A program made the position numbers and the translations under genes. This document shows, piece by piece, positions 1 through 64,000 of a DNA stretch of 64,000 nucleotides. The DNA is from Rhododendron vialii (Eukaryota; Streptophyta; Magnoliopsida; Ericales; Ericaceae), in the NCBI RefSeq assembly GCF_030253575.1, contig NC_080563.1:36007001-36071000 (forward strand), given 5' to 3'. Numbering within the stretch: the stretch's first letter is position 1; every line of letters begins with the position of its first letter. The notes below the pieces were generated by a model. The model did no database searches and was not told the DNA's origin. It saw nothing but the letters and a program-made list of their open reading frames with translations.

Positions 1-369
1 AACTAAGGAAATGTAAAATAATGACAAATTAACGGACAGGTTTAAACCAAGGAAATGTTTTACTGGAACTCTATAACCTTGTCCAAGACTCCAATTATTA
101 TTATATGGTGTGGGCGTATCAAACCTTTGAAATTTCAATCCTGATTCTCTAACGAAACCGACTAAAACCAAATGATTGGCCAACCCAATTAAGAGTTGGT
201 GGAGTACTAATCCATCGGATCGTTTTTTACTAGTTTGAAACGAATATTGAAAATCAAGTCTTTAGCGCTTGATTGGATTGTCTAATCTGTTTGTGAAGAT
301 AGCTAGGGGATGTGATTGGAGATTCTCACATTAAAATATTACTGTATGACCAAAATTGGCATTGCTTCC

Positions 370-705
370 TTTTTCGGGTCATCTCCAATCTAGTATTAGC
401 TATTTCTTCAAAATAGATAATGGATGTGATATACTGAATGAATATTTTATAATTTGTCTTTTTTTTTCTTCATTTTTTGTACTTTTGAGGATATATATAT
501 ATATATATTTGGAGGGATTTATCGTCTTTTTTAGAGATTTGGTCTCCGAAATGAAAATGTGGTCTCCAAACCAAAAGCAAATTTGGAGACCGAATCTCTA
601 AAAAGAAAACAATTTTAGTCTCTCCCAAAAAGTAAAAATAAAAAATAAAGATGAGGAATAAATCATAAAATCTCTCTACAATATGTTACATAAGTCTGTG
701 GAAAC
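370..705. mobile_element. Foldback MITE-like element (family A, decayed copy)
   Basis: The left half (catctccaatctag, then a TTTTTTAGAGATTTGGTC-like core) is mirrored by the right half. The core 'aaagcaaatttgga' and the flanking 'ataaatcataaaatctc' match the better preserved hairpin at 36005-36373. It is probably a member of the same non-autonomous DNA transposon family. The ends are eroded and no target duplication could be assigned. Confidence 0.5.
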
Positions 706-1641
706 TCATGGTCCATACAAGAGGGAGGAGCAGTATTCCTGAAGCACTGAATAAGTACTAAAATTTAATACTTTAGTCTGAAGTAGTGTAGTCTATGCTT
801 TTCATATCTTGGGTTTGTTTGTGAATTACAAAATTTTCTTTAAGTAATGCTAGGACACAATTACACATCCCACGTTGACATGCGAGAAACACACATATAT
901 CTGGTTGACGCAGAGTTATAAGAATGTACTACGTACGTTAAATGTATCTCAAGTGAACTATGGGACTATCCTTCAAAAATTATTAGAAGTGCGTGTAGAT
1001 TAATTCAGACAACTTGATTTTATAAAATAAAATTAAAACACATGCATCCGTAGAATTTTCGTTATTTCCTTTATTTTCTTGATTTCCTTTCTCACAGAAA
1101 TTTCTAAAGCCTTTTACAAAAAGAAGGAACAGCATTCCTAAAGCACTGAATAATTTCGTCTAGAGTAGTGAGCGATTCCAAACTTAATTTACTAGTAAAG
1201 TGTATAGTAATTAAATTGTCTCCGATGTCTCTTAGTTTATGACCCCCAATTATAATACACCCTTGGCAAGGAAGGGTTGTTGAATGACGGGAGAGAGTGT
1301 ATTTTTTGGCTTTATTTTGTATTTTTGTCTGGATTTAGTTCGGTTTTTGTCCGGTGATCATTTGGTATTAGTTTTATTTTTGCGAACCTGATCTAGCTAG
1401 GCGAATTTGAAATAGAATTGCACATATTGTGCTTTGATTGTCTTCTCTATTGGTTTGTCCGGTCTATGAACGCCCATTTACCCCCATGTGGTTCTTCTCT
1501 GTTGTGAAGGCTTTTGCCTCACAGTTGAATACAACTTCTCATATTGGCCAAAAAAAAAAAAAGACTTCATTTAGTAGCTACTAGTATTAATTTTCCTATC
1601 ACAATTGTTTTCTACTATATTTTTTAGATTATCAAGTTGTT

Positions 1642-1768
1642 ACATGAGATCATATTAAGATGTGGTACACAATAATAGTAATTTTAAAAAAAAAATCGCG
1701 TACACATGAGATCATATTAAGATGTGGTACACAATAATAGTAATTTTTTTAAAAAAAATCGCGTACAC
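1642..1768. repeat. Two-copy tandem repeat, about 62-bp unit
   Basis: Two nearly identical head-to-tail units run from 'acatgagatcatattaag' to 'tcgcgtac', differing mainly in the length of an A/T run in the middle. It is a recent local duplication with no coding content. Confidence 0.85.
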
Positions 1769-2091
1769 AGATAGGGATATAACCCAGTGGGCTTGACCTT
1801 ATGCAAGAAAATAGGCCCTCCTTAACCCAGTGGGTTTGGCTGAAGATTTTAGAGTGATTGGATTTTGAGGGGTTTCATGAGTTTGGGTCATAATTAACAC
1901 AGTCCATCTATGCACGCTCTCATACAAACGATCCAAATCAATCATTAAATTTAAAAAATAATAATTTGGTTAGCCCTAATAAAAAATTAGCTAAATCGGG
2001 TGAACGTAAGTTCTTATCCAATCTTCTAAATTTTCTTAAGATTTTCAAGGAGGACTTTTTCAAATACCTACCAAAACACATACTCCTACGC

Positions 2092-2258
2092 TTCTACATG
2101 CATAAATGCAAACCTAGAAATATGAGTTCAATGAGAATTAACTACATGCATATGTGTGCAATACTAAAGACCATTAAAACTTTGGCTAGAAATTTGAAAG
2201 ATTTGACTAATGACCCCCTCGATTTGATCGGCATCATTATGCTACATCATTCTTTTAA
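2092..2258. repeat. Dispersed repeat, copy also at 3945-4110
   Basis: Both copies share 'tctacatgcataaatgcaaa', 'atgcatatgtgtgc', 'tagaaatttgaaag' and 'cccctcgattt.atcggca' in the same order with scattered substitutions. A second shared block, 'cagtgggcttgaccttatgcaagaa', occurs at 1786-1812 and again near 5048-5075. These are diverged copies of one repeat family of unknown class. Confidence 0.7.
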
Positions 2259-3606
2259 AAAAATTGCTTTTATGCCAAGATACGGATGAGGCTTATTTTT
2301 TGTCATCTTGGATAAAATATATCATTTCTCGTGATTAAGGATAGTTTCTCCCCCTTCAAGGTTGAAGCTCGTGTGCTGTGCTCCGGTTTGCTCCGATGGG
2401 TCGGTGCTCCGATCAGCCTTGCTGGTCCAGTGCTGTAGTCCGGTGGCGTGGTGGCAACAAGTTGGAGGAGTTCGTGGCGTGGTGGTCGGGTTACAGCCGG
2501 TCTGGATAGGGGATGGCTGTATGGTTTCTTTTTCTTTTCCTCTGTATTTTAGGTGTTGGGCTTGGCCCAATAAGTGTTATATAGCCTTGTCCTAGTAGGT
2601 ATTATGGGTTTGTCCCAATGGGTGTATTTTTGGTTGGCTTCTTGCCAATCTCGGTTTTAGGTCTCGGATCCTTACTCCGTTAGTTTTGTAACAACTTCAA
2701 AGATTATAAAAATAAAAAAATTGCGGAGCAAAAAGAAACCTTCTCCACCTTTGGAAATAACACCATGGGTTGTCCGTTCATTTTCAATTCACACACATTT
2801 TCTCGACCTTCATAAGTAGAGTAATATTTATATCTCACATTTTCAATTCACACACATAAGTACAAGAGTAATATTTATATCTCACTGGGGTCAAATAAAA
2901 ATAATAATAAATTTGAGGCCTAAGTTATATTTGAAAAAGAGCGGTAAAATATGAAGGAAATGGGTTGGGTTGGGTCGGGCATGACTTGACCCGTAATCGA
3001 CCCGACTCGTTACAACCCCGCAAATTATTGACCCGTATTCAATCTGCTCATATTCAACCCATGAGCGGTTTCATTCCGCCCAAATTCATCCATTTGCCAC
3101 CTCTAAATAATACCTTAGGTGTCAAAAATTCTGGTATGCTATTGAAGGACGAATTCCTCGATCTAGTCACATTCACCAACTTTTCTTTTTTTCGAAATTA
3201 GTTGATGGTGGTTAATTCCGATGGTTGAGTGTGTGCGATTTTTGGAGCAAATAGATTTGTCGTCTCCTCCTGCATGTTCACCATAATTTGGAGGTTTGGA
3301 ACACTGAACTACGATCGTTATAGTTAATGCATCAGCATTATTGTTGCCATGCAATTCATGATCAGCACAAACTCTGATCAGCATCGAAACTAGGATGCAT
3401 GACATTGCTCATAAGTCACTAAACCAGAAATATTGATGTCTTCAAACAATTAAGAATCCTTCTTCAGTGTACTCATCGTGAATTAGAGGTAAATTCCAAT
3501 TCACGTACGTGATTGTGGAATTGTTGAATCTTCATAGGAGAAAATTCCTTTCAACAAATTATCTTCAAATGCCACATATAAGCTCAGTAGGGCAAGATTA
3601 GTGCTA

Positions 3607-4115
3607 GCTCTAATACCAATTTGATGCCATAGTCCACAAGGTTAGATTAGTCTCGGGATGCCACTCAACTATAGGGGTACGTAAGTGGATGTCACTTGAC
3701 GCTACTAATCGCGAATATATCACTTGACGCTACCAAGCCACACACATGATTATACGAAGAATTACTTACTCCAAACAAGACACACTTGCACATAATAGTT
3801 AAAATCAAAAGCACTGTTTTCTCATTTCATTACATCACCTATTTATAGGCATTACAAGGATTACTCTTCCAGGACTTAATAAAGTCTAAACAATTTAAGA
3901 AAGATTTTTCAAAATCCAAAACACATAAATGAATAATCTACATTCTACATGCATAAATGCAAACCTAAAAATATATATTCAAAGATAATTAACTACCTAT
4001 ATGCATATGTGTGCCATATTTAAAACCCTTAAAACCTTTAAACTAGAAATTTGAAAGACGTAACTATATAATGATCCCCTCGATTTAATCGGCACTATAT
4101 ATTATGCTCCTCGAT
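3607..4115 (-). mobile_element. Possible decayed LTR with primer-binding-like site
   Basis: On the minus strand the sequence TTGGTATTAGAGC (about 3607-3622) resembles the initiator-Met tRNA primer site TGGTATCAGAGC. It directly follows a 'CA' that could end an LTR. Within the proposed LTR the minus strand has TATAAATAGG near 3840, a plausible LTR promoter. About 165 bp of its far end (3945-4110) is repeated at 2092-2258. The other LTR and the coding region were not found, so this is a weak call. Confidence 0.3.
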
Positions 4116-5719
4116 CAAAACTCCATTCGCAACCACGTACAACATGTGTATTAATTATGACCGACCTCACAACAAGGAAATATCTACAAACGAACAAGGA
4201 AACATTAATGAACAAGTGGTATTTCATGTCATAAGTGATTTCTACGGACTATCTTTTATGCTTATAGGTCCAATGCCAATGCCATATTGGTCTGATCTAG
4301 ACCAGAGAATTAACTTCGTTAATTATTTGGGCTTAATTTCTCCACTTCATCTCCCCTTTTCGACTTCATCTTCACGTTTCTTTTCCAATTGCAAGGTATG
4401 AATTTTCTCCCGTTTTCATGTACATTTTTCTTTTAGTTTTTTTTATTTGGCAATTGCGTTCCAAGTTATAGGACAAGGGGGAAAAAAAACCGTTCCACTA
4501 AGCACCCAAAGGGGAAGAAAAAAAAACAATTATTTTAACTTGAATGAGATTCTTGATGAAGAGGAAAATATTGAACAAACATTGGAGAAGATATAGATCA
4601 TTCCAATGAGCACCCAAATGAGATTGGAAAGTATCAGTTATTATGATAAATATTTAATTACATGCTAAAATTGTCAAAATTGTTATGCGCACAATCATTG
4701 TGTTGGTTGTGTGCTTAATTCTAGCCGTTCAGATGTGTTTGGACAGTCTAAATTTAAAAAAAAAAAGAAGTCTTCCCTAGAAAAGTTACTTTTCAGGGAA
4801 AAAGTTTGAGCGAATTCTAACCGTTTATTACAACAATGGACAGATAGAGATTAGTTATGTTTTACACAACGGTTGTTTGTGTAGCTTCACTTTGTGAAGT
4901 ATCCGTTATTCAGATACTTTTTTTTTAGAAAGTGGCATTAAATGTTGGAAAATATTCCATATTTATTCTTAAAATATCATACGAAATGGCATCTACATGT
5001 GATACACGTGGAAACTTAACTACCTTCCATTTAAAAAAATGGTACAGCCCAGTGGGTCTGACCTTATGCAAGAAGTTTAAAATAGTGTTATTAATCAACT
5101 AAGCCCTCCTTGGCCCAGTTTAGACCCAAAAAAATCAGAAATCATGCAAAGTCTATCAGTGCTCGGGGTGAAGGGCAGGTGGGAAAAATTATAAGTGTTC
5201 TTTGAGCACCGCTACATGGGCTGATGACTATGTGTATGGGCAAAAATGTAAATGTGTGATAGTGAAGGTCTCTGAATAATTACTTGGTCAGTGGGTGCTA
5301 ATAACTCGTGTTTCTAATCTAATGGAAAATAAGCCAAGACTTTCTTCACAATTTCATGTGAACTCTCCGTAAATATAATTTCCGGCATAATACATCGTCC
5401 AAATTATAAGAAGCTCCTTTTTTTTCCCCTTCGAAATGGTAGGCTATTTTTTTTGTTCCTGTCGCCTTGGCTGATCGAATCTGAGCTAGGGCTGAAAACC
5501 CAGAGCTAATTCCCCAGATCTGGGGTATATGCGCAACCAATAAATTATTGCATAAGATTTTTTGTTACTATATATATAATATTTAACGATTAAGGTAATG
5601 AGGTCATCTCTTAAACTCTTGAAAATAAAGTCTATCTCAACCTTGAAAAGAAACTCACCTACCACCAGATAGAGTTGAAAGAAAAATAGGGTTATCGTTG
5701 TTACGAAAGCTAAAATGCT

Positions 5720-6145
5720 AATTCCACATGGCCAGATGATGAAGGCCTAAACGTATGAGTTTTTTTTTTTTTTTTCTTTTTCTATAATCGGATGATCGGA
5801 CCTGCACACCTCGACTAATTCCGGAGCCGTAAAAGTTAACAATTAATCAAACCCTCCAATTGCCACATGATTTGAAATAGTTGGCATCCGTGAGATTCAA
5901 ACATGCAATCTCATAGAAGACAAGTATTTATTGTTGTCTCATGCTCACCTAGCTAAACCCTTTGCGGTTGCCTAAACTTATGAGTTTGTTCCTTCTCAGA
6001 TTTCAGGATCGAATCTCTTATATTCTATCAAGTATTAACTCATGTGTGGCCGGTCAGATTTAATCAGACCCCTTGTTAGTGGGCGACGAAATTGGTCCTC
6101 CTTAGTCGGGATATGCACAAATTGATCCGGATGCCTTCAGTTATC
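5720..6145 (+). mobile_element. Au-like SINE, split by a second SINE
   Basis: The left part has an A-box-like 'tggccagatgatgaagg'. After an interruption the body continues with 'tgttccttctcag' and a B-box-like 'ggatcgaatctc'. It ends with 'agtcgggatatgcacaa' and 'ccggatgcc', matching the conserved 3' tail of Au SINEs as I remember it. The A box and B box are pol III promoter parts typical of tRNA-derived SINEs. The body is interrupted at 5762-5969. Confidence 0.6.
5762..5969 (-). mobile_element. SINE inserted antisense in an older SINE
   Basis: Read on the minus strand this begins with a tRNA-like head (GGGTTTAGCTAGGTGAGCA) and carries a B-box-like GTTTGAATCTC. It has the tail AATTAGTCGAGGTGTGC and ends in a long A run, seen as T's at 5760-5776. 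It is flanked by 17-bp near-identical direct repeats (5745-5761 and 5970-5986, one mismatch) that are clear target-site duplications. Confidence 0.75.
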
Positions 6146-6751
6146 ATAAACAATGATTAGACACGGATTTACCGCATAGTTTTTTTTATTATTATTTATA
6201 TTCCTTTTTCTTCTTCTTCATATTACTATTAACCTAGCAATAAGAGTTTTATGACCAATTAAAAACGTCATTTGGGTAGTGGGGTGGCTTTCAACTAAAG
6301 TTGGTCCACGAAATCTGTTTGCGTATAATAAAGACTGGAATTTGCCAAATCAATGTGCGATTGGAAAAGGTGGTGGTGGAGTGGAGAGAGAAGAGTCAGT
6401 GTTTGGGGGGTAGGAGAGAATGAGATGGTGAAGAATATAGTTGTGGGGGGGAAGCATGGATGGGAGAGTTAGGTGAGTTAATCAGACGGATTATTAATTA
6501 TATAGTACTACGTAATAATTAAGTAGGACTACTCCCTCCAACTTTCAGGATAGCAATGTTTGACTTTGAGAGGCGATTTAGGTCATGTTTGTCTATTAAA
6601 TAGTAGTATATAGTAGTCATTTATTCAATCTTCCTTTAATAATGTTAAAAAGTTTCTAAGAAAAAAAAAAACAAATTGGAATTTAAATTCATTTATTCAA
6701 TCTTCCTTTAATGTTAGAGTGTACTCCAAAAGACCTTTAAAAAGTTTCTTT

Positions 6752-6978
6752 AGGCTCCGTTCTGCAACGGAAAAAAAAAATTATTTTTTGAAAAAGTAAT
6801 TTTAAGTTCAAAAATTATGAATTTATTAAAATTTAAAAATATGCAATATAAATTTTATTTAAAAAATTTTTTATACGGTGCAAAAAATAATTAAAAATTT
6901 ATTTCTCATTTATATTATTTTTTAATTTAAAAATATAAAATAAATTATTTATTTTTTAAAAAGATTTCTGGAACGAGG
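6752..6978. mobile_element. MITE (family B), TIR ggctccgttc
   Basis: A very AT-rich body of about 225 bp is bounded by 'ggctccgttctgcaac' on the left and the inverse 'tctggaacgaggtc' on the right. The same ends and similar internal words (ttcaaaaattatgaa, tatacggtgcaaaaa) recur at 19261-19499. It is a non-autonomous DNA element, hAT- or PIF/Harbinger-like by its ends; the superfamily is uncertain. Confidence 0.6.
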
Positions 6979-7310
6979 TCTGAGGCCTCAGTAGAAAAAA
7001 AAGACCTTAAAAAATGAGTCTGGCCAGAAGAAGTAAAACGTGACAAGGTGCATGATAGTACCACCTGGCACTCCTGCCTACAATATTTCCTTTTGGGGCT
7101 CGTGTCCCTTTAACTGGGGTGATGTCAGCCACGTCATGATTTCAATGTAATAGGGTAATTGGTGGGACACTGATTTTGGCATTCTAAAAATGTAGTAAGT
7201 GCAAAGTGGAGAGCCTGCGTATAAAAGTGGAAAGCGAAAATCAATTTTCTAATTGGTTTTCATACTTTTTTTTTTTGTAAGTACTTCCTTTTCTTATGAT
7301 CACACTTTAT

Positions 7311-8277
7311 CTTTTTTGTCCTTTTGTAATGTGAATTTACAAAATTAACTTTTCATTTATATGCTCTTTCACACTCACAAGGACAATATTGTAAATGAGA
7401 TTGAATTGTACACGGAGGGTCCGTGTATAAGCCAATTCCCTCCTACCTAATAAGAACAAGCCACCTCATTCATTAGTGGGGCAACCTACCTTTCCCTAAC
7501 CATCCAACTGACCCTCCTACACATCAATCAAATTGCTTTAATTTTTTAATTTCTGAAAAACAGCTGTGAGGTACCGAAAAATATGATTAAAAAATTAAGT
7601 GCTTTAGTTTTTGATTTGATTGAACCAGTGCAAAAATTTTATTATTCTGATCATATTATTTTAAAGGTTCGTAAATATTTTTTTGTCTTTAGGACCATGC
7701 GGAACAAATACTTGAATATTAAAATTTTAGAAACAAAATTAAATTATGACTCTTTAGAATAATATAATTATAATAATAAGATCTTTGCACCGGTTTAAAT
7801 AGATTGAAAATTGGAGCAATTATTTTTTTGAAAAAATTGGAGCATTTTTTAGACTGTTTATATATTTAAAAAAATAAATGCTCCGATTTTCAATTCGTTT
7901 AAACCAATGCGGAGATTTTATTATTCTGCTCATATTATTTTAAAGGATCATAATTTATATTTCTCTCTAGGACTTTAATAATCAAGCATTTGCTCTACAA
8001 GGTCCTAAATGAAAGCTCTAGAGACAAAAATTAATTATGACTTTTTAAAATAATATGATCTTCGCATGTCACAGCTGCTTTTCAAAAATTAAAAAATTAA
8101 AGCAATTTAATTGACGTGTAGGAGGGTCAGTTGGATGGTTAGGGAAAGGTGGGTTGCCCCACTTATAAATGAGGTGGCTTGTTCTTATTGGGTAAGAGGG
8201 AATTGGCTTGTACACGGATCCTCCGTGTACAATTTAATCTCCTTGTAAATTGACATTACAAGAAGATAAAAATATAT
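7311..8277. repeat. Foldback element, about 0.97 kb, long inverted repeats
   Basis: The left arm (about 7311-7570) is found inverted in the right arm (about 8060-8277). Shared blocks include the 'gtaatgtgaatttaca' segment, 'gagattgaattgtacacgg', 'aagccaattccct', 'ggcttgttcttatt' and 'ggagggtcagttggatggtt'. The arms contain a short internal palindrome (gtacacggatcctccgtgta). The middle holds a further diverged duplication around 7640-7760 and 7900-8050. There is no coding capacity. It is probably a foldback or MITE-type transposon. Confidence 0.75.
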
Positions 8278-11200
8278 ATATAGAGAGTGATTGTTAAAAA
8301 ATAAAGGGAGTGAAAAAAACCATTACCATGTAATAGATCCTGCACTTCGGGAAATTTGATTTGCACTCTTTTTGAAATAACCAAATTGCTCTTCATGTAA
8401 TGAAGGGTGAATTAACAAACGTGTCATATAAGAATAGTTCTGTGATTCCACATGAATAAGCTCAAAAGGAGTACAAATGTGGATGGAGAGGGATTGTGAA
8501 AATCAATCTCTATTTTAATGCCTAAACTTTATTTGGGAAATATGCCGTACACTCACATCTTGTAAATTTGCAGTCATAACAATACTGTGACAAAAATTAG
8601 ACCCAAAATTATTCAGAATTTTTGTCTTTAATTTAAAAGCAAGTTCCGTGAATTTGTCAAGCCTTCATGAAAATTCAATAATAAAATATGATATGTTACA
8701 AATATATCTGTTAGGTATTTTTATGTGAAAAACTTTCATGTAATACATAGTATATACGTACAATAGTAAAGGCGACATCATAATCCAAAATTCAAAATCA
8801 GCCCCAAAAAACTGTACCAAACATCCCCATATGCGAATGCTCTTCGATTATGTAGAGTCCAAAGTTATTGAGCATGCCTGTCTTAAATTTTGTTGAGATC
8901 CATTTAACTTTAAAACAAGTTTTGAGAAATTTGTCAAAACTTGAGTGAAACCATTCAGGTTTCCCTCCAAAACCATTGAAGGATTTCCCTCCCAAACCAT
9001 TCAGGTTTTCCTCCAACTCTCCAAGTCCAATTCAACCATTTAAACTATTTTTAAATGGAGAGTGACGGTAGAGGTTTAATTGATGAGTTTTCCAATAGTA
9101 TAGATGTTTATGTGATATTTATTAAAAGTCAGGTGACCGTGTAATTTTGGTGAAAGGTCATACTAAGCTCTCTTGATAACCCATTAAGGAACAAAATAAC
9201 TAACATGTCAAGAGAATTGAGGAATTCTCATTTCTAGTGTCACTAGCCATTACTACTGACAAATCAAATTTCAAGTCCTCCTGTTTGACAGGAATTATTA
9301 CAATTTCTGTAATATTTCTCAAAGCGTAGTCACATTCAAATGGTAACAGAAGTTCTCAAGAAACATTAGGCAAATACTAATAACAGCCCACTGGATATAA
9401 AAAGTGTGAAAAGTGTACTGGAGTGTGGTGATTTTTTATTTTTTTATTTTTTTTTGGCTTCGACTGTCGGGCAATAAAAAGACCCAAAATTTTATACTCA
9501 AGTGTTAGGGAAGATATGTTCCCTGAAAGATTCCAATCTAATTAATTATTGTCATCTTCATAAAGTCTCTATGAATTCTAAGAATGTCTTTGGTAAACTT
9601 TTTAAATTTGTTATTAATTTTTTTTTGGCGAATACAAACGAAACTACTTGAACTAATCTTTTCATAACACCGGCTTATTTTTATTTCTAGTGATTTGTTG
9701 TAAATTATTGTTTTAGAAGGCTTATTTTCATTTCTAGTGATTTGTTGTTAATTATTGTTTTAGAAGATTTATATTCTGATTCACCTCACCGATGAATATA
9801 AAATTAAAGAATAAATACTAGAGACCAAAAATAAACTAATAAACCTTTTGACTCGTTCTTCTCTTCATAAAAGAAAATAAATTTTTTTACTTGCTCTTTT
9901 TCTAACCTAACAATAAAAGAACATTGAAAGGGTTTGGACACTTTTCAATTTGGACCAATTTGCCCCTTGATTTTGCCCTATTTACCTATCTAACCTAATA
10001 ATATAATATAATATAATATAATGATTAATATTAATATCTAAACATTAATTAAACCATCCACACCCGCGCCGTCGCTGCGGGTCCCATTGGAGTGCCGCCG
10101 AACGCCGCCTCGAGATTTTGGAACCATCACAACAATGTACGGATACCGTGCAACACTTACCCGAGCTTAGAATCGCGTTTGAGGTCGTTTTTCGGAAACC
10201 CGAAACCTTAATAAATTATTGCGTAGATAAAAAGTTATGGTGGATTGTGGTATTGAAATTCATGTGTAGGTGAAAAATTACGAGATTAATAAATTTATCG
10301 GAATAATCGTAGTTTGTGTAGTAATTATATAATAATTAAATACGTAAGGATTTGGATTTAAAATGTAAATGAGGAGATATTTTCATTTATTGTATTTTGT
10401 TTTTTTTTAAAAATAAAGTGTAAATACTAAATTTAGTAATATGCACTTTCGAATAAAAATTAGTTTGGGAAATCTATGAATAATAATATGGTAGTTAAAG
10501 ATAATATTTTAAATAGAAAATTAGTGGAAATATTTTATATAAATTCAGATTTCAGAAAAAACACCACAGCATTGTACAGACACTGTGCAACACTTACCTA
10601 AGCTTAGAATCGCGTTTGAGGTAGTTTTTCGGAAACCCGAAACCTTAATAAATTATTGCGTAGATAAGAAGTTATGGTGGATTGTGGTATTGAAATTCAT
10701 GTGTACATGAAAAATTATGCAATTAATAAATTTATCGGAATAATCGTAGTTTATGTAGTAATTATATAATAATTAAATACGTAAGGATTTAGATTTAAAA
10801 TGTAAATGAGGAGATATTTTCTTTTAGCAACAAAAAAAAATGGTTACTACTTATAAGCTAATCTCAAAATATATTATCGGCCATATTAGTCTCATATCAC
10901 CGCATTATAAAGATCTAATATTAAACATTTATTGTATTTTGTTTTTAAAAAAAATAAAGTTAAGTAAATACTAAATTTAGTAATATGCACTTTCGAATAA
11001 AAATTAGTTTGGAAAATCTATGAATAATAATATGGTAGTTAAAGATAATATTTTAAATAGAAAATTAGTGAAAATGTTTTATATAAATTCTAAATGTGAG
11101 AAGTAGACTTAATTTTAAGTGTATTAATTAATTGTTTGACTAAATATTTATTTTTGTGATAATAAAGAAATAGAATAAATGATTTTGAGAATAATGTATA

Positions 11201-12326
11201 AGTTGATATTATTAGTTTGGTAAAAGAAAAAGGAAAAACATTATCTTAAGACAATGATTTTATTCAAACCGCCGTATGCTTATTTTGGCTTATTCGTCAA
11301 TTAATATTTAATAAATTAGAATACTATTGTGTCAGATATTGTATTTGTGACTTTTGTATGCTGTTGATTATTACTTGGATTATTGTAATTTGAATTACTA
11401 CGTAAACGTAGAAATTGGACAATAGGTACCCTGAGGTATTCGTGGCCAAATTGAAACTGAATAGACGTTAATAAATCAATTTGTCACAAAAGTGATAAGT
11501 GATTGGAGATTGTGCGTTGTGTCATGGTTGGAAATTATGGAGAGAAAAAGATTCTCCATGGAGGAGAATAGTAGAAACTATTAAATACAAGATAAATTCA
11601 TTAAAGGCTACATGTGACTGTTGAGATTATTCGAGTATAATTTTGTGTTATTTCATTAAAATTGTAAATTGTGGTATATAAAGCACTTCCACGGGCACGA
11701 AATCTTCGTACTTGCACGACGGAAAAAACCTAGTCTTTATAAAATAGGAGTAGTAGATAACTTCTAGTCAAAAATAAAAATTTGTTCGGAGCAACAAGTT
11801 TAATGCTAAGGGTACCAACCAAAAAGGTTCCAATGGGGTCCAAACCATTTGTGAGTCCCCATATTGGGGTCTCGCATAAATAATTCAAACCGTTGATTAT
11901 TTTTTAAATAATTTTTCCAAGTAACCTTGCAAAATTTAAGCTCAATTCAATAGACGTGTTCGATCCAATCATCCAATATTTTTTCGAAATCCAAGATCTT
12001 GAATTCTGAAAGAAAAATTGAACGTTGAATTGGATCAACACTTACATATATTAGAATGAGATCAATTTTACAGGTAAACTTGAAAAGTAATTTGACAATT
12101 AATTAACAGTTCTGATCATTTGTGCGAGACTAAAAAAATGAGCCTCACACACGGTCGGTACTCCGTTGTCTGTACCTATACTCGGCCTCTTACAACAATA
12201 TTAGGTTTGTTTGGTAATCAGTAAATTTACCAAAATACCCTCCATCAACCACCTACCACCACCACCACCCCACATCCTCACCAGCCCCTCTTTCGTCACC
12301 ATTCCCCCCACCTAAAAACCTTCTCT
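8278..12326. other. Gene-free region before the DAHP synthase gene
   Basis: AT-rich DNA with no convincing gene. It contains a 48-bp two-copy tandem repeat (9673-9768), a short (taata)n run near 9995-10020, a large direct duplication at 10131-11090 (listed separately), and GC-richer DNA around 10060-10110. The 10.1-11.5 kb part may be degraded LTR-retrotransposon DNA, but no protein domain survives. Confidence 0.55.
10131..11090. repeat. Direct duplication of a 430-bp unit, second copy with insertion
   Basis: Copy 1 is about 10131-10560 and copy 2 about 10571-11090. They share long runs such as 'cttagaatcgcgtttgaggt', 'ttttcggaaacccgaaacc' and 'taatcgtagtttgtgtagta'. Copy 2 carries about 100 extra bases (about 10826-10926), beginning 'gcaacaaaaaaaaatggtt' and ending before 'catttattgtattttg', where copy 1 runs straight on. 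Neither copy codes for protein. Confidence 0.8.
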
Positions 12327-12332
12327 TATAAA
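12327..12332 (+). promoter_or_regulatory. TATA box of the DAHP synthase gene
   Basis: TATAAA lies 103 bp upstream of the ATG, followed by a CT-rich leader with a (CT)n run at about 12400-12417, which is usual for plant core promoters. Confidence 0.6.
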
Positions 12333-12434
12333 TCTCCCCTCTCTCCTCCTCCTCTCCTCTTCAGGTACCCCCCTCTCCATTCCCACATTCTCAGGTACCT
12401 CTCTCTCTCTCTCTCTCCAAAATCCCAACCCGAA

Positions 12435-17327
<4,893 letters not shown>

Positions 17328-17502
17328 AACGGGCTTCAAGAATCGAGACCCGCAGATTATGTTTGTTCTTTCTTCTAAATGTATTGCCGTCTGTTTGTAT
17401 TGTGCTATGTCTCGGGTTTTTTTAGTTTTCAAGTATGTTATGTATTGTAAGTGTATACTGGAAGAAAGTGATGGTTTGAGACTTTGAAGAGATGGGAATA
17501 AA

Positions 17503-20500
17503 GCAAAAATTTGTTGCTGCATTCTGCTGGTATATAGTTGGGTTTTTTTACAATAACTGAAGTGTTTGAACCAGATTATGCGCACCTCGATTAATCTCCG
17601 GAGGACGAATCACACTGCTCACTTACGGGGGGGTTTTTTGTTTTTTTTGAGATGTTCACTTATGAGGTTGTGTTTGTAAACTTTTTCTTAAAATCTCTTG
17701 CCACTTTCTTTTTCTGAACTTATTGTTTGGATTTATTTGAAAAACACGATATATCTAAACCATTGGATATACAATAGCAGTAGGTTTTATTAATTTTCTC
17801 AATAATACTCTGTAAGATTGGGATTATTTATGTATCTTATTTTGTTATATATCAATTCAGTCAGGTCGAACAAGCAAGGTTCATGAGTAATCTTGTGGCT
17901 AAAAAAATCAGAAATTCTTCTTGGATGATCCCATTTTCAAGTCGTCAATAAAAAATTTCAAGTGATTAATTACTGATGAACATTATTGGTTTTAGCCGGC
18001 AGCTATCCTTTTTTTTAATAATTCAAGTGTTCGGGTTGGCTTACGCATACTTTTGACTAATCCTTGGGTCTGATTCCACCTCCCATTTGCGGGTAGTCCA
18101 ATTAAAATCCAAGCAAAGATGCCTGTAATCTTTCGTAGGAATAAGAATTTCATTACCAAAAATCAAATTCCTAGTAATTCGATACCCAGGGTAGTTCTAT
18201 TCCGACGTTTGGATTAATTAAGTAATCTTCTTTAGGAATCATTTATTTTGAAAATATTTTAAAGTCAAACGTTTCCTTTTTATATTGATTGAGTCAGGAA
18301 TCCAAGATTCTCATGGGGGTAAGAGAGATCAGATTCCTCATGAATTGGGAGATCAATAATCTCATTCTCCTTCTCACTCTTCACAAACATAGGAATGTTA
18401 GAGTTCTGAAATCACATTCCCATTCTCCTTTAAGATACCTGTCTTTCATGTATCCTGACTAACCCTGAGGCTCAATTCTACTGTTCACTAAAAATTGGTG
18501 GAAATTTCCATTTGGACTTATCCTAAAAGAGTTATTAATACCTTAGAACATGTTCGTATTGAGATTTTAGACCCATTTTTTTCTACACACAGTTCCTAAT
18601 AAATTTTCTATCCAATTGTTACTCTCATTTCTCTATCTATCTTTCTCCATTTATTTTACCAAAAAACTTCCTGAAGTCTCAAATTGAACATCACTACCGA
18701 ATTTTTGAACGTGAGACTTTAGGAGGCAGATAACGGATTTGTTTTGATCATCCGTCTGTAGTAGGTATCCTTGTCCATGTGGCTTGGGGCTTGACGAATC
18801 GGTGATTTTTAATTTGTGAAATGCAGGTACAGTTAGGAGCGTAGGAGGGTGTGGTTATCACGTGCCGGATCTACCACAGATTCGAACCCTCCATAGAAAA
18901 TGATAGGAGTACTATCTTAACTGAGAAGCACAGATGGAAAATCAAGTATATAGGGACCTGGCCAAGGAGGCTGCACCCTAGGTTGGGCCCTATTTTTCAG
19001 GATCTTCTTTCTTTTCCTTTTTTGATCTCCGGCAACTTCGTTGTTAATTTGCGGATTTTTTTCAACCTCAGCTGATATTAGATTTATTTTTTCTATTTCT
19101 TTAGTAAGAAAAAATCAAATATTTTGACCAACAACTTATCAAAGAAAAATCATTAAGAGCGAAAAATAAAGCACTACTTACAAAAAAAAATTAATTTAGT
19201 CCAAACTCAGGGTAACCTCTCGCCCAAACTCATGCTAAATCAACTCGTGAGAGGGGTTTAGGCTCCGTTCCGGAACCAAAAAAAAAAATTTATTTTTTAA
19301 GAAGGCAATTTCAAGTTCAAATATTATGGACTTATTGAAATCTAAAAATATATAATATGGATCTTTTTTGGAAGATCTCGATGAAATCTTTTATACGATG
19401 CAAAAAAAATTGAAAAATTATTTGTCATTTACTTTATTTTTAAGTTTAAAAATGTAAAATAAGCTGTTTATTTTTTAAAAAAATTTCTGAAATAGGACCT
19501 TAGGTCGAGACTAGAGAGCTTCTCGAAAGTTTCCTGTTGATGGTTGTGAGGTAGCTGAGATACCCTCCTACCAAAAAGTCCAAAACCACCAACACTTGCA
19601 CTGACAAATACGAGTAATGCACAACACACTCACATGGGTGTGTGAGTCCCATGTACACTAACGGTGCATTGTGTGTAGAGCCCACGCACCTCTGGTGCAG
19701 GTTCCTTGAGCCCTCTGTCGTAGTGCCACTCTTTAGTGGCGAGGCTCTTGGGCCTGCATCAGCTGGACTGGCTCTCACATCAGGAGTTTGTGTATTATGT
19801 GTGTGTGTTTAAAGGGTCTATTATACCCTCTCTAGTCAGCAATTGCCTAGGTAAGTTGGTATATGAAATTACTCTCTTCCTCTCCTTCAAAGTGGAAAAG
19901 TGTTTGCAAGAGTCCCTACTCTCTTCATTTTTGAATTGCCGCCATAGACGGAGTTCTTTTTTCTTTTCTTTTTTGTAATGGAGGAACATTCCTACAACAA
20001 AGCCACTAAATAGACCTAACTCTGCAACCCAAACCTCTGGTGCCAGACCTTGAGGAGTACTTCCAAAGAAAGTCTGTGCATCTGCCTGAACCACTGAGGC
20101 AATCCCTCGGTGTGTATGTTTGTTACCTTTATTTGTTTTTGTTTTTCTACTGTTCTTTCTTGTTTTGCTTGTTTCTCTTTTCTAGTTCCTACAGGGCCTT
20201 CCCTCTGGTTTTGTGGGCTTGAGAGAGAGAGAGAACGAGAGATTTCGATCGTGGGTGCTTCTCTTTTGGTATTCTGTTCCGGCAACTGACAACCTATGAT
20301 CCCGACATTTTGGTGGTTCTCTGGTGGCAGCAAGATGGCAAGTTAAGGCGATTTACAGCAGCGATGGCGGTAGCATCGCACCAAAAACAGACTTATTACT
20401 AAACCATTTCTAAAACCACGGCTTTATTTTTGGCTGCTATTCCTTTACGTTGTGTACTTTAAGACATTTGGATCCGTGTTGCATACTTGCATGTTTTTTC

Positions 20501-21019
20501 TCCTCGAATATTGGATGTTTGAATTTTGCTTAAATTGTGCTGCAGTTTTCTCTCTCAGTATCAACTGCTTTTTATGATTTCTCAGAAGGAAAAAAAAAGA
20601 AAAAGAAAAAAAAGAGGATTGGCGGGACGAATAAGGGTGCTTGGTACAGTTCCAAAATTGCTAATGGGCATTAGGGCATTGTTGATTCGTCATTTCATGA
20701 GTTGAAATATAATCTAATGTCATGTGTTGACGATGATTAGCGAAGTGTTTTTGTCGTGATTCTTGTTCTGTGAAGAAAAACTCATCTTGCGAAGACCAGA
20801 AGCGTTGTCTACGCGCAAATTGATAAAGCATGTCCTATTAAAACAACTAAACAAAATTAAGATCCCAAAACAAAAATACCAAAGAACCATAAACATCTCC
20901 AAATGGACAGGTAATTAGTAATTACAAAATTACATATTGAATTCCTTACTATAGTCTATAGGAAGTTAAAATCAACCCTAACTTCAACAAGATTGCAGAA
21001 CTTTCTGAGCGCACAGGCC
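17503..21019. other. Intergenic region with repeat remnants
   Basis: No convincing gene. Au-SINE-like tail fragments occur at about 17577-17610 (tgcgcacctcgattaatc) and 18030-18100 (ggcttacgcatacttttgac). A possible small hairpin element lies at 18548-18695 with ends 'atgttcgtattgagatttt' and its inverse. The MITE at 19261-19499 is listed separately. The frames around 19.5-20.3 kb are short, overlap on both strands and match no family I recognise. Confidence 0.5.
19261..19499. mobile_element. MITE (family B), second copy
   Basis: The left end 'ggctccgttccggaac' and right end 'tttctgaaataggacc' are imperfect inverted repeats. They are flanked by TTA on both sides, which would suit a 3-bp PIF/Harbinger-type target duplication. 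The AT-rich body matches the copy at 6752-6978. Confidence 0.6.
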
Positions 21020-26304
<5,285 letters not shown>

Positions 26305-29300
26305 TTACAATGGACACACAAATTCGCCACTTGCTCCTATATCTTCTATATCTGCATCATCATCATCCAAGTCATCAACTAGATCCGTGCTGCCTCCCAT
26401 AAACCGATCCCCGATCATGAGCCCCTCAGAAGGTTTCCGTGCCTCCTGTATTATCACCAGTACCTCTTCCATGCTTTGGGAGGGATTATTTACGTCAAAG
26501 CTTTGGTAGGTTCCTCCTTCCATCAATTCAATAGGCAAGTTCTTTAAAAACCATAGATGTCTTTTGATTTCTGGCATTGTTATTCTCTGAAAGTAGCAGT
26601 GGAATTGTTAAGCATGAAACCCCAGGTATATCTAACAGGTGTATTATATTCATGACATAATGTTAGGATGTGGATATATGGCAAGGCAAGTGTGGAATCC
26701 ACATTGTTTCCTGACTGAGCCATGGATCTTTACATTTCAATTACTGTAATTTTCAGCTCTCAATTTTCTTCTTGTCCGCTTACAAACTCACTTCGTAAAT
26801 CAAAACAGGAATCAGTTTCAAGAATGAAACCATGGCGGTGAGTAGATCTTACATAAAAAAATATATTTAGCTTTTCTAAAAACCATTAAAGCTGGTGGCA
26901 CCCAAAGTGGGAAGGCAACATATATCGGGTCCATATCTTTGTTACATGGACTTGTGTGGGTCCAAGTACACTAGAACAAGGTAGAGTTCATGTTTGTTTG
27001 ACATTTTTCTATGTAGTGAGGTCAATCTGTTTACAAACCAAAATCAAGGATTTCATACGTGAAACGGAGTTCTACCCATAGGTATCTGATAAACTCGACT
27101 ACATAGACATAATAAATGACTCGAAATCCAACCAGGCATGCTGGACACATATCACATACCCATGTGTCAAGTGTCTGACAGTTGCCCTTCACAAATTAGA
27201 GGTCCACGAGACGTAATTTGTGTCTAAAATAGTGGGTCTTGAGTCTCTTGACTCTTAATAACTTCTTCCAACTGTTTGGTACAAAAGATTAAGGTGCAAA
27301 CAGAAGCTTCAGTATCGATCAGGGAAAAAAAAGAAGCAGCTTCATTGAGTCAAATTATTTGATAGACGATAGTTACCTTTTCTGGGTTAGCCACAAATAT
27401 CCTGGACAGAAGATGTCTACACTCTATGGAAATACGGACATAATCTGGAATTGAATAATGTACATCAAGTATCCGCTGTCAGGCACCAAAATAATTCGAT
27501 CAGAACTATCCAACAGGACAACAACAATAGCTGTAACAAATAATAACGAGAAATTTGTACTCTTACACAGATAGTATTTCTGAAGTTATTAGGTTCTGCG
27601 GGATCTTGAAAGGGATAAGCTCCAACAAGCATCACATATAAAGTGACCCCACAAGACCACACATCTGCAAGCTATAGTTCTTGAAAATTAGATCTAGAGA
27701 ACGCATTTTAAGTGTCAAGTGAAGGAAATCAAGTGCAGGAAAAGAGAACAAAAGTGTATCGTATCACCTTTCCATCATATTCTCTTTTTGACAGGACCTC
27801 AGGTGCAATGTAGGCTGGTGTTCCAACAGTCGATTTTGGTTGAGAATGAAATACAGCTGACTGCAAGACCAGGTGACAAAATGCTTTAAGCAGATTTCTC
27901 AAGTAAAAGAGGTTTAGGTGCAAATGATAAATTAATTACCTTGGAGTATCCAAAATCACATATTTTGACACGTGGTGCCGCGCTTCCATCTAAAAGTGTA
28001 TTTTCAAGCTTTAGATCCCTATGACAAATTTCCTGCAACATGTGAAAGTGAAACTCTTTGAAACTAAGACCGCTAGACTCAGCTACTCCTAATTTGTGAT
28101 GGAGAAGATCGAAATTAATACCATTGAATGACAGTAGCTGACCCCTGATATCAACTGTTGAAAAAAGAATCTTGCCTGATACAGATCAGAGCCGATTATC
28201 AGTGGTACTGATAACTTCGAGGAATAGATAGTGCATTGCATAAAAATGATAAAGCTATGTGCCGCATCAAAGTTAGCAATTATGAAACGAGTATCCACAT
28301 ACTATATTCAGCTACTGATAACTCTTAAAGGAATACGAAATGTGGCTGATCGATAGTGCACTGGATCCAAATGAAAAGCCTATATGCCTCAGAAAAGTAG
28401 ATAATTATGAAGTGTGTTTGAACGTAATCATTCAGCTACTGATACCTTTAAGGAATAAGAAATGGAGCTAATATTGCATTGGATCCAAATGCAAAAACTC
28501 TCTCCCTCAAAAAAGTTAAATATTGTGAAACAAGAATCAAGGTAGTATATTCAGGAAAACATACTATGTTGCTTAGACTAACAGCAACATAGAATAGAGA
28601 GTAGAAATTCTGAGAACCAGCAAAGAACGTCTGATTGAAATGACATTATCCCACAGAAGAAAGGATCCATTTTCAAAATGATGATGCAAAATGTTTTGAA
28701 ATAGCTTCTCAAAAAATAGTGACATTATATCCATAATGCAATCATGGGCTGTCATTCAAATTGAATGAGTGATTGACTTGCTTCACACACCATATAAAAA
28801 TCATGCCTGATATGAATAAATTCCTTCCCATGGCCCTTGATGGTGCAAGATTTTAACTAACCATTTTTTATATTTTCAAAAAAGTTGAGCTTTTTTTTTT
28901 TCGGCTTTTGTCTTTTTGAGGTTGCTTTTTTCGGCTAAAAAAATCATGGCAAAGGGCAGACTATTTGAGCTGAACAAGCCACCTCTTCTAGGGCCTAAAA
29001 AAGCAACTTCTCTCTTTCTGCTTTACCTCGTCCTCATTGAATCTGCCAGCATTGCATATCCTCTGGAAGAGCTCTCCTCCCGCGGCATACTCCATCACTA
29101 TGGCAAGATGAGTAGGTGTAAGTAAGACCTGCAATCGAAAGCGCTTACTGACTTTAACTGTTGAAGCTTAATTCAATCATATAATAATGAGCAAATTCAG
29201 AAAAGTCACGCTTTAACTTATTTAACCAGCAAATTATAACAGAAAAGCTCCTAATGTTTCTCAGCATTCAGACCAAGGCATGATAACAATTCACCACAAA

Positions 29301-30716
29301 GCTCTTTGGTCCACAGAATTCAAAGTGGATTTCAAGGCCTTCATTATTCAATGCCACTACTATGTTTACAAACAAAAATTACAGTCCATTCACAATGTGA
29401 CATGTGGCACCTTTGAGGAGCAAATATGCAACCTCCCGATTTGGTCACGACGCACTTGGGGGGCTCTTTCAATTTAAATTGGATATAATCCCATCCCAAT
29501 ACATCGGATGTTGTTGGATGTGCTTCGCACCTAATTTCTAAGAGATGGTTAAGCCACTTCCTCATGCCATCTATTGTCTCTCTAGTCAGTTAAGCCCTGA
29601 GTCCTTCTTGACTTGACCCACTAAACATCAGGGTATAGAGTTCTGCAGCTTCTGCCTACTCAGTTCATGCACATCATATTGTTGGACACGCTTCACAGCT
29701 AAAATTTACATTCAAATGTACTTTGCTTCCATCCAAACCCAGCATCAATTTTCTCCCACTTCGGGTTCAGTCTACTTCAGGTTCAATTACAAGAACTCCT
29801 GCTCGTACTTGATTTCACCCGTTGGTAATCTCCATAGTTTATAGTATTATTGCACTGACATTTAATTTCAAGCTCTACGCCTCTCACTTATTCACTCTTG
29901 GACTGAAACTATTGAAGTTCTGTCATTGAGTCAAAGAAAGGGCCAGTGACCTTGCCATCATCCAGCTGTATATACAGGCTTAAGGCGTTACTCACGGTTG
30001 CTTGGTAAAAGTTGGATTTTTGGCAAGCACGCCTACGCCCATTGGAAACGATGATGTAAACCACAGAGGGCCTATGTGTTTACCCTTGAGAAACACACTG
30101 TTTAGTGAACAATTGAGCTAAAATTAATTTCCCTTGAATGGACCGACTCCAGTAAAATGTGAGGCAATTTCTTTTCTAATTCAAGATTGAGAAGCAAAGT
30201 GTAATACTGTATCATTCCTAACCTATGAAAGCATAAGCCTGTTCTCACTGCAAAGAAAAAACCACATAAAAACCAAGCGTCCATAACAGAAGGACAGTTC
30301 AAAATTACTTAAATAGATACTATGCAGACCATAACATCCCATTCTTGAGCAACAGTTCAATGGAAAATCAGAGCATAGGTTCGTCACAATAAAAACAAAC
30401 CTCTTTGAATCTAACGATATTGGGATGCTTCAATGACCTGTGATTCATGATTTCCCTCTGTACATGTTCATCAATCTGCAGCAATATTTTATTTTTTTAC
30501 AAATTAATCTCACAATTAACCCAAAACAAGCAATACCCAGATGGGAAAAATGGATACCCACAAAGAATTCAACCGTGAAATTCAATATAAACTAACCTTT
30601 TGGCCTCTCTCGATGAATTTGACAGCAAATTGCTCTCTGGTCCACTTATCTCTAACAAGCTTGGCGACTCCGAAGTTACCAAACCCTAAGTCTTTCACAA
30701 TTTCGTAGCGCTCCAT
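26305..30716 (-). CDS. SnRK2 protein kinase, subclass II (SnRK2.7/2.8-like)
   Basis: A serine/threonine kinase of the sucrose-non-fermenting-1-related family 2, which acts in osmotic-stress and abscisic-acid signalling. Nine exons, all with GT-AG borders: 30597-30716, 30401-30475, 29027-29128, 28122-28175, 27940-28032, 27768-27860, 27567-27671, 27377-27475 and 26305-26586. They give 340 aa, and the 54-, 93-, 93-, 105- and 99-bp exons are the family pattern. Visible motifs are the glycine loop [10 protein letters not shown] (11-20), K33 in [16 protein letters not shown] with D123, DFG at 143-145 and activation loop [12 protein letters not shown] (S158/T159). The C-terminal tail is acidic ([17 protein letters not shown]). 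Start [11 protein letters not shown] is the family start, and [10 protein letters not shown] supports subclass II. Intron 2 (about 1.3 kb) and intron 3 (0.85 kb) are long. No breaks were seen. Confidence 0.95.
28190..28560. repeat. Three diverged tandem units of about 125 bp in SnRK2 intron 3
   Basis: Each unit has 'ctactgataac..tt.aaggaata', 'atagtgcactggatccaaatg' or a variant, and 'gttagataattatgaa'-like sequence. Units start near 28190, 28310 and 28433. The array is old, with many substitutions. Confidence 0.65.
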
Positions 30717-30836
30717 CACTTCCAAGACGATCGAAGGTGCAAAGACTTCAGAGTAAAGACTTCAGAGTCCCACTTTTTCACTCTTTCTCTACCAATTCTT
30801 TACTATTTAGATTGGTCCAGAAGTGGGGAAATTTTA

Positions 30837-32010
30837 GGGAAAATTTCAAAAAAGCCCCTGAACTTTCTGACAACTTGCAAAAAAATACCTAAACTTTCAC
30901 TATTAACAAAAAAACACCTAAACTTAGCATTCCGTTAGCAATTAAACCCCTGCCGTCCAATTCCGTCAATTTTTAACGGATGGAGCTAACGGAAGGTGTT
31001 AACTTTTTATTTTTTTACTTTTTACATTCAAAAATTACTTTTAACGCTTTCTTTTTTTATTGGTAAATAAATATGCAATTAAGTTCTTTTTTCTCTTATT
31101 ATTTATCGAAAATTACTTTAACCCTATTTTTTATTTTCAAATTTTACCTTTCCCCCCCGCTCTCTCTCCCTTTTTTTCTTATTAGAATCGACTCCACACC
31201 ACCAATTAACCTCACAACCAACCGCCAAAGCCTTAGCTACAATTTCAGAAATTCAAAAGTTCTTTTAACCTCCTCTTTGTAACCTTTTCTTTTTTTTACT
31301 ACTTTTACTTCCAAAAATTACTTTTAACTCATTCTTTTTTTTAGTCATAAATAAATATGCAATAAATAGTAAAAATGGGTTAAAGTTATTATTATAAATA
31401 GCAAAGATTAGAGTTAAAGTAATTTTTGATAAATAGTATGAAAAAAAACTTTATTTCATATTTATTTACTACTAAAAATAAAGAGTTAAAAGTAATTTTG
31501 GAAGTAAAAAATATAAAAAACAAGAATGCTAAAAAAAAAGAGTAATTTCGAATTTCTAAAATTAGAACTAGAGCTTTGGCAGTTGATTGGTGGAGTGGGG
31601 TTAAAGTTCTAAAAAAAAAGAGGGAGAGAGAGAGAGAGAGAGAGAAGGGAAAAGGTAAAATTTGAAAGTAATAAAAAAGATGGTGGTTAAAGTTATTTTT
31701 GTAAATAGTAAAAAATAGAGTTAAAGTAACTTTTGATAAATAGTAAGAAAAAAAAAAGAACTTTATTGCATATTTATATACCAATAAAAAAAAAGAAAGA
31801 GTTAAAAGTAATTTTTGAATCTAAAAAGTAAAAAAAAAAAAAAAGTTAACGCCTTCCGTTAGCTCCATCCATTAAAAATTGACGGAATTGGACGGCAGGG
31901 GTTTAATTGCTAACAGAATGCTAAGTTTAGGTGTTTTTTTGTTAATAGTGAAAGCTCAGGTGTTTTTTTGCAAATTGTCAAAAAGTTCAGGAGCTTTTTT
32001 GAAAATTTCC
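30837..32010. mobile_element. 1.17-kb full-length foldback element upstream of SnRK2
   Basis: The termini GGGAAAATTTCAAAAAAG and the inverse of CTTTTTTGAAAATTTCC pair. The arms continue as inverted copies inwards: 'ccttccgttagctccatcc', 'caattccgtcaatttttaacgg', 'gcaggggtttaattgctaac', then the repeated 'aaaagtaatttttgataaatag' blocks up to a loop near 31.4 kb. It is flanked by AAATTTTA on both sides (about 30829-30836 and 32013-32020), a possible 8-bp target duplication, though the site is AT-rich. The long terminal inverted repeats resemble non-autonomous Mutator-like foldback elements. Frames inside are shadows of the repeat. Confidence 0.8.
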
Positions 32011-32124
32011 AAAAATTTTATGTACAGATGAAAAAAAGTGGGATGGCTTTTTCAGGCGTTATAACAGAGCCTGCTATTCGTAAGATTTGCGGGAAATTAC
32101 ACAAAGAAAAATGTGTTTGGATTC

Positions 32125-32385
32125 ATTTTGAATCCCATTAAAATTTTAAAAAATATTATAAATTTTTTAATATTATTTTATAAAATTTTTGTAAAAAATC
32201 AATTCTAACGGATATCGAAAAATATTACTTTTGGATTTATAGGGACGAACTGAGCAGTTTCGCTTTACAAATCCAAAAGTAACACTTACCGATATCTGTT
32301 GGAGTTGATTTTTTATAGGATTCATAAAATAATATTTAAAAAATTATGAATAATTTTTTAAATTTTTGTAAAACCTGAAATAGGC
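32125..32385. mobile_element. Hairpin MITE-like element, about 260 bp
   Basis: Two arms pair around a centre near 32250: 'aattctaacggatatcg' and 'ttacttttggatttatag' on the left recur inverted as 'aaatccaaaagtaacac' and 'cgatatctgttggagttg' on the right. The rest is AT-rich with imperfect pairing. No clear target duplication. Confidence 0.6.
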
Positions 32386-35300
32386 CTATACACATTTTTT
32401 TTACGTGATTCCTTGCAAAAAAATTTTGCGATTAGAATTTCCGTTACATGGCTGTGATCTAACGAGCTTTTCACTACTCCGCAAGAGACAAAAACTAGTG
32501 TTTTGGTTACTGTCAGTCTGTCAGAAACTCGGAGTATGCAAGTACCAATAAAAGTTAGTAGTACTAAAATAAATATTTTGAGTTTAATTTTGGTAATTGG
32601 TTTTGGCACTTTATTTTTAATTATTGATGTTACACTTTGTATCTTAATCATGTGGAATTAAAAAATAAAAAATAGAGTGTCAAAATCACATCTCTTAACT
32701 ATTCTACATTTTGAGAGAAGTTACACTATGCTACATTTTTATGGGAAAGGAAATGTGAAGTGAAAACCATTACAGAGTGGAGTATGAACCACAACTGAAA
32801 CACCGGTTGAAAATCTGGCTAAATTGGACAGAGTTATAAACACCACGCTCACGGGTTGTTTGGTGGTCGAAACTTGGAATCATGTGTTTGTTTCTCTTAG
32901 ATATTAGAGTAATACATAAAAAGTCGCAAATTCAAAATCTCGGTCTGAGTTGTTATCAACTCCTCTAGGGATACTAGTGTTGTAAGGGAGAATTTGCTCT
33001 ATTCATTTTTCTTTTATCGGCACTATTTATTTTCTAGGAAGTAATTTTCAGTCAATCTTGCAAAAAAGTTAATGGAACTGGACCGTCTTATTATGGGATT
33101 GAACGATATGTCCAAGTACATTGTAGGCTCATCCTGGGCCCATTTTGATGATTGGACACTCTCATTTTTTAAACTCTTTGAGTTCACCTATCATGCCAAA
33201 AGTTATGTTCATCCTATATCGATTAATATGTTTTCAAAACATATTTGTGTTGCAAAAAAAAAGAAGGAAAATGCTAACCATGGCTCTTTTAAGACAGATA
33301 ATGTGTAGAAAGTGCCACGCTACTTAAGAAAACTGTATTAATATTCGTGCAAGTATATTGATATCTTTAAAATGTGTATTAAAATTTCAACTTGTTTGAC
33401 ATTATATATTTGCATGTTATCTACCACTTAACGGACGGTTATTAGCAAGACCCACAAATAAATTAGGATTCAATGTTTCAAACTTTATTTTTCTCACTAT
33501 TTACAATGTAAGTATATATGTTTCAAAAATGAATCAGTCAATATCTAATGAATGTGATTTTTGACATGAATAGTGCACAAAGAGTTCAAAAAGTAAAATA
33601 ATTTTGATCATCAAAGTGGGTCCAGAAAGAACTCATAAAACACTTTGGTCAGGACCGTCCAACCCCATAAGGGGACCGGAGAGGATCCCTTTCCAAATCA
33701 ATTTCATAATATTAGACTATAATTTTAGGCCGACCAATTAATAATTCGATCATACACTAACTGACATCCAAATATTATTTTCTATAAGAATTACTAAAAA
33801 ATGAAACTCTACAAAATAAATGAATTTGATCGTCGAATTAGGACTTGGTGTGGAACCTTGACAAAGCCAATAATCATCCATTTTTTTGATGTGGTCAACA
33901 AATTAGCAATTTTAGTTTTTATTTGGTTCGGATCCTTTCGAATTATTTTGTTTGAAAGATTTGAAAGATGTTGACCGGTAAAATATGGAGAGAGAATCTT
34001 AACCTGAGAGGGAGAAGACGAATAGTTGTCTTTTCAGGTTAAACGTGATGCGAAAAAGAGATATATTGGACTGTCATTTATTGTACGACATGAAAAATTA
34101 TTTATTATATAATAGATCCGAAAGCAACAATGTTGGCCTCATCTCAAAAACTATAGAATGGAGTCACCATTGTGTTTTCATGCCAATACGAAAGGTTTTG
34201 GAAGATGATGGCAGACGTACAAAATATTGAGAGAGAGAGAGAGAGAGGGGCTCATGACTCATGAGTTCAGTTTATGTTAGGTTGTCGTTCGTTGTGCAAC
34301 ACAAAATGTCATTGTGTTATTTTAAAGAACTTATTTAAAGGGTTAGACAATAATAATGTTATCGAAATATTGAGAGAGGAGCTAAACCCACACGACACCT
34401 AGGTTTGATTTCCCTTTAAACTTTGGCCTGATTGTTTTAAGTTAATACTAGTACTTTTTAGTTCAATAGAGAATAAATTTGGCAAAATTCAAAAGTGTTG
34501 AAAAATAAAAGTCAAAACTTTTAAAATTTCAGAATTATTTCTTGTCCACATAGAACACTTTTAAAAAATTTATAAATCTTTCTCCAAAATCAATTATGTT
34601 AACCAATAACACATGTATAATATAATGCTAATAAGAATAATTTTCACAAATAATTTACAGACGAAGTGTTAAAAATAGTGGTTCTCAATTTTTACTTTCC
34701 ACTTGTCCCTCCCAAACGATTCTTTGAAATCTAGTCAGGACAAAATAAAAAATATACTAACCTATATCCACTAATTTAGTAAATGAACACCCATAAAAAG
34801 AACAGTCTAAAATGAAATCTGGACCGTAATAAAGGGACTGATGGGTAGCTTTATTTATGTTCTTACAAATTTACTAAATGTACATGTTGGTTCATGATTG
34901 CTAACTTATTATTCAATAAAAAACGCACTTCAACAACGGAATTCTCTCCAAGAATTTATCATCATATATGACTCAAATACACTTGTATGATTACAAACTT
35001 ATACTTACTACTTCTTCTCTTTAAAGTTGTGTGATAGCAACGGTTTAGAATTGGTTAAAAAGAGAGCAGAAGAATGAACTTCAACAACTGATTTCTCTCT
35101 AGGAACATATCCTGACTACAAATTCATGTGGTGTGGTTTAAGACAAATTGATATATTATTGGACTTGCCCTTAGTACATGGACTTGCTCATATAAGTTCA
35201 TGTACTTGTTTATTGTTTTTGTTAAATTTGCACCCAAAATAAGGGCAAAATGGTCCGACGGGGAATGGTACTTTATACTACTTGTAATTATCTATGGGAG

Positions 35301-35387
35301 ATGTGCAATGATTTTTTTATTTCAAAGCTGGCCCTTGAACTTGTACAGTATTTTTTTTTTCCCCTTGCCAAGCGGCATATATCAACG
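32386..35387. other. Intergenic region without recognised genes
   Basis: AT-rich DNA with only short open frames on both strands and no recognisable domain. A (GA)n run lies near 34230-34247. I see no RNA gene or clear mobile element here. Confidence 0.5.
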
Positions 35388-35684
35388 GTAGGGGTGTGTA
35401 CGGATCGGGTTCGGGTCCGGATCCGACATGTCGGGTATCAATTTTTTTTTTTGGCTCCGAACCCGAACCGAACAAGTGAGAATAATCGTCCGCGTGCCTA
35501 ATTTTTTTGGTCGGGTCAGGTAAGAAAAACAACACTCCGAGTCCCGAACCAAAAAATTGATTTTTTACAAAAAAAAAAATGAACCCATACCCAACAGAAT
35601 CACATGTTCGGCCCTGCCCGAGACCCTTCGGGTCGGACCCGTTGGGTCGGACCCTTCGGGTCACGAGTTTTTTGCACATCCCTA
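35388..35684. mobile_element. hAT-like MITE with 8-bp target duplication
   Basis: The ends TAGGGGTGTGTACGG and the inverse of 'gcacatcccta' match. The body is rich in 'cgggtcggaccc'-type words that fold on themselves. Flanks are ATCAACGG on the left and ATCAATGG on the right, an 8-bp target duplication with one mismatch, the size used by hAT transposases. Confidence 0.75.
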
Positions 35685-36004
35685 ATCAATGGTATCAACG
35701 GGGGTTTGGAGTTTAAAGGTTGTTCATAGCTCTAAAACACAAACGTTCCTGATGTGGCTCGAACTCGAGTGTAATTTTGTTTACCCTTTTTAAAAGAGAG
35801 TGAATATTATCATTCCTCTTATTGGTTGAAATGGTATAGGTTCTATCCATACAATACATTTTTTTGTAACATAACATCACTTTATGATGAAATTCATACT
35901 ATTTTACCCAATAGAAAAGAAGGTGATGTTCATCATCTTTTAAGGAGGGTGGACAAAACTGAACTCATTATCAAATCCTAACCTCCCACAAGAGAAGGAC
36001 TGAG

Positions 36005-36373
36005 AGCATCTCCAATCCATCTCTATTTCTCTAAAATAGAAGATAGATGTAACACATTGAGGGGAGATTTTGTAATTTATTCCCTTTTTTCTTCACTTTT
36101 TGTACTTTTTTGGAGAATTTTTGAGGGACCCACCGTCTTTTTTAGAGTTTGGTCCTCCAAAAGTAAATTTGGTCCTCTAAAAATGAAGGACCAAAAGCAA
36201 ATTTGGAGTTCAAAATTTCTCCAAAACTCTAAAAAGGACGATAGATTCCTCAAAAATTTACCAAAAAAGTACAAAAAGTGAAGAAAAAAGGAAATAAATT
36301 ATAAAATCTCCTCTCAATGTGTCACATTTATTTTCTATTTTAAAGAAATGGAGATGAATTAGAGATGCTCTGA
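36005..36373. mobile_element. Foldback MITE (family A), about 370 bp
   Basis: An almost perfect hairpin with ends GAGCATCTCCAATCCATCTC and the inverse of 'gagatgaattagagatgctc'. The stem continues through 'tgtaacacattgaggggag', 'cttcactttttgtacttttttgg' and 'ctttttagagtttgg', and the loop is near 36190. TGA occurs on both flanks. A decayed relative is at 370-705. GAGCATCTCCAA ends are common among plant MITEs. Confidence 0.85.
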
Positions 36374-37631
36374 AAGATGCCAATTGCGCGCTAGAGCCCA
36401 TTAGCCTCCACGTGGTACTTGCTCAGTACTGAATTTTTTTTCTCCAACCTGTATTTGTCCCCACCTCTTATTCGTAATTTTCCCAAGTTTTAAGCCTAAC
36501 CTTCAACGGTCAAAGTGTACTAAATTGCTGCCAGCTCATTGCACCCCTCCGAACCCAAAAGTCAAAAATCAGAACAAATTTCCAGTGCAACCGTGTCCCA
36601 CCAAAAAGGCCCGGTGGATGCCAAACAAACAAGTTACAAGAGGGCCCGCTTCTGAGAGGAAAATTATACACTGTTACGTGGTGTCCAGTGTCCACAACAC
36701 ATATTCCATTTACATGGACCTCGCGATTAAGTGCATAGATCCGATATAAAACTTCATTCTTTCTAAAAAAATAAAAAAACAAAAATATTTATCTTTTTTA
36801 AATTTTGTTAAATTCACATATTTTTTGGTTAATCACTCATCACCATAAGTGAGGTTTAAAAAGTATAAAAATTATGACAAAAAGCAAAAAAAAAGAAAGC
36901 TTATTGAAGACATAAAAAAAAACAATTGGTATTTTGTTGTCTTATAGGAATTTTTTTTATTTTGGTCCACATTTTTTAATAATTTTTGATTCCTTTCATC
37001 GATTTCAAAAAATACTAGCAGTAACTACTACTATAAGGAAGAAAAAATACCAAAAAAAATACCAAATCACAAATTTTAATGTACGGTGTTAGACAGCCTC
37101 AGGAGAACCCAATAATTACTCTTTTAAAAGGTTAATGATTTTGTCACTTTTTTATTTGTTAATGCCACTCTCCTTTTTGTTTTTATCAGATGAATTTAAT
37201 AACACACTCTTACAGTTTATGATGCTAGTTTTTTCTCACTTTCAAATGCAATGGTATTTTAGTAAATTCACCATAATAAAAAGAAAAAAAATGATATTAA
37301 CAAATAAGAGAGTGACAAAATTAATTACCTTTTAAAATAGCCCAACTCAACTTTTTCCAGCGCTTCAAAAAAAAAAAAAAAACTTTTCCAGCGGCTCGGT
37401 TCAGTTCAGTTTCAGTGTCAAAAAAAAAAAAAAACTTTCCAACGGTTACACCCGATTCCCACTCCGCCTCTCTCTCCCCTCCTCCAATCCCCCGTCTCCC
37501 TCTCTAAAATCCCCTTCCCCCCCACTCGCTTTCTCATCTCTGTCTCTTCTCTCTCTAAAACTCTCCTCTCCCTCACCGCAAAAAAGGAAAAAAAAAAAAT
37601 CCACAGATCCGATCAGAGAACCGCACTCCGA
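36374..37631. other. Upstream region of the 14-3-3 gene
   Basis: No other gene was seen. 36780-37330 is very AT-rich. From about 37370 the sequence becomes a mix of A runs and pyrimidine-rich leader (37450-37620), probably the 5' UTR and core promoter of the downstream gene. Confidence 0.5.
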
Positions 37632-40616
<2,985 letters not shown>

Positions 40617-42124
40617 TGTGGGGCACTCTTTAACTAGGGTCTCACTTCTCCCATGTTTGTTTTTGTTAGGAGAAGATGATTGTTTCTGATTTTCCTGTCA
40701 TTCTGAAATTTAATCATTCTCGCTTCTAATACGGATGAAACTTGAAGGTACCGATGTTGTTTACTTTGTTTGGTTATGAAGGGTTTATTTTCTCCAAGGA
40801 GATTGTAGCTTTATTTCGGTGGTGTGAACTGTGAAGTATTCCTATACTTGTTTGCTTAATTTTCCATATTTGGTTTTACCTTAGCTTCCGATCTCACGCC
40901 TGACAACCAGTATATCTGTCATACGGATGTGATAGGGATTGTGTATATCTACTAGCGTGACCTTGCTAACTTTTAGTTGGCAGGCTTTTCTTTTCTTTCT
41001 TTTTGGGTAAAAAGGTAGGCTTGTCCTTGACAGAGATTGGTCGTGAAAACAGATTCACGTGGCCGACCTCGGTCTGGTTTGGAAAAATAGGCAGGCTTCT
41101 TCTTGTTCGTTGCCAAGTGGTGATTTTCGCTAAGTTTGAGTGCGCGTGTCTTGCCATAGTCCAGTGTGTCTCGTAGTCACCCGGTGTGGTTAAAGGCGTA
41201 CGTTGTTTCTGGGAAATGTATTTTCATACAGCAGTTGGTTTCTGCCTATGCTGTCATTGCAAGGTTTTCCTTTTTGTGTAACAGGGTCGGCTTTGGGCAT
41301 GCGCTGATGATACGCTTGCCTTGGGCCAAATTATTGGCTCGTTTGGACCTTTGAAGAATTTTGACGTGTCTTTTTCCCGGCCCGCCTTTACAGACTCTCA
41401 TCCCTCCACAATCCAGTCCTAACTTTATTTTTTTCCTTTTTTGGGTTTGTGTTTTTTTAATTTTATTTTTCAATTTTTATTAGATCCGCGCTATATTTGT
41501 TTTATCAATCATCGAGTCATCCTCTAAAGGAATCTGAAAAAATAAAAATATTATGAGCAAAATCATAAAAGTTTACTAACGACCAAAAAAAATACCACAA
41601 AGCTGTTTTTCCCCCCTAACGCGATGAACTTTTTAACATCGATCAACATTTATGTATTTGTTTTATTTCTCTTCTCGATATAAATGATTAATTCTAGAAT
41701 TACGGTTAGAACATAAGCAAAGAGTAATGAAATATTAAAAATAATATCAAAAATATTATACTAGACAACAATATTTTCAGAAGAGTGGAGCCTTATTAGA
41801 TCAATTAGGAAATCAATTAGGGCTAAGCTCAATTGATCAGACTCTTGCATCTCACTAGAAGTTTGAATTTTTCACTTTCGTGTGACTGTGTGAGTGTTAT
41901 TCCTTTAAAGGGATTTGTATTTCTTTCTTTATTTCTTTTCTATGATGTGCTTATTTCTTGTATTGATTAAGTTGTAGAGTTTGGTTATCTAATGAACTCT
42001 CATAATTGATGTAGTGTTTTGAATTTGTGTTTTACAGTTTATATATGATGTAAATGATCGCTTTTATCAATTGAAAAAAAAATAAAAAATTTCAACTAAT
42101 AACCCAATCAAAAGTCCAACTGTT
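40617..42124. other. 14-3-3 3' UTR and intergenic DNA
   Basis: The first 250 bp are the likely 3' UTR. The rest is AT-rich with no gene that I can support; short open frames near 41.1-41.5 kb match nothing. Confidence 0.5.
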
Positions 42125-42306
42125 GGGAACCACTACCTAGTGCAGTGGATTGCCTATCACTCCCTTCCTCTCAGGAGATGGAGGTTCAAGCTCCTCCGTG
42201 GACGGTTTGAGATGAAGGTTATGGATAGTCCCAATACTCATTGTGCTAACCTAACAAATCTCGCTAACTCTCTCGCTAACTATACCGTTTTGGTCCCAAA
42301 AAAAAA
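42125..42306 (+). mobile_element. SINE-like element upstream of COX6B
   Basis: A tRNA-like head around 'ctagtgcagtggattgcc' is followed by a B-box-like GGTTCAAGCTCC and a terminal A-run at about 42299-42308. It ends about 175 bp upstream of the COX6B start codon, so it may sit within the promoter. Confidence 0.5.
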
Positions 42307-42395
42307 AGACGGGGGAAAATGACGGAGTCCAAACTTTGATTAGCCTTTGACTCTTGCCGCTCACCACTGCAGTGGGGGTCGCCGTAAAACCTAAC

Positions 42396-42434
<39 letters not shown>

Positions 42435-42482
42435 CTGTTGTTGGCCGCCTCTCCCAGCTTAAATCTTTCTCTCCTGTCATTC

Positions 42483-45184
42483 ATGGCGGAAGCCGATTCC
42501 GCAAAAACCTTAACCTTATCCGAGGTACTATACCTACATTTTTCTGTATTAATATACTCCTTCTGTACTCACTTACCAATTGGAATTTATTTATTTATGA
42601 TAAATAAAAAAGGAATTCGTTTCCGTATCTGTTCTTGTCGTATTTATTTTTATGCCCGTAGTTCATTGTTTGTAATTGTGAGTATTTCCTGCTTGTTTGA
42701 GTGCATTTCAAATTACTTCGAAATTGAGGATCAAACTTGGCTCTTCCTTTTGATCGGCTTTTACTTGAATGGATTGGGCTGCTGTAGATACGTTGATTAA
42801 TTTGAACCCGAAGAAGGCACTTAGATTTCTGGAATTTTGACAAGACATTTAACAGCCTAAAAGTTGTACATTAGGTGTTAAAACCTAATAAAAGATGTAG
42901 GAGTATTGAGATTTTAGACAATACAGAACACTTTATACACCTACAAGGAATGAGAGACATTTGAGTAATATTTGATTCAGTTTATAAGAATGCAATGTCA
43001 ATGATAGCTTTTGGTAATTTGAGGGTGTCAATTCCATTAGAGGTTGCACACAGGCCTGGTATTAGTTTATATTTGAGTTTTACACTACCTTATTCTCCTA
43101 AAAAATTCTCTCTCTGGACAGTTAGCAGCATCTCAAATAAGATACCCTCCTAATTGTGGTGGTTCGGTAAAGAAATCGAGCCAATTTGTACCGTGAAAAT
43201 TTTGTGATCATGGGGGCCAATATTTATATAGCCCTAGCTCACTCTCAAATAGCTCCACATTCTGGACGTAAACCCATTGCATTTTTAGGAGTGTTAAGTA
43301 TTAAAACGTTAAAAGTGATTCAGGTTCCTAGGAGGAATCTATAAAGGCAAGTTAACTAGTTACAGCTATGGTTGCTCCCCGTGGTTTAATTTCTGGGATC
43401 TCCCACCGTCTATGGAAGTATATGGGGTCTATCGCATTGAGATTCTGCGGAAGGTGGCTTGAATTTGGAGGTTTGTATGCTAATGGTTGAGGGGAATTTT
43501 TGTCTTTGAGGCTTGCTCATGTATTTATAGAACTGTTTTTGACAACAGACTAGGTTGTTGATCTTTTTTTCCTATATTTCTTTCTCCTATCTTGCTTTTC
43601 TATATATTCCTTGTCCTTTGAGTGTCCAGCGTATCTGGACCTTGTTTAGTTATTCAAAGTGTTACCGCTCCACTTAAATTTTGGGGAAATATGTTTCGCA
43701 ATCATGTCATATACTCCCAATTCTTTTTAATCTATCTCCTGTTTGATTAGCTCTATCTTGTGTAGGCTAACAAATGCTGTTGGGCCCCTCCCTCTGATTA
43801 ATCCGTTGGTTTAGGCAGTCCCTTTGCTTTTATTGCAAATAGCTTCTGTCTAGGTTTCTGCTTAGTTCTTATTTACATTCTTGCACGGAAAACTGCACAT
43901 TCATTAAGACTGCTCGCGCCTCCTGTATTATCTGAATTTTGCTGCTCAAATAAATACTGCCTAGTGGCTCTCGTCAATTATGTTAGGTTGTTAGAACCCA
44001 GTCCTGTGGTCTAAGATGGTGCTGATACCGACTGGCAGCTGTGGTTAGCTGACGCTAACGAGATATTTACGTTAACGAGGTCTCTTTGTCTTGGTCTAAG
44101 TTCAATCGTGTGCATGTATTGAACTTTATCTTGTACCTACCCATATACAGTGTGATAATATGAGATGACCCTGTGCCTCTCAGCACGCGCTCTTACATCT
44201 TTTCCTGTACGTTATCAGTAGTGGTTGCTCGCGGTAAAACCTTGTCTTTTGATGTTCTGAATTGCAGGAGTATATGTTGAAGGAGAAAGAAGAGAAGCTG
44301 GATATGGTTACAAAGCCTGCAGAAAAATCTGAGATGAAGAACACTGACAGTGCCACCGCTGAAGAAGTTTCCAGTTCAATAACTGATGAAACCCCTGTTG
44401 TTAGCAGTAGTAACGATGTTGACTCTGCCGCTGCTGATGAAAGCAGTGCAGAATCTAGTGCTGCAGCTGAAGAAAGCAATGAAACCACTCCTAGTGCAGG
44501 GGAGAGTGACAGTGAAGCCACAGAGGCTGCTGCTGACAATAGCAGTGGAAATGCTGAACAAGAAGACTTTAGGGATCAAGAAGGTGAAGACACACCGGAG
44601 ATTAAGGTAAGCTTGATTGAATCATAATCTTGACTCTTATCCCCTCAGTGTATTCAGTGACGGTTGCATGGATGTCTTTCATTGCTGGAAACTTTTATTA
44701 TTTTGAATATCATGAACAAGATGTACCATAAGACAACGGGTAGAATCAATGCCTTTTACAGAAGCAACTGAGAAAGGAAGGAGCCGGGTAGAACTATGGC
44801 GTACATGAATTTTTGGGTTGAGTAGTAAATAGTTTCTTGGTCTTCTGTTGGGTTGCAGTATTTGTAGTACTGAAAGTCAAGGTATCTTTTTTCTCTGAGC
44901 TTATATAAAAGACCCACTACGTACGAGTATTCTTTATTTTTATGATGGTCAAAGTGTGGGAAACGTTGCTACATAATCTCTTTATTCCCATTTCAAGTTG
45001 TCCTCCAAGTGACCTCCCTCTCCTATATGTGGAGCACTATTTTCTTCTCCAGTTCGCCTTATGTTTCTCTGTTCCTTGTGTATTTTGTTGTTATCCACCA
45101 GCTTGAGACAGCACCAGCAGATTTCCGTTTCCCAACTACAAATCAATCTAGGCATTGCTTTACCCGATACATCGAGTATCATCG
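42483..45184 (+). CDS. COX6B: Cytochrome c oxidase subunit 6b-1-like, first three exons only
   Basis: A nuclear gene for a small subunit of mitochondrial complex IV, on the intermembrane-space side. Exons are 42483-42524 (MAEADSAKTLTLSE), 44268-44606 (an acidic Ser/Glu/Ala-rich region of 113 aa) and 45102-45184 (LETAPADFRFPTTNQSRHCF to YIEYH). All borders are GT-AG. The long acidic N-terminal extension is typical of the plant COX6b-1 isoform. Exon 3 ends just after the first Cys of the twin CX9C/CX10C fold that holds the protein in its disulfide hairpin, so the other cysteines must lie downstream. No matching exon occurs between 45185 and 64000: that space holds an antisense FAR1-like fragment and a retrotransposon. 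Either intron 3 exceeds 18 kb or the gene is truncated. A (CT)n run at about 42398-42430 lies in the leader. Confidence 0.9.
42525..44267. other. COX6B intron 1
   Basis: A 1.74-kb intron without recognisable genes. T-rich with short unrelated frames. Confidence 0.6.
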
Positions 45185-45201
45185 GTGAGTCAATCGAAAT
45201 C

Positions 45202-46348
45202 CTATATACCTGAAAGTTTGTGTTTCTGAACTTGGGCACTTTCATCACTTAAGAATCCACACCCAAAAAGAGTAGTCTGCCCGTGGTGATTAACCCCTAA
45301 TATAGGTGCAAAGATCATGGCATATCGGTTTGTGTTGTATGTTGTATCAAACACCACAACGTCTCCAAAATATTGGTACGATTTTCTAGAGGTGGCATCC
45401 GCCCAAAAACAATGAGTCATCCTCCCCTCATCATCTTTCTCCATTGTATACACAAAACCTGCATTCTTTTGTTGTTCAATTTGAAAATGCTCGTACAACA
45501 TATTGGCGTCTTGTCCGGCTAACATTTTCCTCATGTCCCTTTTAAAATTATCAAGATCTTCTTGTAAAAAGCCAACATTTTGTAGACCTCCGGATTGTAA
45601 CTCAAAAATACTCATTTGTTGGCAGGTTCGCACATTTGCAGCTGATAGTTGTTCTACTAAAGCCTTTTTTGCAGCTGACACTTTACGATGAGATCGAAAT
45701 AAATGTACCCTCTTTGGAGACGCAAGAGGGTGGTTATGACCCTCGACAAATTGGGAGACAACAAATTTTCCACTTGATTGGTTTTTCACAACAGACAATT
45801 TCGCCCCACAATTCTCTCTACTATCCCCCCGACGCCGTGTAACGGGTTGACTAGTTTTGTGGACCCTCTTCACCCCTTCTTTGCAACAAACGTACTCCTT
45901 TCTAATGACTTCATAATCCCTATTCCTCTTGCTAGAACTCGCTCGCGTACCAAATCCACCTTCTTTACCATAATGGTTGTAAAATTTCCAAACATCATCT
46001 AAATTGTCAAACTCTTGGTTGATTTTTGGTATTATGTCATTCTTAACTTGAGGAGTGTGAAGTATTTGAGAAGAATTAGCAGATGATTCACACGGGATCG
46101 ATGCTAACGGTGAGAATACATTTATATCATCCAAACACTGCATTCTAGACCCCAAAAGAGAAAACAATTAAAAATCAAAAATTTCACATACAGTTAAAAA
46201 AAAAAGTCAGCATTAAAAAAAAATCAGCATTTTTTTTGCAAATCCTAATTTCTGACCGTAATTTGTGAGAGAGAGAAAGAGAGAGAGACCTTGGTTGTTG
46301 CTCGGTCAGTGGTGGAATATTGTCGGCTTCTTCTCGTACATCATCCAT
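45202..46348 (-). pseudogene. FAR1/FHY3-related gene, 5' part only
   Basis: FAR1-family proteins are transcription regulators domesticated from Mutator-like transposases. Exon 1 is 46290-46348 (MDDVREEADNIPPLTEQQP plus two bases) and exon 2 starts at 46144, with a proper GT-AG intron between. Exon 2 gives the FAR1 DNA-binding region (FDNLDDVWKFYNHYGKEGGF, CCKEGV, ENCGAKL, VEGHNHPL, a WRKY-GCM1-type zinc finger). It then gives the start of the MULE transposase domain (GRMTHCFWADATSR, VVVFDTTYNTNRYAM, NHHGQTTLFGCGFLSDES). Similarity stops there and the frame ends 13 codons later. The rest of the transposase domain and the SWIM zinc finger are absent. It lies antisense in COX6B intron 3, ending about 60 bp from the exon 3 donor. 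It is probably a truncated gene fragment; a hidden splice onward is possible but not seen. Confidence 0.8.
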
Positions 46349-46599
46349 GTACACTGGAATTTCCTCAATTTGTTACATAAATCAAAAAATTTACACAAAT
46401 CCAAAGCCTAACCCTAACATGAACGAGAGAGAGCCCCATTGTCACAAACCCTAACCCAATGTCAGACATTAGGGTTAGGGTTCTCAGAAAATCAAAACAA
46501 ATGGACCCAAAATGTTTTTACAGAAAAAAAAGCCCTAATTTCGGATGTACGAGTCAGAGAGAGAACAAGCCAAAGAGAGGGAGAGGGAGAGAAAGAGAG
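46349..46599 (-). promoter_or_regulatory. Upstream DNA of the FAR1-like fragment with telo-box hairpin
   Basis: This contains AAACCCTAACCCAATGTC followed by its imperfect inverse (about 46445-46492), built from plant telo-box motifs (AAACCCTAA), plus a GA-rich stretch at 46550-46599. It looks like the former promoter and leader of the FAR1-like gene. The retrotransposon LTR appears to start right after it. Confidence 0.45.
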
Positions 46600-48591
46600 T
46601 GTGGGCACGCGCCCCGAAAATCGCTCGATCTTGGGTTTAAAGAAAATCGGTGTGCGGCCCTCTTCGAAAAAGCGCGGCGAAACGCCTCGATTCAGAGTCG
46701 CCACTCGGGTTTTAGCGGTGGAAACACCCAAGGAACCGAACTCGAAAACGTTTGCCACGTTTGTTTGGATTTGAAAAAGGCGTAGACCAGTCCGTCGTCA
46801 CCTTCGATATCTGAGGTTCGGGAGCCAGGTCACGAGAGGGTTATGGCACCCCCACTCGCCCAATCCGGAGATCGGTCTCTACTCGGGCATTTTGTAAAAA
46901 CATTTGCATTTTTCTCTCATTTTATCATTTTTTTGACCAGTTAGGGCGGGGGAACAATTAATGGGGATGAAAGCGGTAACAGATTTCAGTTTGTATGACA
47001 AAATGTTTATGGATGATTTGATTGCAATGCTAAGTATAGATTGAGAACAAGCACTGAACAACCCGAGCAAACTGCAGTATGCTTGTCGCAAAGTGACGTG
47101 AGCAGATTCTGTCAGCATGCACTGGTCGAGCCACTACATGGAGATCAGATCTGCGCACGCCACCTATAAACTGGCGTACTCCACTTGTTTGATTCCTCAG
47201 TCCTTGTTTGCAACCCTCTGGGCTCTGGAAAAGGACCAGCGCACACCCAGGGCAAACCACGCAGTTTAATATAGCAGAATATACATAACCATAGGCAGAA
47301 TAAATGGCTTTTGGCCATGAAAGAAAGCAGAACACCCCAAAACAGTGTGGGGACGGAAAACAAGCCTAGATTAAACTTAGATGCAAGGGCCAGCCACTGA
47401 ACCCTGAGGCACACTGTCGTACGCCAGTTCATGAACGCCGTACGCCACTTTGCCTTTGATTTCTGTGTTTGGCTTTGCATCCTCTGGGCTCTGGAACATG
47501 ACCAGAAGGATCCCAGGGGCCTTTATATTGACATAAATGAACAAGTATGGGACGCTTCCACTAAACAGTTCTAAATACAAAAAGCAGTAAGCTGATTATT
47601 AGGATGCAAAGGTGATTGACAGGAATGAAACTAAGTAAAAGGGACGATCCATGATCCCCACGCCAGTATTGCACGTGCTACCATAACTGGCGTACGACAC
47701 ATAATGACTGGCGTGCGCCATGTGTCACTTCAAACGACTACTGTATTTTATCAGTTTAAGGCCAGGACTAGTATTATCTACTAGCCTGGGCCTTATTGAC
47801 CCCCCTCAGGAGTTGAAAACAGAAAAGAACTCAAAGGTGGTATACTTCTTCTTATGGAGGTTTGAAGGTGGCTTTGGACTTTGGAGGTTGAAGATGAAGG
47901 CTGAGATGATGACTGAATGGTGGTGGGGTGTATGGAAGTGGGTTGCTCTCCTTGCTCTTTCAATGGAGGAAGAGAGATGGAGAACTTAAAGGAATGAGAG
48001 AGAGAGAGAATACCCTTCTTAAATGTGGCTAACCCCTTGCAAATGAATGCAAGGGGGGCATTTATAGAGGAGGGAGACTGAGATTAGTTAAGGCCAAAGG
48101 GCTGTTTGGCTGGTGGGAAGAGGAGGAGAGCCTTCCATGCATTAAATGCATGGGACTAGGCTTGATGGGGGATGTAGGAGAGAGAGGGAACGCCCCCGCC
48201 GAAAGCAATCATCAGGGATACTGTGGCCGACGTCAGGGTGGCACAAAAGTCCCGCCCAAGTGGCTGAATAAAGTTGATTTGACTAGGTTTTACTGGCGTG
48301 CGCCACTTATTAACTGGCGTGCGCCAGTGAATGCTGGGCCGATGGTCGATGACTGACACGTGGCAGATTACTGGCGTACGCCTCCAAGGCACTGGCGTAT
48401 GCCCGTTGGGTTTTGCTGGGGCCGTTTGGCTCTGGTTTGAAGGGCTTGAAAATGGGTTTAAAAGGGGTTTGGGACGCTCAAGGCTTTAAACACACCTTTG
48501 TCCTCGATCTGTTTTCGACTATAATCATCATTGGGGAAGCAAAAGATCAACAAATAATGTTATCTGGACAGTCCAGAATGGGGTGTCTACA
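46600..48591 (-). repeat. 3' LTR of the Tat-type element
   Basis: The right edge is firm: on the minus strand AAAGGGGGGCTTC (polypurine tract) is followed by TGTAGACACCCC, a usual LTR start. The left edge is inferred: TGTGGGCACGCGCCCC at 46600 resembles the LTR start read on the other strand, so the LTR would end CA there, length 1992 bp. The five bases GAGAG at 46595-46599 would be the target duplication. The LTR holds several GGCGTACGCC-type palindromes and a diverged internal duplication. Its plus strand has 'gagtcgccactcgggtttt' and 'gggttatggcacccccac', which I recall from other plant Gypsy LTRs. Confidence 0.65.
48061..48066 (-). promoter_or_regulatory. TATA box of the LTR promoter
   Basis: The minus strand reads CTCTATAAATG about 525 bp into the LTR. 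It is the best TATA match of the LTR and would place U3 at roughly 48591-48035, with a long R-U5 of about 1.4 kb. Confidence 0.4.
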
Positions 48592-48604
48592 GAAGCCCCC
48601 CTTT
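48592..48604 (-). other. Polypurine tract (plus-strand primer site)
   Basis: AAAGGGGGGCTTC on the minus strand lies immediately before the LTR start TGTAGACACC. In LTR retrotransposons the RNase-H-resistant polypurine tract at this place primes plus-strand DNA synthesis. Confidence 0.75.
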
Positions 48605-48720
48605 GACGGCACTTGAAGCACCATTGACTGGAGACAAGTAACGTCAAAGGTTTTCTAGACACCCTCTTCAAGGCTATCCAGAATGCGTGAAATTTTGAAG
48701 AACCTGTAGATTTTGAGATT

Positions 48721-49265
48721 GGACGGATAGATCGTCGTTGATTTGAAATTGGACGGATAGATCGTCGTTGAATTGAATTTGGACGGATAGATCGTCGTTG
48801 ATTTGAAGTTGGACGGATAGATCGTCGTTGATTTGAATTTGGACGGATAGATCGTCGTTGATTTGAAATTGGACGAGTGGATCGTCGTTGAATTGAAATT
48901 GGACGGATAGATCGTCGTTGATTTGAATTTGGACGGATAGATCGTCGTTGAATTGAAATTGGACGAATAGATCGTCGTTGATTTGAGTTTGGACGGATAG
49001 ATCGTCGTTGAATTGAAATTGGACGGATAGATCGTCGTTGATTTGAATTTGGACGGATAGATCGTCGTTGAATTGAAATTGGACGGATAGATCGTCGTTG
49101 ATTTGAATTTGGACGGATAGATCGTCGTTGATTAGAAATTGGACGAGTGGATCGTCGTTGATTTGAAATTGGACGGATAGATCGTCGTTGATTTGAATTT
49201 GGACGGATAGATCGTCGTTGATTTGAATTTGGACGAGTGGATCGTCGTTGATTTGAATTTGGACG
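48721..49265. repeat. 30-bp satellite array, about 18 units
   Basis: The unit 'ggacggatagatcgtcgttg' plus a 10-bp variable end (atttgaattt, aattgaaatt or atttgaaatt) repeats without length change. The two main ends alternate over much of the array, giving a 60-bp dimer. Some units carry 'ggacgagtgg' or 'ggacgaatag'. Because 30 is a multiple of 3, the minus strand stays open (48674-49345) and would encode repeated decapeptides like NDDLSVQIQI. The array lies between the antisense genes and the polypurine tract. Confidence 0.95.
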
Positions 49266-49602
49266 AGTCTCTGCTTGGGGCTGGGCCCAAAACTTCTCAG
49301 AATAGTCGGGCTTTTACTTGGAGAATAAATTTTGGCATGGGCCATGAATTGGGCCTGAGGCCCACAAAATACTGGCGTACGGCACCACAGAACTGGCGTA
49401 CGCCATAATCCACGGGGATCCGAGCCCAGATCCGAGCCCAGACCCGGCCCAAACGTCCCATACGTCGTCTAAACTTCCGAACCAGTGTTGAAACCGCCAT
49501 TTCTTCGGTTTTGAAACTCCAGACTCTCGAAATCTCTCAAAAATCTTCAATCTCCTACTCAATCTCTCCTCTTCTCCATTACTCGCTCGGAACGGTGCAA
49601 CC

Positions 49603-52600
49603 ATGGCGGAGCCCAGCGAAGGTGGTGGCAATGGTGGTGCCGGAGAAGGAAGGGACCAACCACGGAGTGAAATCGAGGCTTCGGGGCCTCGGATCGACGA
49701 TCAAACGTCAGAGGAGGCATTACGTGGTACTGGTGCAGAGGTTTCGGGCGGTGCAGGTGGCGGTGATGGCCATGCAGGAGAGACAGGCGACGGCGACAGG
49801 CGGCGTACGCCAGCGGCGGTGGGGCGTATGCCAGGCGTCGTCGAATCAGGGGGACCACGGGTTCGTCGTTTGGATGCCAGGAGTGGTGTAGAAGGTCTAG
49901 TGATCACTGGGTCGGGCTTGATTGAGGCCAGCGGCAGCGGCACTGGCAGCCGTGGTGGTGGTGATGAGGGTGGTCGACCGGAGACTCCAACGAGGGATCC
50001 GGCGCGGGGTAAGGCTCCCGTGGTGGAGGAGGGTGCATCCGGAGAGGTACCCATGGAGGAGGTGGAGTTTAGGCCAGCAGCCGGGTCTTCGGCACACATC
50101 CCCATCACTCGGGGGGATTTTGCGGAGTTTGTGTCCGAAGAGGAACTCGGTCGGTTGCTCCGGGAGAACCCGGGGGTGGTAGCTGCAGTGTTGGCCGCGC
50201 GGGAGGACCGGGCCCGGCAGGTTGAGAGGGCGCAGGAGGAGGAGCGCCTGAGAGAGGAGGCCGAGAGGGCCAGGGCCGAGGAGGAGGCCTTTGAGAGCGA
50301 GACCGAGGCTGCCGAAGAGGCTCAGGGGGAGGTGTGGTCCTTTGAGCGAGCGGTGACGCTCGCGGAGTCCATACGGCTGGCACCCCGTGGTCAGTTTGAC
50401 GCTGCCTCGTACGCTCCGCCCGAGCCGCACGTTTTCATACCGTCCGGGGTCGAGAGCCTGGCACCTTTGAGGGAGAGCTATGACGCTGAGTTGATTCTGA
50501 GGGACCCACAGAGGCACTTGTCAGTGGACTGGGCACAGGTATCCTTTTGAACTTGCCTTAACATTTCAATGCTTTGCCATTTGTACCGATATGCAATTTG
50601 AACTGTAGTAGCTTGACTTGTAATGCATGTAGGCTAGAGCCTTGATCTGTAATGTGACTGAGAAAGTAGAACCTTGAATAGCATGCTTCGACCTTGAAAC
50701 TTGACTTGAATGATAGAACACTGGATGTAGTTGAATCGACTTGTAGGATGCCCGTGACTTCGAAAAACGGTTAGTGTCAAACTCGAATCCACATTACGTG
50801 GCCTTGACACGATAGGGTTGTCCTCTGAACTTGCACTCGACTAGGTACATTGCCATGACATGTTGAACGCCCGGATGGCGTGCCCCGTAATTTGTATCGA
50901 CCATATTGATAAGCTGAACACTTGTGCAATCGACTGAGAGATGTGCCCTGAGAGAAAAGAGGCCCTGTAGCTCGGAACTTGACTGAAAAATACCTTTGAT
51001 TTGATTCGACTGATAACAGAACTGAATGGTATAGTACGAGTGCCCTGGCAGCTTTGCTCGACCTTTATGATGCTCATTTCGACTGTAGAGTTACTTTTCG
51101 ATATTCTGAATTCGACCAACTGTTTGGATTGCCATTGCTGACGAAACTCTTTCTGCTGTCTGTCTTGTTGTGCAGAGGGGAGCAGCCAGCACCCGTGGCC
51201 ATGGTGGTCTAGCGAGTTCGCTCGAGCTATACAAGAGTTTGCCCGAGCGGGTCAGGGCTCTGGTTGACGTGGCAGGGTTCCGGTCATTTATCCTTACACT
51301 GACGCCCATAAAGAGTGACCACGCTCTGTTGACGGCGCTGGCCGAGAGGTGGTGGGATTCTTCGAACACCTTCCACTTGCCGATTGGAGAGATGACGGTG
51401 ACTCCGTCGGACTTCGCAGCGCTCACCGGTCTGAGGGTAGGAGGAGAGCCTATTCCGTTCGACTCAGAGATGTACAGGGATCCTGAGGCTCTGGCATGGT
51501 TTCTGGGGCAGGCGCCGGCAGGTGAGGCGGAGACTGTCCATTATGACCAATTCAAGCGGTACTTGCACGGGAGGGAGCCTGAGTCGGACTTGGAGGCGGA
51601 GAAGATGGCGAGGGCCTACTTGCTGTACTTGTTCAGGGCTACATTGTACCCGAACAAGCGATCCACGGTGCACCTGTCCTACTTGCCGGCTCTCTATGAC
51701 TTGAGCACAGCCTCGAGGTTCGACTGGGGAGGAGCAGCTCTGGGTACCTGCTATGGCTTCATGGGGGCTTTTTCGCGTGGAAAGAAAGCGACTGCCGGCT
51801 ACTGGAGGGTGTGGGAGGTAAGAAACAAGGCCCGTCATTTACTTACCGCTCTTCCATTCATTGCACTTGTACTTTGATTTGCATATAAGCTGTATTCTGA
51901 TGTTTTGATTGTTTGACCATTCGCAGCTATGGGCCTACGAGGTGCTGAAGATGTACCCTCCGGAGAACAAGTGCCCGAACTTGAGGATGCTCCCCCGCGC
52001 CATGATTTGGGGTCCTATGTACAGCGGGAAGAAGAAGTCAAGAGGGAGCCTCCTAGCCTTTCGGACCTACCTCGACGAGCTGTCTGGCACTCAGGTATGC
52101 AACATGTCAAACTGAGTATTCTGCCCTTAGAATTGCTTTAATGCTGTCGCTGATACTTTACAAACTGTGCCATTGCCTTGCAGGTGGATTGGAACCCCTG
52201 GAGCGGCGCTGAGCCCGAGCCTGAGTACTTAGCACAGAGCAGGGTGGTGACTGCGAGCCGGGTGCTGTTGGAGTCGGCCTTCGGGTGGCGGTGGTACCTG
52301 GGCGACCGGGTGACACGGCAGTCACTAGGCACTCTTGACTTCCAGGTTCCAGGGCCACTGCCTCCTCACGCCTCCCATACGGACAAGTATACCCTGGCTG
52401 AGCTGAGGCGCTTCACCGTTCCGACTGGGCTGGCTGCTTTTCTGAGGCCTGAGCGCGACTACGCTGTATACCGGAGGTAGCACTTGGCGAGGCCGCTTGG
52501 AGTCTTGGAGCATGTCGCCGTGCAGAGCGAGGCGTTGGAGGCTGGTGAGGAGAGGCGGAGCCGGGAGAGCAGGGCAGCTCGCCCGAGAGAGAGGAGCGAC

Positions 52601-53429
52601 TACGCTACAGCGACCGGGCTGCCTCGGCTTTCTTGGACCCTAGCAGTGCGGGACGCCAAAGGAGAAGAGGCCATTGTTCAGTTTGAGCCTGCTAGGACAG
52701 ACCCGGCAGAGATCGTAGGACCGGTAAGACATTCCTTATCCCTTTTGTAGTTTCTGTACTTTACTTTCAGCATGTATACTTGGCATTTGATTCTGACTTT
52801 ACCCGATAATTGAATTGCAGGCCCCGATGGAATGGGTGCGGGAGGCGGCTCGACTGATAAAGGCCATGGAGAAAGAGTTCCACAAGATAGCTGGCGGCGC
52901 CTCCTTGCAGTTGCAGTACCCACCTCCAGCTCCGGCTCCCGCTGAGCAGCCTCAGGTATAACTCTTCATTTTGCTTTTGAATACGGCTGCTTTTGAACTT
53001 TCCTGCACTTTGCATTTCAATATATACAATATGTACAATGTATGCTAAATGACTTGAATGACCATGCAGGGACATGCTAGGGCGGCTCATAGGAGGAAGA
53101 GCGTGCGGCCTCCTCCAGCAAAGAAGGCAGCTTCGAGCTCCTCACAACCAGCAGCCAGGGTGGAACGGGCAGCACAGACCACTCCGGCCAGCGAGGGGCT
53201 CCAGTTCCGCCGAGAGCTGAGGAAGAGGCCGGCAGAGAAGAAGCTTGCTGAGGGACCCTCGCAGAAGAAGAGGAGAGAGGAGGAGGAAGCAGAGGAAGAA
53301 GAAGAAGAGGAGGAGACATCCCTCAGCAGTGGCTCTGACTCAGCGAGCGACCCCAGGTTCCGCATAGACCCTCGAGAGGTAGAGGACAGCGAGGAGGACG
53401 ACGACGAGGAGGACCTTTTTGACGACTGA
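49603..53429 (+). CDS. Antisense plant-mobile-domain (PMD) gene carried by the retrotransposon
   Basis: Six exons are readable: 49603-50538, 51176-51817, 51927-52094, 52184-52723, 52821-52955 and 53070-53429. All have GT-AG introns and all are phase 0, giving about 926 codons. Exon 1 encodes a Gly/Ala-rich start and a charged coiled-coil-like stretch rich in RAEEE and EERLREEAERAR. Exons 2-4 hold the PMD-like region: VDVAGFRSFILTL, LLTALAERWWDSSNTFHLP, GEMTVTPSDFAALTGLRVGG, YLLYLFRATLYPNKRSTV. Exon 6 encodes basic patches (RRKSVRPPPAKK, KKRRE) and a long Glu/Asp tail. Exon 4 contains an in-frame TAG at 52478-52480 with the frame staying open after it, so this copy is probably a fresh pseudogene or ends there. 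The function of PMD proteins in transposons is unknown; a cellular relative, MAIN, acts in genome maintenance and silencing. Confidence 0.8.
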
Positions 53430-54634
53430 GGGCTATCACCGAGCCTTAGTCTATTTTGCCAGCACTTTGATACTTTTGATACTTTTGGAGTTGATACTTT
53501 GGTACTTGGATACTTTGGATGGGGCCTGCGTGCCTCTTTGACCTTTGGGCGAGTGTGCCCTGCTACATTTAGTTCTGCCCGGGCCGTTGTGCCGTTTGAT
53601 ATCCGATACATTCCCACCGTTACGTTTTTGACACAGTAGTATATAACATATGCACTTTATGTTTATCGTTTTGCTTTTGCTTTGATGAGTTTTGACAAAA
53701 GAAAAGGATAAATCCTCCACTAATATCCCACATGCATTGACACACGTTCTGAATCGACAAAAGACACTCACACATATACAAAATCAACTCAGCTCGAAGA
53801 AAAGATGGATAGAAACGTCCTAGGATACGACACGTATCCCAGACACGCGGGGGATACGGGCATTTTAGGCGTTGGCAAGCCAAAATCCGTCATTTACCCC
53901 GGGGAAAGAAACTGACCCTTTTGAAAGGTGACATAGATGCATAATGACTTGCGCGAACTTCAAAAACCGATAGAAATGCCCCGGTGCAAGGGAAATACCA
54001 AAAAAAACTAAAAATGCCATAAAAATGGGCATAAGACGCCAAAAACGACTCGATATAGTCCCGGACTGAAACCAACACCCCCACACAGTCCCATAAGTCC
54101 TATGTGACTTGTGTGGCATGACAAAACTTGGCAAATGCCCTTGAAACGAGATTTGACCTCTCGTATCCTTGATTTTAGCTCGACACGGGCCACCGAGGGT
54201 CCGAAATCTTTATCGGGCGTGGCTTTTGGAATCCGACGCTTGGCCATAGTCTTAAATGACATTTGTGACTTGTAGGAACCAACAAACGGCCAAAGCCAGC
54301 CCCGGAATTGAAAACGACCACACGGAGGCAGTAGCTGCTGCAGACTGGTTTCTGGTGAAACCTACTGGCGTACGCCAGAAGTTGAGGGCAGTACGCCAGT
54401 AGGTGGGGACACGGACACGCCAGTTATTAACTGGCGTACGCCAGGTTCCTGAGTGCCAGATCCACTTGACTGACCAATTGTCCTTTTTCAGGGGCCACTT
54501 TGTTTTTACCCCCACACGGTTTGCACACGGTTTCTGGGTTCTCAGGAGGCAGTGTCCTTTGCAGGAGCATGGTTTGGAGGCTAGCATGAGGCTTTGGATG
54601 CCTCATTGGTGGAAACTTTGCAAAGGGCAAGGCC
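53430..54634. other. Spacer between the two antisense genes
   Basis: No coding sequence was supported. It contains the cluster of GGCGTACGCC-type palindromes at 54362-54450. It likely holds the 3' UTR of the first antisense gene and the promoter of the second. Short minus-strand frames here match nothing. Confidence 0.55.
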
Positions 54635-54640
54635 TATAAA
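54635..54640 (+). promoter_or_regulatory. TATA box of the second antisense gene
   Basis: TATAAA within GGCCTATAAAGTAGAGGCC. A start of transcription about 30 bp downstream would exclude the first ATG at 54655 and leave 54712 as the first usable start codon. Confidence 0.55.
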
Positions 54641-54711
54641 GTAGAGGCCTTGCAATGGTTTTACAGAGTGCATTGCTTCCCCTTTTCTCCAGTATACTGC
54701 TACATTCCTTC

Positions 54712-55968
54712 ATGGACAACCCTCTCCCAACTTTACTTAGGCCATGGTTGGCGCAATTTCTAAGTGTCGACTGGCTCAACTTCCAATACCACGGCCTTGC
54801 CTCGTTCCGCTTCCTTCGGCATGTGCCACTCCGCCCGGCGCTCTTGCGGGCTGCCCTTAGATTCTGGGATCCTGACGTCCACGTCTTCCGTTTCGGTGAT
54901 GACGAGCTGTGCCCGACTGTCGAGGAATTTCAGGCGTATCTCCGGACCTACTCGTCCTCTACACTCGTTGTCCCGCCATACCAGGCGAGCATGCCCAAAT
55001 TGCTGGCCAACTCGCTCGACATCTCTCGGGGTTTGGCAAGCGCTATCCTTGAGGGCGGCCAAATGAATGTCATGCGCCTGATTGAAATGTACAGTCCGGA
55101 CGGTGACCTGGATAACAGCGAAGTGCAAGCGCGCCGCCGTTTTGCCTTGGTAATCTGCCTGCTTGCCGCTTTTCTGCTTGTGCCGGCTCATGGGCAGGCT
55201 AGCCCGTCACTTGTGAGCGTTGCTGCCCAGATGGGGGCACGGAGGAATGTGATCCCTTTGGTCTTGGCGGAGACACTCTTAGGCTTGGACCTGGTGTATA
55301 CGGGCCAGTCGGCCGTTTTCAGTGGCAGCCCGCTTTTGCTTCAGGTAATCTCACTCAGCTCACCTTTTTCTGGCTATTCGCACGTTCTCCTTTTACCTCG
55401 ACACTCGGCTTAGGCTGCTTCCTAGCTCCTCACTTGTCTTTTCCCTCAGGCTTTATCTGGTTTCTTACTTGTCTTTTCGCTCATGCAGTTGTGGCTGTCG
55501 GACAAGCTGAACCTCTTGCACCCTCCGATAGCGGGTTGGAATCTCTTTCCGAAGAGGATCCATCAAAGGGAAATGCGGTATCCGGACATGGACATAGAAG
55601 GCTGGTATGAGTTCATGCAGCAAATGCAGCCTGATGAGATCGCTTGGAGGTGCCCTTGGCTGAACCTTCCGGATATGGCTGTTTCCTTCGATGGATTCGA
55701 CAGGATGGTGATTGCTGGGCTGTCGAGCTTCACTTTCTACATTCCCGGCCGCGTCCTTCGACAGCTGGGTGCCTCTCAAGAAAACCACCGTGTCAGCATT
55801 GGTGATTTCCGTGTCCCGAATTTCAACGCTCAAACACTCAACGGTTATCAGAGGCGCTGGGGCCTTAGAGCCCTCCAGGCTGAGATGCCGGAGTTCACCA
55901 CAGGGCTAAGGAATCGCTACAGACAGTGGCTGAGAGCAGATGTGAATGCAAGAGAAAATATTAACTGA
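54712..55968 (+). CDS. Second antisense PMD-like gene of the retrotransposon
   Basis: Two exons, 54712-55344 and 55489-55968, are joined in phase 0 by a GT-AG intron, giving 370 aa. Domain-like core: LRAALRFWDPDVHVFRFGDD, ELCPTVEEFQAYL, RRFALVICLLAAFLLVP and LAETLLGLDLVYTGQ, then ALWLSDKL-like 'LWLSDKLNLLHPP', CPWLNLPDM, and YQRRWGLRAL near the end. This pattern (FW-DP-D-x-FRFGDDELCPTVEEF) resembles the PMD of the neighbouring gene and the plant DUF7745-type proteins as I remember them. The frame is intact. AATAAA signals follow at 55994 and 56103. The start at 54712 is chosen from the TATA position; an upstream in-frame ATG at 54655 is less likely. Its role in the element is unknown. Confidence 0.75.
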
Positions 55969-56509
55969 CTCCGGGCCACTTTGCTATGCTTAGAATAAAC
56001 TGTGAGCCGTTAGGCTTCCTAAGCATTTTGTCCTGTTTTTCATGCTTCAACTGTTTTTTAAGGCTTTTATGCTCAGCTTATGTATTAGAAGTAGTAATTT
56101 ACAATAAAGTTGAAAGATGATAGGTTTCCCCCTTCTGACCCACTTCAATGCATCCTTGACTCGAGCTCGACCTTCCCAAACTGTGACGTGTGCCCAGAAT
56201 GCCAAACCTGGATCGAACTCTTGATGGAATGTGACCGAATCTCGAGGTGAGATTGCCTACGTATCCCTTTTCAAGGAATCAGGTCAGAACGTAGTTCAGG
56301 CTAAGGTTCGCTCGTGTATTTTACCTCTCCTTTTACGCTCTAACTTTTGCCTAGCGCCGCCTTTTCAGGTTTTCGGCCTAGCGAGCTTTCGACTTGTGCC
56401 TATTTATTTTTTGCCTAGAACCGCCTCCTTAGGTTTTCGGTCTAGCAGGCTGCTCTAACTTTTGCTTGGAATCGCCCACCCTTGTGGTTTTCGACCCAAC
56501 GAGCATCTC
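55969..56509. other. Spacer between antisense gene and pol 3' end
   Basis: This holds two AATAAA sites for the plus-strand gene. It also has the block 'gattgcctacgtatccc' to 'acgtagttcagg' (about 56248-56302), and three degenerate units around 'gcctagaaccgcct' and 'aggttttcgg.ctagc' (about 56350-56505). The block and the units look like conserved non-coding parts of Tat-type elements. Confidence 0.55.
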
Positions 56510-59500
56510 TCAGGGATAGTAACGCTTAAGTTGATCCAGGTTGACCAGGGTGCTGAATTCGTTGCCATCGAGGTCAATAAGCTTAGCAGCGCCCCCGAAT
56601 AGGATGGTCTTGATAATGTAAGGCCCGGATCGCTTCGGCCTGAATTTCCCGCGAGGATCGAACACTAGAGCCCAGATCTCCTTTGTAACCATGTCTCCTT
56701 CGACTAAGCCCCTGGACTTCACTTTCTTGTTGAACGCCCGAGCAATTCGACGCTGATACCCCTGAACATGATACAAGGCCCGGAGCCGTCTTTCATCGAA
56801 CAACATTAGCTCGACAAACCTTCCACTCAACCATTCAGATTCTTCGAGACCGCTTTCGACCATGATTCTCAGTGACGGTATCTCCAGCTCGATGGGAAGT
56901 ACTGCCTCCATCCCATAGACTAAGGAGAAAGGAGTTGCACCCGTTGACGTGCGGATGGACGTCCGATACCCCCAAAGGGCGAGAGGTAGCTGCTCGTGCC
57001 AATCCCTTGTAGACTCGGCAGTCTTCTTGATGATCATCTCGACATTCTTGTTCGCAGCTTCGACCGCTCCATTTGTTTGCGGGCGATAGGTCGTTGAGTG
57101 ATGGATCTCGATACCGAATTCCTCGAAGAGCTCTAAAACCCTTCCTTTGAAATGACTTCCGTTATCTGATACAAATGCCTGAGGAACCCCGTACCGGTAG
57201 ATGATATTCTTTCGAATGAACTGAGCAACCTGGACCGTTGTTAGTGTCTTGTAAGATTCAGCTTCGACCCACTTAGTGAAGTAGTCTATCGCTACCAGTA
57301 TGAACTTGTGACCATTCGAAGCAGACGGCCTGATCATCCTAATAACATCGATGCCCCAGACAGAGAAAGGCCATGGCGAGGTCATGCCATATAGCTTAGA
57401 TGGAGGGACATGCTGTAGGTTCGCATGGATTTGACACTTGTAGCAGCGCCGCACGTAGTCGATGCATTGTGATTCCATTGTAGACCAGAAGTAACCCTGC
57501 CTGAGGATCTTTCTAGCAAGCATGACGCCGCTCATGTGAGGCCCGCAGACTCCTTCGTGAATCTCCTCCATTATTCTCGTTGCTTCGACGCCGCTGACAC
57601 AGAGCTTGTGCATCCCGCAGTGAGACCTTCGATACAGCTTCCCCCCGCAGATGATGTATTGAGAAGCTAACCTTTGCAAAGCAATCCGATCCTTCTTCGT
57701 GGCCTCAGTAGGAAATTCCCCGCGCTCCACAAAGTTCCAAATGTCATGGTACCATGGTAGGCCATCATCGACATCATCAATGGCGTTGATATACTCATAA
57801 GCAGGCAAGTCCCTCTGTTCAATCACAATCGGCCGCATCTTGACGCCTATTGGAAGTTCGATCATTGAAGCCAAAGTCGCCAAAGCATCGGCGAACTGAT
57901 TCTTCAAGCGTGGGACATGGGTGAAAGTCACCTTATTGAAGCGAGGAATCAGTTCTTCCAAGTCTTGGTGATAAGGCTTCAGTTTTTCCTCACGAACCTT
58001 CCAATCTCCATTGGCCTGGGAAACCACCAAGTTCGAATCCCCAATTACTTCTAACTTCTCGACGCCTAAGGCAATAGCAGCTTCCATTCCGACGATGCAA
58101 GCTTCGTACTCAGCTTGATTGTTGGTGACATCGAAATTCAGCTTGAAAGCGAGCGGAATGTGAGCGCCGGCGGGCGTGATTAGCAACACTCCGATCCCAA
58201 ATCCCTTCTGGTTAGCAGCCCCATCAAAATAGAGCGTCCATACTTCCTCGGCCACCGTTAGGACCTCCTCGTCGGGGAAAGTAAAATCCACATCTTCCGG
58301 GCCGTCGATCGGGTGATCGGCCAGAAATTTGGCCACAGCTCGTCCCTTTATAGACTTCCTCGTGACATGTTGGAGTTCGAACTCAGCCAGCAGAAGCAAC
58401 CAACGTGCTAGCTTATGGGTGAGCGCAGGCTTCTCGAACAGGTACTTGATAGGATCCATCCGAGAAATCAGTCTCACCGAATAGGCTAGCATGTAGTGTC
58501 TAATCTTTCTGGTAGCCCAAACTAGCGCCCAACATGTCTTCTCGAGAGGGGTGTAACGCTCCTCGGATCCTACCATCTTCTTGCTCAGATAGTAAACGGC
58601 TTTCTCGACCCCATTGCTTCCTTCCTGTGCTAGCAAGCATCCCATGGCTGTTGAAGAAACGGACAGATAGAGAATCAAAGGTCGACCCGGCGTAGGTGGC
58701 ATCAGAACCGGCGGGTTCTGCAAGTACCCCTGAATAGACTCGAAGGCGGCTTGACATTTATCTGTCCATTCGAACGGGACCCCCTTTTTGAGTAGACGGA
58801 ACAACGGTTCGCAGGTGAGAGTTAGCTTGGCGATGAATCTGCTGATAAACTGGACCTTTCCTAAAAAACTTCGCACGCCCTTTTCAGACTTTGGCGGCTC
58901 CATCTCGAGGATTGCCTTGATTTTGGAAGGATCCACTTCAATTCCCCTTGCGGTGATCAGAAATCCCAACATTTTTCCTGACGTGACCCCGAACGTGCAC
59001 TTTTGCGGATTCAGGCGTACATTGTACTTGCGAAGCCTTTCAAGAAACTGCCTGAGCGAGGGGAGATAGTCCTTTTCCTCCTTTGCCTTTACAATCATGT
59101 CATCGACGTAGATCTCAACAGTTTTGTGGATAAAATCATGAAACAGGGTCGTCTGAGCCCGTTGGAAAGTGCATCCGGCGTTCTTCAACCCAAACGTTAT
59201 CTTCACGTAGCAGTAAGTTCCCCATTCCGTGACGAACGTCGTTTTCTCTTGGTCCTTGGGCGCCACAGAGATCTGGTTGTATCCGGAGAATCCGTCGACA
59301 AAAGAGAGCAAGGCATGCCCCGCCGTGTTGTCCACAAGCACGTCAATGTGAGGCAAGGGAAAACAATCTTTGGGGCTTGCTTTGTTTAAGTCCCTAAAGT
59401 CGACGCAGACTCGGATCTTTCCATCCTTCTTGGGAACAGGCACGATGTTGGCCACCCATTTGGGGTATTCTGCAACCCTGATGAATCCTGCGTCAATCTG

Positions 59501-61699
59501 CTTTGTAACCTCTTCCTTGATCTTCTGAACCCAATCCGGCCTCATCCTGCGGAGTTTCTGTTTGACGGGGACAGCCCCGGGCTCCAACGGGATTCGGTGT
59601 TGTACTATTTCAGGATCAATGCCGGGCATATCCTTGTGAGACCATGCAAAAACCTCGGGAAATTCTTTGAGGAGCTTGATTGTTCCGGCGTGGTTTTCCG
59701 GAGACAGATTTGCACCGATTTGCATCATACGGGGGTCATCCTTGTCTTTCAGATTTACACAAATTACTTCTTCTTTTAGAGGCTGAGCACGCCTTTCGTC
59801 TTCCTTTTCGATGAGGGAACGCAACTCAGCCGGGATGTCCCCGTCGAAGTCTGTTCCTTCATCGTCAGGGTCGACACAGTTTATATAGAAGCTAGCAAAG
59901 TAGTCAGAAGTAGGATCATGCATTTCATAAAACCCAACAGGGTTGCCAAGTACAACAGACTCGAACTCGAAGTAAAAGCTACGACGTGGAGGGCCAAGAG
60001 GCATAAACTCCGACTCTGAGCTAGACTTAGACTCGACAGACTCTGTGTCAGATTCAGACTCGTCGTCAATGCATGTTAGACGCGGAGTAAAAATGCAGTT
60101 ATTAATACTTCCCTGCGCCTTGACTATGAGAGAGGTGGGATCCTCGGGAGCATTTGATGAGTCGGGCCCAAGCATCAGCACTTCAGCTTCCTCGCCCTTG
60201 CCAACCAAACCTACTTGGGAGAACAGCATCCCCAGACCCCCTTGATCAAAAGTCCTCAGCCAGTCAAACTCTTCCTTGGTCCGACCCAGCTGTTTCTCGA
60301 ACTCTTTCCGAGCAAGCTTCTCTTCAGCTGTCTCTTCCTCACCGTCGGACCAGGTGTCCGTAGCAAAGATCTCGAATCCCGGCAGCCAGGTAGAAGTCTC
60401 CGGATCCCAAAACGGCTCTATCTGTCTCGAATAAGCAAGGCCTCCTCCTTCTCGCACAAAGTAGCTATCGGGGTTACCAAAAAGGGTTCGAGGCTTTCCC
60501 GTGTCTTTCCTCCTTTTGGCATCTTTGGTCGGTGGAGTGTAACCTAGGCCAAAGCGGCCTTCGGTGGAAGGAAAGACAGGGAACTCAGCAATCCCTTGTT
60601 GGTTGATCCCGAGTCCTAGGCCAGGCATGAATGACATTTTCCTCATCATTTCGAGGACGGTTGAGCTTATGGTGAAATCGTCATCCATGGCAATGGCGAG
60701 GACTGAGCCAGACGTGTCGAAAGAGAATCCTCCAAAGTCCGAGTCTTCCTCCCCGTGCATGATGCCCAAGACAGGCGTTCCATCATCTGTGAGCGGGCGG
60801 ATTCCAGAATCCCCGCAAATTGTCAAGGTACCAGTAGGCAGCCCCAGCATGACCTTTTGATGAAGAGTTGAAGGCACCGCCATAATGTCGGCCCTATGCA
60901 GCCATGGCCTGCCCAGCAGCAGGTTGAAAGTAGCAGGGACATCGACCACATGAAACTCAACGTCCATCTCAAAGCCCTCAGCGTCAAGCTTCAGCATTAG
61001 AGTTCCCTCCACTGTACGGCGAGTACTGTCGTACGCCTTGACGGCCAAATTGGAAGGTGTTAGGTCACTCTTGGCGAGCCCCAAGCGGTAGGCAACCCTC
61101 ATCGGGCAGACATTGATAGCAGAGCCATTGTCGATCAGCACGGTTGGCACCCAATGTCCTCGGCACTTGACGGTGATGTGGAGCGGGCGGTTATGAGCAG
61201 TTCCCTCGACAGGCAGATCCTTCTCGGTGAACGTGACAGAGTGCTTAGAGAGGAGTGGCAGCACCAAGGCAATCATGGCCTCGGGGGTGATGTCAATTGG
61301 TACTGTAAGCCGGGCCAAAGCAGAGGACAGCTTCTCACGATGCTCCTTTGATGACGATATCAGACCCCAAATAGACACAGCGGCCGGAATCCTTTCAAGC
61401 TGCTTCAGAATGGCGTCTTCTTCGGGGACTCCATTTAGAAAGAGCGGGTCGGCCCTTTGAGCAGTGGGAGCGGCGGTCTTCTGAGCAGGCGGATTGGACG
61501 AGCTTCCAGCCTGAAGGTTGGCTGGCTGAAACACTCGGCCACTCCTAGTGACGTTGGCCACATCCCACCAAGACGATGTGTCAATGGAATCCCACAGGTC
61601 GGCGGGCACTTCCTCCAACTTACGCTTTCCTTTGTCGGTTGCTGCCACCGTTGCAGACGAGTCTGTCTCCAAAGCAGTGTCCCAGTCCAAATCCTCCAT
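56510..61699 (-). CDS. Pol polyprotein: protease, RT, two RNases H, integrase
   Basis: 1729 aa, uninterrupted. Residues 1-100 are acidic with WD motifs. A retropepsin-like domain has LIDNGSAINVCP (D190) and LLGRPWLH. A glycine-rich G-patch-like segment follows at about 350-390 (MPGLGLGINQQGIAEF). Reverse transcriptase has YVDD at 864-867 and a SPKDCFPLPHID segment. The first RNase H starts near 1010, but its first catalytic Asp appears replaced (LYLSVSS). An archaeal-type RNase H starts with LYFDGA (D1159) and has NNQAEYEA and GDSNLV. Integrase has a CYKCQ zinc finger, D1451 (GIDVI), D1512 (SDNGSHF) and E1547 (NGAVEAANK), then a C-terminal SGPYII motif. The second RNase H marks the Tat lineage. 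The true start is uncertain, because the frame is separated from gag by a TAG 12 bases upstream of this ATG. Confidence 0.95.
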   Translation of the reverse strand: MEDLDWDTALETDSSATVAATDKGKRKLEEVPADLWDSIDTSSWWDVANVTRSGRVFQPANLQAGSSSNPPAQKTAAPTAQRADPLFLNGVPEEDAILKQLERIPAAVSIWGLISSSKEHREKLSSALARLTVPIDITPEAMIALVLPLLSKHSVTFTEKDLPVEGTAHNRPLHITVKCRGHWVPTVLIDNGSAINVCPMRVAYRLGLAKSDLTPSNLAVKAYDSTRRTVEGTLMLKLDAEGFEMDVEFHVVDVPATFNLLLGRPWLHRADIMAVPSTLHQKVMLGLPTGTLTICGDSGIRPLTDDGTPVLGIMHGEEDSDFGGFSFDTSGSVLAIAMDDDFTISSTVLEMMRKMSFMPGLGLGINQQGIAEFPVFPSTEGRFGLGYTPPTKDAKRRKDTGKPRTLFGNPDSYFVREGGGLAYSRQIEPFWDPETSTWLPGFEIFATDTWSDGEEETAEEKLARKEFEKQLGRTKEEFDWLRTFDQGGLGMLFSQVGLVGKGEEAEVLMLGPDSSNAPEDPTSLIVKAQGSINNCIFTPRLTCIDDESESDTESVESKSSSESEFMPLGPPRRSFYFEFESVVLGNPVGFYEMHDPTSDYFASFYINCVDPDDEGTDFDGDIPAELRSLIEKEDERRAQPLKEEVICVNLKDKDDPRMMQIGANLSPENHAGTIKLLKEFPEVFAWSHKDMPGIDPEIVQHRIPLEPGAVPVKQKLRRMRPDWVQKIKEEVTKQIDAGFIRVAEYPKWVANIVPVPKKDGKIRVCVDFRDLNKASPKDCFPLPHIDVLVDNTAGHALLSFVDGFSGYNQISVAPKDQEKTTFVTEWGTYCYVKITFGLKNAGCTFQRAQTTLFHDFIHKTVEIYVDDMIVKAKEEKDYLPSLRQFLERLRKYNVRLNPQKCTFGVTSGKMLGFLITARGIEVDPSKIKAILEMEPPKSEKGVRSFLGKVQFISRFIAKLTLTCEPLFRLLKKGVPFEWTDKCQAAFESIQGYLQNPPVLMPPTPGRPLILYLSVSSTAMGCLLAQEGSNGVEKAVYYLSKKMVGSEERYTPLEKTCWALVWATRKIRHYMLAYSVRLISRMDPIKYLFEKPALTHKLARWLLLLAEFELQHVTRKSIKGRAVAKFLADHPIDGPEDVDFTFPDEEVLTVAEEVWTLYFDGAANQKGFGIGVLLITPAGAHIPLAFKLNFDVTNNQAEYEACIVGMEAAIALGVEKLEVIGDSNLVVSQANGDWKVREEKLKPYHQDLEELIPRFNKVTFTHVPRLKNQFADALATLASMIELPIGVKMRPIVIEQRDLPAYEYINAIDDVDDGLPWYHDIWNFVERGEFPTEATKKDRIALQRLASQYIICGGKLYRRSHCGMHKLCVSGVEATRIMEEIHEGVCGPHMSGVMLARKILRQGYFWSTMESQCIDYVRRCYKCQIHANLQHVPPSKLYGMTSPWPFSVWGIDVIRMIRPSASNGHKFILVAIDYFTKWVEAESYKTLTTVQVAQFIRKNIIYRYGVPQAFVSDNGSHFKGRVLELFEEFGIEIHHSTTYRPQTNGAVEAANKNVEMIIKKTAESTRDWHEQLPLALWGYRTSIRTSTGATPFSLVYGMEAVLPIELEIPSLRIMVESGLEESEWLSGRFVELMLFDERRLRALYHVQGYQRRIARAFNKKVKSRGLVEGDMVTKEIWALVFDPRGKFRPKRSGPYIIKTILFGGAAKLIDLDGNEFSTLVNLDQLKRYYP

Positions 61700-61711
61700 T
61701 ACTAGCCCTTC

Positions 61712-62561
61712 CTAGAAAGTTGGATCCTGTGCAGCCTCTTCTTCAAAGGGTGCCCCCGGGTTAGTGACGAACGGAACATCCCAGAACCCTCCATCGACCA
61801 GAGCAGCGTTTGACGGTCCACACTTCATTCCCCATGTCCAAGTCGACAATGCTATCCACATCCCAAATATCCGTGGGCGGCGGCGTCTTAACGGTTTCCC
61901 CTGCGTCCCAAAGGTCGGCGGGAGGTGCATCCAAAACCATGATAGAGCAATCATCTCCGGGAACCGAAACAAAAGGGCGAGGCTGCTCGGCAGAAATGAT
62001 GTCCTGCGTAGGGTCAAACTCATGTGCGCAGCGGCTGATGGCGCCGTCAATTGAATCCACCAATGGCTGCATGGCGCCAAGCGGGCGGCGGATGTTGGGC
62101 ACGAGTTCCCCTTCTTGAAATTGGTCCCAATACTCCTCACTGACGTCTCCTTGGTCCGAATCAGTCTTGAGACCTTGGCCCATTTGCCATCCATCGGGCT
62201 GCGGATCCCATGCATATTCCTCGACTTCTTGTTCGACTTGGCTAAGTTCGGGCTGGTAAAAGAGTGCGAACAAAGAGAGTCCGTCCAAAGGGTCGGCCTG
62301 CGCCGCATTCCATTCTTCGTCCCATTGAGCTAGCCACATCTGATTGACTTGGGGGTGCGCAGGAAACCCCATGTTATACTGTTCGATCCAGTCATTGCAA
62401 AGCTCGTCCCATTCTTTGGCTTTGTCCTCCATGGCCCAGCCGGCTGCCATCATGTTAATGCTTGGTTCAGAAGGGAAAGGTACGATCGGTTTAGGGTTGT
62501 CGGTTGAGGCAATATGGTCAGTGGGGTTGAATATAGTGGAGCTGATGTTTATCTGGTTCAC
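61712..62561 (-). pseudogene. Acidic Trp/Asp-rich linker between gag and pol, interrupted
   Basis: The main frame runs from just after the gag stop to 61761 and is in the same frame as gag. Near its end the sensible reading moves to the pol frame (61712-62308 open), which then meets TAG at 61712-61714 before pol. The protein is rich in Trp, Asp and Glu (WDELCNDWIEQYN, WLAQWDEEWNAAQ, ADLWDAGETV, TDIWDVDSIVD). The same PADLWD word recurs at the start of pol, so linker and pol start look like one continuous region in the ancestor. No enzyme domain is visible. The frame loss could be damage or a programmed shift. Confidence 0.65.
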
Positions 62562-63914
62562 TTAAGGGTTAGAGTCGTGTTTAGGAAGGGAGTTGGAGAT
62601 GACGTTGGGCTTGGTAGGTGGAGTTGGAAGAGTACCATTATCCACCAAATCTTGTATCGCATGACGGAGGCGATACCAAGAGTCGGTGTAATGGTCGGGC
62701 ATTTGGTGGTACGCACAGAAAGCGTTGGGGTTATGGCTAGGGGGTGGATTTTGAGGAAGTGGAGTCGGGGCTAAAGGCCTGAGATGCCCAGTTTTGATTA
62801 ACTTCTCTAACACCGAGGAAAGTGGTGCCTCGAAATTGGCGAAGTTACGGGGCTGGTTGCGGTTTCGGGGTCTTTGAGGAGTTTGAACTTGGTTTATGTC
62901 GGCAATGTGGTTAGAGCTTTGGGCTGAGGGGTTGTTAGTAGAGTTTGCGTTGGCATAGCTGCTGCCACCGAACAAAGCAGTGTTGTTTCCGGTGTATGCA
63001 CGAGGTTTGGATTTGGAGACTGAGGCAGAGGAGGAGATGTCACTCCTGGGCAGAACACCAGTTTGGAGGGCTTCCTCGATAGCCAGCCCGGAGTCGTAGA
63101 ACGTTTCAAAGTTTGCCCCTTGAACCAAGACGAGGTTTTTGGCGAAGTCCGGTTGCAGATTACGGGAGATGATACGGATCTGATCCTTCTCGCTCGGGCG
63201 ATCGGACATGAGAGCGGCCTTGGCTCTCCATCGCTGGATAAAGTCCGCAAAGGACTCCTTTGCTGTCATCTTGGTGGATTCCAATTCCCGAGTGGTCATT
63301 TTGAGCTGGGCATTGTAGCTATACTGAGCATTGAAAGCCGTGCCGATGTCCTCCCATGTCCGTCTCTTGGAGATGTCGAGTGATAAGAACCACTGGAAAG
63401 CGGGACCGGCAAGAGTTTGTAGAAACAACTGAGCCATAGCATCCTCCCCAACACCATGCAGTTTCATTGCGCCATGATAGGCCAACAAGTGAGTTTTCGG
63501 GTCTCCGGTACCGTCAAACTTTGCGAAGTCAGGCATTTTGAACCGATCGGGGAGCCTGGCGTTCGGGAACGGGCAGAGGCGGTCCATGTCTAGTACTCCC
63601 GACCCTTTTCTTTTGGATTTGGCAACAGCTTCCTCCAACTTGGCCATCTTGGCGACCAAAGCTGCCATTTCTGGGCTTGGAGCGGGATTTTCGACTAGTG
63701 GCTCCTCTTCGAAACCGGCTCCTTGTTCGCGCCTCCCGTTGCCTTCCCCTCCTGCTACAATGGGAAGTCGCTCTTCGATGAGGGTTCGAAGATTAGCCAC
63801 AGAGGCGTCGGCCTGGTCGGCCCTTTGCTGCATGATGGCCAGGTTGTGCTGCAGATCGGCCAACAGAGTTGCAAGGTTCGGAGGTGGGACATCTGCCATG
63901 GTCAGCACTTCCAC
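62562..63914 (-). CDS. Gag protein of the Tat-type element (partial at window edge)
   Basis: Gag builds the virus-like particle in which reverse transcription happens. A first in-window ATG is at 63899 (MADVPPPNLATLL), but the frame stays open to base 64000, so the true start may be further right. Residues 10-100 look coiled-coil-like. About 120-290 is the retrotransposon gag domain (MPDFAKFDGTGDPKTHLLAY, LAGPAFQWFLSLD, ESFADFIQRWRAKAALM, LVLVQGANFETF). Near the C-terminus CAYHQMPDHYTDSWYRLRHA resembles the usual C-x2-H..H..C knuckle of this lineage, with Trp where Cys is expected. The stop is TAA at 62562-62564, after which the same frame stays open. Confidence 0.9.
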   Translation of the reverse strand: MEVLTMADVPPPNLATLLADLQHNLAIMQQRADQADASVANLRTLIEERLPIVAGGEGNGRREQGAGFEEEPLVENPAPSPEMAALVAKMAKLEEAVAKSKRKGSGVLDMDRLCPFPNARLPDRFKMPDFAKFDGTGDPKTHLLAYHGAMKLHGVGEDAMAQLFLQTLAGPAFQWFLSLDISKRRTWEDIGTAFNAQYSYNAQLKMTTRELESTKMTAKESFADFIQRWRAKAALMSDRPSEKDQIRIISRNLQPDFAKNLVLVQGANFETFYDSGLAIEEALQTGVLPRSDISSSASVSKSKPRAYTGNNTALFGGSSYANANSTNNPSAQSSNHIADINQVQTPQRPRNRNQPRNFANFEAPLSSVLEKLIKTGHLRPLAPTPLPQNPPPSHNPNAFCAYHQMPDHYTDSWYRLRHAIQDLVDNGTLPTPPTKPNVISNSLPKHDSNP

Positions 63915-64000
63915 TTTAACACGCTTTGGAGATGCTGGTGGAGACGGAGAAGACGGAGGAGATTCGTGTGGAGTAGTCGGCGGCGAATCCTCCCGCGACA

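Follow-up and report, generated by a model that had tools for sequence, protein, structure and literature searches.

A young Tat/Ogre-type retrotransposon of Rhododendron vialii with two antisense, multi-exon genes that probably descend from one intron-bearing gene

Introduction

A retroelement that copies itself through RNA should lose its introns, yet an LTR retrotransposon of Rhododendron vialii carries two genes whose six introns are kept in the examined loci as well as in a second, divergent family. The question raised by this locus is how such an element came to hold these genes and how their introns survive. The element lies in a 64,000-nucleotide stretch of contig NC_080563.1 (positions 36,007,001 to 36,071,000, forward strand), which we refer to as the window and for which an earlier note, made from the letters alone, had described a retrotransposon with two antisense genes. 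Our overall reading, which we consider likely, is that this is a young Tat/Ogre-type element whose antisense genes, the six-exon A with a plant mobile domain (PMD) and the two-exon, DUF7745/PMD-like B, come from one intron-bearing PMD gene. The A/B case suggests how an element copied through RNA can keep cellular-style genes.

Results

Structure and classification of the element

The window contains a 20.8-kb Ty3/gypsy LTR retrotransposon of the Tat/Ogre type with LTRs that are 99% identical. It spans 46600 to window coordinate 67382, with the 5' LTR beyond the window end, and has the following parts:

46595-46599, no strand: probable target-site duplication GAGAG, with its partner beyond the window (67383-67387 in window coordinates)
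46600-48591, minus strand: 3' LTR (TG..CA), in direct repeat with the 5' LTR
48700-49265, no strand: array of a 30-base repeat between the 3' LTR and gene A
56510-61711, minus strand: pol, with domain matches to RT, RNase H, archaeal-type RNase H and integrase
62562-63998, minus strand: gag ORF that continues beyond the window (PF03732, 32.9 bits)
65391-67382 in window coordinates (L009:1391-3382), outside the window: 5' LTR

The direct repeat of the LTRs comprises 1994 bases with 19 differences (K2P 0.0096), while the GAGAG duplication, read from the flanks, could be a chance match, the left flank being GA-rich. The domains follow each other in a single pol ORF in the order RVT_1, RT_RNaseH, RVT_3 and rve, and gag is in a separate frame. 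Genes A and B are on the plus strand, antisense to gag-pol, between pol and the 3' LTR, and the LTRs enclose all of these genes. With RVT_3 taken as the archaeal-type RNase H (aRH), the element has an aRH between RNase H and integrase, which is a feature of Tat elements (Neumann et al. 2019, PMC6317226). It also has the Ogre feature of a PMD in extra coding sequence, namely in gene A, a feature that is frequent (57%) rather than universal in Ogre elements (PMC6317226). Retand membership was considered and rejected, as Transposase_28 (PF04195) was found at E 0.001 neither in A up to its stop nor in B. Further marks of Ogre elements are a primer binding site matching tRNA-Arg and an intron between the GAG-PROT and RT ORFs. 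A putative primer binding site starting with TGG is located one base inside the 5' LTR and may resemble tRNA-Arg; two pattern scans for the primer tRNA gave 1 and 299 places, and no recognised tRNA was found among the seven motif-holding loci tested. We read the element as a young Ty3/gypsy LTR retrotransposon of the Tat/Ogre type, whose family numbers some 150 or more copies.

Structure of genes A and B

The exons and introns of both genes are given below, together with the retention of each feature in the other loci compared (29 for A and 23 for B, which are the best-scoring loci and not a random sample).

Gene A
49603-50538, plus strand: exon 1; median Ka/Ks 0.188
50539-51175, plus strand: intron 1; GT..AG in 27 of 29 other loci; the two loci without it overlap each other
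51176-51817, plus strand: exon 2, start of the PMD; 95.9 bits to PMD on its own; length unchanged in 29/29
51818-51926, plus strand: intron 2; GT..AG in 29/29; aligned column 661
51927-52094, plus strand: exon 3; median Ka/Ks 0.012
52095-52183, plus strand: intron 3; GT..AG in 29/29; aligned column 721
52184-52723, plus strand: exon 4, in which the PMD ends; the 28 covering loci show one in-frame deletion, of 18 bases
52478-52480, plus strand: in-frame stop in exon 4 of the window copy; this codon is free of a stop in 29/29 other loci
52724-52820, plus strand: intron 4; GT..AG in 26 of 28 covering loci
52821-52955, plus strand: exon 5; median Ka/Ks 0.147
52956-53069, plus strand: intron 5; GT..AG in 28/28 covering loci
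53070-53429, plus strand: exon 6; C-terminal tail that reads as basic, then acidic

Gene B
54635-54640, plus strand: TATA box (TATAAA), 77 bases before the ATG
54712-55344, plus strand: exon 1; length unchanged in 23/23 others; median Ka/Ks 0.055
55345-55488, plus strand: intron; GT..AG in 22 of 23 others, one donor being deleted; aligned column 661
55489-55968, plus strand: exon 2 and stop codon; 1-2 base deletions in 3 of 23

The exon coordinates, as well as the codon-position divergence given below, agree with the earlier description of two antisense genes with six and two exons and GT-AG, phase-0 introns. That description had overlooked the in-frame stop in exon 4 of A, however, which means that the window copy would yield only 680 of about 926 residues. 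Both products had been called PMD-like, and this proved firm for A and weak for B. Up to its stop, A matches PMD (PF10536) with 132.8 bits against a cut-off of 34.9, over residues 353-641 and across splice junctions. Spliced B falls below the same cut-off (30.9 bits; E 2.1e-7) but matches DUF7745 (PF24924) with 45.0 bits against a cut-off of 26, over residues 37-362 and across its splice junction. By profile, B is a DUF7745 member and a PMD relative rather than a PMD member. Searches of solved structures with the part of A before its stop and with the B alignment found nothing similar, and the predicted structure of P0001, a relative 59% identical to B, is mostly helical and too weak to build on (19 sequences; mean pLDDT 66.2, pTM 0.67). 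The earlier note gave each gene an apparent promoter of its own. In B, the gene in which a promoter signal was looked for, both TATAAA and the ATG are kept in all 24 aligned loci, window included; in the single family-2 copy read, the corresponding position is not TATAAA.

Evidence for the introns and their retention

All six introns (five in A, one in B) are GT-AG and phase 0, contain 2 to 15 stops each in the preceding frame, and have a GC content of 0.33-0.47 versus 0.53-0.65 in the exons. An annotated R. vialii protein is identical to A from residue 151 to its stop and therefore represents a separate annotation in which exons 1-4 are linked through these three junctions. Tissues of R. vialii have been sequenced with Nanopore cDNA kits (PMC10338486). 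Splicing of the A and B introns is predicted here from genomic sequence, and one might take the gaps for decayed coding sequence or in-frame spacers; the family-2 B intron does read through without a stop. We consider this very improbable, because GT-AG is retained at nearly all sites, length changes are present in the introns but almost absent from A exons 2-5 and B exon 1, the domain matches continue only once the sequence is spliced, and intron sites are common to a single-copy gene elsewhere in the genome.

The earlier note had argued that introns survive owing to their antisense position, with which the data agree. No intron loss was found in the aligned loci of either gene. Among the matches listed of the 222 genome matches to spliced B, none continued beyond the exon junction for over 16 residues. 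A check that bears on loss of intron 1 alone found a longest open frame of 322 aa around A exon 2 in 150 matches, versus 526 for joined exons 1 and 2.

Selection and linkage in other copies

Two mutually overlapping A loci that hold a duplication (L036 and L037) were counted for splice sites but omitted when divergence, Ka/Ks and stops were assessed. At codon positions 1, 2 and 3, sequences diverged by 7.4/6.4/25.4% for A (28 rows) and 7.0/4.1/27.8% for B (24 rows), the window row being included in both. Median Ka/Ks was 0.122 for A (27 loci) and 0.062 for B (23 loci), values for which the window copy is one member of every pair and Ks approaches saturation. These substitution patterns show strong purifying selection on both predicted proteins. 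It should be noted that third codon positions diverge by 25-28% versus 9-17% for the introns, which simple intron neutrality leaves unexplained. Vicient and Casacuberta (2020, PMC7264820) have raised for antisense ORFs the idea that the useful product is the antisense RNA itself, acting as dsRNA or by interfering with the genomic RNA. For A and B this seems improbable, as Ka/Ks values of 0.06-0.12 and core exons nearly free of length changes show selection on protein sequence. Of the other loci, 14 of 27 for A and 12 of 23 for B hold premature stops, which shows that many copies have decayed, and the window copy of A is itself broken.

The genes are carried by other copies of the element: 21 of the 23 other fetched B loci are flanked by the A tail and, at the opposite end, by the end of pol, and one copy of a second, divergent family has the same A/B pair with the same intron sites. 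Although one annotation names A a host gene (protein MAINTENANCE OF MERISTEMS-like), this linkage rules out that a single element copy took up host genes in a late, unrelated event. Two outcomes that the earlier note had named as refuting its reading, a lack of PMD/DUF7745 similarity and other copies without the genes, were not observed. Among R. molle proteins, nine A/B pairs have locus tags within two steps. A DUF7745 profile search of the genome gave 87 matches, mostly short.

Intron positions shared by A, B and a genic PMD

The B intron and A intron 2 fall in the same aligned column (661) and have the same phase, and a single-copy PMD gene elsewhere (L074) has introns at the columns of both A intron 2 (661) and A intron 3 (721). 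Five other PMD loci examined are without the first shared intron. A direct profile comparison of A with B was not significant (E 0.42, Probab 0.14), so that homology rests on the PMD-profile matches of both together with the intron column. The common columns make it probable that A, B and some of the genic PMDs go back to a single gene that already had introns, in line with the earlier suggestion of a duplication from one ancestor.

Shared introns by themselves give no direction, and the intron-bearing PMD genes of the element could be the older ones, with genic PMDs such as L074 domesticated from them, introns included. We regard this reverse order as a real but lesser possibility. The antisense position would allow an element to keep its introns, but spliceosomal introns are the norm in cellular genes and uncommon in retroelements, and capturing a gene together with its introns takes fewer steps. 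Plant LTR elements are, furthermore, generally described as free of introns (PMC12786077). Ikeda et al. (2017, PMC5418596) tended to favour domestication while calling the ancestry fully open, and intron sites common to the element genes and a single-copy PMD gene provide a handle on which PMDs came first.

Discussion

The orientation of A and B would explain why their introns persist. The RNA used for reverse transcription would read them backwards (CT..AC), and they would therefore likely escape splicing and be copied in every cycle, while a separate plus-strand RNA, made from internal promoters, would likely be spliced and translated. The same principle, that introns could survive on an antisense template which goes unspliced, was stated for Penelope elements, by which an intron-bearing gene had been dispersed (Arkhipova et al. 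2013, PMC3846280); in our case the carrier belongs to the LTR retrotransposons, with the genes as fixed components.

As to function, A and B may be nuclear accessory proteins that affect host silencing, perhaps as mimics or competitors of the host MAIN-MAIL1 PMD pair, a suggestion that we offer tentatively. A more specific scenario, which we consider rather unlikely, is that Ogre-type elements captured a reversed intron-bearing cellular PMD gene, duplicated it to give the A/B pair and kept the ancestral introns, and that the pair mimics the two-part MAIN-MAIL1 complex and so weakens silencing. If this were true, antisense position would offer LTR retrotransposons a general way to gain and keep ordinary multi-exon genes, against the rule of intronless retrocopies.

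PMDs have been described in Ogre elements before: 57% of them were reported to have PF10536 in additional coding sequence downstream of pol (PMC6317226), and such ORFs are also credited to Steinbauerova et al. (2011, as cited). Like those elements, ours is a large Tat element with an aRH between RNase H and integrase and PF10536 coding sequence downstream of pol. That survey counted unbroken ORFs of 250 codons or more, whereas we describe two multi-exon genes of the PMD superfamily with intron sites common to a single-copy gene, which were not found in the portions of PMC6317226 available to us. Ikeda et al. assigned PMD-A clades to Gypsy elements and PMD-B and PMD-C to genes such as MAIN and MAIL1 (PMC5418596). 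As in their study, element-borne PMD proteins are here related to genic ones, with A passing the PMD cut-off; the word intron is absent from their main text. Retand-type elements have antisense accessory genes too, among them Grande gene23 and the TRP28 ORFs (Vicient 2025, PMC11963269; PMC7264820), which differ in belonging to the Transposase_28 family and in being described, in the parts of these papers at hand, as ORFs without introns. The 2020 review (PMC7264820) calls for looking at antisense spliced transcripts. In the papers searched, neither antisense PMD pairs with introns nor shared introns were found to be reported. Surveys that score long uninterrupted ORFs would catch such multi-exon antisense genes only partly, and the naming of a protein identical to the window copy of A as a host gene is a warning for annotation.

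Structure of genes A and B

From the sequence alone, it had been proposed that the two genes lying antisense to gag-pol have GT-AG, phase-0 introns and that both are PMD-like. The first proposal is true of every intron in genes A and B, all of which contain stops. The second stands for gene A, which matches PMD with 132.8 bits over the part translatable in the window copy, but only in a weak sense for gene B, which reaches 30.9 bits, under the PMD cut-off, and matches DUF7745 with 45.0 bits. In both genes, the PMD and DUF7745 matches run across splice junctions. The earlier note had overlooked an in-frame stop in gene A at 52478-52480. Between residue 151 and its stop, spliced gene A is identical to an annotated Rhododendron vialii protein.

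Conservation among copies of the element

A search of the genome (532.6 Mb, 13 contigs) returned at least 150 matches for A exon 2 and at least 150 for B exon 1, from which we aligned the best 29 other A loci and the best 23 other B loci, a non-random sample in which two A loci, L036 and L037, overlap each other. The splice sites of A introns 1, 2, and 3 were kept in 27/29, 29/29, and 29/29 loci, and those of introns 4 and 5 in 26/28 and 28/28 of the loci covering them, while the B intron retained its sites in 22 of the 23 other loci. A exons 2 and 3 and B exon 1 were constant in length in all aligned loci; length changes occurred once among the 28 covering loci in each of A exons 4 and 5 and in three of 23 loci in B exon 2. 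A exons 1 and 6 frequently varied, partly as an edge effect because the ends of the fetched loci cut those exons, and intron lengths frequently varied as well. Spliced B gave 222 matches in the genome and, among the matches listed, none extends >16 residues beyond the exon junction. At G000:C6:10028442-10032906, L036 and L037 amount to one locus, in which ~820 bases around A exon 2 are duplicated in tandem.

That other copies of the element carry both genes was borne out, as in 21/23 other B loci the gene is flanked by the tail of A and by the end of pol. The pair also occurs in a second family. Thirty-nine PMD matches in the genome stop at profile position 239-241, each with 3 to 6 internal stops, and the one read in detail (L073 and its neighbour L077) has both genes, with the end of pol on the opposite strand. 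Its gene A contains five GT-AG introns whose sites correspond to those of the window copy, as judged for 2 and 3 from the motifs flanking them and for 1, 4, and 5 by eye; the intron of its gene B likewise occupies the same site. This copy has an in-frame stop within A exon 6, and TATAAA is absent upstream of its gene B at the position used by the window element's family. We infer that the remaining 38 matches belong to the same second family. In Rhododendron molle, nine pairs of annotated A and B proteins have locus tags at most two steps apart (e.g. Rhmol09G0055100 and Rhmol09G0055200), which implies adjacency if tags follow gene order, and relatives of both genes are present in Vaccinium darrowii. 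The R. vialii protein P0067 has matches to A as well as to B, meaning that the two are fused in one annotated gene model; the R. molle protein P0002 looks like two consecutive B domains.

Across 27 A loci the median Ka/Ks was 0.122, and across 23 B loci it was 0.062, at Ks values of 0.5-0.7 that are near saturation and in pairs that are non-independent, as the window copy is common to all. Premature stops interrupt 14/27 other A loci and 12/23 other B loci. We read this combination as suggesting selection within a replicating lineage, followed by decay after insertion. Both the TATAAA and the ATG of B are kept in 24/24 B loci, counting the window. Between the window copy (49603-55968) and the fetched copies (L013-L066), divergence was 25-28% at third codon positions vs 9-17% in introns; the excess consists largely of transitions, and our guess is that methylated C decays in the GC-rich exons. 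The B-pol spacer (55969-56509) was the least diverged non-coding stretch at 7.5%, below the introns and the A-B gap, possibly owing to a signal such as a common 3' end.

Intron sites common to other PMD loci

Intron positions were compared on A, B, L074 (a PMD gene elsewhere in the genome), and twelve relatives aligned with MAFFT. Three introns follow column 661, namely that of B, the second of A, and one of L074, and two follow column 721, the third of A and the second of L074; all are in phase 0. By rough estimate, the chance of B's single intron exactly matching either of A's two over ~300 columns is ~1%, with the alignment of A and B itself being weak, and that of both L074 introns coinciding with A's is far below this. 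L074 is a single locus (next-best match 49% identical) chosen, like L075 and L076, for split PMD matches in a genome profile search. L075 and L076 have only the second intron in common and read through the first site, as do the fetched loci L001, L002, and L007. The introns thus date far back among PMD genes, though not every locus has them. A motif search for the first site in L005 gave no match.

Proposed mechanism and relation to published work

The RNA for reverse transcription would run from the 5' LTR onward along the minus strand, in which the A and B introns would read CT..AC and go unrecognised by splicing; the same antisense-intron argument has been made for Penelope (PMC3846280). 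A distinct plus-strand RNA would be spliced to yield proteins A and B. As cited in a review, the Grande antisense gene has its own promoter and a nuclear protein (PMC7264820). MAIN and MAIL1 are described as interacting PMD proteins that silence transposons (PMC7156037), and another review suggests that element PMDs may serve counter-silencing (PMC8616336). By analogy, A and B may constitute a two-protein mimic of MAIN/MAIL1.

Both antisense accessory genes and the presence of PMD in Gypsy elements have been published. In the literature searched, including the parts consulted of PMC11963269, PMC7264820, PMC6317226, PMC9289625, PMC5418596, PMC8616336, PMC7156037, PMC12786077, and PMC3846280, no account turned up of antisense PMD genes with introns, of the A and B pair, or of intron sites in common with genic PMDs. 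DUF7745 is not mentioned in this literature either. The novelty of the pair and its introns is provisional, since Steinbauerova et al. 2011, where an earlier notice is likeliest, lies outside this literature.

Element architecture and surroundings

When the window, extended by 30 kb past its end, was compared with itself, it showed a direct repeat of 1994 bases (46600-48593 and 65391-67384), which, with its ends trimmed to TG..CA, constitutes the LTRs. GAGAG flanks the pair on both sides, although this target-site duplication may be chance given the GA-rich left flank. The LTRs differ at 19 of 1994 bases (K2P 0.0096), an age of ~0.37 or 0.69 million years at substitution rates of 1.3e-8 or 7e-9, respectively. 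The coding regions are as follows:

pol, minus strand, domain order RT, RNase H, RVT_3, integrase
gag ORF, start past 63998, end 62562

An archaeal RNase H located between RNase H and integrase is a hallmark of Ogre and Retand, and PMD is present in 57% of Ogre elements, according to PMC6317226. A 30-base repeat array (48700-49265) adjoins the 3' LTR, a feature reported in about half of recent Retand elements (PMC11963269). To the left of the element is an ORF with FAR1 and MULE domains (45202-46167). The stretch 37486-45243 recurs in direct order at window coordinate 71608-80181 (L009-L010, loci past the window end), in pieces 93-97% identical; this is a local duplication with the element sitting between both arms. 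GTTCGATCCCCAGYRGAGTCG was found at 299 places in the genome, where related elements probably have their primer binding sites. By eye, several of these places lie 12-15 kb from PMD matches with internal stops, in matching orientation.
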